Below, piece by piece: positions 1 to 64,000 of a stretch of 64,000 nucleotides of DNA; position 1 is the stretch's first letter; every line of letters starts with the position of its first letter. The translations under genes and the position numbers were made by a program. The notes beneath the pieces are model-generated. The model did not search any database and was not told where the DNA came from. It worked only from the letters and a program-made list of their open reading frames with translations. The stretch spans positions 27,659,370 to 27,723,369 of the forward strand of contig OX465102.1 of assembly GCA_949987565.1 (NCBI GenBank), given 5' to 3'. Source of the stretch: Luidia sarsii (taxonomy: Eukaryota; Echinodermata; Asteroidea; Paxillosida; Luidiidae).

Positions 1-304
1 ATAAATAAAGCCGAATGTATAATACTGTATATGCAAAATAATTTATAGGGATTTTGTTATTGAATTCAAATATGAAGCTAGTCTTTTTTTTTTATCACAT
101 TCCGTGACACTCTCTCTCTCCCTCTCTCTTAAAATGCTTGTGTGGACTACAATTTGACACGGTGGCTGAAAAAAGTAGTTAATTAATTAATGGTGAAGAA
201 AAAATAGTCGAATATCATTACATATATACGTTTATGGAAATGATATGCGAAATTTATAGGACTACTAAAATGTATAGATAACCAATCATTTTGTACGATA
301 TGCC

Positions 305-670
305 TTAAGAGCCCTATACAACATTGGCAAAGGTCAAACGATTGCCACAGTTTGTGTTAAACCATGAAACATTCCAAAAACGAAATCCTGCGAAGGTTTT
401 AGCTCAAATGGTAATCTGAGAAAGTAGAAAAAGTAAAAACAACCGTCACGGTTTTCGCACCGTTCTGTAGGGTAAGAAATAGTTTATTACTCGCGAGTGA
501 TAAACTATTTGTCGATGTTTCAGTGAAGATTTCTCGAGAAGTATACATCATCCCAGACCGTAAGGTTTCAACATGAGGATTCGGTTGTTATCTACAAACT
601 GTGTAAATTAAAAGGAAATCTGTGGACATCGATGTTTTCCGATCTTCCCAATGTTGTATACGGCCTTCAA
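305..670. mobile_element. Diverged TTAA-flanked MITE (AGCCCCTACACAACATTGG family)
   Basis: The left end reads TTAA then GAGCCCTATACAACATTGG. The right end carries the inverted CCCAATGTTGTATACGGCC. This is an older relative of the cleaner element at 50395-50799, which has the same terminal sequence and TTAA at both ends. There is no coding capacity. TTAA target sites point to a piggyBac-type mobilising transposase, by inference. Confidence 0.55.
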
Positions 671-1026
671 CCTAATCACAATGATTCCTATCATTTCAAA
701 ATAAAGACAGTTAAAGATTAGTTTGAGTACGCAATTTCTTACAACCTATCGGTGTATGCTAGATTCCATTTCGAAAAATACAAGATCTGTGCTAAACAAC
801 AACTGACTCAGCAAGCTTGAACTTGAGTGTGAAAATGATTATACGAACATTAAATTTGGATAGTCGAAGGGAGCAATGAGTTTCCATCTCAAAATCAAAT
901 CGCCACACAAGGGTTCTCGATCCGAATTAAGATCATTTTCAGGACTTCTGGAATGAGGCCCTTTTTACTGCACAGGAATCGCATCAATTAACCCCGTACC
1001 TATCACGTCGATCAGGGCGCCTCATT

Positions 1027-1310
1027 GAATTACTTTCTCCTCGACGCAAACATCATTGTTATTATCTTTGATGCAACGCGGTATACCCACCGCTATATTC
1101 GAATCCATCACACGACCCGACCAGCTCGGTGGTCAAGTGGTTATAGCACGTCTGCGCCAGATCAGCGGGAGTCGCGGGTTCGAATCCCGCCCGAGCTGCC
1201 TGAAAATTTGTTTCACCAGGCATCGGGCAAAGCACAGCAGTCAGTGTTAAGTATCACGTCGAGCAGGGCAAAACCTCACGGAATAACCTCGTATACCTCA
1301 CAAGGTTAAT
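1027..1310 (+). mobile_element. tRNA-derived SINE, well preserved copy
   Basis: A tRNA-like module at 1123-1197 has a 7-bp acceptor stem (AGCTCGG at 1123-1129 with CCGAGCT at 1191-1197). It has a canonical box A, TGGTCAAGTGG, at 1130-1140 and a perfect box B, GGTTCGAATCC, at 1177-1187. It is embedded in a longer unit: a head with a GATGCAACGCGGT-like segment and a tail with GGGCAAAGCACAGCA. Both head and tail recur at 40860, 43617 and 59800, so this is a SINE and not a free-standing tRNA gene. The intact pol III boxes suggest it could still be transcribed. Confidence 0.75.
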
Positions 1311-1569
1311 TTGATGGTGTAATAATTATTGTGAAAGTGTTCTGCATTTTTCGGTTTACTGAGCACTGCTGCTGCGGACGTTCTCTGTATATAAATGAAG
1401 CCACGCACGGCGTAATTTTTAGCTTGATCCGTTGATACCGCAAGAGGCCCGTCAGCCGTTACATCCACTCCACCGAGAAACCGATTCCCTGCCGTTCATC
1501 ACGCTTCCTCGCTTCTACATCGCACCGTCGTCTTCTCGCCAAAATATGCAAGCATATCCCAAGCATTTG

Positions 1570-1730
1570 AGAGGGCTTCACGCCTCGATCCTAGCAGGAC
1601 CCCTCTCAAAGGCCAGAACGATTCTGCCTTGGAGAGGGGTCCTACTGGAATGGAAACCGCCAGGGCCGTCTCACTTTTCGAGATTTGCATTTGGAAAGTC
1701 ACTGAAGTCAGTGAAGCAGTTTGCAACTTT
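1570..1730. mobile_element. Decayed inverted pair of PLE tails
   Basis: CTCGATCCTAGCAGGACC is followed by the inverse GGGGTCCTACTGGAATGG-type arm. The characteristic TGAAGCAGTTTGCAACTTT segment follows on the right. This matches the interspersed tail family described at 33748-34498, here with several substitutions. Confidence 0.6.
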
Positions 1731-2634
1731 TTTTTTTATTGCTATTAAAGAGATGTTTTGCGGTGACACCTTTTGAGCGTATCGCTTTTGTGAGTTAGAT
1801 AAAAAAATGCGGGATCTTGATCCGCCTTTTCCCAAAACAGAGGGGAACGCGGTCTATGTGTCATTCTGAAGACCCACAACAGAGATAATGTGACATGGTG
1901 TCACCGCAAACCACTTTTGACCTTCTACCTCCACAATGACATTTCATGGTTGTACGCATGTGTTACTTTTAAGTCAAAATATGTTCTTTCTCTGTCTCTC
2001 TGCCTCACCAACTCTCTCTCCCCCTCCCCCCCTCTCCCTCTTTCCCACCCCCCCCCCCCTCTTTCTCTCTGGCTGTCTGCCGTCTCTCTCTCTCCCTTTA
2101 CTTCAACTCCCCCTCTCTCTCTCTCTCTCTCTGTCTCTCACTCGCTTACCATATCTTTTTCTCTGTCATTGGCTCTGTTCGCCTCTCTCTTTGATCCCCC
2201 CTCTCTCTGACTCTCTCGCCGTCTCTCTCACTCTCTCACTCTCTCCACCCCTCTCCCTCCCCTCTCCCCACTCCCTCTATGTCTCTGTCTCGTCTACTGT
2301 CTCTCACCGTCTCTCTCACTCTCATCACCCCACTCCCCCTCCCCTCACTCTTTCTATGTCTCTTCCCCTCTCTTTCTGTCTGTCTCCTCCACTGTCCCTC
2401 ACCGTCTCTCTCACTCTCCCCACCCCTCTCCCTCCCCTCTCTCTCACCTTTTCTCTGTCTCTTCCCCTCTCTTTCGTTCTGTCTCCTCCACTATCTATCA
2501 CCGTCTCTCTCACTCTCTCCACCTCTCTCCCTCCCCTGTCCCTCACTCTTTCTCTGTCTCTTCCTTTTTCTTTCTTTCTGTCTTCTCCACGGTCTCTCTC
2601 ACCCCGTCTCTCTTTCTCTTGTTCTACCTTGCAG

Positions 2635-2680
2635 AAGGAGGATGTTGCGATTGTGCGTTATGCCGCTGTCTGAAACGCCA
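2635..2680 (+). pseudogene. Decoy copy 1 of the start of M6 exon 2
   Basis: The polypyrimidine tract and TTGCAG acceptor are followed by 44 bases nearly identical to the start of the real exon at 3440, coding GGCCDCALCRCLKR. The sequence then falls straight back into CT repeat. There is no donor site within reach, so splicing here would read into low-complexity sequence. One base differs from the real exon before position 40 (GAT for GAC). Confidence 0.85.
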
Positions 2681-3026
2681 CCCCCTCCCTGCCCTCTCCC
2701 TCACTCTTTCTCTGTCTCTTCCCCTCTCTTTCTTTCTGTCTTGTCCGCTCTCTCTCACCGTCTCTTTCACTCTCCCCACCCCTCTCCCTCCCCACTCCCC
2801 CTCTCTTTCTTTCTGTCTCCTCCACTGTCTCTCTCACCGTCTCTTTCACTCTCCCCACCCCTCTCCCTCCCCTCTCCCCCTCTCTTTCTTTCTGTCTCCT
2901 CCACTGTCTCTCTCATCGTCTCTTTCACTCTCCCCACCCTCTCCCTCCCCTCTCCCCCTCTCTTTCTTTCTGTCTTCTCCACGGTCTCTCTCACCCCGTC
3001 TCTCTTTCTCTTGTTCTACCTTGCAG

Positions 3027-3072
3027 AAGGAGGATGTTGCGATTGTGCATTATGCCGCTGTCTGAAACGCCA
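3027..3072 (+). pseudogene. Decoy copy 2 of the start of M6 exon 2
   Basis: This has the same structure as the block at 2635. An intact CTTGTTCTACCTTGCAG acceptor is followed by about 44 bases of exon, with GTGCAT for GTGCGT (Ala to His at that codon), then CT repeat. It lies 392 bases after copy 1 and 413 bases before the genuine exon. Confidence 0.85.
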
Positions 3073-3439
3073 CCCCCTTCCTCCCCTCTCCCTCACTCTT
3101 TCTCTGTCTCTTCCCCTCTCTTTCTTTCTGTCTCGTCCACTCTCTCTCACCGTCTCTTTCACTCTCCCCACCCCTCTCCCTCCCCTGTCCCTCACTCTTT
3201 CTCTTTTTTTCCCTCTCTTTCTTTCTGTCTCTTCCACTGTCTCTCTCACCGTCTCTTTCACTCTCCCCACCCCTCTCCCTCCCCTCTCCCCCTCTCTCTC
3301 TTTCTGTCTCCTCCACTGTCTCTCTCATCGTCTCTTTCACTCTCCCCACCCCTCTCCCTCCCCTCTCCCCCTCTCTTTCTTTCTGTCTTCTCCACGGTCT
3401 CTCTCACCCCGTCTCTCTTTCTCTTGTTCTACCTTGCAG

Positions 3440-6400
3440 AAGGAGGATGTTGCGACTGTGCGTTATGCCGCTGTCTGAAGCGCGTGCCCTACGGGACCCT
3501 GTTTGCCATTCTCCTCTTGTTCGGAGGGCTGGCCCTACTCACCTACGAGATCCTCTGCATTCGTGCTGTGGCGCAGAAGATGTTCTTCTTCGATGCCAAC
3601 TTCAGTGCCAACAGCATATTGTTCGAAGGGTAAGCTCCTATAAGACTCCAAGGTCTGCCTGCTGGAATACTTTTTCGCTGACACCATGCATGCAAAGTCA
3701 TCTCTGCCATCGCGCGTGCAGTGTGGCTCTGTGGCCAGATTCGGCCTGGAATTTTGCGAGTCTGTGGCGGCAACCGAAAATGTGCCCAATGGACGAGTCT
3801 TACTTTGCTGTGGACGTGCTATACGTTGGTGCTCCACGGGTCACAGACTGGATAGGGAACGAGTCTGAAGTAATGTAACAGATTTGCATTATGCATAAGG
3901 AAACATCGCGAACAAACCCCATTGCATATGCTATGATAATGAGCTTGTTTTTCAAGCTTGATTCTGATGCCCTGATGAGGTGGCAAGTTTTGTAGACAGA
4001 TCCCCGAGGGAGCCCATCAAAGGTCGGTGCGGCAGGCCGCCTCGCCGTGTAATATGCAGCTAGGGCAAACCCAGATCTGTGGCACTTTCCGTGTCATTTC
4101 TGGCCCATGGAAGCGCTCTCATGCTTTCACCTTCGTGAGGATTGTGGAGGAATGCAACATGAACAACGTCCATTATATGCTGTCTGGAATCGTAATGAAA
4201 TCGGACAATATAAGCAATATAGTAAGCAAATCCACACTATGGATTTGTTTACTATGGGCCCGTTAGAACCACTAAAACTAAAACCACTGAAAACAACTAA
4301 AAGCCTGTCTCTTTCTAAAGCCGATTTTGCTTCCCCCTGCCCCGAGCAAGTTACGCATAATTGATGAGAGGTACACACTGGATTCCATTACGCGTCTGCT
4401 TAAGCTGACCTTTGAATTAGAAGCGGCGAAAATGTTCTCGATCCTAGTAGGCCCTACCTGATTTCACTCTTAAAGGAAGTGACTCATCATCCCCTTGTTC
4501 ACGCAAGGAACAGGTTGGTGAGAAACGAAACGAAGAACGGGTTGAAGAATTTTCTTGTACAGCCTGTTATACACTGAAACATTGCGTTCTCTAAAAGCAT
4601 CATTTATTATGTGAGATATTGATTATTCCCCCCGTTGAGTTAAGATCCTGCACAGGTCCACCTTCCTTTGCTGTACGCATGGGGTGATATGCGAAGCACT
4701 ACATAGCGCTGCACGACTTGTGTAAGACTGAACAAAATATAGGCCTAGTATAGGATCGACTCGATGGCTTGCCGCCTTTTTGCACCAAATTGGATTGAAG
4801 TGAATCCCATTTCTGGATTTGTTACTCGATGGAGAAAAATATGAGAGTGACCGTTAACCTTAAAAACAAGTCTTTTTTTATTCAACAGCGTTTTAGATTC
4901 ATTTGAAAATATTTAATTCAACGGAAAAATAAGTCAGACAATTTAAGTAGATTTTGATGAATGAAAAGGTATATCGGGTGGAAAAACAAACAAAAACACA
5001 AACAAACACATGAAGAATGCTGCTATCGAAGCTACCTCTTACCTCATCAATTTTAAAAAATGGCAAAGAAAACTTTGACTATACTTGGACTCATCAGTTA
5101 AACCAATGCGGGTACAAATACAATGTCCATTTTATATCCTATGATTCCCTGGTTCATCCATCGTTACCGTGCATGTCTTTCATCAAGATCCCCTCAGCAG
5201 CTTTGAATTTGTCTAGAATCTTTTAATGGTGCATGCATAGCGATTAATGATAAGTCTACTTTGTTTTCATCTTATATCTTTTTTTGTTCACATGTAACTT
5301 TGGAGTATAATGTGTTGATCTTCATTTTCGTAATCTTAATCCTGCCTACTGTGTTTATGTCTATTAGTTGTTTAAGGGCAGTCTGCCTCATGGCGACAAT
5401 GATTGGTTTCGCCACCTCAGCTCCTGCGATCTTGTTATTTTTGTGTTGATATATTTTGTAATGTCCGTCATGATGACGACGACATAAGATGACAGTGACA
5501 CTAATGAATGCACGCCGTTAATTCTACCTATGCCGGGAGGGTACATGATCTGTCAGGAGCCCAATTCTCGGACATTCCAAATTTGAGAAGTTACTCGTTC
5601 ATTAAGATGCTATAGTAAAAGTATCAGAAATTCTTTGCATCTGTATAGCGCATGGAAAGCTGCCGGAGGAATGTTTTATGGATTTCCAACGACCGTCCGC
5701 GGACGATCGTTGCAACAAAGGTGCCCTTTTCACAAAACCACCCTCTATAATGTCTGAAAACAAAGTGAGCGTAATTTCGTTTCCGCTGTGGTTGACCATG
5801 GGTTGACGGATCCAGCCGAAACTCACGCCGATGTGTTGATAATGTCATGAAAATACTGGGTTAGACTAAAGTACGGCTGCGATTGTATGACTTTGATGGA
5901 GCCTACCTTTATAGACGCTGGTTCGTGCCCTTCTGTTTTCCAGGACCGGGATACTGTTCTGGGTGCTGATTGGTGCCGTGGCCCTGATGGGCCTATACGG
6001 CGTCATGCTCCTCATATTCGCCTGCCTCACGTCGGGCCCATCCGGACTGAACACGTGCGGGCGCGAACGTGTCAGATGCATCGGACTCTGCAGCACTGAT
6101 GTTGTAAGCTTTGCCCCCCTTTCTCTCCTTAAAGGAAAAACCAAAATGTGAATAGAGCCACAAAGTAAAGTAAGGTTTACATATCAATATAGGTTCTTTG
6201 TTTTAAAATTTAGTGGGCCTGACGTTTCGATCCTAGCAGGACCTTTCTCAAAGGCAGAGTGCCTTTGAGAAAGGTCCTGCTAGGATCGAAACGTCAGGCC
6301 CACTAAATTTTAAGATTTACATTTTGGTAATTTTAGTCAGTAAGCAGTTTGCAACATTTTTTTATGTCACCTTAGGTTCTTCGTTTGTTACGTCAGCGAT

Positions 6401-9400
6401 GAATACATCTTGTTTGATCTATCTATAGGTCGTTATGTTACGCATGGTGGTAGTACTAATTCTAAGATTTGCGGTGACACCATGTACAGGTTTGCTCTTT
6501 TGTGAGTGAGTGGGGTTCTGAGAACAACCGAAAGGGTTCCACTCGACGTCTCGAACATTGTGCTCTGTCAGATGTCCGACATGTTGTCACCGTATTCTCT
6601 TTCGGACCTTGAATTGGGATTTAAAATTGGTTTCAACCAGTAAGCGATACGTTCATGCATTTCCTTTTATTCTGTGTTCAAATTTCATTTGTTGGTCTCA
6701 TTTGAACCGTGAAGTAAAAATAGGGTTTCCACACCAGTGTTTACATTCGGTTCTATCCTAATGATGTCATCAATCAATGCACACCCAGCATGCATTAATT
6801 TTTTTTTCTAAGCCGTGTTTTAGTTCCCGTCTAAGTTTGTTTTCATACAGTAAGCGATGCGTTCACGCGTTTCCTATTCCCCCCTGTTTTGACAGTAAGC
6901 ACGGCCAGGCCATAAACAGAAGACAACTAATCCAATAAGAATCCCCGCCAGGCAGCCGTCGCGTACCTGGGCGCTTCTCAGCGCGTGCCTCATTTTAAAG
7001 CTGTTGCTCACATGCCTCCGAATTCCTGACAAGATTAAAACTTCTGATCCGCTGCGTGCTCGTCTTTCAGAAACCGATTTCTGGCATACGCGGAGATTGA
7101 AATTGACGGCTTTTACCACCAATGAAAATCAAACAGAACGAATAGAGACTCTTTACACGTGAGGTTACATTATGCCTTCCCAATCTACATAGCCTACGAT
7201 TTATTTCCGGTCTAAAGAATTAAGAAAATTATTTTGTATCACGAAATGACTAAACTTGACCTGTCACTCTCTGCCCTATCGTTTATGCGATAAAACTGAA
7301 TGATAGCAGATGATGAAGGGGGCGGGAGCGGAGGGGGAGCCCGAGGGAGGGAGGGAGGGAGAGAGGCGTGTGTGGAAATGTCGTGTGAATAAGATTATGT
7401 CGATGTATTAAACTATGCATAGAATATGATCCAACACTGATATAGGCCTACCTACATGTATATAGTTTTCATTTCTTGTTTTTGAAAATCCCGATCAGGT
7501 GTATTTTTTTAAGAATTAAAACCATTTTTTATTCGAATAAAGAAAACAAATCACTGGGTTATCAATGTAATGGTTCGAATCACTTTAGATGAACTCATGT
7601 TACCCTTTAATACCGGCCGGGGCAAAATTTAACATAGGCCTAACTATGGGCACTCCTCAGAATCGGATTCCCTTTTGCTTTTACTGCACGCGATTCAGGC
7701 CGTGAATAACACGCCGCTGCATTTTGCTCCCTTTCTGCCGTCTTTCTATAGCTGATTATGATAACGTATGTGGTGTGCGCCGTGTGGATAGCGTTGACTG
7801 TGGTGCTGGCTATGCCGTTTACATTTATGCTGATGCTGCGCTCCTACTGCAAGAATGCCGGGCCCGATGCCTGCATTGACCTTTCCCATTATGGTAAGTA
7901 TACCCAAACGTGGCCACGACTTCCAAGTTTTTTTGTAAAGCAACACGATCACAACTGAGACGTCTCATTGTCAGCTCTATCCCACACACTCTGCTATGAT
8001 TCTATTTTTTTTTTTCGTGTGTGATAATGTCACGCCGTATCGTTAGGGTCTGTAAGGGCGTCACACGATAATTATAGCACGGCAGTTGTTCCGCCGTTCG
8101 TGCGGTGATTTATCTTATCATTCTCAATTGGCATCGAGTTTCCCAGGGATGCGCCCTTCTTGGTATGTCTCGCGTGTCACGGCAGGTGACAGCTCAATGG
8201 TTGGCCCGTGTCCTCCCCTCCCCCACGGACAGACAATCAGTCAATTATCATAGAGACTTGATCATAATTGACCGTCTACCCGTACACGGATGAAAAACAT
8301 CGAGCGGGGCGCGCCAGGAAGGTCAAATTCTTGCTCAAAAGTAAAAAAAATAAAATAATAATAAAAAAAAAAAAAATCAATAACCACCCAACAAACAGAC
8401 AAAACCAACATCAACCCAGAAATAAAACATCACCCACAGCAATTGTCATAACACCCAGGACACCCGATAGCAGGGTTTTTCTCAGAGCTTTCTAGGGTCT
8501 GCGTATAAGAAAGGTCCCGATCGAAACACCAGACGCCCTAAAGTTGTGAGGTTTGCCATTGAATACAGGAAGCAGTAATACCATTTTGCATTACCTAAAG
8601 GCACAGATTATTTTGTTTTACCAAAAATCAGAATCATGCATCGATCAACGCGGCATCCGAAAGAGTAGATTTGCTTCAATAGCTCACGCACTGCTTCAGT
8701 TGTCACTCTTTATTGTTTTACAGTCAAAGCAGCTTTAATTGATAGAGCCTTTGTTTTAAAGTGACCTTTTGATTTGGGCAATTTGCAGGTCTGATAGGAA
8801 CTGGCGGCCAGGCCTCGCCCAACACTACCGAGGGATTGTGCGGTCTCTCTCGGCAAAGCTTCTGCGAGAGGGTAAGCTCAATCCTTCCAGTGATGAAGAG
8901 AATCGACAACAGATAGTTTACCTCCCGTCGTCATTCCGTCAGTAAAGATGATATTATTCAACCCCCCCCAAAAAAAAATTGTGAAATGTACGTCTCGTAC
9001 AAGTATTATTACTTAAGACAAACAAATGTGACCCGGCACAGCATAATGAGGAATAACCCCACTTTTGAGATTTTGAGGTTTTCTAATGATGTAAAAGAGT
9101 ATACCAGTAGCTTTCAAATGATATCAAAATATAGTATCCTCTAATACTTAAATTTTCCGAAAATACAAACAAAAGAAAATTGATTTGTAATCGAATTGTG
9201 AAGATACTTTAACTTCAGGCGTTGTTTACTTAAAAAGTGTTTTGGTGGGACATTCCTCATGTAGTTGTGCCGGGTCACAAATGTTAGAGCAATTTGTTTT
9301 ACAAAATTGCCATAGGGACTGCCTTGCAAGTTTTGAATTCATGACGAATGAAAATTACGGGAAAACGATCAACATGGCAGGACGATTTGCTTTTAATCAT

Positions 9401-11649
9401 TGATTTAATGTCTGCATGGGTCTAGTTATATTCATACGTCCTGACTGTTTATAAATTCAAAATCAAGCGTTCCTAAAGATATAACAACAAATAGCTTTAT
9501 ACAATATTGCCATCTCTCTAACGTTGGATTTCTTTTGAAGACACATTTCGAAGTTATACACTGCAGCGTGATCACTCGTTATTAAAGCATCGCTCAGGAT
9601 GATTTCGAAGCCCGTGACCAGTCCATCGATTTGACTGGGTTTAATTTAAATCCTGCTTTGAAAACGGGGTGAGACAGGTGCCCTATATATCCCAACACGC
9701 CTTCCCCTTTATCGTAGAAGTGTGTAAACCTCTGGCGCTTACACGACACGCCAGTAGTGTTATGTCAGCTTGGGCAGCCAGGGGAACCAATTTGGCTGAA
9801 CTCTTGCACACCGTACCCGGGCGATGCACATGGATTTATACAGCCTACCACAGACACGAGCTTGATGGCTGAGGACCCTTATCATCTGTGTTATTTTGTT
9901 CACAGAACGGGAGCATTTGGTTGTCTTCGTTCTTGGCCATGGCTGCATGCGTCATGGTTGTCGTTGCCTTGGTAAGCATTCTCATTTGTTTTCAATGTTT
10001 TGGGGCAGCAAATGATTTCTCATAGTCATGCGTATGTGTATTGTAATATATTTTTTGTTCACTCTAATCGATACATCCTTCCAGGATTTTGTTTGATCAT
10101 ACTCATCATCCTTCACATCCTCCACATCAACATTCTACTCTCCGTCCTCCTCAACACATCCTCATCTCCCTCATCCTCTTTGTCCTAACCCTTCTCATCA
10201 GCCTTGCCTCCGCCTCCCCTCCGCCTCCCGTAGTCTTATCATCCTCCTCCACAGCCTCCTCCTTGTCATCCTCCTCCCCAGCCTACCCCTCCTCCTTGTC
10301 ACCCTCCTCCCAGGCCTCCTCCTTATCATCCTCGTCCTCAATCTCCCCTCCTCTTTGTCATCCTCGTCCTCAGCCACCCCCTTCTCATTGTCATCGCCCT
10401 TCTCAACCTCCCCCTCCTTGTCATCCCCCTCCTCAGCCATCCCTCCATATCGTCCTCCTCCTCAGCCTCCCCCCTCCTTATTGTCTTCCTCCTCAGCCTC
10501 CCCCTCCTTGTAATCCTCCTCCCCAGCCTCCTTGTCATTCTCCTCCTCAGCCACTCCCTTCTCCTTGTCACCCCCCTCCTCAGCCTCCTCCTCCTTATCA
10601 TCCTCCTCCCCTGCCTCCTCCTTATCTTTCTCGTCCTCAACCTCCCCTCCTCTTTGTCATCCTCCTCCTCATCAGGCTCCTCCTTATCATCCTCCTCATC
10701 CACCCCCTCTTCCTTGTCATCCTCCTTCTCAGCCTCCTCCTCCTTATCATCATCCTCCCCTGCCTCCTCCTTATCTTTCTCGTCCCCAACCTCCCCTCCT
10801 CTTTGTCATCCTCCTCCTCGTCAGCCTCCTCCTTATCATCATCCTCATCCACCCCCTCTTCCTTGTCATTGTCCTCCTCAGCCTCCCCCTCCTTATCATC
10901 CTCCTCCTCAGCCTCCTCCTTATCTCTCTCGTCCTCAACCTCCTCTCCTCTTTGTCATCCTCCTCCTCATCAGGCTCCTCCTTATCATCCTCCTCATCCA
11001 CCCCCTCTTCCTTGTCATCCTCCTCCTCAGCCTCCTCCTCCTTATCATCCTCCTCACCAGCCACCCGTCTTCCTTGTCATCCTCCTCCTCGGCCTCCTCC
11101 TTATCATCCTCCTCACCAACCTCCCTCTCCTCCTCAGCCACCCCTCCTCCTCGTCATCCTCCTCACTAGCCTCCTCCTCAGCCACCCCTCCTCCTCGTCA
11201 TCCTCCTTACCAGCCTCCTCCTTATTATCCTCCTCCCCAGCCACCCCCTCTTCCTCCCCTCCTCTTCCTCCTCATTAGTTACCCTCGTCATCACCCATTC
11301 TCCCACTCCTCCCCTTCTCCTCTTCCTCCTCCTATAATCAGCAATTCTCAGTCCGCTGCGCGATGAAAGCCTCAGCATGTTTGCCCACAACTGTCGGCTC
11401 CATGGCCGCGCCAAACCAACCACCCCCCCCCTCCTCCGTCTTCGTCCCTTACGAGCCGGATAATGTCGATTCCGCCAACAGATTCATTTCCTGATGTCCC
11501 TGTCTGCCAATCACACCTACCAGAAGATGCTGAGCGGAGACCAGCCCACCCGCAGTAAGTACGGTAATGACTACCGCCGGGCGTACGGCGACGCCGACAT
11601 GCCCTTGCAGGAGCCGCTCAATATTCACGACGAGTGCACGCGATTCTGA
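3440..11649 (+). CDS. Proteolipid protein PLP/DM20/M6 family, four-transmembrane (6 of about 7 coding exons)
   Basis: Exons, with GT-AG junctions and joining phases: 3440-3629, 5944-6103, 7752-7893, 8789-8871, 9906-9971 and 11482-11649 (TGA). They sum to about 269 codons, close to the roughly 278 residues of vertebrate M6. Exon 3440 opens with a Cys cluster (GGCCDCALCRC) like the palmitoylated N-terminus of PLP/M6, then TM1. Exon 5944 holds TM2 and the LNTCGR loop. Exon 7752 holds TM3. The second extracellular loop keeps the four family cysteines (SYCKN, ACID, LCGL, FCER) and has an NTT glycosylation site. Exon 9906 is TM4 and the last exon starts IHFLMSLSAN, like HYLMVLSAN of M6. The first visible exon needs one preceding base, as in vertebrate PLP genes, where exon 1 holds little more than the ATG; that exon was not found. 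Expected role: tetraspan plasma-membrane proteolipid of neurons or glia. Confidence 0.93.
3630..5943 (+). other. M6 intron, nothing recognised
   Basis: A 2.3 kb intron between coding exons 3440-3629 and 5944-6103. It starts GTAAGC and ends TTTTCCAG. No repeat family, RNA gene or conserved open frame was recognised in it. Confidence 0.6.
6203..6313. mobile_element. Perfect palindromic pair of PLE tails with hammerhead-like arms
   Basis: The left arm, AAAATTTAGTGGGCCTGACG onward, is followed by its near-exact reverse complement around a centre at about 6257. On the + strand the right arm gives GCCT (6261-6264), core TTGAGAA (6265-6271), stem GGTCCT/AGGATC (6273-6287), GAAACGTC (6288-6295) and AGGC (6296-6299). 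AGGC pairs with the initial GCCT. This is the layout of a type I hammerhead ribozyme with minimal stem III. Confidence 0.8.
6466..6595. mobile_element. Decayed copy of the GGTTTGCGGTGACACCATGTA fold-back family
   Basis: ATTTGCGGTGACACCATGTA at the left is followed by TCCACTCGACGTCTCGA, a mutated version of the hammerhead strand at 59440. A degenerate ATGTTGTCACCG lies at the right. It sits inside the second M6 intron. Confidence 0.6.
8495..8552 (+). mobile_element. Decayed PLE tail
   Basis: AAGAAAGGTCCCGATCGAAAC followed by CCAGACGCCCTAAAG is a short, mutated copy of the tail motif. It lies in the M6 intron just after an A-rich stretch (8343-8440). Confidence 0.5.
9027..9279. mobile_element. 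Short MITE with TGTGACCCGGCACA inverted ends
   Basis: TGTGACCCGGCACA at 9027-9040 and its exact reverse complement at 9266-9279 enclose an AT-rich interior. The GAGGAAT/ATTCCTC subterminal pair extends the inverted repeat. About 253 bp, non-coding, inside the M6 intron. Confidence 0.7.
10088..11340. repeat. CCT/CTC-rich minisatellite in the last M6 intron
   Basis: About 1.25 kb of almost pure pyrimidine on the + strand, with degenerate units such as CCTCCTCCTTATCATCCTC. It ends about 140 bases before the last M6 exon at 11482. It has large open frames on both strands (Ser/Leu/Pro-rich on +, Arg/Glu-rich on -) that reflect composition only. Confidence 0.9.
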
Positions 11650-11988
11650 AGCGAGGCCCGGAGACCGAGGCTTGACGTGGTGCGCCTATAGGCAGCGCCG
11701 CAACATCGGGCTGCGAAAATGAGGGTCGAGATAGTACATGGTAACGGCAGAGATGCACGGCTCTATCATGCCTGTGTCTGAATAGTGTGTGTGGGGGGGG
11801 GGGAGGGTTTACCGAGTGAAAGATTCACACGGACAGATCTGTTCACACGCCCCCCGAGGGTTGACGCGACCTTATTGGACAAACTATGTATTTATTATCA
11901 GTCAACCCTGACAACAAAAACGCCTTCACTCAAATGTTTATTAAGAAGAGAACAAACAAACACTAAAATCAAACACGACAACTTAACA

Positions 11989-11994
11989 AATAAA
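11989..11994 (+). terminator. Candidate poly(A) signal for the M6 gene
   Basis: AATAAA lies about 340 bases after the TGA at 11647-11649. It is the first canonical hexamer downstream. No transcript evidence is available, so use is inferred. Confidence 0.35.
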
Positions 11995-14900
11995 ACGACA
12001 AAAGAGAAACACCCAAGGAGTTCCAAACACAACTGACAAAACAGCCTCACAACAAACAACCCGAACTTGAGAAGGAAACTGATCGTTTGAGTACGTAACT
12101 AGTCAGATTGAAACCACTGAGCCAGGCAGTGCGATGGACTAATTTTGGAAAGTAATGACGCAGCTGTCAAGATTGGTCTCCAACAGTATACAAACCTAAC
12201 CCGAGTGACTGCTGTCGTCATTTTTTTTTAAATGTTGAAGACTTTATTGTGAGTGAAAAGTGCACCCGAGCTTTCAGTTTGTAATGGTTATTACTACGTC
12301 TCATGTAATTTAATTGGAATATATGTATATTAGACAACATGTCTGTGCGTGGATAGTGCCACTCGATAGGCCTGTATCGACATTTTAACATCAATTTCAA
12401 GTGCCCTTTTGAAGACCGTTTTTTAAAATGTCAGACTTACAGTTGTGCACAGGGCATCGGAGTGTGAATTCTAACTAGATGAACCTCGCACCCAACCTTT
12501 GACACGGTGTAGTTTCATACAAGTATACCACTTTCAAACGATCAATTTTGACACTTATTGAGATAGAAGTAGCCATTACGCATTTTAATGTGATGCAGTG
12601 ATAATACTGTGTTGTGACGTCGTCTGGAAGCTTAAAAAAATATATAGATGGTTTGTGTGATTCCTGAAGCTTCACTCTTCATACAGGTTTTAATGGAGAG
12701 CTAGATGTGGTCTTTTTTCTGTGATCTCTTCGGACGTGTTCGTATTGATGTTGTACCGGGTTAATGTAAAATTGCTTTTATATCGCTCAGGGAGCCCACA
12801 TTTCATAACAATGTGTTCTTGTATTTGCCTTGAAAAGTTATCTCAATTAGAATTTATATTCTGTACGTGGACACGGCTGTATTTCGGAGACTGTGAATTT
12901 ATACATGACATAGGTATCAGCCTTCCCACAGAATGGCATTATTTATCAAGAAGTTATTACAAGCACACAATGTGCTTTGCATGTACAGTTCAGCAAAACA
13001 GTTACATTTTGAATCTGTACTTTATTTTTTTTTCAATCGGTGCAGACGGCAAAGCTACGCATTTTCGTTATCGTTTTATTTTTTCTACCCGATGCAATTA
13101 TGAATAGTGGCTACTCTCTGTGGGGTACTTGTAAATTGGACACAAACCCACGGCCTCATTTCCATCATGGATGGGATGGATCCGTGAAACCAAGTTCCAT
13201 CAAAATTTAACTTTTTTTTTTTTGGGGGGGGGGATCTGAAAGATGAGTAAATTAAACTCGAAATGATAAGCCTTGGTTTGTTTGAAATAATAATCCGTGT
13301 ACTAAGTACGATGATTAACTACATGTACGTTAAAAAAAAGGCCGCGGTCTAAAATACTAAAACATGTTTCCTCTGAAATACAAAATGACTATCGTCAGGA
13401 TTTAAAACAACATAAAAAAGGAATATTTTTGGATCCAAAACTAGCAAAGTTCGCTAACAATCTGATGATTTCGTACGAATAATATATCGTGATGATATGA
13501 CATGGTGATATGGAAAGATGCTGCTGGAATCGTCGTAGATGGCAGTTTTCGTCGAAACATTTACTGACATTATAGGCCCCTACGATTGCAAAATGAAAGA
13601 AAAATAGCTCGACTTTTGTTGGTTGATTACGGTAATATCCCCCGCCCACCCCGTCTCTGTTTCCATGGAAGACAGGAATGTTAAACATTTCCTGAAATAT
13701 AAGTTTTAGCTTACGGAGGATTTAAAAAAAAATGTTTTAAGTGTCTTTCAAAACAAGTCTTGTGTGTTCATTCGGATGTTTATTCCTTGTCTGCCTATTA
13801 AAATTCAAAAAAAAAAAGTTTAACGGATTTCATATTAATTCAGTGAAAAAATGTTTTAATGCTGGAAAATTTGGAGAAAAAAAAAAGAGGAAAAAAAAAG
13901 AGGAAAGGGTGTCAGTTGGCCAAGGCCTATGCTCTTTAAAGAGGGACCATGGATGGACCAGAGGATGGACTTTTAAATGAATGTTTATAAGCAGAGGTGC
14001 GTCTCTGCTTTCTGTCGCTCATCTCGTATGAGATGCGTTCACGTTGGATAAGGAACGCGAGAGTGCAGGTACACCGTGGCTGATGTGCACGGGAACGCGG
14101 ATGACTAATGTCCCGACGAATAAGTTGACCTCCACAGGGATTGATGACACGCATGGTCGAACTTGACCAAGGTGTGCGCCGTGCGACACGCACCCATTTT
14201 AACCCTGTAGCCAGCTCGCGGCTCAGCGGACAAGTGACCCGCTGCTCGTGTTGGACGTATGAATATTAAACCTATAATATGTAGGCCTCGTCACGCTCAG
14301 TGTAGACTGTACATATACATGTATGTCGAGAGCTAGTTTATCCTTATGCTTTGTGGCGCATGCGTAGCAATCAAGTACTGTATTCCACATGGATTATGTA
14401 GGTATATCGTGTAGTATTGATATGGTCCTTCATTCTACGTGTTCAATGTGACTCGTAAATTATTATAAAAACTTATGAAAACAACGACATTCTACTTGTG
14501 CAATCGGAATTTCTTTGCTTCGGACATCTTCAGACGCCCGTATCTTTCAGTGCTGCTTTTCCGCATTCACACATCGCACGTATAAACGTCATAATCTATT
14601 CGGTTGCTGCGTGCAAATCGAGTAATTCCCCTGGGTACTTATTTACCATGGATATTCATGACCTGTCCTATACCCAAGGGTAGGACCGTCGACTCATCAA
14701 TTCGCCCGTCGCGCGCATTGAGAGCGTTATAGTGCGAACACGGTACTGGTGAAATATGGTGAAACCGTGGAGGAAGTAGACCCTTCCTCCATTGTGAAAC
14801 TAAATTACTGTTCTCCCACATTGAAAAAAAAAACACCACCCGGTGATAAATCATTCATGGAATGAAACGTGAACGAGAACCCCCGTTCGGCACGACACAC

Positions 14901-15789
14901 GACTTTAATTCGAACAGGCGTGAAATGCAATGCAAACACACCTATAGTTATGGAGTGATATCATAAAAGAATGGGACCCACTTTGTGGGTATTCAGCGAT
15001 ACGCTGCAGGCCGGCTATGATATGTTGATAGCACGATTCTCAGTCGACACGATTCCCCAGCCGGTTCCGTGGCCCGGCCAATAGAAATGTTCCCCTCCCA
15101 TCTCTTTTATTGATTCAACGAAGCGTGAATCTAACCAGTCAGGTCCCCGGTGGCGTCCGCAGTACTCTTATAACACCAATAAGTCTTAGCTGCAGGCTAC
15201 TGCACAGATAAGAATGGTTCTTAACCAATCGCCCGCTTGCTTCAAGAATACGATAACAACTCCTCTCTATCAATATATCTTCTTCTTTTTAATTACACTT
15301 ATATATATATATAATTCTATTTAATCTGTATATTTTGCCATCTGTATATTGAAACAGGGACTATTCTGTTGTGTTTGCTATGAAGCAATTTAGCAATGCA
15401 TTTTGTTTTTTAAAGTTGCAATTATATTTTCAACCGTTGCTTTACAATACAAGTTATTATGAATAAATGTGAAAAACAAGATTATCGTGCGTGTGTGCAT
15501 GTTTACCTGCGTGCAAGAACCCCTGTGCTAAAAAAAGAACTGATTCTGTTTCACATCGGTGATGAGCATGGATTTCGAGTACAGCGTTGTTTCCATGGTG
15601 ACACGTGTATTTTTGTATTCATGGCACCTTTCTCATGGGCACCATCTCTGTCACACGGCAGAACCTATAGTAGAACCTATGGCAGACCTGAAATAATTAG
15701 GGGTTACATTACATGCACATTGCCACGGCTGAAACAAGCGTGCCTTGAGAACTAGCCGCTCACTTAAACATTCAATGATATACAAGAGT
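11995..15789. other. Intergenic sequence, no gene recognised
   Basis: AT-rich sequence with homopolymer runs (for example 13208-13231 and 13860-13905). I saw no splice-compatible coding blocks and no clear transposon ends. The first part may be M6 3' UTR. Confidence 0.6.
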
Positions 15790-16075
15790 GTTTACAAACT
15801 GCTTACTAATTGAAATTACCAAAATGCAAATCTCAAAATTTAGTTGGTCTGACGTTTCGATCCTAGCAGGACCTTTCTCAAAGGCAGTCTGCCTTAAAAT
15901 GCATTAAGGGATGATAAAGGAAACTGTAGCAAACTGCTGACTTCAATACCAAAATGGAAATCTAAAAAAAAAAAAAAAAAAAAAAAATCAAAACCGAGGG
16001 CCTGACGATTCGATCCTAGCAGGACCTTTATTCTGTCTTTGGGAAAGGTCCTGCTAGGATCGAAACGTCAGGCTC
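15790..16075. mobile_element. Inverted PLE tail fragments
   Basis: One arm at 15790-15890 contains ACAAACTGCTTACTAATTG and the GATCCTAGCAGGACC core. A second pair at 15995-16072 has GATCCTAGCAGGACC facing GGTCCTGCTAGGATCGAAAC. A poly(A) run at 15964-15987 separates them. Confidence 0.75.
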
Positions 16076-16559
16076 TCAAGATGTTTGATAAAATATAATA
16101 TGGTATCCATACAAGAGAGGTTTAAGTAAATGTTCCACTCATTAAGGGAAGTATGGCTTCCACGGCTATATCCATTAATTATTCAACAGGATGTCTTCGG
16201 AGCTTACTGCTTTGGGCCATTTTTAGGGGTAGCAGGAGATGGGTTTATACATGAAAAAACCCATTCAAAACCCCAATGCTCATATGGATACTTGTAAAAT
16301 CCTGAAGTTAACATTGAAGACAAAGTGCCATACATCCCCCACACATAGACACCCAGATACATTTATGTACTTTATATACATACTTTATTTACATACTTTA
16401 TACAGTCTGAACATTTACATTTTGTATTTATGAAGTGCTTTTTTCCCCAAAGGCTACAAAATGCTAACACCCTAAAATAAGACTGAATTGACAAAAGCAA
16501 CAATACAATTAGCCATTTCAATTTTGCAAGTTCACTAAGCAAATAGATGGAATTTCAGC

Positions 16560-16810
16560 TGGTTTATTTCTACCTGGGAGGATGGTGAATTAAATTTAAG
16601 TAGGTCAGGAGGCAGCTATTTGGGACTCCCCCAACTAAGTAAGAGGTGGACAGCTCAGATGGTAAGAGCGCATGATGCACACAACCCGAGGTCTCAGGTT
16701 CAAGTCCCAATCCCATCAAATTTGATTTTGCCATCTTTCAAAATAGAGCAGTTCAGGATGAATGGTCACCAGCCTTCTGGTGCGTCTTTGGTTGATCAAG
16801 ATGTTGAACG
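16560..16810 (+). mobile_element. SINE, second tRNA-derived family
   Basis: CAGCTCAGATGGTAAGAGC (box A region, 16650-16668) and GGTTCAAGTCC (box B, 16697-16707) are spaced as in a tRNA. ATCAAATTT follows. Related copies lie at 19150, 31480, 32440 and 38080, two of them preceded by a GTGATCCCTGGAGAT-type head. Confidence 0.6.
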
Positions 16811-17734
16811 TATGTTGGGGCAAGCTAGTTAATAGTATAATGGATCAGATATTGTGGTGCATGTTTGTGCAATGAGGTAGACACAAGGGCAAGAATCCTT
16901 CCGGTAATTGCATTTGTTGATGTATTCTTAACCAGTCTAGATTAGCAATGGAGGGGTTAATATCATGTCCAGTAAGATAAACTAAGCACTGTACCACATC
17001 CTTTTGGTTTGTGTGTCAGTACATCAGAGAGTACTAACCAGCAAACGGGGAAACAATTTAGGTCAGAATTCCACGTGATGATAACTACAGCTGCCGGGAT
17101 GTCAGGCAGCCATTTCCACACGTGCAGTTAACGGGAGGCGGAGAATACTTGGTGACTGGATGGCTTGTACTCCTCAGGGAAGCTGTCTACTTTGATGCTG
17201 AGGACAGATGTTAACGTGGGTGGAATGATGAAGAGATTGCCGTGCATCGTGTTGCACCACTACCAGTCGTCAAATGGATCATCGGAATTGTCAGAAACAT
17301 GCCCTGTGCTGTTAAGGGAAAGAAGATGGGGACAACACTAAGCTGTTACTAGTCATGTTTAGGGACAGTCTCAACATGGCCATTGACACTTGGTTAAAGT
17401 TAGACCAGTAGATCAGCAATTCTAAACATGAATATTCTGAAAAAAAAATATAACTGTAACTTCTGACTATGATAGGATTAAGTAAATAGCAGTCTAAAGA
17501 GAAAAAAAAAATTACGGGTGAATTTCAGCAAAAAAAAAGATGCATCAGACCTCAACTTATGATTGATAACCTTTCACAAATTCTAATAGGCCACGTGTCC
17601 ATTGCTTATTGTCTTGCAAGTGGACGTAAGTTACGATGAGCTTGACAAATTTTGATCCTATCAGCACCTTCTAAATCAAAGGCATGACAATTATATCCCT
17701 TTGAGAACCTAAAGTGATATACCAAAATGTTGCA
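16811..17734. other. Intergenic, nothing recognised
   Basis: No repeat family or coding block was recognised in these roughly 900 bases. Confidence 0.5.
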
Positions 17735-18870
17735 AACTGTCTAAATTTACCAAAATGCAAATCGTAAAATTGAGTGGGCCTGACGTTTCGATCCTAGCAT
17801 GACCTTTCTTAAAGGACCTGCTAGGATCAGAATGGTAGGCCCTTTTGCATTTGATATTGAGCATGTCTAAGGTTCCACTCCATAGCAAGGATTTGTACAG
17901 TTTGAGATCACTTCAGGCTTTTACATATTGTATATGTTATCAGGAACTAGGTCAGTCAGTTGCTCATTCAGTTAAACAAAACGTACATCATGTGTACACA
18001 GACCGTTCCGACTTAAGTATGTGCTGTTTGCGTATCATGCACAGTCCTGTGGACACAGTCAATGTAAACACAGACTTGTCATTGAGCCCTTCATTCTAAA
18101 TCCGAGCACAAATTGAACAAAGGCGTAGGCCTTCTCCCAGAGGTGCATCGACTGTCTGCAATGCATACAGCACTTCATTGGACTGAATGGGTCTGCATAA
18201 TGAGGGCCCCCATCAATTTTACCTGGGCAGGGACTCCTTATTCCGTCTGGGCCACAGTGATTTAAACACGCACAAACGGTCGCACAAAACGGTCAGATTT
18301 TGAGAGATGCGGTGAATACAGTAATACACGCACAACAAATGTTGCAATCTGCTGACTTACTTGCATGTAAATGACCAAAATGTTAAATCTAAAAACAAAT
18401 TAAGAGGGCCTTACCATATCAGTACCTTTCCAAAAAGGCAAAATGTCAAACATTCTCCACTACTGATGCTGGAGTTTACCATTTCATAGTAATTTAAGGA
18501 GTAATATGCAAAAAAAAAAAATGTTGCAAACTGCTTACTCAGTGATTAAAATGACCAAAAATGTAAATATCAAAAATTAGTAGGGCCTGACGTTTCAATC
18601 CTAGCAGGACCTTTCTCAAAGGCAGAATAAGTGGTAATTTATATACAAATTGGGGCAATGTTACCTACAACATTCCGAGGAGATTAAAGGAGACTTGTGA
18701 GACTTTTGTATTACGCTTTAAAACAATATATAAAAAGACAAAGTTGCAAACTGCTTACTGACTTAAATAACAAAAATGTGCAGGGCCTCATATTTCGATC
18801 CTAGCAGCATCTTCCTCAAGGGCAGAATGGCCTTTGAGGAAGGTCCTGCAAGGATTGCAACAGCAGACAC
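17735..18870. mobile_element. Cluster of decayed PLE tails
   Basis: Tails recur at 17760-17840 (inverted pair), 18400-18440 (decayed), 18575-18625 and 18775-18865 (inverted pair). Most are preceded by the TTGCAAACTGCTTACTGAC leader, which precedes nearly every copy in the window. The spacers are unrelated AT-rich sequence. Confidence 0.65.
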
Positions 18871-19149
18871 AGAAAATGACTTGTGATAAATGAGGAATTA
18901 ACCACTGAATGACAATGTACATGTATGTATGCCCGAGGTTTCAGTCAACAAAATTCCCCCACCCCCAAAAAAGAGCCCATTCTTGTTGAGAACAAAATCA
19001 AAATCGCAAGTAAGCAATTTCCGGGGTCTCAAATGGTTCACAAGAAAGTCAAAACTACTTTCATCAGAGAGCTCTAAAGACTTGACCAACCTGCTGAGTG
19101 CTCCTCCTTCGTCGTCTATCTCATTGGGTGAGCTCTGCCGGACATCGGA

Positions 19150-19430
19150 GTGGCTGGCCGCTGAAGAAGGCTACAAAATAGCGCAAGTTTCAAATTAATG
19201 AAAAAGGGGACGTGATCCCTGGAGATACTGATGGCAGTTAATGGGTGAAAAATAGCTTCTGATTGGTGCCTCCATCCCTGAACAGAGATTTGTGATTACA
19301 TGAATTGGGGAAGGCTGCCATCTAAGGGCTGGGTAGCTCAGGTGGTAACAGCACTGGTACATTAAACCCGAAGGCTTTCAGAAGCCTCAAATTCAAGTGC
19401 CGGTCCAGTCATTTTTGAGAAAGAGCTTCA
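19150..19430 (+). mobile_element. SINE, second tRNA-derived family
   Basis: Head GTGATCCCTGGAGATACTG (19212 onward), tRNA-like TAGCTCAGGTGGTAACAGC, a degenerate box B (AAATTCAAGTGCC) and then CCGGTCCAGTCA. The copy is older than the one at 16560. Confidence 0.55.
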
Positions 19431-19529
19431 AATCAAAATTGAATATAAATCAAGACCAAAAAATGTAAATCTGTTGCTAACTTCTTACCAACCCACTGGA
19501 CCTGTGGTAAAAATGCGAAATTGTAATTA

Positions 19530-19571
19530 GTGGTCTAACGTTTTGATTCTAGCACGACCTTCATCAGAGGC
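19530..19571 (-). ncRNA. Hammerhead-type motif with canonical CTGATGA core in a PLE tail
   Basis: On the - strand: GCCT (19571-19568), CTGATGA (19567-19561), an imperfect stem II, AAAAC in place of GAAAC, then GTT and AG. The facing + strand copy at 19646-19684 reads GCCT, ATGATGA, stem AGGTCCT/AGGATC, TAAAC, CTT and AGGC. These two copies retain the TGATGA half of the hammerhead core that most tails in the window lack. Each has a mutated GAAA box, so neither is expected to cleave. Confidence 0.6.
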
Positions 19572-20406
19572 TAAATGACTCAAAACACACAAGTGAACAC
19601 AAAAAACTTACATGTATTTGTCCATGTGTGTGCTTGAGTCATTTAGCCTATGATGAAGGTCCTACTAGGATCTAAACCTTAGGCCACTGACTAAAGCTTT
19701 CCAAATATCAATCAGTCAGTACTCAGTAGATTACTTGTCGCTTAGGCGCCTGCACTTCAAATTCAATTACATAACAAAGCGGAAATCAACTTTTCCAGTT
19801 ATCAAATCTTTCTAAATGAAGAAACAATTTGTTTTAAGTGGTTTGTGAGTAAACAAAAAAGTGCGATTTAAGAAAATGCATGCCAAGAATTTAACACCAG
19901 ATTTTTCAAACGATGTCTATTCTTTCTCAAAATGTTAAAAATATAAGTTTCTTTTTTTATTCAAAACATTTCTAAAAAGATTTTTTGATCTTCGCTTCAG
20001 CTAAGTAATAACTATTGAAGCCGCCCCCACAAAAGAGAATATTCATGAAGTAATTTCATTGTCATTAAAAAGTCTGTCTCCTATGATGAACAATTATCAT
20101 GAAGTGTTGTAAAACAACAAAGCAAATTGCTTACTGACCAATAATGACCACAATGTGAATCTCAAAAAATGTGGAGGCCCTTACATTGGGAGCCTAGAAG
20201 GACCTTTGTCAAAGGCTGAAATCGTAACTTACAATCAATTGCAAGACGAAGAGTAATGCACAGAAACCACGCGACTTGTCATGACTTGCGATGGGTTATC
20301 CATCGTGAGACGGGCCTGGGTAATAATGCATCGTGAGGCTTGGTGAAGTCCACCCCAATGGGTATGGAACACCAGGCACTCTACATTTTTGAAATTATCA
20401 AATTAT

Positions 20407-20600
20407 TTAAGTGGAAGGTTTGCGGTGACACCATGTATCTCTTCTCTCAAGAAGTGTGGCTCTGAAAAGAGCCGGTATCTCGGTAAGAGTTACCGGCTCT
20501 TTTCAGAGCCACACTTCCTGAAAAAGAGATACACGGTGGCACCACAAACCTTTCACTTAGGTATTTCCCACCACGCAAATCTTCAAAGTCTTATCCAATT
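20407..20600. mobile_element. Fold-back element, GGTTTGCGGTGACACCATGTA family (no ribozyme core)
   Basis: GGTTTGCGGTGACACCATGTA and the inverted GTGGCACCACAAACC flank a palindrome built on AAGTGTGGCTCTGAAAAGAG and its complement. The outer GTATTTCCCACCACGCAAAT motif, shared with 23800 and 24626, follows. It lies about 1.2 kb downstream of the OFD1 stop codon. Confidence 0.75.
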
Positions 20601-21772
20601 ATTTGTTGTGTTTTCTGAGCTTTTTTTTATTTTTTTATCAAGGGCAGCACATTATGCTAACATAAAGAAAAGAGCAAAACATTAAATCTGTTTCCTCTAT
20701 CCACATCAGGCAGACATGTTTTTGTTGGGGGGGGGTTTGGTTAATGACAGCTGAGTACACAAACACTTCTAGGCTCCGTGGGGATGGAGCTGGGTATCTT
20801 CAATCAAATTAACCAGAAGTGGGGCAAGACATTGAGATGTCCTGTTATGTAATACACTTCTGAGCCACCTGAGCTCAGTCAGCTGCCTGATGTTTTTAAA
20901 GCAAGTCATAAAAAAAATCCAAAAAAATCCTCGGAGAACGAAGTGCTGGACTACAATACTTGATTGCCTTGTTGAATAACAGTCCCACTGGGACACATCC
21001 TAATACACGGGTGCATGTAACACAGTTCATGAGAGACTGGCTAATGGTAGACACTTAATACACAAACCAGTTGGCAAACTATGAGCGCACATAAAGCCTT
21101 CGAAGAAACAACTTCATCAGCCACAACGCACAGATTGATGCCAGTGGTTGAGCACTTTAATCTCAGTGCAGCATCTTGGAGTGGCTGCTGTTCAGCCGAG
21201 AGCATAAAGAGACAGATTAGAGAGGGGGTCTGATGAACGGGGTCACTGGGCAGGGGAATTTGAGCAAGGACTGAACTGGCCTGGTTTTTCTGGCCCACAA
21301 ACCCACACATTTGAAGTCCCAGCAACCTCTTGTTCATGCCGACTGGTCTCATCTTTGTACAGCCTGTACCCTTCATTGCATCTGCTGCAGTTGTTGCTAC
21401 TCGTTGGTCTTTGGGTGGTACCCATAAGTTACTATTCATCTATTAGACACAGCTGCCAACCTATCTTAGAGGCGATGAGGAATCACAGAGCAAACTACAT
21501 AGGAATACATGTGTAATTCCAAGCCATAAATCAGAATCGGTTGTCAAGAGCTTGTAAAATGTGATGCATTTTTACCCCAAAAGAGGAATGATTTCTCCAA
21601 AATAGGAATGGTTGGCAGCTATGATTAGATTACCACATTTGCCAGTTAGAAAGAGTGCACAAGCTATTGCAGCAACAACTACTTCATCAGATGCAAATAG
21701 TTGTTGCTACGAAGGCTTATGCACTCTTTTCTACTAGTTAGTCTTTAAAGTTGTTATCATTCTTGAGTCAGA

Positions 21773-24700
21773 CTAACGGATGAATCTTTGCACAGCTTCA
21801 TCAGTAGGCATTTCACCGTCTGTCACTTTCACCTTAGTCTCTGCAGGGGTGTGGTTCTTCTTGCTCTGTACCATCTGCATGTATCTTTCCATCACCGGAT
21901 CAATCTTCAGCGGCTCCTCCTCTGACTGAGCCTGGCCAGTTTGCTCGGCCGAAACTGTTTCCTCTTCACGATCGGAGGCGGTCTTCTCTTCAACTGGGTT
22001 TACTCTTTCCTCAGTAGTGGAAACCTGGCCACTTTCCTGCAGGAGAGATTGATCAAAAAATGTCCTTATCATTCAAAAATAACTCATGATCTAACAAATG
22101 TAGAGGGCCTGACATTATGATGCTAGCAGAACCATTCTAAACAGCATATTTCTTTACATATTAATTTAACTCATAACTTCTCAGTTGACAGAAGTATTTA
22201 CAAGTAAAAAACCAACAATGTTACAAACAGGTGATATACAAAAATGTTGCAAACTGCTTACTGACTAAAATTACCAAAATGTAAATCTTAAAATTTAGTG
22301 GGCCTGACGTTTCAATCCTAGCAGGACCTTTCTCAAAGGCCTTTGAGAAAGGTCCTGCTAGGATCGAAACGTCAGGCCCCCTAAATTTTAAAATGTTACA
22401 AACAGTTATCTCAATATATAAAACAAATCTAATCTTTTTAGTGCGCCTGGCAGTTTTATCCTTGCAGGACCTTTCCCAAAGGCAAAATTTCATCAACCAA
22501 AATTTTCTATACTGGAGTAAATCCACCATCGTCTCGGTTAAAGGGGAATGAAACCCAGAAAAAAATGTTGGCTTATCTGATTGGGTGTTAAAAACAATCT
22601 ACAATTACCTATATGCTACTCACCTACAAGTTTCATAAAGAGGGAACAATCATGGAATTTGGCAGTCGAATTCGCGTTCGCGTTCCTTTTCGATTGGCCC
22701 GCCAGTCACTGCGATAGTGGATGTCAAAATGCCAGCTGGAAAAAGCCTGGCAGTACACCATCGTTCAGCTCGCGAGTGTATAAATGCACACAGTATAATT
22801 TTTTATACATGTAGTAGGGGTACATCCGTCCGGGCCCAAGCGGGAGTTTTCAATTGCAATGTCATACCCCCCCCCCCATTCGAAAAAATGGCGTTTTGCG
22901 AGAACGCGAATTTGACCGCCGAATTCCATGATTTTTCCCTCTTTATGAAACTCCTAGGTGAGTAGCACATAGGTAATTGCAGGATGTTTTTAACACCCAA
23001 TCGGATAAGCCAACATTTTTCTCTGGGTTTCATTCCCCTTTAAACTTCCCGACTCAAGAAGTGGAAATGACGGTAGGATTTAACCACAGTCTCGGTTAAA
23101 TTTCCCGTTTTTTAAGTCCAGTGGAAACGCGGCAAACGGCTCACTGACTTAAAGGACCATAAATCTAATCTCAAAATTTGTAGAGGGCATGTGGTTTGGC
23201 ACCTACAGTACATGTACATGTAGCAAGGCCTTTCTCAAAGGCCAGAACCAGAAAGGTCCTGCTGGGATTGAAATGCCAGTCTCTCTACATTTTCTATCTC
23301 TTTTTTTTTTTTACAGGGCCCGATTTCATAAAGCTGCTTAAGCTTGCTTGTGGAAGCAGGATTACAAACTGCCCTGCGATGTGATGTCCAATTGTCCATT
23401 GCTTTTGACTTGTATTTCACTCTTCTTTAACTTAGCATGACCATACTTAGCATGAAACAAAAGTGAAGTTTGGGTTGCCAAGGCAGGGGCTCCTGTTGCT
23501 TACGACTTTTTGTGCTTAAGCACATTTTGGCGGCTCTATGAAACTGGCTGCAGGTTGCAAATTGCTTGTTACTGGCTTAATACACAACAGAGGCTTCGAA
23601 CAGAAATAATGAGAAGGATGATCTCCTTGAAAAGAGCTTCATTTGAAATGAACCAGTAACAAGTGGAAGGTTTGCGGTGACACAATGTACCACTTCTCTT
23701 ACAAGAAGGACTCTGGAGTGTGGCTCTGAAAAGAGCTAAAGCCACACTCCTTCTTGAAAGAGAAGTGCTCCATGGTGTCACCGCAAACCTTCCACTTAGC
23801 ATTTCCACCATGCAAACCTTCAAGTCTTATTGAACCAGTAAGAGTTGGGTATTTTTTGTAGTGTGGGAAGGAAAGTATACAACCAGAAGAGGGCCTGGTA
23901 CATGTATTTGGTAAGGTAAGTGGCAGGTGCACGGCAGAACACTGACTTGTTTCTGCAGCGCCCTCAGCATCGCCTCCTCCCTCTCCCTCGCCTCCTGGTC
24001 CCTTAGTCGTCGCTCCTCTTCCCGCTGCTGACGTTTCTCCTCCCACTCCCGGTTCTCTCTCTCCTCCTCTTCGTGCCTCAGTCTCATGGCTTCCTCTGTC
24101 GAGGGGCGGGGGAGGTAAGGGGGGAGGGGAATTCGCATAAATTATTCACAAGGTGCTCGGCTGCTTGAGACACCACAAAATAAATTATATTCCGACGTCC
24201 TACAATTCTACATATTTCGATTCTAGCAGGACTTTACTCAAAGGCAGAATGACTAGGGCATAAAAACAAACAGATGGGAGGGGGGGGGGGTGAGCGACTG
24301 GGACACGGATGACAGGCAAAGGATAAAGAGGAAAGTTGGTAGGGTGGGATCCAAGGAAAGGGCAGGGGCTTGGGGTAGGGATTAGTTCATAGAGGGGGAA
24401 AGATCAGAGTGACAGAATATATACCTCAAGTCATCTAAGTAGGCGTGCGGTGACACCATGTACATCATCTCTTAAGAGGTGTATGGCTCTGAAAAGTGTG
24501 TACTCTGCCCATCTTCAAGATACAGAATACACAGCCTGAAATGTTGAGTTACCGGCCTTTTATAGAGCTATACTCATTCTCATAAGAGATGATGTTTACG
24601 GTGTCACCGCAAACCTCCCCCTCCTTGGTATTTCCACCACGCATACCTTCAAATCTTATCAAGTCATCTAATCACGGACTTGTCTACCGGTATGTACATT

Positions 24701-27700
24701 ACTGGATTAACAGACGATATTCCAATCTAAAGAAATACAAAAAAACCGTTGCACACTGCTTGCTGACTCCAATGACCACTAGAAGGCAAAACCTCAAACA
24801 ATTTAGAGGGCCCGACGTTTTAATTCTTGCATGACCTTTCTCAAAGAAAGATTGACAAGGATAAAAAAAAACCCAGATAGCTAGGGGGAGAGGCAAAAGG
24901 AAAAAGGAGGACAGAACAGAAAAGGACAAAGAGGAAAGCTTGTAGACAGACTAGGGCAAGATCAAAGGGAAAGGGCAGGGAGTAGGGATTGAAGGATTGA
25001 AGGATTGAGAGGGGGAACGGATCAAAGGGAAAACACAAACGCACACAAATTGCCAAATGCGAAACTCATCAGCAAAATCTAGATTCGGATTCTTCAGTGA
25101 CTCTACCTCTTGTCTTTTTTCTCATGAAATTGGACCCCTGGACTATCAAACAACTGTTGGAACCCACAATAACATGGTGGGATATTTGATAAATAAACCT
25201 AAGCCGATTTATATAGCAAATCACTCATCTTCAAGATGAAAGGAAGAAAGTCAGTACCATTCATCATTCTGGTCGATGGTTACATTTATCATCGATAACA
25301 TCATCCATCACAGGGCGAGGTTCTGTGACTTCCTTGACTGTCTTTACCTCTCTTGTCGACGTCTTCTTGTTGGACGCGGAGCTCCTCCCTCTCGGGCCTA
25401 CTTAAGGCATTGCCCTCCTTCCGTGCACCGCCATCGGACAGACCCTGACTGGGCCCAGTAGACATATCACTGAGAGGTTCTGGGACGGGGGCCGAGTTGT
25501 CATGCGGGGCTGGAGACAGTTGCTCCAGCTTCGGCTCATGTTGAGACATCTTAGATGATGAGTGAAACAAGGACGCAACTGTGTCAACTGGAGACTGAGG
25601 AAGTTGAATCTCTTCGGTTCTGACAAAAAAATACAAACATACCGAGAAATCCAAACAATTTAACAAACTGCTGACGGATGACAACTATCAGAATGCAAAT
25701 CTAAATATAACCCCCATCAATCTCAACAAAGAAGAGGGCTTGATGATTTTAAATAGTTATCTAAAAATCAAATGAATATGAAGGAACCAAGAAATCCTAG
25801 CTAGTTCTAAATCAATAATTAGCAGCAGCAATAACCCAAAAAAAAAAAAACTACCAACAACTTACTTGGTAAACATTCGACCCAATTGTCTATCCGTGGC
25901 TTGTTCATTAGAGGGCCTGACAGATTCTCCCTCAGAAGCATGCACACCCCTCCTTGATGATGGTACAGTTCCCCCTACACCCTGCTGGCCACTGGCTTCG
26001 ACGGCTGCTCCATCATCAAATAGGGGTTGCTGCATCGGTGGATGTCTAATCGCTGCATCACGACGACTGACTAAAATGAAATCGAACATTAAAGATTATC
26101 GGGATTTGGTGGATAAGATGATTATCAGCGCACATGTTTTCCTCTTGTGAAATGATTAAAGGAAGGGGTTTGAGAGCTACGGTTTGGAATTCCACGATAC
26201 CCCAAAGCATTTCTTTATATACATTTTGGCACTCTGAGATCCGGGTTTTATATTCTATCCATCCTTCGCCTCCAGTGGTGTCCATCCCAAATGCTCAACA
26301 ACAATTTTCATTCCAGACTCGAGGCCACAATTTAGAGGCTCTGATAACCAATTGACTGTTCTTTGACCAGGGATTACATTCACGTGATTATGTACTGTGC
26401 ATAGACAGCGATAGCTTCCAGGGATCACCCAGCTTGGATAAATTTTGGAACTTAAAGTGGCCGATCATCCAAAACAACTGGACAACAGTCAACTTCCATT
26501 TCTTGTGGGTTGATGAGCTCTGTCATGTCTTTGATGGGAGACTCTTAATGGCCAATCGATTTGATAGGTGTTCATGTATTGAAAACGAGCAAGAAGTTGT
26601 CACAGTAAATAAAGATTGGTGCACGGCATTCTTGATGCATTTAAAGGTAAACACTAGCGATATTAGGAGATGGCTTCAAGGGTCAAGTGTTTTTCACACT
26701 TGTTCTGGGGGTGCTTTAATGCTATGAAAATTTCAGTAATGATGAGCAAATTTGTGATGTCATCACAGGGTCATGTAACAGAAACTCAATTGGTTGTGTA
26801 CAAAAGTTTATGAAAATGCCTGTTTTTTTTCCTGCAGACCTATCCCTAAACTGTTGATCTACTGACAAAACATATGCTTCATAATCATTTAGTAAAGGAG
26901 TTTTTCAACAAACCAAACCCAGAGAGATTAATTTGCAGTTTGAAAGTTTATGATTTTCTGATGTTTATCAAACTCTGTGTTCCTGACATGACCTTACAAC
27001 AGCGCCCTCATTTTATAATGATATTTGTAAAGGCAAAAAAGATGACCAATCTCTGACTCCACCAAGAAAAAGAAGTTTGCCAATATGTCTGTACACTTCA
27101 GATCCCTAGATGACAGCAGAAAGTGAGCTTAAATATGATATTCATTGCAGAGATCCTTTAAGGTGATATTCAAAAATAATGCTGGTGGCTTACTGACTGA
27201 AATAATCAAAATTAGACTCCCCAAACTGTACAGAGTTTTGATCCGACTAGGAGCTTTCTCAATGGGTAGGAAGACGAGGATGAAGAGAGATAGGAAGAAG
27301 GAGAGGTAAAAGGATATGGATGACAGAGAAAGGAGGAAAGCTGGTAGACAGACTAAAGTGGGATCAGAGGGAAGGGCAGGGAAGGGATTAGAGGATAAGA
27401 ACGACCAAAGGGAATAAGATCAAAGAGAGAAGTGGGGGGGGGGGTAACACAGCAGATTAAGAAATGGATTAAGTACACGTAATACATGCATGTGCATACA
27501 AACAAGGCCTTTAATTTGTTAGTAAATGACACGTCACTTTAGACAAAGAATAACCATTCAGATATCTAGACAAAAGAACAGGGCCTGGCATTTTGATCCT
27601 AACCGAACCTTTCTCAGAAGGCAGATTCAGCCATCTGAGAAAGGTCCTACTAGGATCGAAAGGCCAGCCCCTCTCCTTTTTTGAGATGAGCATACAATAT

Positions 27701-30700
27701 TACTCTCAGTAGGTTATCTCTATGGAAGCTCCCATATCTTAAATCTGAAATGAAATAAGCACGTGTATGTACTGGTAATCTTATTAACAGATCATCTGTG
27801 GTGTTCTAAGCACTGTTGACAGGAGTTAACAAGAATGCATCGCTAAGAAGCCCCCCCCCCCCCTGTGCATAAGATGGCATCTTATACATGGGCTGGGCTG
27901 TGCCATGAACTTCACATGAACTTGATGGCTATCTCTAGTGACTGTCCTCGCCTGCAAAATGCATCATCTATCCACAGGGCCCATACGGTCCAAACAAGTC
28001 AAACAGTCCGAGGATTGTACGCCGCTGACCTTGTGCGGAGGAGGGAGATACATCCATGCCGTAGCGCTGTGGAGGACTCCTGGGTGCATCAGGGACGTCA
28101 ATCATTCGATACTGGAAGTTATGGTAGTTTTGTTCAAGAGACTGCAAGAAAGAAAAAAACAACCCACTGAATAACTGTAACAGTATCTCTGCCTGGACAA
28201 ACGCCATGCCCTCCTAGCTGGTTGAGATTGGCATTTTGGATCATTAAAGTAAGTAGGCAGTTTACATTTTTGTACAATATATTATCTGTACTCTATTGAA
28301 TGAGACGATGCACATGGAAATGGTCAAGGTAATGCATGTATAATGTTATGTACTATACAATTCATCCTCTTCAGAATTTTGTCTTTCTGCACATCCAGTG
28401 CACTGTAACATTGCATCCCGATGCTAGATATCTTATAGCCTGGGTAAGAGGATATTCCTACAGAATGTGCATACAAAATGGTTGAAGTGCTCGGGGAGAG
28501 AGAGAGAGAGTAGTAACCAAATGAACAGGGTGTGATTACAACTTTACAACTAAATAAGGCTTTGCATGGTGGGTGAAACAATATAGGAGGGTTTGTGGTG
28601 ACACCATGTATAAGGTCTCTTAAACTAAAGAAGAGGTGTGGTTCTGAATGGAACCTGAGTGGTAACTCGACGTTCCACCTGATGATGGGCAGAGCATACT
28701 GGTCAGAATGTTGAGTTACCACTAAGGTTCTTTTCAGAACCACACCTCAACTTTACAACTGGTTTCTTTTTTAGGCCAAACACAGCTTATGAACTGCATG
28801 CAACTGGTATCATCTGATGAACTGAAACCTATCATCGACTACCACATTGCATCTGATGAAGTGGTAGCTGCATCTAATGAAGTAGAAGTTGCTACCGAAG
28901 CTCATGCACTCTTCCAAACTGGTTAGTCAGTAAGCGCCATCCTTAATTTGTAATCATTCGCCTACCTCTTCCCGCACGTATCATAAGGTTACGGCTAGAT
29001 TATGGAACCCCTTCCTTCACCACCACCAATCATTCTAAATATCTCAGCCCTTTCGCTTTCAAATCCAAACTTGTATATTACATACAGACATATAAATGTT
29101 GCAAATTGCTTTTTGACTAGAATGACCCGAGATACAAAATGCAATTCACACACGGGGCCTGTCATGCCGGTGGACGAATTCAACAAATCCATCATTACTG
29201 ATAACCTGTTGCAAGACAATGAGGGAAGCATGGCCACTATACAATCTGAAACAACTGTGGTGGCTTCTCTGTTGGAAGCTCAATTACACTGCATGGTGAA
29301 GGCTTTATGAAATCGACATCTGATATTTCAATCCTAGTAGGGCCAGCCCACTAGGAAGGAAACAACATGACCTTAAACGTCTGGCAATCCTAGTAGGGCC
29401 AGCCCACTAGGAAGGAAACAACATGACCTCAAACGTCTAGCGATCCTTGTAGGGCCAGCCCACTAGGAAGGAAACAACATGACCTCAAACGTCTAGCGAT
29501 CCTTGTAGGGCCAGCCCACTAGGAAGGAAACAACATGACCTTAAACGTCTGGTGATCCTAGTAGGGCCAGCCCACTAGGAAGGAAACAACATGACCTCAA
29601 ACGTCTAGTGATCCTAGTAGGGCCAGCCCACTAGGAAGGAAACAACATGACCTCAAACGTCTGGTGATCCTAGTAGGGTCAGCCCACTAGGAAGGAAACA
29701 ATATGACCTCAAACGTCTGGTGATCCTAGTAGGGTCAGCCCACTAGGAAGGAACCAACATGACCACAAACGTCTGGCGATCCTAGTAGGGCCAGCCCACG
29801 AGGAAGGAAACAACATGACCTCAAACGTCTGGTGATCCTAGTAGGGCCAGCCCACTAGGAAGGAAACAACATGACCTCAAACGTCTGGTGATCCTAGTAG
29901 GGCCAGCCCACTAGGAAGGAAACACCATGACCTCAAACGTCTGGTGATCCTAGTAGGGCCAGCCCACTAGGAAGGAAACAACATGACCTCAAACGTCTGG
30001 CGATCCTAGTAGGACCAGCCCACTAGGAAGGAAACAACATGACCTTAAACGTCTGGTGATCCTAGTAGGGCCAGCCCACTAGGAAGGAAACAACATGACC
30101 TCAAACGTCTGGCGATCCTAGTAAGGCCAGCCCACTAGGAAGGAAACAACATGACCTCAAACGTCTGGCGATCCTAGTAAGGCCAGCCCACTAGGAAGGA
30201 AACAACATGACATCAAACGTCTGGCGATCCTAGTAGGGTCAGCCAACTAGGAAGGAAACAACATGACCTCAAACGTCTGGCGATCCTAGTAGGGTCAGCC
30301 AACTAGGAAGGAAACAACATGACCTTAAACGTCTGGCGATCCTAGTAGGGCCTGCCCACTAGGAAGGAAACAACATGACCTCAAACGTCTGGCGATCCTA
30401 GTAGGGCCAGCCCACTAGGAAGGAAACAACATGACCTCAAACATCTGGCGATCCTAGTAGTGCCAGCCCACTAGGAAGGAAACAACATGACCTTAAACGT
30501 CTGGCGATCCTAGTAGGGCCAGCCCACTAGGAAGGAAACAACATGACCTCAAACGTCTGGCGATCCTAGTAGGGTCAGCCCACTAGGAAGGAAACAACAT
30601 GACCTTAAATGTCTGGTGATCCTAGTAGTGCCAGCCCACTAGGAAGGAAACAGCATGACCTCAAACATCTGGCGATCCTAGTAGGGCCAGCCCACTAGGA

Positions 30701-31372
30701 AGGAAACAATATGACCTTAAATGTCTGGCGATCCTAGTAGTGCCAGCCCACTAGGAAGGAAACAACATGAACTCAAACGTCTGGCGATCCTAGTAGGGCC
30801 AGCCCACTAGGAAGGAAACAACATGACCTTAAACATCTGGCGATCCTAGTAGGGCCAGCCCACTAGGAAGGAAACAACATGACCTTAAACGTCTGGTGAT
30901 CCTAGTAGGGCCAGCCCACTAGGAAGGAAACAACATGACCTCAAACGTCTGGCGATCCTAGTAGGGTCAACCCACCAGGAAGGAAACAACATGACCTTAA
31001 ACGTCTGGTGATCCTAGTAGGGCCAGCCCACTAAGAAGGAAACAACATGACCTCAAACGTCTGGCGATCCTAGTAGGGCCAGCCCACTAGGAAGGAAACA
31101 ACATGACCTCAAACCTCTGGCCATTACTCAGACTCACCTCAGCTTCTCGCTCAAGTTGCTGGAACCTCGCCTTAGTATGATCGAGAAAAGCCAGAGTAGC
31201 ATTTGGCGAGAGTTCACTCTGCTCGTCGTCTGCACTGACTCCCCTGTAAATGCTCTCGTCGGCTAAGAGCAGTTGCTGTTCTATATTCATCTGGTGCAGC
31301 GATGTGTCAATGTAGTGATCAAGAGGCTCCAGAGTGTCGTGTTCAGGAAACTCCAAAGGCCCACCAGGAGAC
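21773..31372 (-). CDS. OFD1: OFD1 C-terminal exons
   Basis: Exons in transcript order: 31372-31138, 28141-28030, 26070-25866, 25619-25348, 24095-23947 and 22036-21773 (TAG). The first begins SPGGPLEFPEHD and ends LDHTKARFQQLEREAE. The next starts SLEQNYHNFQYR, equivalent to LEKAFRSYHRR in human. The 26070 and 25619 exons are Ser/Pro/Gly-rich and poorly conserved. The 24095 exon is a single-helix Glu/Arg segment. The last exon contains DPVMERYMQMVQ. Donors at 28029 (GTCAGC) and 23946 (GTCAGT) are non-consensus at +3 or +4, but the frame fits no better alternative. Confidence 0.92.
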
Positions 31373-34300
31373 CTGTGGAAATGATAGCACGAATGAAAAA
31401 AGCATGCATCTAGGATCAGCTAGTTCCATCAAACTAGAGGTCTCAACCCGATAGTTTACATTTTTTGGAAGGCCGCTATCTAGGGGCTGGGGGCTGCTAG
31501 GGGCTGGATACCTCAGGTGGTAAGAGTGCTGGTCCAGTAAATTTTTCTTTGCAATTTCCACGATTTGCTTAAGTATGTTTGCTTGAAAAGCTGTTATCTA
31601 CTTTGTGTGATTCAAGAACTGCTGCAGCCAGGATAACAATGAATTGTTGCTTGCATCCGAATGAAAACAAGGGCATGATCCCTGGATATATGAGGCAGTC
31701 AATGGGTAAATGCTTCTCAAAGATCAAAGCTTCTGCAAAAGATGCTTGTAGCTGTCATTTTGGGAAGCCCCCGCCTTTTCACAAAGTCCAGAGAGTTTTC
31801 CTTTCTTTTGTTTGCTTTCATTTGGAAACAGTTAAAAATCACCGGATGCATCTCAACTGGCAAATCAAAGCAAAAATCCTTGTTCTTACCACTTCCGGTT
31901 TTTATTTGTTATTTTGTTGACAAATTCTGTCGTCAACTTTTTGAAAAAGTGTGCAATTTGCTAATTACGATAATTACTAAAATATAAGGCTGAAAAATTT
32001 AACTAACGTTCAAAGCACTACTTTCAAATTGTATCTTTACAGATGGATTTGCCAGTTTCTGAAAATAGCTGATGATGAGAAGAAAAAAAAGGCTGATACA
32101 GGCAGTATATAATAACACTGTGTCCGAGATTACCTTGCAGGCGATCTTTGGGCCTTCGCAGACCTCCGGTATACCTCATTACTCAGAGCTTGCTGAGTTT
32201 GCCTCAACGTCTGTCTCAAATCGCTCATCTCTTTAGCCATCTCTCGCATTTGGGTCGACTGATCTTCTAGCTGTCTCCTCAGCTCCTTGTTGTGCTCACG
32301 CTATGAGGGAATATAACATTCATCAGCCCTGGGTCGACTCAACCGATGCATTAGAACAATGTACAAAAGCATTGCAAACTCCTCACTGAATTCTTTATGA
32401 ACAAAATGTACACAAATACACAGGTCCTGACCTTTCGATCTTTCTCAAAGGCAAACATTTGCCTGGATCTGGACTTGAACTTAAGACCTTTGGCTTAAAG
32501 TATCGGGTGCCATTCATTCAAAGCCAGAGGCCTCGGGTTCATGTCCCGATCCAGTCAAATTTCCTTGGACATTTTTCCCTCAAAAAAAGGAAAAACTGTC
32601 CAAGAGTTCCCAGAGTTGTTTCCTTGAGTTTGATTCTTGATTGTGATCCATGACCCATGATCTACCTCATTCTGCAGACTGGCTCTATGCTGGGCTTCTT
32701 TGTGCTGAAGCAAATTCCTCTCTTGTTCCAGCTGACACTTGGTTCTCTGCAGTTCCCCGTGTAGCGTCACAGTCTGGGCAGAGGGCTGAGAGATCTTCTC
32801 TGCCATGGAGGTCAGCGCCTCCTCGTGTCCTGTGACGAAGAATAGTTTGGACAACAATCGATATGAATTGATTTCACTCTCTGTGGGATGAGAGCTCCTT
32901 TAAATGCCCACTTGGTCCACTCCAGAGAGTTCTACGGTGCTAGCAAAATTTATCGCAAACCATCAACTTCTGCATTATAACACTTGAGTGCTTGCCTACT
33001 TTAACACATTTTGGAGGGCCAGTTTTTAATGTGTTGTTGTCAACAACCAAAATATACGTAGAAGATAGTCATTTTCATTCTGTGAAATGTGGGCCCTCAT
33101 TACGGGTTTGATCAAAAGGATGGTTGCATAAAGATGAGGACCAGGGGATACACTGAGTTGCTAACTTACTTGCCCTCTCAATCTTCTGTTCATTGAGAAC
33201 TTCTGCCAGTCTCCTGTTGATGAATTAAAGGCACAAACACATCACATTATATACACCAATATGCAGGATTAAGAAGACTTGGATTTGAGTCAAAAAAAGT
33301 CCAAGTTCAAATTTGAGTCACAGAAGTCTGCGTTACATCTTTCGAGTCAGAGTCCTGATTTTTTTATAGAGCGAGGCTTTTCGGGCCGAAGCAATTGCCA
33401 GTGCTCACAGAGTTCGCAGGAACTTGCCTCCTGGTCCCCTGACACTTCATGCACTCATGGTGATCACTGTACTCAGCGTTCTAGCCAGGCATCAAATAGT
33501 GTACCGGCCCGAAAACGTTATCGAAAATTCCCGACACGCTTTAAGTCTGCTCTGGATATTCACCGTTTTTCATTGTGCAGCTCCTGCCTCATGACGGCGT
33601 TGTCTTCTTTGATGGAGTGGTAATCCATCATGTCCTTCAGCCTCTCAGCCAGGACCTCGTTCCGTTTGTTGACTGCTACAGAGTCGTATCTGGACTGCTG
33701 ATACAAAAGCTGTTGTGGACAAAGGAATTACACAAAAAATGTATACCTTAAAATTTAGTGGGCCTGACGTTTCGATCCTAGCAGGACCTTTCTCAAAGGC
33801 AGAGTGACAAGGACAAAACAGATACATGTACACGAAGGAAGGGGGGAGAGTGAATAGGACACGGATGAGAAACAAAGGACAAAGAGTGAAGCTGGTAGGG
33901 AGAGATCAAAGGGAAGGGCAAGCGGTGGGGTAGGGATTAGTGAGAGGAGGGGGAAAGATCAAAGAGAAGGGCAAGGAGTAGGGTAGGGATTAGTGACAAG
34001 AGGGGGAAAGATCAAAGAGATAAGTGTGAAGGACTGAACACAAAAGAAGGATTATCAGAAAGCTGCATGGTGTTAGTCATTACCCTCCTGGATGTTGAGA
34101 CCATGTGGTTGAATAGTCCGAAGACGCTTCATCCACATTTTCTCACGGCTAAGACGGACAGCATTACTACGGTGACCAAGTGATTCTATGCCCAGTACAC
34201 TCATATCTGATATCGAATGATCAGGGAGATTGAAGTGATACCCAACAGGGGTGTCCATTTTACCGGTTTTGATAGTAGACCTATGGCCATAGATCCGTTT

Positions 34301-37300
34301 TTTTAGGGTGTTTTTGGTCTCGCCAACATACTGAATATTAAAAACTCTACAAGAGATGAGGTATATGATGTTTGAGGTAGTGCACGTGATAGAGCAAGAG
34401 TCTCCTGTGCTTTTATTTTCAAGAGGCATTCGTGTAAAGAGAAGATTGCTGATGCAGTTCTGAGGTACAGATTAATGAGGCAAAGTTCCTTCACAGGAGG
34501 CCTAACTATGGCCCGATGGAATCAGACTGCTTTTGTTTATTGCCAATAAGGGCAGTGAAGAACTACATGTACATGATGTAGTATATACTATGAAGTATTG
34601 CAAATGAACAATGCTGAAATCACTAGTTCAGTCCACAGTCTGGCGAATATTTGGACTCGGAAATGTATTATAGAAGACTACAACTGAGGCATTCTTTGAA
34701 GTGTAAGGGATGTAGAAAGCTTACCTCTAACTCGTTGATCCTACTTTTCCTTTCTTTCACTTCCTCCCTGACATCAGTCAGTAATTCTTTCTCATTTTCA
34801 AGCTGACTTTGACTTTCTAACAGAAAGAAAATTATCAAAATTACATCATTATCAAATATGATATCTTGTACTTTTGATTCACTGAAATCAGCGACATCAA
34901 TTTCCGGTAGATGGGGAGCACACAACATCAAGTTTTCCCAAGTGAAAAAGTGGGAAGTCACATAGCAAAGCTAAAACAAAAGAGCAAAGATGTAATGTAG
35001 CACTGACAGTATTGGCACAAGTGTTGATACACATAAAAATGCACGACATACACAGATCTACTTTTCCTCTGTTAGGGCAATACCATAGAACTCTATAAAT
35101 AAACTAGAGTGCGCACTCATCGCGTGACGATAAGGGGACTGCGACGCCATTACCAAAGAGGTGCAAATGCATGGATCTCTATTGGGCAAACTAATCCCAA
35201 TTTTTTACAAAAGAAAGTAGGACATTAAAATTTGCCAATCCCTTGAGGTATTGATAGCCTTTCCTTTCATTACTAAAAACCATTTCTATAAACATTTTAG
35301 TTTCCGCATTCACAACCTTTCAGCTATACATACCTTTCCCCATTTATATCACGCGCGATTGCTACTGACATCCGGGCACTTCGAGCTGAAGTTGACCTCG
35401 TTGGTAATGGCGGATGTGCGTCCATGTCGGCACACGTTCGTACCGCATGTTGATAGGGGAGTGCGCAGTTTATTTATAGAACTCTATGGGGAATACTCAT
35501 CCACACTTACCTCTCAGTCTACTCTCCCTCTCCTCAATATCCTTGAGTCTCTTGGAAAGTTTGTCTTGTTGTTCTATTTCATACCTGCAATAAAGTCATT
35601 GATAAACAAATATCTCCTGACAGGACGCACATCAACCTGTATTGTCATAGTATAATATACATTGCACATTGTAACCAAAGCATTGCACATTGAGTACATG
35701 CATTGCGTTTGTCTTTTACATTCTTGTACTTGTTTGTGGCTGCAGATGGATTTGTCTATATGAACGAATGACCGGATAAATGGAATGGATGAATGAATTA
35801 ATAAACCAATCGATTAATGAATGAATGCATCTATGGATATATTAATTAATGAAATGGATGGATGAACCAATGACGGAATAAATGAATGAATGAATGAATG
35901 AATGAAATAAATGAATGCTTGAATGATAAAATAATGAATGAATGCTTGAATGATAAAATAATGAATGAATGATTGAATGAATTGACAAGATTTAGACAGA
36001 CTATTGACTAGACGGAGAGAGCACAATGTCCGAAGTGTTGAGTGAAAACCCACTGGTTCTTTTAAGAACCATACTCACTCACAAAATAGATTCTCGTACA
36101 TGGTGTCACTGCAAACCTATATTCTTTATGAATGATTTGGTGTACATGTATGAATGAGGTGATTGACAGTCCAAGGGACGGACAAATGACTGACTGACTG
36201 ACTAAACTGTGACTCACTGTCTAATGTGGTCCTTGTATCTCTTCTCATAACTCTCCTCCATCCTTGCTAAACTCCCTTCCCTCATCTTCAAATTTTCCTC
36301 AATTCCTTTCCTTCTGTTCTCTTCGTTGCTCATTGCTCTGCAAGAGAAATGCGAGTGCATTCAGTCATTCACGAAATGTTATCAATGTGGGGATTCAATG
36401 AGGAAACTACACCAGCACACCGCTAGGGACCTAGTTTTTCTTTTAGAATACACTTTAAAAAAATTCTACAATCAACTGTTGATAAAAACCAACAATTGGA
36501 AAGACATGAATGGTTAATTCCTACATGTACATGTACCACAAACATAAAATAACAATGTAAGTTTGCCATAAAAAACATAATTACTATGCAGAGCTGAAGA
36601 TAATTTTTCAAAGAATTACTCCATTAAGCAGACACTGGAATAACCACTTACCTTTTATTGAGCTCAGCTTCTCTCTTTAGCTCCGACTCTTTCTGTTTCA
36701 GAGTCTGCAACTCCTCAAGAAGACTTTGTCGCTGGGAGTACGTTTCACGCTCAACCATCTGCAAGATTTGGGGGGTTTCACATTAATGTAGCATACAAAA
36801 AAAGGGTTCACAGTATTTTTGTCAAACAAAGATATGTCTAGAAATCCATAGATGCACATCACATACACCTGCATTTTGTAAAGCATTGCATTCTTTCTAG
36901 ACTTCAGCCCTGTCCCACCGACACAATTTTCCAATTTTTGTTCGCCTTTGTGTTCAATTTAGAAGTAGAAGTAAATACAAAAACGGTTGCAAGCTGCTCA
37001 CTGACTAAAATGACCTGCAATACATAAATCTCAAGAGTTAGAGGGCCTGACGTTTCGATCCTAGCAGGACCTCTCTCAAAGACAAAAGTGATTATCACTT
37101 TACCTTTGAGTAAGGTCCTGCTAGGATCGAAATGACAGGCCCTCTAACCTTGAAATTTAGAAGTAACTATAAAAGCTTTTGCGATTTTTACCACAAGATA
37201 TACAGTAGTTGGTAGAGTGCTGCAATCTTTTCTCAATGATTTTGGGCTGAACTGATTCTTCCTCTATCACACAACAAAAATGTTGCAAACTGCTTACTGA

Positions 37301-40300
37301 CTTATATGACCAAAAAAAGTAAATCTAAAAAAAATGTAAGAGGGCCTGACATTGTTTTTATCCTGGCAGGACCTTTCTCAAAGGCAGTGAACAATCTGCA
37401 TTAAAGAAAGGTTCTGCTAGGATTGAACAGTCAGGCCCACTTTACTCTCCTCTAGCTAAAATGTCTTATACATGTAAGGACATATCCTGCAGAGTGCAAA
37501 CATTCTCCCTTTTCAGGTCACAGCTAACTCGCCGAGTCTTCAACTTTCTGGACAGACATGGGGTCATCTGGCCTTGATCCCTACCTCTTGATGTCGCTGG
37601 ATCCTTTCCACTGTGCTCCGCTCTCTCTCCGTGAGTGATTCTACTTTAGCCTGGTATGTGCTTTCCATCTAACCCCCAAAAAAACCAGGGAATGAAAAAA
37701 AAAATCCTCGCATCAAATGATGTACATTGACAATAACAACTTCATGATATCAATTATAGACAAACCAGCTGGAAAGATTGCACAATCTTAATTAAGTTTT
37801 AAATTTTAAAGAAATTTGTTTTCCTAAATGTACCTCTCTTCTGGCCTTTGAAATTTCTTTCCGACATTTTTCACGCTCCTCGAGCTCAATCCTCTTGCCT
37901 TCGCTTTCTTTAAACCGACAAATCTGCACAGGAAAATGAAAGGAAATCCTAAACAATGACAGTACACTTGAATTTAAATTTGTGTGGTTTAATTTCATAA
38001 TAAAGCAGTGTTTGCTCTCCTGTCTGTGTAATGAAGTTTGAAAAGCTTGGTAACATTTTTGATCCTCACACTGATGTACCCGAGTTCACACTCACAACTC
38101 ATTTTTGAAAATGGTGGGTGTGATCCCCGAGGATATGCAGCAGCTGATGTTTACCGGGCGGTAAGTGTTTTTCACTGGCGCCCCCACCCCAGAAACAATA
38201 GACTAGAGACAATTTGGGCAAAACAATGGGAAGACCCACAACTAAGGGTTGCATAGCTCAGGTGGCACAGGTGGTACATTATACCAGAGGTCTCAGGTTC
38301 AATTCCCAGAAAAAAATTCTTTGTTGTCTGAACAAATTTTAAGAGAAATATAATGGGTCAAACTGCTTACCGCCTGAAATGACCAAAAAGCAAAATCTCA
38401 AAACTTTGTCAGGACCTGATGTTGAGATGAATGAAAGCCCTTAGATAAAGGTCCTGCTAGGATAACAAATACCGGTATCCGGCCCTCTATTGTTTATCTG
38501 TCCTCCCCAGAAAATATGGATATTTGTAAAGAACAAGCTCTCAGAGAGTGATCTTCCGTCATCCGATGACCCCAAAAAACTCTCAACAATGAGGAAAGAC
38601 AAAAAAATAAATTTCTTTTCTTTGATAGGAATAATAAAAAAATTCAATGAATGCATACTTCTCTGGTGATTTCCTCCTTGGTCCGGGCTTCCATCTTCCT
38701 CTGAAGGGATAGCAGCTGTCCCTGTAGAGTCTGGTTGGTGCTTTCTGGACGTCCAAGCAATCCATGATCAAAGAGTTCATCCACTGCAGTCAGTTTCTTT
38801 TCTACAAGACACGACAGACATTGAAGGTCAACCAAAGGTCAGCCTGCCGTGTACTTGGATGTCCGCGTACATTGGCAGTCATGCAAATTACTATCTTGCT
38901 GAATTTGGCGAAACTCATCAACATCTAAAATTTGCAAAAAAAGACGAGGTCATGTCATTCTGAATGGAGTCTAGGCTTCCTAACATGAAACAGGAATCAG
39001 TGGTTTTCTTTTATACAGGCACATCAGTCCATATGAGGTACCGTAATTGAAAACCATTACAAAAGGGGAATTCTCAGTTTGTAGGATTCAAAGTTTTGAC
39101 TGAACAAATTCTTATTTTTCCTTCACTCAGACTTGGGTCACAATAACAAATCATTCGGACTTGCGCGTTGACTTGATGAAACAGAAATACCACAAAAAAA
39201 CCGATCTTTAACACACCCCAGCATGCTGACCCACACTGGGGTATCTGAGTACATGGGTTCAACCGTTCATCCAATCCTTTTCTCTCAACCATTTGTGACC
39301 AGCTCCACAAAAAATGGGCACTAAGTGACATTTTTCTTTTCTTTAACCACTTCGCGCTGGGACCTCCGAATCCGGAGGTCAATTGGATTGCCTTTGCAAC
39401 GGGGCCCTCCGAATCCGGGCACCACTATTGTCCACATTCTAAACAAAGACTCTTTTAAGCTTAGAACAAAGCAATATGAATCAGTACAAAGACCCTTTTT
39501 GACGCAAGTTCCCACATGAATTGCAAGATTAGCAGCAGTAATTGTGCAATTGTGGGACTTTTACTGTGGAGGATCGAGGGATACCGCGCTGCAGCTGAAA
39601 GCACGCGGGGGACATTGTCTTTGCATGCCACACAGCCCAACGGTCGTCGGTCTGGCATTGGAATTCCCCCCACATTCTTTACTGTAATCTGTACGCTCGT
39701 TTGTGGCCGACCAACTCGAAGATTTGACTGCCTGGAGTGGAGGCTGGAGTCTGCGGTCAGGGATTGTCAGCAGCGTACAGGCACGCACACACACACGTCC
39801 GTTACAGTCCATTGATGATGCACAAAGGGCCCTTTTTCGAACGGATAATCTCTTGACAAAAGCCACAACGACGTCCGAATTGTGCCAGGTTTTACTCTCT
39901 TGTACCCATTGTATACTCTTATCGAATTATTTCACATAAATATATTGTTCCGATTGTTTTAGAAAGATTCAAAAATGATGCATTGTTCAAAAACCCCCGT
40001 ATGGCGGTCATCGGCGCTGAAAAACCCCCCCGGCGCGAAGTGGTTAAAGGAGTGATGTAAATAGCTGAATTAGTAACATTATGAGCTTCAAACTTATACA
40101 GCAAATTGATGCTTATAATGTACAAAGAAAATTTCCTGAAAACCCGTTTTTGTGGAGCTGGTCACAAATTATGGAGTACCGTAGTCCTTTACGTGCAAAA
40201 GCCTAGCGTCCCACAACTGTTAATACACTTTTTCTCACAGCGAGTCACATTTTTTATATACACACATGTACATGTACCATGCGAGTAGACCTAATTCTAG

Positions 40301-43300
40301 TGAATTCAAATTGAGAAAATCTGTAACCAAAATGTATTTCAAAACCATATCTAATTGAAAGGTGACTCATGATTTGTCTGGAGACACGACCTTTGTGACT
40401 GTGACTTTTGTGACTAGTCAAGGAATCTATGCCAAGGTGACTGTGACTGACTCTGAACTCCACGTCATAAACCGAAAGGGTCTCACCGATAGAGGCGTTG
40501 GAAGGGGGTCCACTCTCCACTTGAACGCCAACCTCGTGGGAGCGACCGCATGAAGACGTCAAGTCACACAAGAGTTGCCATAGGAGGCCTGTGGGACAAC
40601 AATGAAGGCAAGAGGAGACACCATACCACATGAAGGACAGCTCAATGATTGAGGGTAAAATGTCTGATATTTGAAAGACGTGATCTAGTCTATCTGTTGT
40701 TGGAACTAATTGGACTGATGACTGTAGCCTTGTATGTCTTTCCAAAATCTGCTTGTTGATACCATTCTTTACTGGCTTAAGGCTAAGTCTGAGTCTCAAA
40801 GTGGAAGGGTACGGGTAAATTTGTCGCGACATTGCAGGGATTCAAGGAAAATGTAATGAATTCCATTCTCCTGGATGCAAAATCATATCATATCAAGTCT
40901 ATCATGCAACCAGCTCAGTATTTAAGGTGTCTGCACTAGAATGCAGGAGTTTGAATCCTACCTGAGCTGTTTGGTTATTTTCAAGAGGCAACTGGGCAAA
41001 GCACAATGTTATTTATGTCAAACAGGGAAAATCATCATTGAATTCCCAGCCTGCAATAATGAAGATAATGTAGTTGACGAAGAAATCTTCAGAGCTGGTT
41101 CTTAACTTTTTAAGACATTTACTTTATGTAAATAACACAAACTGCTCACTGACTAAAATGACAAGCAAAACATAAATCTCAAAAGATGAAGGGTCTGACA
41201 TTTCGATCCTGCTAGAATCGAAACGTCAGGCCCTCTAACCTTTGACATTAACATTATGTTCATTGCACACATCTGCACACCACTATTTTCTGAAAAATAA
41301 ATACTGTAAATTACCTTTTGGATGATATCCTCTTAGGTTCTCTGTCTGCAAAGAGACATCATTTAAGACAAAATAAGAATGCCATCAACGGAAATGATTG
41401 ATTCTGATTCTGCATTTGAGAAAAAAAGTCCTGCTTGGATAGACACTCCTGATGTGGATTTCACCAAGCCTTGCGATTCATCGTAAGCCAACTTGCGATG
41501 GATAACCCGTCGTAAGTTGTGATACTGATAGGCCGGATAGTTTCTGTGCATCGCTCATTGTCTTGCGACTGACCGTAAGTTATGATGAGTTTGGTAAAAT
41601 TGACAGCTGACCCTCTACATTTCTGAGGTTCGCATTTCAGTCGGAAAGCAGTTGGCGACTTTTTTGCATGTTACTTTCAGTCTGAGTAAAATGGTTAAGT
41701 CTCGATATGACCATTTTATAACATTGAAAATAAAACCAAAAAATAACATTGTCATTTGTTACTGTACGATAATGGAATTGGATTTAAATAAGACTTAAGG
41801 CTTTGCATGGTGGGTGAATCAATATACAGTGTAGAAAGGCGAGTTGACACCATGCAAAAAGTCTCTTAAAGAAGAGGTGTGGTTCTGAAAAGAACCTGAG
41901 TGGTAACTCGACGTTTCGACCAGTATGCTCTGGCCGTCATCAGGAGAATGATGACGGCCAGATGACAGCCTGATGACGGCCAGAGCATACTGGTCAAAAC
42001 GTCAAGTTACCACTCAGGTTCTTTTCAGAACCACACCTCTTCTTGAAGAGACCTTATACATGGTGTCACAGCAAACATTCCATATGGAATTGGATTTAAA
42101 TATGCTGTTGTCCATGGTTTTCTGAAAACTTTACGATCACGGCGCTACCTTCAGCCAATTTTACTGAATGCAATAACATGTATCCATGCTACAAACTGCT
42201 TATCGACTTAAATGACCAAACTGCAAGTACTCAGAGGGTCTGATGCTTCGATTCTGGCAAGACTGAAAATGGAAATTCTGCCTTTGAGAAAGGTCCTTCT
42301 AGGATCGAAATGTCACTTCCTCGATTTTTTCTCAAGTAAAGTGTGCAAAACTTGTCTTTATGATCAGATGGAATTTGTGAAAATGAAATCAATCACTTGA
42401 GGTCAAAAGACAAAGATAATGAAGCAAATCGAGCAGACTAACATCAAAGTCTAGTATGTGTTCACCAAAATAAGGAGGGCCTGGTGTTTCCATCATAGCA
42501 GGACCTTTCTCAAAGGCAGAATGACAGGGCCAACACAAACAGACAGGTGTAGGGATTAGGTAGCAAGCCTCGCGCTTAAGTTTTTTTTAACTAGCCCAAC
42601 GGGCTGGTAAATTGAGTTTTTTGCTAGCCAGCAGCCAGTTTTACTAGCCCTGTATAAATAAATATTGAATTTAACACAAGGTTATTAGGTCAAGTAAAAC
42701 AAATGATTAGTTTCTACTTTCTCATCCCCGCCTGCATTGTTTTTTGCCGTCACACCGCTGCCTACTTTTTACTAGTCCGCTGGGCTAGCAATGTGGGTCA
42801 TTTTACTAGCCCGCAGCCATTTTTACAAGACAATGACCGTCGGGCAAGTGCTAAGGTCGAGCCCTGGGTAGTGGAAAGGGGGAAACATCAAAGGGAAAGG
42901 GTGAAAGAGAGAAGTGGGGGAGTGAACACAAACGATGGACTATTGTGTTGACAGAATGACATAAAAGTACTACAAGTACATACCACACGTCTAAATAGCT
43001 GTGACTCTGCATGTACACCGAGCAGCCCCAACAACTCTCTGATGGTAAACATCTGAATGAGCAATGTGTTGGGAAAGTTCTTGGTCAGTCAATGAGTCAG
43101 GCCAATCCATTATGCAATTGGATGGATACATGTAGCCATGTACATGATTGCTGATATAAATACATGTGTTGTATGGAAGGCAATCAAATGCAGCTATACA
43201 TGTAGATGATATCATCAGATGCACATATAAAAACACTGTAACAATCAGGCTGATTTGCATGTTATTTGCAGACTGAAGTGCATGTTAAACAAAACATAAG

Positions 43301-45315
43301 GTTTGTGTGCACTGTGCACACCATCTGACCATACATACTTTTACAGGTAGTCCACTATGGAAATGGTAGGATATGCATCGAGTCAGTGCTTGCCATGCAC
43401 TGCAATCTTGGTTGGCCAGCCAGGGCCCAAATGCAAAGAGTCGCTTAAGCGTGAAAACCTGCTAAGCATGGTGACGCTTCCATGATTATAACAAGTTTGC
43501 TATATCTACATGTAAATTTCATTTGGTACTTATTCCATTCAACTAATCAAATATCGGGTGCTTAGCTTAGCTTGTGTAATAATTAGCACTGCCACTGTAT
43601 GCTCAGTCATGTTAGTGCTTAGCCTGATAACCTGTTGAGAAAATAGAGGCATCTCAGGCAAAATGAGAGCCTGCATTGCTGCTTTCTAGTGCACATTCCT
43701 TAACTTCTGGACCACAGAGCTGGTCAAGGTCATTTGAAGGATTTGACTTTGTATAGCGGTGGGCACCGCGTTGCATCATACACACACACACACTGTACAG
43801 TAGATACATGTACAGTGGGTGTGTATATGATTTTGCATCCAGGAGAGTGTACTTCAACAAGGGTTTGCCCTACTTGATAATGTGATTAACACTGTATATT
43901 CAGTGTTAATTACAAATTGAACAGGCCAGGGCAAACCCTGTACATGTACATGTATGTTCAGTCTTAATTACAAATTGAATTGGGCAACCCCTTTATGATC
44001 AGTGTTAATTACCCGTCGAATAGAGCAAACCCTTGCTGAAGGGTACAGATTGAGGTTGCAAGTACATACATGTATTGTATACTGTATAGTAAATCTTGAA
44101 CAGACGTACCTTGTCTTTTCCAGTTTCGCTTTCCGGAAGAAACACAGCCAGACTATATTCATATTTACATCTTCTCAGATGGTCTGCGACCAAACTGTTT
44201 GCTGCCCTCTGCATCAATGACCCCTCTGCATCTCCTTCTGTCTCTCTCTTAGACGGTGAGGGTTCAGGTTTCCGACTTGTGTAAGAATCCCGAAGTTCAT
44301 TCACCAATCTTGTCCTCAGTTGAGACTAAAAATGAAACGTTGATAACAGATAAGGTTTTTTTTTTACACTGTAGCGTACTATTACAAATATTTAATGTAG
44401 AGAGAAGTGTGGGTCTGTGGGAGTTAACATAAAAGGATCATGGTATATGTATCAGTTGTCATTCAAGGTGTTAATCATTTCCCTTCTTGGATGTACACAA
44501 TGTACATGTAGAAGCCATGGGTGTTGAGTGTGGTAACTTCAAATGGTAATTTTAGCCTACTGAGTAGCATGTATGCAATGCTTTTGCCATTTAAAGTAAG
44601 ATGAATTACATAATACGTTGCAAACTGCTTACTGACTAAAATTACCAAAATGCAAAATCATAAAATTTAGTGGGCCTGACGTTTCGATCCTAGCAGGACC
44701 TTTCTCAAAGGCAGAGGGCCAGTTTGAGAAAGGTCCTGCTAGGATCGAAATGTCAGGCCCACTAAATTTCAAGATGAATTACAGTAAGTTTTTGCTATAT
44801 CACACGCATTCCTATATCACACGCAGATCCTATATCACACGCATTCCGGTGAAGTATGCACTGGGCGCCATTTTAGTAAGCAAAGTTGCACACATTCTCT
44901 CCGTTTCGTGGTCACATCACATCGAAAGTTATCACATTCTGTTCACGCATCTAAAGTTGTATCTTTGTTACTTTTTGTGAGTCTCCCACTTCATTTTCGG
45001 AGCACCGAAAGCAGACAGATTCCGATGCTTACTAAAATGGCGTCCAGTGCGTACTTCACTTTTTGCTTGGAGTAGGCCATCTTGCACGCTTTGCGTGCTA
45101 CGACTATGAGATCTTAGGTTTTTGCACATTCGTTTGGGAACTATACACAGCTACTGCACCTTCAGTGAGTCCACTACCCCTTTCTGCCTGAACTGCTGAT
45201 AGAGTTTGGCTTTCAGTTCGTCGGCGCTCATGCTTTGAGGTTCCATGCCCACCTCAGCCATTGCAGTTGCACTCAGGCAGGAAAGATTGCTCCGATCCCC
45301 CAAATCAACCAGCTC
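21773..45315 (-). CDS. OFD1: OFD1 orthologue, centriole/centriolar satellite protein (whole gene)
   Basis: The ATG is at 45261-45259 and the stop at 21775-21773. 22 certain coding exons plus one probable micro-exon join in phase to about 1,006 residues (human OFD1 has 1,012). Family matches run the full length: DELKAKLYQQF at the start; SLVADHLRRCKYEYSLAVF of the LisH region; STVERIQRHQE and RLKDMMDYHSIKED in the coiled coils; HTKARFQQLEREAE; a Glu/Arg-rich helix; and DPVMERYMQMVQ near the C-terminus. OFD1 acts at the distal centriole and centriolar satellites and is needed for cilium formation. The first exon must be non-coding, because the exon with the ATG begins at an acceptor. Introns carry many retroelement fragments. 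Head-to-head neighbour: NKRF. Confidence 0.96.
22225..22490. mobile_element. PLE tails: palindromic pair plus one decayed copy
   Basis: 22285-22390 is a near-perfect palindrome of the tail, from AAAATTTAGTGGGCC to its complement, with hammerhead-like arms as at 6203. A further decayed tail with ATCCTTGCAGGACCTTTCCC lies at 22440-22485. This is just downstream of the last OFD1 intron's acceptor, within the intron. Confidence 0.8.
22538..23043. mobile_element. MITE with about 130-bp inverted ends and TTAA target sites
   Basis: TTAA at 22538-22541 is followed by AGGGGAATGAAACCCAGA and TGTTGGCTTATC. The right end is GATAAGCCAACATTTTT, CTCTGGGTTTCATTCCCCT and TTAA at 23040-23043. The arms continue inward through AACACCCAATC, CTATGTGCTACTCACC-like and CATAAAGAGGG blocks. 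The loop at 22680-22890 is unique. It lies in the last OFD1 intron. Confidence 0.85.
23165..23290. mobile_element. Decayed inverted PLE tails
   Basis: AAGGCCTTTCTCAAAGGCC faces AGAAAGGTCCTGCTGGGATTG, with the GAGGGC and CTACATTTTC borders recognisable. It is flanked by an ACATGTACATG run. Confidence 0.6.
23660..23830. mobile_element. Fold-back element, GGTTTGCGGTGACACCATGTA family
   Basis: AGTGGAAGGTTTGCGGTGAC at the left and GTCACCGCAAACCTTCCACT at the right are inverted repeats. The arms continue through CTTACAAGAAGG and GTGTGGCTCTGAAAAGAG. The centre has lost the ribozyme module. It lies in an OFD1 intron about 100 bases from an exon. Confidence 0.8.
24195..25045. mobile_element. PLE tail fragments and a fold-back copy
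   Basis: 24200-24400 and 24800-25040 each carry a decayed tail followed by the purine-rich 3' UTR of the element (GGGCAGGG, GGGTAGGGATTAG, AAAGATCAGAG). 24438-24660 between them is a diverged GGTTTGCGGTGACACC fold-back copy whose right end is GGTGTCACCGCAAACC. Confidence 0.7.
26090..28029 (-). other. OFD1 intron sequence with decayed PLE tails
   Basis: A decayed tail and its purine-rich trailer lie at 27170-27460. An inverted tail pair lies at 27560-27680 (GAAAGGTCCTACTAGGATCG). 26100-27160 is AT-rich; I recognise nothing in it. Confidence 0.55.
28565..28750 (+). mobile_element. Fold-back element copy with mutated hammerhead core
   Basis: TTTGTGGTGACACCATGTAT, then GAGGTGTGGTTCTGAA, then CCTGATGATGGGCAGAGCAT, ACTGGTCAGAATGTTGAG and TTACCACTAAGG. 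The CTGATGA core is kept but GAAAC has become AGAAT, so the ribozyme should be dead. It lies in an OFD1 intron. Confidence 0.75.
29325..31120. repeat. 56-bp minisatellite, about 32 units, in an OFD1 intron
   Basis: Consensus unit parts: GATCCTAGTAGGGCCAGCCC, ACTAGGAAGGAAACAACATG and ACCTCAAACGTCTGGC. Units differ by a few substitutions and almost no indels. The array ends 17 bases before the exon that ends at 31138, so its last unit borders the donor region. The TTTCAATCCTAGTAGGGCC opening resembles the PLE tail, from which the array may have grown. Spacers are not unique, so it is not a CRISPR array. Confidence 0.95.
31480..32600. mobile_element. SINE fragments flanking the OFD1 exon at 32134-32300
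   Basis: 31487-31530 has GGATACCTCAGGTGGTAAGA and 31665-31720 has the GGGCATGATCCCTGGATAT head. 32515-32560 has GGCCTCGGGTTCATGTCCCG, a diverged box B region, then ATCCAGTCAAATTT. All belong to the second SINE family. Confidence 0.5.
32134..37923 (-). CDS. OFD1: OFD1 central coiled-coil exons
   Basis: Exons in transcript order: 37923-37834, 37668-37585, 36758-36652, 36337-36218, 35584-35511, 34816-34725, 33709-33564, 33213-33170, 32829-32666 and 32300-32134. Phases join throughout. The product is a long, charged coiled coil (for example RERSTVERIQRHQE, YSQRQSLLEELQTL, LRQTQQALSNEVY) collinear with human OFD1, including the ALENEVY-like end. PLE tails lie in the introns at 33748-34498, 36980-37145 and 37275-37442. 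Confidence 0.94.
33748..34498 (-). mobile_element. Penelope-like element, 5'-truncated, with GIY-YIG endonuclease remnant
   Basis: Read on the - strand: a partial open frame at 34429-34073, whose codon match extends in-frame to about 34477, codes a GIY-YIG domain of the PLE type. It has NIIYLISC, NIQYVGET, the catalytic-Arg region LKKRIYGHR, a VGYHFNLPDH block and a C-terminal GLNIQEGND stop. A pyrimidine-rich 3' UTR and the conserved tail (GAGAAAGGTCCTGCTAGGAT, CGAAACGTCAGGCCCACT) follow. No reverse transcriptase is present; a stop interrupts the frame upstream of 34477. This copy ties the window's most abundant tail to a PLE. It is inserted in an OFD1 intron in the gene's own orientation. 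Confidence 0.85.
35093..35489. mobile_element. MITE with CCATAGAACTCTATAAATAA inverted ends
   Basis: CCATAGAACTCTATAAATAA at 35093 and TTATTTATAGAACTCTATGG ending at 35489 are exact inverted repeats. AGTGCGCACTC/GAGTGCGCA extends them. It is about 400 bp and ends 21 bases before the donor side of the OFD1 exon at 35511. Confidence 0.8.
35755..35990. repeat. (ATGA)n microsatellite with AATA and TTGA variants
   Basis: About 235 bases of GAATGAATGAATGAATG-type sequence, with larger repeated blocks (AATGCTTGAATGATAAAATA, twice). It lies in an OFD1 intron. A partial fold-back element (AGAACCATACTCACTC, GTGTCACTGCAAACC) follows at 36035-36120. Confidence 0.9.
36980..37442. mobile_element. Two inverted PLE tail pairs
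   Basis: 36985-37145: GATCCTAGCAGGACCTCTC faces AAGGTCCTGCTAGGATCGAA with a 30-base spacer. 37275-37442: a more decayed pair with TCCTGGCAGGACC facing GGTTCTGCTAGGATTG. Both carry the TTGCAAACTGCTTACTGAC-like leader. Confidence 0.75.
38080..38485 (+). mobile_element. SINE (second family) followed by a decayed PLE tail
   Basis: 38106-38135 has GGGTGTGATCCCCGAGGATA (head). 38249-38310 has GCATAGCTCAGGTGGCAC and GGTCTCAGGTTCAATTCCC (boxes A and B). 38345-38480 is a tail with AAAGGTCCTGCTAGGATAAC. Confidence 0.6.
38659..45315 (-). CDS. OFD1: OFD1 N-terminal exons (LisH region)
   Basis: Exons in transcript order: 45315-45160 (acceptor CTGCAG; ATG at 45261), 44325-44110, 43052-42984, 41345-41315, 40588-40487, probable micro-exon 38924-38892, and 38801-38659. 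Phases join: 0, 0, 0, 1, 1, 1, 0. The exon at 44325 carries the LisH block (SLVADHLRR, YEYSLAVFLPES). The exon at 43052 codes MFTIRELLGLLGV, matching the vertebrate VFTMQDLLQLI. The exon at 40588 codes GLLWQLLCDLTSS and EVGVQVE, matching FLMHFLKEL and METQT. Leaving out the micro-exon also keeps the frame. The donor at 45159 is GTGCAG, a weak match. Confidence 0.93.
39289..40175. mobile_element. Nested fold-back elements
   Basis: The outer inverted repeat TTTGTGACCAGCTCCACAAA (39292) / TTTGTGGAGCTGGTCACAAA (40149) is interrupted by an inner element at 39343-40047. The inner element has TTAA at both ends and inverted termini CCACTTCGCGC and GCGCGAAGTGG. The outer fold-back would be about 180 bp without the insertion. 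It lies in an OFD1 intron. Confidence 0.8.
40860..41075 (+). mobile_element. SINE, first tRNA-derived family, diverged
   Basis: ATTCTCCTGGATGCAAAATC head, ACCAGCTCAGTATTTAAGG, then GAGTTTGAATCCTACCTGAG (box B region) and GCAACTGGGCAAAGCACAAT tail. A short inverted PLE tail (GATCCTGCTAGAATCG) follows at 41185-41240. Confidence 0.6.
41795..42080. mobile_element. Fold-back element with paired hammerhead modules
   Basis: The outer ends are GACACCATGCAAAAAGTCTC and its imperfect complement near 42060. Arms run through GAGGTGTGGTTCTGAAAAG. The left module, read on the - strand (41946-41907), has CTGATGA, a GGCCAG/CTGGTC stem and GAAACGTC intact. The right + strand module at 41970-42004 has CTGATGA but CAAAAC for GAAAC. 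An extra partial ATGATGACGGCCAGATGA lies between them. Confidence 0.8.
42190..42560. mobile_element. PLE tails in an OFD1 intron
   Basis: A diverged inverted pair lies at 42230-42315 (GAAAGGTCCTTCTAGGATCG). A further tail at 42470-42530 has CATAGCAGGACCTTTCTCAA, followed by the GGCAGAATGACAGGGCC trailer. Confidence 0.65.
42562..42870. repeat. Interspersed repeat with CTAGCCC/GGGCTAG motifs
   Basis: It opens AGCCTCGCGCTTAAGTTTTT and contains ACTAGCCCAACGGGCTGG, TTTACTAGCCC (twice), CCGCTGGGCTAGCAATG and a GTCGAGCCCTGG end. It interrupts PLE trailer sequence, which resumes after 42870 (GGAAAGGGTGAAAGAGAGAA). I do not recognise the family. Confidence 0.5.
43617..44045 (-). mobile_element. SINE, first tRNA-derived family, with repeated tail
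   Basis: On the - strand: head CTCTCCTGGATGCAAAATCA, GATGCAACGCGGTGCCCACC, then CTTGACCAGCTCTGTGGTCC and a GCAATGCAGGCTC stretch in place of box B. On its other side, 43860-44045 carries three copies of a GTGTTAATTACAAATTGAA unit with GGGCAAACCC, matching the SINE tail. The AC run at 43781-43794 is within the unit. Confidence 0.6.
44615..44770. mobile_element. Palindromic pair of PLE tails
   Basis: The leader TTGCAAACTGCTTACTGACT is followed by AAATTTAGTGGGCCTGACGT and a near-perfect inverted copy centred at about 44715. The hammerhead-like arms are intact except for the inverted copy's GAAATGTC. Confidence 0.8.
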
Positions 45316-46684
45316 CTGCAGACAAAACACACTGAAAGCTGAACTGAAATCTGCCGGTCTATTGTTCTTTGAGTTTGGCAAATCATTTTAATTTTTACAG
45401 TTAGACAAATAAATTGTCAACGAAATGCCAACATGCCAACAAAATGCCATTGCCAACATGCCAACAAAATTTGTCAACAAAATGCAAATAACTTGTAGTT
45501 TTGTACTGTACTGTAGTGTTGTACATCTGATCTGTAAGTGTAACTCAGTTTACGTATCAATGTAAATTGTAATGTATCAACTTCAGTTCAACTTCAAGAC
45601 TAAAAATTTAACCGGACTTTGGGTACTTGCAATAACCATAACCCTCCGACCCTCGGGAGGATGAGAGTTACAGTTACCGCATGGGTAACCACTACTAAGT
45701 ACTAGTATAGTACTTGTACAAGTTGTAGTAGAATTTCGGCTACTTTCTAAATTCTACATAAACAATTAAGCCGCTCTATATTTTTTATTCTTATACTTAG
45801 TTATATAAGTTATAGCTCCATGCTATCTAGTCCGAACTTGGACCCGACAAGTCACCCTTTTTTTTATCGAATTTTGAAATTGTGACAGTCACCCGTCCCT
45901 CCAAATTTCAAAATTCGATAAATAAAGGGTGACTTGTCGGGTCCAAGTTACTCGGACTACATGCTATCCAAGTAACTAAATGTTGTAAAATTAATTCATG
46001 ATTTATATATCTCATAATTTTAATACTACTAGTATCACATTTGTATAACGAAGCTGAAACCTGGCCGTACTTAAGAATAAGACTAGTTTAGTAGTCAACT
46101 TCCAGTTAGTAGTTGTCAACATCGGAAGACTTGAACTAGGTTGAACACGTACAAGTACGTACGTACACGCTGACGTCTTTCGTCTGCCGCGGCAAGCAAG
46201 CAATGTTTTGATTTCAAATAATGTACGCGATTGAAGAAGGCTATTTATACGTTAACCGGATCGTCAACAACTGCATGTAATCTAACGTCTCGTCACAGAG
46301 TGGTGACATTGCTTCACTGTATAACCGGATGAATAGTTCCTTTGCTAATGTATGCCTACAGCCATAGAGGGCGCTATGTAGATCAATTGCCAAGCATAAT
46401 AATCATTAATAACTCTACTTCGAAAGCACAGCCCTGGCTCAGGCTCCGACTTTCACAAATAATAATCTAAAAATGAATCAATTAAAGTGGATAAAGCAGA
46501 ATTTTACCTGCTTATTTGGGATGAACAAATTATTTTGACAAAATTAGCAACGTTTCAACCTTCAAAGAAAAACAAGAGCGCCACCATAGACGGATACCCA
46601 CTCTTTCATAAAGAAAACGTGTACAGTTCATACGAGAATATTTCCGTAGAGTCTGGGAAGCGTTCATACATGCTGAGGTCCAAA
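45316..46684. promoter_or_regulatory. Head-to-head OFD1/NKRF intergenic region
   Basis: About 1.37 kb separates the divergent first recognised coding exons. It must hold the non-coding OFD1 first exon, probably in the CpG-containing stretch at 46130-46330, which also has a TGACGT half CRE at 46171-46176. No TATA box is obvious in a convincing place. Bidirectional transcription is inferred from layout only. Confidence 0.5.
45828..45959. mobile_element. Fold-back MITE inside the OFD1/NKRF promoter region
   Basis: ACTTGGACCCGACAAGTCAC and its complement GTGACTTGTCGGGTCCAAGT form an almost perfect 132-bp palindrome with TAGTCCGA/TCGGACTA ends. The inner arms are TTATCGAATTTTGAAAT and ATTTCAAAATTCGATAA. 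Confidence 0.85.
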
Positions 46685-48054
46685 ATGGCGTCGAATGAAA
46701 TCACGAACGAGATGGAAGCGTTCTTAGAAGAACACCACCACAAATACGAGCCAGATCAGCACTGGAAAGCACGAAAGCAATTCATGGTGGATAACTGGGA
46801 CCGTTTCTCTGGAAACCAGCTAGTCTCGTTGTCCATGGTGTGGTCAAATATCGAATTTGATGGAGCAACGTAAGTACGACTGGCTTACTGCACTCTGCAG
46901 TACTGGCTGCGTTGCAACGCTTGCGCGCACATGATCACGATGTACAATGTAGTACATATTGCACTGCAGTGCAGTAATCACTTTTATATCACTGCACTGT
47001 AGTAGTAATTTCTAAAATTTAGTGGGCCTGACGTTTCGATCCTAGCAGGACCTTTCTCAAAGGCAGAGTGACAAGGACAAAACAGATACATGTACACGAA
47101 GGAAGGGGGGAGAGAGTGAATAGGACACGGATGAGAAACAAAGGACAAAGAGGAAAGCTGGTAGGGTGAGATCAAAGGGAAGGGCAAGGAGTGGGGTAGG
47201 GATTAGTGACAAGAGGGGGAAAGATCAAAGAGAAGGGTAAGGAGTGGTGTAGGGATTAGTGACAAGAGGGGGAAAGATCAAAGAGAGAAGTGTGAAGGAC
47301 TGAGCACAAAAGAAGTATCAGAAAGCTGCATGGTGCTACTGCTAGTCATTACCCTCCTGGATGTTGAGACCATGTGGTTGAATAGTCCGAAGATGCTTCA
47401 TCCACATTTTCTCACGGCTAAGACGGACAGCATTACTACGGTGACCAAGTGATTCTATGCCCAGTACAGTCATATCTGATATCAAATGATCAGGGAGATT
47501 GAATAATTTCCGTAAATACCCGGATATAATGCGCACCCGTTGGCTTCTGTATGATGTCTGATATATGGCAGGACCCATGTATAATGCGCACCCCCAACTT
47601 TTGATTTCGACCGAGAACGGGTTGACGAGCCGAGTTGGGGTGGCCATCTTTGATTTGAAACTGCATGACGTCACGATGTGCAGGCAGGTCCGGGTGCGGA
47701 GTTGTTTGCGGAAGTGTGTGTGCGCGCTTGCATATGTTGAGCCCTACGACTGTTTCCTGAACAGCAGTGCAAAGCTACGTCCGGGACGTTGCACCGTGCG
47801 CACACACTTCCGCAGACCTCTCTGCACCCGGACCTGCCTGCACAAATCAAAGATTGTATTCGTATTTTTTTGTCGGCCAGGGTTAGGGTTAGTTGTATTT
47901 CGGAGAAACTTCGTTCTTGCTCATTGTCTTTTGTGTCAGAGACTCGGAATGTGTCACCCACTTTGATTTTGCTTACACTTCACTTGTCTTCAGGTACCAA
48001 CCAGAGTTAATGGTCAGAGTTAAAGAAATGGCAGCAGGGATCAGCATGGATTAG
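46685..48054 (+). CDS. Putative CDKN2AIPNL-like short isoform (XTBD only) using an alternative last exon
   Basis: The first exon 46685-46869 can splice to 47994-48054 instead of 48739. The acceptor is CTTGTCTTCAG and the phase is exact (AC plus G, Thr). The exon codes YQPELMVRVKEMAAGISMD then TAG, giving 81 residues. The NKRF exon at 48739 opens YPPALMARVKEMGQGIILD, so the two exon starts are paralogous and each completes the XTBD fold. An XTBD-only protein is what vertebrate CDKN2AIPNL is (116 residues, XRN2 cofactor). There is no transcript evidence here. The alternative is a dead duplicated exon, but its intact acceptor, phase and conserved residues argue against that. Confidence 0.7.
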
Positions 48055-50347
48055 TGGCAGACACACAAGAGAAGACACCCGAATCAAGCCCTCCCCCCCC
48101 CCCATGTGGTCCTTTGTGGATTGGGAATGGCTGGGACCAGATCTTGACCAGACTCAGTGCAGTCAAAATAACTTGGGGGATGGGAAGTTTTGGAACCTGA
48201 CCAATTTGCTGTAAAATCCCAGGTGTTTAATTTAAAGAAATCAAGGCTCTCTTACCACAAATAATCATACCACAAATAATCATATCAGATTACCACAGAT
48301 AATGTTAAGGAGGTGGAAAGCCACGGAACGACATCTTAACTAGGCAGCTCACAATTTCCCAGAGGCAAAACATTGAATGTCAATGTCAGTACTCAGTAGT
48401 ACTAAACTTTCAACAGTATGGCGGTTTTTCATTATGAGTTAGTTACCTACTCTGCGGTATTTATTCAAAGATCCTTTAGAAATATTGCGTGGGATAGGTT
48501 TGGGATTCATGGAGTAATTCTTAGAGAGCTTCTGCATTTACTGCACTATTCTTGGGAAGATCTGGTCCTAGCTGTGCCATTCACCCACATCGATCCTACA
48601 GCTTGGCATGAATGCAAGAATGAATCTACGATTCTACGTGCACATGTAGGAAGATGGACTGCAATCCAACGTACTGTAGTACACACCGGCTAAGGGACTC
48701 TGTATTAAAAAACTCTTGTCTGGTGTTCTTTGTTGAAGATATCCGCCAGCTTTGATGGCCAGGGTGAAGGAAATGGGACAAGGAATTATACTAGATGATG
48801 ATGAGGAAACAGCAGCATCCAGTACGCTTAAGCAATCAAACCAAGCACACACTAAGCCCAAGTCACCCTCCAGAGACTTGCAGCCAACCCACTGGAAGGA
48901 GCCGACTCAGTCGAGAAAGAGGAGTGGCGAAGTGGAGATCCCTCCTCAGACGAGCAAGAGTCTGAAGACTGAGAGGCATCAGAGCGCAAAGGAATGGGCG
49001 AGCTCAAGACACGAGTCTAAACGCGGCAGACAGACGGGGAGCAACGGCCAATCGGCATCCGCGAAGAGACCGCCGGCGTCGGTCACCTACGACAAAGTCA
49101 TCTCGGAGTTGGCCGCCAATCTGAGGAAGCAGAACGGCAGCAAGAGCGGCGGGTCTGCACTGCACAAGCTGCACAACGCCGGCGTCTGGCTGTCGCTCCG
49201 ACCAGAGGTGGAGTACGTGGAGGTGCCGCCAGCAAACCCGCCCCCCGTCAGGAGTCGGAGGAGGAGCCCCATGGCCAACCCGACCTGGATATGCAACCTG
49301 TACATGGGGGACACGCTCCTGGCCAGCGTGGAGGCCAACAACAAGCCCAACTCCAAGACGGCGGCGGCCGAGAAGGCAGTCCTGATCCTGGAGAGCTCCC
49401 GCTTTGTCGTCCAGAAATGTCAGAAGCGCAGCGGCGGCAAACGGGCCTACCAGAAGGAGGTGGTGCCGTCCGACGAGGCTCTGGACACGCCGCATTTCCC
49501 CATCAATCATCAGAACAAGTGCGGGGCCCCGTCGCCCACCGGCACCATGGAGAACTTTGTCTTGACGGAGCCCGACAAGCCCACTCCCTCCACCAGCATC
49601 CTGATCAACTCTGCGCAGAGCAACCACGTCCCCATCGTGTTCGAGACAGGCAACACCATCCAGACGGTGAACGGCAAGTCGGGGTTCGTCTGCACGACAA
49701 TCATCAACGGCGTCGTCATCGACATCGGTCTGCACATGAGCAAGAAGGAGGCGAGGAACGTGTCAGCGGACAACGCGCTCGCAAGTCTCCGTAAGACTTG
49801 CCCCACGCTGAGGAAGTCCGTCAGCAGCGCCCATGCCAGTGCCATCAGCCGCGATGAACTGGCCGCCGGAGCGTCGGCCGAGGAGAAGTCGGCAGTCATC
49901 GAGGGCTCCAACATCGGCCACAAGATGCTGAAGATGATGGGATGGACGGGCGGCGCGCTGGGCAAGGACGGCATCGTGGAGCCGGTCACAGCCAGCGGGA
50001 AGTTCACCCGGGAAGGACTGGGCTACAGCGTGCCCGTCCCCAAGAACAGCACCAACAAGATCGACATGAAGGCAGTCACCAACATCCTGCAGGACTACGT
50101 CCGCTCTGGCCGGCGCGACGATCTCATCTTCTCCTCGGAACTCTCCCAGGAGGAGAGGAAGGCAATCCACCTCCTGTGCCGTCGCTTCAATCTGAAGAGC
50201 CAGTCCCACGGCAAAGGCAGAGAACGCTTCCTGGTCATCAAGCAGAAGCGGAAACTGAGCGAGCTTGTTGAAGATATTGTCCAGAGTGGTGGCTCCTCCG
50301 GACAATACGAACTGGTCTCTCCTGGAACTCAAGAACCCTTATATTAG
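46685..50347 (+). CDS. NKRF: NKRF orthologue (XTBD, dsRNA-binding-like, G-patch, R3H)
   Basis: Two coding exons, 46685-46869 and 48739-50347 (TAG); AC plus A joins them in phase, giving 597 residues. The ATG at 46685 is chosen for its AAAATGG context and because XTBD homology starts just after it. XTBD (about 1-85): HWKARKQFM, SLSMVWSNIEFDG, then LMARVKEMG from exon 2. dsRNA-binding-like repeats lie at about 180-280 and 360-415. The G-patch at about 450-491 begins GHKMLKMMGWTGGALGKDG and ends FTREGLGY. The R3H-like region (about 508-567) contains ERKAIHLLCRRFNLKSQSHG. NKRF binds XRN2 through XTBD, activates the DHX15 helicase through the G-patch and acts in nucleolar pre-rRNA processing; it is also a repressor of NF-kB targets in mammals. 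Human NKRF is about 690 residues, also mostly in one exon. The gene is divergent from OFD1. Confidence 0.95.
46998..47503 (-). mobile_element. Second 5'-truncated PLE copy
   Basis: It matches 33748-34235: tail, purine/pyrimidine trailer with repeated GGGTAGGGATTAGTGACAAG blocks, and the last 50 or so codons of the GIY-YIG frame (C-terminal GLNIQEGND). Homology stops abruptly at about 47503. It lies in the NKRF intron, antisense to NKRF. Confidence 0.85.
47646..47855. mobile_element. GC-rich fold-back element in the NKRF intron
   Basis: GTGCAGGCAGGTCCGGGTGC at 47679 and GCACCCGGACCTGCCTGCAC ending 47843 are inverted repeats. They extend outward through ATCTTTGATTTG/CAAATCAAAGAT and inward through GCGGAAGTGTGTG/CACACACTTCCGC. 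It ends about 140 bases before the alternative exon's acceptor. Confidence 0.8.
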
Positions 50348-50394
50348 TTGCCCAGGACACTATACTTTACATTACAACTACCTAAGAATGGCAC

Positions 50395-50799
50395 TTAAAG
50401 CCCCTACACAACATTGGTAAGATCGAAAAACAGAAATGTTCACAGATTTACATGAAACTTCTAAATACAGTTTGAAGATGGTTATAAATAGTAGTTCCTC
50501 TCACTGAAATATTTCTGCCTAAAATGTTGTATTTTGGGAGAAATTAGTAAAAGAAATACATGTAGTTTACCGGTACATCTCACCGAGATCTAAACTATTT
50601 TTCGGAACAGTACGGTGTTGAATGCTGCATTTTCGCGAAACAAATGAACTAAATCAAGCAGTTTTCACAATTTTCTCGAGATTCGGTTGGCGGATTGAGC
50701 AGAAATGTTCACAGGTGTGCTATTTCATGCATTATGTTGGATCAGACAACATATGGATGCTATTCTTTGACCTCGACCAATGTTGTGTAGGGGCTTTAA
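50395..50799. mobile_element. TTAA-flanked MITE in the NKRF 3' UTR
   Basis: TTAA at 50395 and at 50796 flank AGCCCCTACACAACATTGG and its exact inverted copy, CCAATGTTGTGTAGGGGCT. About 400 bp, non-coding. It starts 48 bases after the NKRF stop codon, so it is likely transcribed as 3' UTR unless an earlier poly(A) site is used. Relatives lie at 305 and 56023. Confidence 0.85.
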
Positions 50800-51104
50800 A
50801 GACTATCCAGTTAGGAATAGTGTACTAGCGTTTGTAGCAACAACTGCTGTGAGATGCAATATGATTATGATCATGGTCTAATAATCTAATGAAGCAGTTT
50901 TTGCTTCTTGCTACAAAAGTTGCTGCTGTTTTCTCAACTTGTTGGGCTGTAAGTGCTATCCCTAGGTTGTTATCATGTTAGTTAGACTCACCAAAAAACA
51001 ATTTAAAAGAAATATGTCCAATGCTTTCATGTTCTTGTTAAAAGTCCCACAGAACAGGTTTCTAGTTAAGGTTTTCATACAGTAGCTATTCATGGTAGAG
51101 GTAG

Positions 51105-51445
51105 TGAGTCAAAGGTGGTTTGCAGTAACAACATGTGATAAACAATTTACAAAATCTCTCCCTCTTTATTACCGGTACATGTACATGTACATGTACATCT
51201 GTACACGCACAGTATGTGTGGTTCTAAAGAGAACCACTCTTACTTGGTTCAGTTCTCGGTTCAGAACTAGTTCTTTTCCAAAACCAGAAATTAATAATAA
51301 AAATAATAGCGGGCATTTTATAGGGCGCCGGTATCCGTCTCAAGAGACGCTCATGGCGCAGTACAAGAAAAACTACAGAAAAATAAAAATAATACACATG
51401 TAATAAAAAAAAAAATTGTTCACATCTGTCACCGCAAACCACTCT
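51105..51445. mobile_element. Diverged fold-back element of the GGTTTGCGGTGACACC family
   Basis: GGTGGTTTGCAGTAACAACA at the left and TGTCACCGCAAACCACTCTT at the right. The inner arms carry GTGTGGTTCTAAAGAGAACC. The interior is replaced by unrelated AT-rich sequence and there is no ribozyme core. Confidence 0.6.
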
Positions 51446-52448
51446 TGGCCTTAACTGGAAGTTTCTAGTGCAACCCTCAAAAGTCAAAATGTTATAATTA
51501 TAACCCCAGGAGCTGTACAACTACATGGGCATGGACATTACATTGCTATACATGTAAACGTGTATTGTGTTATTTGTGTACCTTTTTAGGCTCTGCAGTG
51601 TTGTATGGATCCATCAGAGATTGGAAATTGTAGAGTTGATGTCGGATGATTAACCTGTTGAGATCCAAAGGCCTGGATGAACTCTGTTGCACTGTGTTAC
51701 AGCAATTTACACTGTAGATTGGGTGCAAGGAATTCTGAGGGATTTGTGGGCCATAACCCTGCTACATTCAACAAATTGCAACAGTGGGTTTAACATGGGA
51801 TTATGTTGACCATGGTCTGAGTGCATTCAAGTACACACACAGTATGGGTTTGTATGGTAATAATTGCCCTACCACCATGACCACTACCAAAAACAAACAA
51901 TAGTGATGTTTCAGGGCTTCAGTGATAGGGAAGGGTAGGGTTTACACATTAAGTGCACAAAAAAACTACATGTACATGTAACAACTGTCTGCATTCTTTT
52001 GGAAATTGCTTGGATGTAACACAAGGAAATATAAACTATTCACAGAATTATAGCCTGGAAAAAAGTTACATCGTGAGATTGTGTACTCAAAGATGATCAT
52101 AATTGTCCCTTCTTGGATCTAGAATAAAAGGAAAGATTTTAATACTAAAATGTAAAAAACAAAGAATCAAACAATCCTGTTTAGCATTATAACACAGGGC
52201 AGAATGTCTGTTAGGTCAAAAATCTGTGAAAAAATTTATTACAAACTCCTTGGCACAAGATATAATAAACGTAAAAAAAGATAGAAAGCACATTTCATGC
52301 CAGAAATAAAGTCTCTGTTCCGTAGCAAAAAATTCTCAAAAGATCTGCCTGCATCAGATAAAAAAGTGGATGTGATCCCTGGAGATGACTGCTGCTGATT
52401 TGTGTCAACAGTCAACACTATAGCAAAGATACTCTGTCACGTCTGTAC
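51446..52448. other. Intergenic, little recognised
   Basis: AT-rich. A GTGATCCCTGGAGATGAC block at 52373-52390 matches the head of the second SINE family. Nothing else was recognised. Confidence 0.5.
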
Positions 52449-53414
52449 TTAAAGGTCAACTGAAGTGCAAAAATTAGAAAATCCTGATTTGGCATTAAAT
52501 ATGTTCATTGGTACATTGTAATTCCAGATCAAACATAAATTTTGTGTTTCAGGCTTATTAGAAGCCTTTTTTAATTAATTAAAATTATGCTCGTAGTTAT
52601 TGAGGGCGCTGTTCTTTACGTCACCGGATGAACGCAGAATTTTTGTTCTCTCCCCGCGAAAGCCGTATGCACTTAGATAGTCGGAGAGGTTCCCTGACGC
52701 GTTCAGCAGATAATGCACGTTTTTTTAGCGTGGCACGGGCACCAGTCTTTTTCTCGGCGAGAAAAACCTGACAATTTTGTTGGCCGAGACGTCTTTCAAC
52801 AAGCTTTTTCTTCGGAATCAGATGAATTCTAAGTCGATAACAAGGATAGAAATTCTGAAAATAGTTTTCCTATGGCCACAGACGGGAACACGTTGCCAAA
52901 CCATACACGTATGAGCCCGAATGGTCTCCGTGAAAACAAGCTTCGAAATGGACACTGCACTGCACGATTTGACGGGTCGGATTATTTCGGTCGTGTCAGC
53001 GTGATTTTTGACGTCCAAATGCGGCTTATTCTAGGATCGTCAAGGAATAAATGCATGTTTATTCCACTGCTGCAATCTTCAACAACGAATCTGGCTGGCG
53101 TGTCAACGGGTTTGTCGATATTTATTCCCGAAATCGGTTCTCTTGAAAAACGTGCACTGACTGTTGGTATACACGAACGTACAATACAATAATTCCCCGA
53201 CAAGAGTAATGGACCGAGTCTTCATCTGCTGACGTCACCAAGGACGTCCTCCACGGGGGCATGGCTGCTTCCCCTCCCAAACTTAAATAATTTTTTAAAA
53301 CTCTTTCCCATAGTTTAAAACTCGGAAAAAATGCATGGATGTATTTTACTGACACCATAGTATTATTTGAAATAATAAAAACGAATTTCAAAATGCATTG
53401 CAGTTGACCTTTAA
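52449..53414. mobile_element. TTAA-flanked non-autonomous element (AGGTCAACTGAAGTGCA ends)
   Basis: TTAA plus AGGTCAACTGAAGTGCA at the left and TGCATTGCAGTTGACCT plus TTAA at the right. The interior (about 930 bp) has modest open frames on both strands with no recognisable transposase. Confidence 0.7.
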
Positions 53415-55504
53415 AGGACACTGATGGCATGGATACTGGATAGTTTGGGTATAGATACATGCAAAGATACATTACATTCTGTACAGGACTACAGGTTAAA
53501 CCAAATTGCGTTCTTCTTCAGTTGTCTTATTTTCGAGGGAAGGTGTCATAATAATTGGAAACAAATGCAAAAACTTTTTTTCAGAACCAAACATCCTCTA
53601 AAAAGAAATATTTCCAAATGTATGGTATCGCTACAAACTACCCTTGATTGGAAATGGAAAACACAGTAAATATATATTGCTGAACTGGAAAAATGGTGCA
53701 AACGTAATAGAATACCCATTCATGGATATGTACAAGCCAATGGTTACCAATGAGTTCGAATTGAACCAGATTCAAAATAACACCACATAACAGAAATCAC
53801 ACTGGTTCATCCTCTGCACTTGACTACTACATGTACATGTACAAGGATAGTACCGGTAAAAATGAAAATTACACAATATTATACAGTGAGCGAAGAAAAA
53901 GGAATACATGTACTTATCTTCCTCCAAAAGTGGGGGAAGTGCAAGATGACTTTCAATTAACAAAGGGCAAGACATGGGATAAACAGATGAACGATTGAAC
54001 GTTAAGATATAATGAATAACCATGCCAATATCTTGAATTGAATATAGTGCATGCTACAATCTTTTTTAAATTTCCATGCATACATACAAATTTCTACCTG
54101 GAGAAGCAGAAGCCAGTGGCTTAGCACTTAAATCTGCCTGGACACTTGGTAAACCATCACAATGGCTGGTGTTCAGGAGAGAGCAGATGAGAAAGGGAGG
54201 CTGCTAAACATAGTGTAGGATGAACCACCTTGAATGTATCCAGCAAGGACGCAACAGACAGGGACCTTTGTTCTCGGACCAAATTTCCTGTGCCCGCCAC
54301 CTTTTGTTCTGACTGATCCCAACTTTATGAAGCATACTGGTACTTGGATTGATCATTGTCCCCTTCATTGCTTCTGATGTAGTTAATGCTTCTAAGTAGT
54401 TAATGCTACATTATGTAGCTAATGCTACATTATGTAGCTAATGCTACATTATGTAGGCCTACCGGTACTACATACGTGTATAATGTAACGTGTATATGTC
54501 CCTTGAAAGTCTTGAAGCGCTATCCTTCAGTTGTTTGCCAGTGAGCCTAACCCAGCTGTCTTTACATACATGATGCATGGATTAACATAAAACCAACCAT
54601 TTCTTCATTTGGTAATTTCAGGTTTGAGTTCTAAATTATCTGGAGCCAAATCTGAAACCACAGCACACATTCATGTATGCTTAATGCACATGGACAGGTA
54701 CATGTAAAGTACTAGTACATGTTCCTTGACGCATCAGAGTTCAGGGTGAAAATGAACAGTAGGATTTCCTGGTTTGTCAAGTTCAGCTTTAGTGGCCTTT
54801 ATAGTGAGAGTTCAATCTATTATTTTGTGAATTGAGATCGAGTACAAGTCTGTGAGATGGCGTTGGGATGAAAGAAAATTGACAGCACCGGCATTTCCCT
54901 CTGTACAAAAGATACTGAAATAAGTTCACAGGTAAGCACACGCAAAGAGGGAAAACTGAGGAATACAATCCAAGCCTTATTTCTTCCTATCTAATTTCTG
55001 GCAAATTTGGCAAACATTTTACTTTTTAAAAAAGGGAAGGTAAAACATATTTAAAATGCTTATAAAATGACAGTGACACAGATTTTGCGGAGAAACCCAT
55101 TAAAGACAGACAATTTCAAATAGAAATAGAAAATTAAATAAACATGCACTTGAGAAAAACAATATAAATACGTAAGTAATATGAACAATGATCACTAACT
55201 TTGCACTAAAAAATCTGTTAAGGCACTCTTTTGATGAATATACAGTACATAGGCTGTTTCTGTGGGAATTTTTCTGAGGGAGCTCATTTTTCTTCCAAAT
55301 TAAAAAACAAAGCTTAAGAAAATGGGAAAAAACAGTCTTCTTGAAGTTGACAAAAGTTAGATTTAGAACTGAATAGGACTTTTTTTTAATGTACAACGGA
55401 AATATTGCCAACTGCTCAGCGACTTCAATGACCAAAGTAAATCTCCAATAATTTTGAAATATATGTCACTGCTTTCACCACTTCACATAATTCATGCCAC
55501 TCTA
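53415..55504. other. Intergenic between NKRF and EXD1-like genes
   Basis: AT-rich. A three-unit tandem repeat of TAATGCTACATTATGTAGC lies at 54390-54460, with ACATGTACATGT runs. No coding block was recognised. Confidence 0.55.
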
Positions 55505-56397
55505 ATTACATGAAGATCTGGTTAAAGCCCCTACACAACATTGAGTGGTGGCTCCTCCGGACAATACGAACTGGTCTCTCCTGGAACTCAAGAACCCTTA
55601 TATTAGTTGCCCAGGACACTATACTTTACATTACAACTACCTAAGAATGGCACTTAAAGCCCCTACACAACATTGGTAAGATCGAAAAACATAAATGTTC
55701 ACAGATTTACATGAAACTTATACAGTTTGAAAAAGGCCTGATAATACCATGTAAGCAGGACCTTTCTCAAAGCCATTCTGCCTTTTTTATGCTGGCCGGC
55801 CCTACATATATTTTTTGAGACTCGTAAAAAGAAAGAAAGAATGTACAAGTTGGGTATCATAATTATATGTCACTGCTTTCACCACTTCGCATAATTATTG
55901 CCACTCTAATTACTTCTTAAAATTTAGTGGGCCCGACGTTTCGATCCTAGCAGGACCTTTCTCAAAGGCAGAGGCACTCTAATTACAAAAGGCAGAGGCA
56001 CTCTAATTACATGAAGATCTGGTTAAAGCCCCTACACAACATTGGTAAGATCGAAAAACAGAAATGTTCACAGATTTACATGAAACTTTACAGTTTGAAG
56101 ATGGTTATATTAGAAACCTCTCACTGAAATATTTCTGCTTAAAATGTTGTATTTTGGGAGAAATGAGTAAAAGAAATAGTTTACGTCTCACCGAGATCTA
56201 AACTATTTTTCGGAACAGTACGGCGTTGAATGCTGCATTTTAGCGAAACAAATGAAGTGGTTTTCGCGATTTTCTCGAGACTCGGTTGGCGGATTGTGCT
56301 GAAATTTTCACAGGTGTGCTATTTCATGCATATGTTGGATCAGACAACGTATGGTTGCTAATCTTTGACCTCAACCAATGCTGTGTTAGCCCTTTCA
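55505..56397. repeat. Composite duplication: MITE copies carrying the NKRF 3' end, with a PLE tail
   Basis: 55505-55543 and 56003-56042 share a flank (AATTACATGAAGATCTGG) and a MITE start (TTAAAGCCCCTACACAACAT). The first is broken at 55543 by a copy of 50284-50475: the last 20 codons of NKRF, its stop, the first 48 UTR bases and the beginning of the resident MITE. A palindrome-less PLE tail lies at 55915-55970. The MITE at 56023-56397 is nearly full length but its right end is mutated (CAATGCTGTGTTAGCCC). Confidence 0.85.
55543..55606 (+). pseudogene. NKRF C-terminal fragment, duplicated
   Basis: The last 20 codons plus stop of NKRF (SGGSSGQYELVSPGTQEPLY) are repeated with no visible change from 50284-50347, detached from any upstream exon. 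The copy looks recent. Confidence 0.9.
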
Positions 56398-56681
56398 GTT
56401 GCAAAGTGTGTAAAAGTTTGTGGTGACTGTAAGTCATCTGTTTCATGAAAGAGTCTAGCATTGAAAAGAGGAAGGAGCTACTGGCTCCCTCAGACAGGTA
56501 CGCCTTATGGAAAGAGACAACCTACAAGTACTGAACATGTAAATGGTGTCACCAGTCACACCACAAACTTCCCACACTGTGCTCCCACCATGCAAACCTT
56601 CAAGTCTGCATGTAAATGCACTGTAGGTTGCCATATGTCCGGGAGGTGACCCTTAAAGAACGGTGGTGTTTTGATTTAGTC

Positions 56682-59600
56682 CTAACCACTGTCCGAGTCT
56701 TTGGGCTCCGTGTAGTAGAAGCTTGCTCGGAGAGGTTTTGGCTTGGGCACCTTGTCTATCTCTTCCTGAGAGGGGAAGTCAAACCGCTGGATACGCTTGT
56801 TCTGCATCTCAAGATCCTGTGCAGGGGAGACAAAATGCATCGCGTAATGTTATACAGCTTGGAAATACCTATGATGTGCTTGACAACAACAAAAAAACAC
56901 AAAAAAAAAACCCTGTTATTATTTTGTCATCAAAACATCAAAACAAATGTCAAAACTGACAGGTTGGAGAGGCGAGTCTTCATATCAGGTTTATCAAGTT
57001 CAGGGCATTGACAGGGTGGATCTTTTAGATTATCGTCAAAGAAAAATGAAATTCAATTTGACTAGACTTGGTCCACTGTCGGATATATATAAGACTCCTG
57101 TGTAGGGTTGGTGGAACTTGGGGATTGAAAAATACCCGGCTTACTATTGGCCTCCGTATGTTCCTGAGGATGTCCTCGTGGCAGGCCAGCATTCGTGCCC
57201 GTCCACGACCCACGGCTGGACTGGCCCTCTGCTGAGGTGAACGCTGATGACTGCCCGCATCCTGAGCACCGGACGGTGACTGGCATCCGGTGTCCTCCGA
57301 GGGCTGGCCAAAGGAAGACAAGCGCTTTCGCACTGCGCCCTGCGGTCTCAGCTCAGCACTCTCCCTATCCTTGTAGTACGTTCCCAAGCCTGAGCCCTTG
57401 GTCATCACGTCGGTCACATTCACGTGGTAGGCTGGCGAACTGCTCGACGGTGAATCAGAGACTGGAGCGGGTCTGCCGTGGCCCGGGTGCTTCTTTGGAT
57501 GTTTCCTCTGCATCTCGTGGCTGAGCTCTGGAAAGTCAGCGGTCGAGTGCACGTTCAGGCCCGACCTGTTGGGAGTGAGTGCTCCGCTGTAGCCTTGACC
57601 GAAGGGGTTGTGGCTGTGGGGGTTGTGGCCATGGGGGATGTGGCCGTGGGGGATGTGGCCGTGGGGGTTGTGGCCCTGGGGGTTGTGGCTGTGGGGGTTG
57701 TGGCCGTGGGGGTTGTGGCCGTGGGGGTTGTGGCCGTAGGGGTTGCCACTGCTTCTGTTTATGCTAGAAACCAGTCCTGGTGATGTCTGGTAGGTATCAG
57801 AAGGCAGCTGGGCGGTTGGGCTCTGACTGATAGACGAATGGAGACGGCTGTAAGCCTGTTCTAAAGTGGATTCATTAGATGTGGGTTGCTCACTGGAGAA
57901 GCTGAGGTAGCCCTCGGTTGACTTACTGTCCTCTGTACTGGTATCATAAACATCTTCCTCTTCCTCCTCATCCTCCTCATCCTCTTCCTCCTCATCCTCT
58001 TCCTCCTCCTGTTTGTCAACTTCATCACCATCATTCTTGTCATGGCTCTCATCTTCAACACCACCGGCCTTGTTTCCATTAATTTTAGTACCCATTGTGG
58101 ACTTCTGTTCCATGGAAGTGTTTCCGCAGCCAGTCCCTGTGCCTTGTCCGAGAGCTCCCCCTCCTGCTGATGGTGCCGACGCCAAACTGTCTTTGTCTCC
58201 GGGTTCTGCCTCGCCGTTGTCACCTGCGCCTCTCCCGCTCTCCTCCTCGGCGGCGGGTGCGATGACCCCATCGTCCCTGGCAACACGGGCACTGCCGCGG
58301 GTACGCCGGTCGCTTCCGCCGTTCGGCCTCGGGTATGCATCTGAGGCTGGGCGATTGTTCCCCGCAGTGTCATGGCCCAAGTTCGGGCAGGCTTTGTCCC
58401 CACTGGCAGCAGACTCACGGCCGTTGCTAAGTCTGTCCGCGGAGTGAAATGAAGCCGTCTGGTATCTGTCCTTCCCGTTAGTGGGGATGGATGCAGTAGA
58501 TGGTGGAGATTCTGGAATGCAACTGGTCTCTTCTTTTTCGGACTTGGGTTGCAGCACTGATTCTAGAAAAGGTATTGAATCAAATGATATTTTCAATCAA
58601 ACTAAGGAAAGGGAAAATGACTGGTTTTTTTCTGCAAACAATTTGAAAAATACTGAAACTTGTGACCTCTGGCTGAATGTACCAATGCTCCTACTATCTT
58701 ATTTATCCAGCTCAGGTGGTCTTTCTACAATAAGCCAACATGAAAGCAACTTGCGGTCATTTCAAACTTATCAACTGAGTTCCATTTCTTCTCCTCATCA
58801 AAAGGTGTAATGCAAGAAAACCCGGATATACAACACAGTGAGAATAAGGGACGAATTTTGGAGTGTTTTCATCTCGGTAGGCGATTGTGGTTTCTTGCCC
58901 GCACCTGTAAGCTGTGGATTGCAGCCAATGGCCGACGTACAGTGGTTGGAGATTGGCGGAACGCTGGTACTCGGTAAGGGGCCGAACACAAGCTTCTCTA
59001 GCTGTCTGGGAACCATTGACGGGCCAACCTTCCCGGGGAAGAAGAGAATGTGTATAGCATGTTATCAACTCAGAAGCAGACATTTTGTTATGTTTGTAAT
59101 ACAAGTGGTTATACGGTTAAGATGTACGGTATGCACTGGAAAGCAGGACGTGTACAGTTTGAAGCACGCTTGAGGTGACTATTTTTTTCACCAGGCCTTC
59201 TGACAAAGCGCAGACAATACATGCACACTGTTACTCATTCATAGAGTCGGCCAAATTGAATTTCATTTCAGCACACTACCTGCTGATATACGGATTCAAG
59301 TCCACCACACAAACTCAACAGCCAGGTGGTTAAGTGGTTAAAACATCTGTGCGAGAAAGTAGGAATCAACATAGGAAGGTTTGCGGTGAACACCATGTAT
59401 CAGGTCTCTTAAAGGAAGAGGTATGGTTCTGAAAAGAACCTGAGGGTAACTCGACGTTTCGACCAGTATGCTCTGGCCGTCATCAGGAGAATGTCTTGGG
59501 ATCGGTGGTCATCTCCTGATGACGGCCAGAGCATACTGGTCGAAACGTCGAGTTACCCTCAGGTTCTTTTCAGAACCATACCTCTTCCTTTAAGAGACCT

Positions 59601-62600
59601 GATACATGGTGTTCACCGCAAACCTTCCTATATTGATTCACCCACCATGCAAAGCCTTAAGTCTCATTTAAAGTAGGAATCGCTGGTTCATGCTCGACTT
59701 GCCTGTAGTTTTTCAGCAGTCAATATGCCAAAGCACTCGGCAGAGTTTTTAAATACAAGTACGTAAAGTTGACAAACCCTTACTGTATTTCATCCTCCTC
59801 AATGAAAAATATCATAGCAATGCACTATGTGCTGCTGTAAAGATTCAAATCCACCCCACGACCTCGACCAGCTCAGTGGTCAACGTGCCAAGATGTCTGC
59901 ACCAGGAAGCAGGAGACAATGGTTCGAATCCCGCCCAAGCTGTCTGCATCTCATCAGCAGGCAATCAGCCAAAGCACTGAGCATACAGCAATTCATTGAA
60001 AGTCGAGTCGGCCAAACCCTCATTGAGATACTGTCTCGCTGTAGGTCGAAACAGCCGATATCTCAGTAGCACTTTTACCTTTGCTTTGCAGCGACTCACA
60101 TCCGACATGTCTCTGACGCAACTCAAGAAGACGTCGACAGATGCCGTGAACTCGGCCAGGAGGTGGTGCAGCGTTACGATGCGCAAATCTGATAGATAAC
60201 GCACCCTGCCCGCAGCCCGTGACAAAAGACTGGCCTGTAGAGGGCGCTTTATCCATGAGGTGGAGGACTCACTCTAAAACCGTCAAAAAATCACAAGAGA
60301 ATCTTTTTGGAAACTGTCCACAGGTACTATTGACCAAGTAGCTCTCAACAAACCCAAAACGTTTACCGGTATGTAAGAATATTTGAAAAGGGTTGCATAT
60401 CATTTCAGCTATGCCACAGGAAATCAGTACACATATAATGCACTAACAATGTTAATGTGTTCCATTAGCTTCCCTGTTCTCCAAGTACAGTGTAAAACAA
60501 GGAGTCCTCTAATCTCTATGCAGTCTTGACGCCATGACACCAAATGACCCAGTGTGTGAATCAGGGTCATCGGAGGGTAAGCTAGGACTATCCAGGGAAC
60601 ATACTGTACTAGGGTGCGTTTTGGTGGTGAAAACCAATAACTGTTTGACTACATGTATAACATCACTTAGATTTTTGGCCAGACAATTTTAGTTAGGTGG
60701 GTGATGAAGTGAACACATTATCAAAGTGCCAAGGCAAATAAGAAGCAACAAATAAGTTCTTTGTTTTGCTGGCACAATGCACTCCTAGCCCAAAACGTTT
60801 TTTTTTTTTCATGGTTTCCAACCTCCCTATACAGACGTCTTACACAGGTTGTCTGGTTCCTAACCACCCTAAATACAGACTATACACAAGCTGTCCGGTT
60901 CCCAACCACCCTACATTGTAAATACAGACACTGTGCACAAGCTGTCTGGCTCCCAATCCCCCTCAATCCAGACACTGTATGCAGACAAGCTGTCTGGTTC
61001 CCTACCTCCCTACATTGTAAATACAGACACTGTGCACAAGCTGTCTGGCTCCCAATCCCCCTCAATCCAGACACTGTATGCAGACAAGCTGTCCGGTTCC
61101 CAACCACCCTACATTGTAAATACAGACACTGTGCACAAGCTGTCTGGCTGCCAATCCCCCTCAATCCAGACACTGTATGCAGACAAGCTGTCTGGTTCCC
61201 AACCACCCTACATTGTAAATACATGTACAGACACTGTGCACAAGCTGTCTGGCTCCCAATCCCCCTCAATCCAGACACTGTATGCAGACAAGCTGTCTGG
61301 TTCCCAACCACCCTACATTGTAAATACATGTACAGACACTGTGCACAAGCTGTCTGGCTGCCAATCCCCCTCAATCCAGACACTGTATGCAGACAAGCTG
61401 TCTGGTTCCCAACCACCCTACATTGTAAATACATGTACAGACACTGTGCACAAGCTGTCTGGCTGCCAATCCCCCTCAATCCAGACACTGTATGCAGACA
61501 AGCTGTCTGGTTCCCAACCACCCTACATTGTAAATACATGTACAGACACTGTGCACAAGCTGTCTGGCTCCCAATCCCCCTCAATCCAGACACTGTATGC
61601 AGACAAGCTGTCTGGTTCCCTACCTCCCTACATTGTAAATACATGTACAGACACTGTGCACAAGCTGTCTGGCTCCCAATCCCCCTCAATCCAGACACTG
61701 TATGCAGACAAGCTGTCTGGTTCCCAACCACCCTACATTGTAAATACATGTACAGACACTGTGCACAAGCTGTCTGGCTCCCAATCCCCCTAAATCCAGA
61801 CACTGTATGCAGACAAGCTGTCTGGTTCCCTACCTCCTCTGCCTTATCATGAAGCCACTGCGGATAGACTTCCTCGAGGGACAGGTCCAAGTACTCCATC
61901 AAGCACTCGGACAGACTCCTCAATTTCGGAGGCACTTCACCGTTCAACCCTCGCATCCTCACAAGAAAATCTGCTGCCTGCACAATCAAAAGTAAACGAA
62001 ACCCAAACACTCTCAAAACTTTGATATCATTGGACTTGATGCTCTCTATGGCCCTTTACAAATGTGTGCATCGGGCTTGGACTCAGGCTTCGTCTCCTGA
62101 AATTACAGGTTGTGGTTTATCACCGATTTTGTAGGTTTGTTGCCTTGTTATTAAGTGCAAAGTATTTACCACAAAACTGGCACCAAATGCTTGTTTCTAG
62201 ATGGCTCTGACAATTAAAATGGGCAAGAAAAATATCACCAAAGCCTAAGCCCGAGCCTAAGTCTTTATATCGTAACCAGCCAATGAAATAATTATGGTCT
62301 TCAGCTTATCACCATTTTGGGCTGTCATTTAGAAATGCAGCAGTATTACTGTAGAAGTGCCCTATTCATGGGAAGGGGCAGGTCTCACCTCACACTTAGT
62401 TCATGGAAGCCAAGAACACAAGCCTGTACAAGCCGTACCTGTGTGTCATAGACATTGGTGAGTTTCAGGGAATACCGGTGGAAGAGTTGGTCAGAAGCCC
62501 ATCTGCTGTCATGCATCACCTGGGTAGAGGAAATCAAAGTCCACATAAAATATGTTTGTGCCAGGTTTTGTGGTACCAGGCATAAAAAGACACCAACCAA

Positions 62601-63259
62601 GAACATAGCCCAACGAGACTTGAGGGAAATGATGGATACTGACACTGGCATAGCTCCAACAGAGAAAGCTGGTAGAGGGCACTGTATATGGGACAAGCAG
62701 AGCCAATACAGTGCCGGTGAAAGTGGCTGTGAGGTTACCTTCACGATTGTTGGTGATTCTAAGATGTCGGCCAAACCTTCAGAGAAGAGGGCAGCACCGA
62801 GCGACAGGACATCAAAGATGAAGACGTGACCGAGGCAAGATACCTGGCAGATGGAAATGAGACGGTTACATGGTGTCCTATAAAGGTTACATTTACATCT
62901 GCAGGTGTCATACGTTACAATCAAAGCAGGACCTCTCTCAAAAGAGAACCATTCTCCCTTCAAGAAAGGTCCTGATATGGTGAAAATGCCCGACCCTCCT
63001 AAAAAAAATAAAAAATTCCCGTATTGTACAAAGTTATATTGTTCATCCGAAAAGCTTGAATTACCCTCTACATACTGTATGTGGAATCAGAGGAATCATT
63101 GAAGAGAAAGCTATTCAATTACATGGTGGATTGCCAAAGCTTTTGGTCAGACCAATGACCGTGGGATCTTACCTCAAGTAGGGACACCTTAGCAGTCCGC
63201 CCTAGCCTCTCTGACTCAACTGCGACATTGATCAAATGCTGAGACTTTATATGAGCAAC
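56682..63259 (-). CDS. EXD1: EXD1/Egalitarian-type 3'-5' exonuclease-domain protein (5' end missing)
   Basis: Exons in transcript order: 63259-63173, 62843-62739, 62519-62439, 61977-61834, 60273-60079, 59001-58905, 58562-57145, 56816-56682 (TAG at 56684-56682). All phases join, for about 753 residues. The exonuclease fold reads HLINVAVESERLGRTAKVSL, VFIFDVLSLG, LADILESPTIVK, HDSRWASDQLF, LKLTNVYDTQ, then WIKRPLQASLLSRAAGRV and RYLSDL, the usual order in EXD1 proteins. The DxE of motif I is AVE here, so the first catalytic Asp is lost. Mouse EXD1 is likewise inactive and works as an RNA-binding partner in piRNA production. The 473-codon exon at 58562 is disordered, with an acidic run and NPHGH repeats. 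The 5' exons (Lsm-like part of EXD1) were not found. Drosophila Egalitarian is the alternative family assignment. Confidence 0.85.
57600..57742 (-). repeat. 15-bp coding repeat, (NPHGH)n in EXD1
   Basis: About nine in-frame units of GGGGTTGTGGCCGTG on the + strand code NPHGH, NPHSH, NPQGH or IPHGH on the - strand. There are no frame breaks. The His-rich segment follows SSGNPYG and precedes NPFGQGYSG. Confidence 0.9.
57953..58018 (-). repeat. Acidic coding tract in EXD1
   Basis: CTTCCTC/CCTCATC repeats on the + strand code an uninterrupted run of about 22 Glu and Asp residues after VDKQ on the - strand. It lies in the disordered region of the 58562-57145 exon. Confidence 0.85.
59375..59665. 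mobile_element. Best-preserved fold-back element with two intact hammerhead modules
   Basis: AGGTTTGCGGTGAACACCAT and ATGGTGTTCACCGCAAACCT are the inverted ends. Arms of about 110 bases (GAGGTATGGTTCTGAAAAG and so on) are almost perfect. The two modules face each other around a 22-base centre at 59492-59513. The outer CACCCACCATGCAAAGCC at 59639-59656 is a shared flanking segment. It lies in an EXD1 intron. Confidence 0.9.
59504..59560 (+). ncRNA. Candidate type I hammerhead ribozyme
   Basis: CTGATGA at 59516-59522; stem II GGCCAG/CTGGTC (one G-U pair) at 59524-59541; GAAA at 59542-59545; minimal stem III ACGT; GTC at 59547-59549. The predicted cut is after C59549. Stem I pairs GGT(C)ATCTC (59507-59515) with GAGTTACC (59550-59557), with one mismatch and one bulge. 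The - strand partner (CTGATGA at 59484-59478, ending GAAACGTC at about 59449) has the same core. All conserved hammerhead core bases are present. Confidence 0.75.
59800..60020 (+). mobile_element. SINE, first tRNA-derived family
   Basis: GATTCAAATCCACCCCACGA, CGACCAGCTCAGTGGTCAAC (box A mutated), GGTTCGAATCC at 59922-59932 (box B perfect), CCAAGCTGTCTGCATC and a GCCAAAGCACTGAGC tail. It lies in an EXD1 intron. Confidence 0.7.
60831..61833. repeat. 99/105-bp minisatellite abutting the EXD1 exon donor
   Basis: Nine GCAGACAAGCTG landmarks lie at 60981, 61080, 61179, 61284, 61389, 61494, 61599, 61704 and 61809. The first two periods are 99 and the rest 105, the difference being an ATGTAC insert. 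Each unit holds two related half-units (TCTGGTTCCC... and TCTGGCTCCC...). Both periods are multiples of three and one frame is open on each strand; the - strand frame is the frame of the adjoining exon 61977-61834. The last repeat base is the first base of the intron. Confidence 0.95.
62890..62995. mobile_element. Decayed inverted PLE tails
   Basis: AATCAAAGCAGGACCTCTCT faces AGAAAGGTCCTGATATGG, with CCCGACCCTCCTAAA at the border. It lies between two EXD1 exons. Confidence 0.55.
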
Positions 63260-63796
63260 CTGCGGGGTAAAGTAAGCAGTGTTAACTTATCTTTAGGTAT
63301 AAATTCACAAAGAATGCATGAGAACACAGCTGTCTAAAGCCATGATCCCATTGGAATTTTCCTTCCGTTGCTTTGCAGCAGCTTACGGCCTCATTCGTGA
63401 AGGCATGTCTATATTATGGTATTTTACAATATTTTCATTTGCTGCGAAAGGCTAATGAAATGCCACACATTGAGGGGCTTGTTAAGAAACCATGGCTGAG
63501 TGGAAATTTGACAGCGACATTAGTTTATCTGGCGAGCAGATTGGATTTATTTTTGCCATTCTCCATCCTGGGCTGTAGGGGGCGGTCTTTTCCGCATTTC
63601 CGATAGCCGGATCACCTTTCCGTCTATACTTTGATTTCTCTCCTGTGTGTCTTAATAAAATTTCTCCTTTTCTTCCTTTTTCAATAAATAAATAAAATTG
63701 CGTGTTGCTTTTTTGAGTCTGTGTTTTATTTTGATGACTGTTGTCTCTCTTTTGTTATAAATATATCTACATATAGCTATCCTTCTATAATTATCT
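63260..63796. other. 5' flank or intron of the EXD1-like gene, nothing recognised
   Basis: No upstream exon of EXD1 (Lsm-like domain or ATG) was found. A GC-rich patch at 63560-63625 (GGCGGTCTTTTCC, ATAGCCGGATC) might be promoter-like, but nothing decides this. Confidence 0.4.
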
Positions 63797-63999
63797 TAAA
63801 ATTTAGTGGGCCAGATATTTCGATCCTAGCAGGACTTTTCTGAAAGGCAGAGTGACAAGGACAAAACAGATACATGTACACGACACATGTACGACACATG
63901 TACCCTTCCTTCGTGTACATGTATCTGTTTTGTTCTTGTCACTCTGCCTTTGAGAAAGGTCCTGCTAGGATCGAAACGTCAGGCCCACTATATTTTAAG
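63797..63999. mobile_element. Long palindromic pair of PLE tails with 3' UTR
   Basis: AAAATTTAGTGGGCCAGATA through GTGACAAGGACAAAACAGAT and ATGTACACGA is mirrored by TCGTGTACATGTATCTG, GTCACTCTGCC and GGTCCTGCTAGGATCGAAAC. The centre is a short ACACATGTACG duplication at about 63880-63902. The right arm has an intact GAAACGTC. Confidence 0.85.
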
Positions 64000-64000
64000 A

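Follow-up and report, generated by a model that had tools for sequence, protein, structure and literature searches.

One XTBD exon with two endings: a probable alternative last exon at the NKRF locus of the sea star Luidia sarsii

Introduction

The closest described counterparts of the locus reported here are proteins that bind XRN2 through an XTBD (XRN2-binding domain). CDKN2AIPNL (C2AIL) is a small protein in which the XTBD is the only annotated domain, and its human form is able to replace PAXT-1 in C. elegans (PMC10511037). In human, CDKN2AIPNL is a separate three-exon gene at 5q31.1 (PMC12867337). Two residues of PAXT-1 have received particular attention: a tyrosine that is needed for XRN2 binding (PMC10511037, PMC7054742) and Cys54, which has been called essential (PMC7054742). 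In NKRF, the short human form contains only 11 XTBD residues, so that the bulk of the domain is supplied from further upstream, as at the locus reported here, and XRN2 was found back in the nucleoli of human cells only with NKRF having the whole XTBD (PMC7054742). The 5' variants of human NKRF described in the same paper include, in the excerpts available, none with a last exon that ends the XTBD (PMC7054742). All of these statements come from excerpts of the papers cited.

Here we analyze a stretch of 64,000 nucleotides from Luidia sarsii (contig OX465102.1; hereafter the window), which belongs to an assembly of 470.9 Mb in 227 contigs. An earlier note on this DNA had described an NKRF locus in which one XTBD exon could be spliced to either of two endings, and all of its coordinates for the locus proved exact to the base.

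Results

Exon 1 of the locus (Table 1) contains most of an XTBD and stops just before the critical tyrosine. Two terminal exons can be reached in frame from its single donor at 46869, and both joins, which are in one phase, give proteins of 81 aa (short) and 597 aa (long). The start codon is consistent with the N-terminus of the Asterias protein P0003 (MAS...), to which the exon 1 product is 73% identical. The claim that one exon with most of an XTBD joins two paralogous exons in one phase was thus borne out by the coordinates, the frames, and the alignment scores reported below (97 and 60 versus 15), as was the claim that the first ending stops after 19 codons (stop at 48052-48054). The intron before the short ending carries a repeat copy that also occurs at 33749-34234 (94.5%), and an inverted repeat lies inside the same intron at 47677-47844.

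Table 1. Features of the NKRF locus, in window positions; a slash marks the splice junction
Feature	Position	Strand	Details
Exon 1, coding	46685..46869	+	residues 1-61 plus two bases of codon 62
Exon 1 start and donor	ATG 46685; AAC/GTAAGT after 46869	+	
Intron, exon 1 to short ending	46870..47993	+	
Short ending	47994..48054	+	one base of codon 62, YQPELMVRVKEMAAGISMD, TAG; acceptor TTCAG/G at 47994; YQPE... from 47995
Possible 3' UTR of predicted short mRNA	48055..48738	+	ATTAAA 48704; best internal donor 48223
Long ending	48739..50347	+	YPPALMARVKEMGQGIILD..., dsRNA-binding, G-patch, R3H; acceptor GAAG/A at 48739; YPPA... from 48740; stop 50345-50347

The long product combines an XTBD, a dsRNA-binding domain, a G-patch, and an R3H domain in one chain (PF11952, 75.2 bits; PF00035, 39.8; PF01585, 30.2; PF01424, 40.1), and all four Pfam matches lie above the cut-off, in agreement with the earlier claim that the second ending continues through these parts of NKRF. 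It is 62% identical to Patiria miniata P0002 and 57% identical to Acanthaster planci P0004 (each over 88%), and 50% identical to Asterias rubens P0003 over 99%. Two of these three best matches, those from Patiria and Acanthaster, are named NKRF-like; the Asterias match is an uncharacterized protein.

Both endings complete the XTBD equally well, since the Pfam score of exon 1 alone (52.4 bits) rises to 78.3 bits with the short ending and to 78.3 bits with the long ending trimmed to the same length. Exon 1 alone is therefore most likely an incomplete XTBD that either ending completes, and in the 81-aa short product this is the sole domain found by Pfam. The two products align without gaps to PAXT-1 of PDB 5FIR over residues 16-79, and the first residue of each ending, Tyr63, is aligned to the tyrosine of the PAXT-1 motif GCEY. 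We regard both products as putative XRN2 binders. The position of PAXT-1 Cys54 is Ala61 in both, being encoded in exon 1, and Ser in Asterias; this alanine was counted against reading the locus as a source of XRN2 binders with alternative last exons.

To compare the endings with the rest of the window, the 19 codons after every AG on both strands, in the required phase, were scored against the long ending (n = 8097). The long exon scored 97, the short exon 60, and the next-best frame 15 (background mean -22, s.d. 9), which rules out chance as the origin of the likeness. The two exon starts share 38 of 57 bases, and their 19 differences comprise 2 at first, 6 at second, and 11 at third codon positions (Fisher P 0.007; permutation P 0.007). 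At the protein level 12 of 19 residues are identical, and 7 of the 12 codons for these identical residues differ synonymously; dN is 0.24, and dS is saturated, beyond the computable range of the method. When an equal amount of random change was simulated, at least 12 residues were retained in 0.2% of trials and a stop arose in 48%. The flanks of the two exons are unalike (18 and 14 of 60 identical). Judged from these sequence comparisons, the two endings are an old duplication that was retained as coding sequence, and the selection test, with a sample of 57 bases, is suggestive rather than strong. Over 19 residues, the long ending of the window matches that of Asterias at 14. The short ending is equally near the Asterias long ending and P0119, an XTBD-only protein described below (15/19 each). 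These counts do not place the duplication before or after the divergence of the sea-star lineages, and the tie was counted against the reading of an alternative last exon.

Splice sites were scored with matrices and expressed as percentiles of all AG or GT dinucleotides in the window, both strands. By this measure the acceptor at 47994 stands above 99.2% of AGs, the acceptor at 48739 is at the 94.6 percentile, and the donor at 46869 stands above 98.6% of GTs. Because acceptor-like intronic sites at 47881, 47940, and 47049 also score above 48739, the matrix gives only weak guidance. A fair donor-like sequence, CAG/GTGTTT at 48223 (95th percentile), would permit an internal exon. From exon 1 to the long exon there is one A[AT]TAAA hexamer, an ATTAAA at 48704. 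It precedes the 48739 acceptor by 35 bases and has a T/G-rich stretch behind it. The two endings have no AATAAA between them, and the AATAAA of the long form is found no closer than 51296. With A[AT]TAAA at a density of 1.0 per kb and 17 of 127 sites followed by at least as much G+T, the ATTAAA at 48704 may be due to chance.

At E 0.001, a Pfam XTBD search of the assembly (four candidates scored) gave one match above the cut-off, which is exon 1. Fish CDKN2AIPNL (P0001), searched up to E 10, likewise found only exon 1 (E 2.4e-4), and since it did so at 43% identity, the search is able to detect an XTBD at such a distance. P0119 matched exon 1 at E 1.8e-11, and up to E 1 it matched nothing else but the short ending (E 0.14). 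Pfam, P0119, and P0001 thus found no XTBD outside the NKRF locus in an assembly search that could miss one in a gap, very divergent, or split by an intron. With no other match, these searches leave the predicted short form as the sole candidate for a free XTBD protein. The long exon has one match in the assembly, and a second XTBD exon 1 was rejected, there being none in the window. An origin of the short exon from a mobile repeat was also rejected: 47960-48400 occurs once in the assembly. Within the window, 47994-48738 has no further copy at E 1e-3.

A protein with the predicted architecture of the short product was found elsewhere. P0119, of 80 aa and with an XTBD only, is among the best 120 of 190 matches to a three-sequence XTBD alignment, most of which, within those 120, are named fish CDKN2AIPNL or XTBD proteins. 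The query alignment included the short ending, so that finding P0119 was partly built in; its existence was not. Its record gives the source as "lgn," which we take to mean assembled public reads, with a contig of 1071 bases and 4 member sequences. The ending of P0119, YQPELMARVKEMSAGIDM, is identical to the short ending, YQPELMVRVKEMAAGISM, at 15 of 18 residues (15 of 19 over 19 residues), versus 12 of 19 for the long ending of the window and 12 of 19 for that of Asterias. If P0119 is a plain frame of its contig, it spans the place of the sea-star intron uninterrupted and would come from a cDNA or an intronless gene. It had no match among plasmids.

AlphaFold, given 15 sequences, models P0119 with a mean pLDDT of 84, against 51 for its last ten residues. 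The predicted helices are at 2-7, 16-29, 35-51, and 57-66, the last wholly within the ending. By analogy with this model, exon 1 would encode XTBD helices 1-3. The model superposes on five chains of 5FIR with TM scores of 0.90-0.93 when normalized to target length and 0.78-0.84 when normalized to model length (0.9 A), at 36-38% identity to PAXT-1.

No named sea star yielded a short form: one search gave a single match, a fish, and there was none among the best 120 of 190 XTBD matches. The protein database searched for short forms does contain the long Asterias form. A search of viral contigs with P0003 returned seven stretches that matched a pattern, none of them a relative.

The earlier note had called the short product CDKN2AIPNL-like. 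This holds for the architecture, XTBD only; it does not extend to the C-terminus, as the short product ends at Asp81 and all 10 fish-type CDKN2AIPNL sequences (6 so named and 4 so labeled in this analysis) extend C-terminally past the XTBD. In a tree of 16 XTBDs, P0119 groups with the three sea-star sequences (88/84, not starred), apart from the 10 fish-type sequences (83/85). The short product is nearer to sea-star NKRF than to fish CDKN2AIPNL, largely via the exon 1 that the two window products share. This shared exon, the long branches of P0010 and PAXT-1, and a sampling without a vertebrate NKRF XTBD mean that the tree cannot order the endings. The predicted short product resembles CDKN2AIPNL in architecture and is not a demonstrated orthologue.

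Discussion

Our results point to a single sea-star NKRF gene that probably has an alternative last exon and would plausibly be the source of NKRF as well as of a free XTBD protein. Exon 1 would contribute the first part of the XTBD, and the essential tyrosine, together with the last XTBD helix if the P0119 model is a guide, would come from whichever ending is joined. Splicing to 48739 would give a 597-aa NKRF-type adaptor, an XTBD with RNA-binding domains, which by analogy with human NKRF would be expected to recruit XRN2 to nucleolar pre-rRNA. Splicing to 47994, with the mRNA ending before or at the next acceptor, would give an 81-aa protein with little beyond the XTBD; by analogy with PAXT-1 and human CDKN2AIPNL, this protein would be expected to bind and perhaps stabilize XRN2 without targeting it. 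Cleavage at the ATTAAA at 48704, if this signal is used, and the long splice to 48739 would be mutually exclusive. We infer that both junctions are spliced, that polyadenylation occurs between the exons, and that the products divide their labor in this way. A more far-reaching version, in which the sea-star XTBD repertoire is one gene with endings made exclusive by overlap of poly(A) site and acceptor, an arrangement preceding the vertebrate split of CDKN2AIPNL and NKRF, seems doubtful to us.

The foremost competing explanation is a poison exon: an internal exon (e.g., 47994-48222) spliced on to 48739 and tuning the level of NKRF, its stop lying so far upstream of the last junction that the mRNA would be degraded or yield only an XTBD-less downstream NKRF. 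The donor-like site at 48223 and the weak evidence for a poly(A) site fit this explanation, as do the NKRF-like proteins of Patiria and Acanthaster labeled "isoform X2," whose N-terminal residue coincides with the first Met of the long ending, the very start expected for the longest frame of a poison-exon mRNA. Use of a second promoter, or failure of the gene models to include exon 1, would account for these starts equally well, however, and the unnamed P0005 and P0006 likewise start at this Met. Moreover, a poison exon requires a stop, not 19 codons that preserve the XTBD ending and its tyrosine with a Pfam fit equal to that of the long ending, and the free 80-aa P0119 has a matching ending. 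On balance we consider a poison exon unlikely.

The 47994 exon could instead belong to another gene, nested here and starting from a first exon of its own, as might be suggested by vertebrates, in which CDKN2AIPNL and NKRF are separate proteins, and by human, in which CDKN2AIPNL has its own gene (PMC12867337, in excerpt). Yet only one XTBD-type first exon, that of NKRF, was found in the window and in the assembly, and it is the one with which the short ending is in phase, which makes a nested gene very improbable. That the exon is a dead duplicate, a disused tandem copy of the long exon's first codons, gains some room from the weakness of selection tests on 57 bases, but the excess of third-position substitutions, the lack of an internal stop despite saturated synonymous divergence, an acceptor in the top 1% by the splice-site matrix, and the kinship with P0119 all speak against it, and we give it scant credence. 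Some other use of the exon, for example as a single-tissue decoy for XRN2 or with an unseen alternative start, is hardly to be expected either, and the in-frame stop of the short ending bars a longer fused protein.

Neither alternative last exons nor intronic polyadenylation is new as such. The element that appears new at this locus, as read from its sequence, is one XTBD exon serving both an NKRF ending and an XTBD-only ending in a genome in which we found no other XTBD. No description of such a shared exon was found in the open-access XTBD literature, as far as its excerpts go; the literature on NKRF in echinoderms yielded nothing related by title, and nothing was found that treats PAXT-1 and XRN2 together with alternative splicing. 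If both endings are in use, selection between the last exons downstream of a single promoter would determine how much XRN2 is bound to a free XTBD relative to how much is drawn by NKRF into pre-rRNA processing. It would also suggest a route to the vertebrate XTBD proteins, by exon duplication within one gene followed by separation of the genes.

Comparison with known systems places the predicted proteins among several relatives. The C. elegans PAXT-1 XTBD (5FIR) is the same domain, with its tyrosine retained in both window products, and differs in having Cys54, a cysteine also present in P0119, where the window products have Ala61. P0119 resembles the short product in its near-matching ending and identical architecture, whereas its exon 1 part is 48% identical. 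Like vertebrate CDKN2AIPNL, the predicted short product is small and XTBD-only; unlike the human protein, which has its own gene, it would be made from the NKRF locus. The predicted long product shares its four-domain set with NKRF, and the Luidia locus differs from it in one further exon that would end both the domain and the protein.

Repeats and a partial duplication around the NKRF gene

Comparison of the window with itself showed that the 3' end of the NKRF long exon is repeated approximately 5.3 kb downstream, where 50284-50476 recurs at 55543-55731. The match covers the end of the NKRF frame, where 64 bases are identical in the two copies, and the 129 bases that follow, which are 96% identical. 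Judging by this match, the pair is a recent partial duplication of the 3' end of the gene. The same comparison found an 87% copy, at 56023-56386, related to the inverted-repeat element in the 3' flank, and a 94.5% copy of 33749-34234 within the NKRF intron (47013-47503). The latter segment overlaps the GIY-YIG nuclease fragment, which may be part of a Penelope-like element. It also revealed a near-palindrome of 138 bases (82%) 5' of exon 1, at 45825-45962.

Features located in the window
Feature	Coordinates	Strand	Details
tRNA-Ser (AGA) gene	1123-1198		
Histone mRNA 3' stem-loop match	20433-20478	-	34.8 bits (threshold 34)
GIY-YIG nuclease fragment	34073-34471	-	Pfam PF01541, 29.2 bits
Inverted-repeat element	50395-50799		3' flank of long exon; perfect 24-base inverted ends beginning TTAA
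523-aa open frame	57025-58596	-	Asn-Pro-His-Gly-His repeats and an acidic run

A Pfam search of the 523-aa frame returned nothing at an E value of 0.01. What appears to be a long tandem array at 60713-62055 is open in two frames on one strand and one on the other. Large frames also lie within long CT-rich low-complexity stretches (1900-3900 and 10000-11400), and these look spurious.

NKRF-like records lacking the XTBD

In the window's long product, the earliest Met that the long ending supplies is residue 68 (48755-48757). Among the database relatives of this product, the NKRF-like proteins of Patiria (P0002) and Acanthaster (P0004), both named isoform X2, start exactly at this Met and have no XTBD; two further database proteins, P0005 and P0006, share the start point. 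The isoform X2 records could be real variants or, alternatively, gene models missing exon 1. In the short form of human NKRF, just 11 residues of the XTBD are left (PMC7054742), a situation much like that of the Patiria and Acanthaster records.
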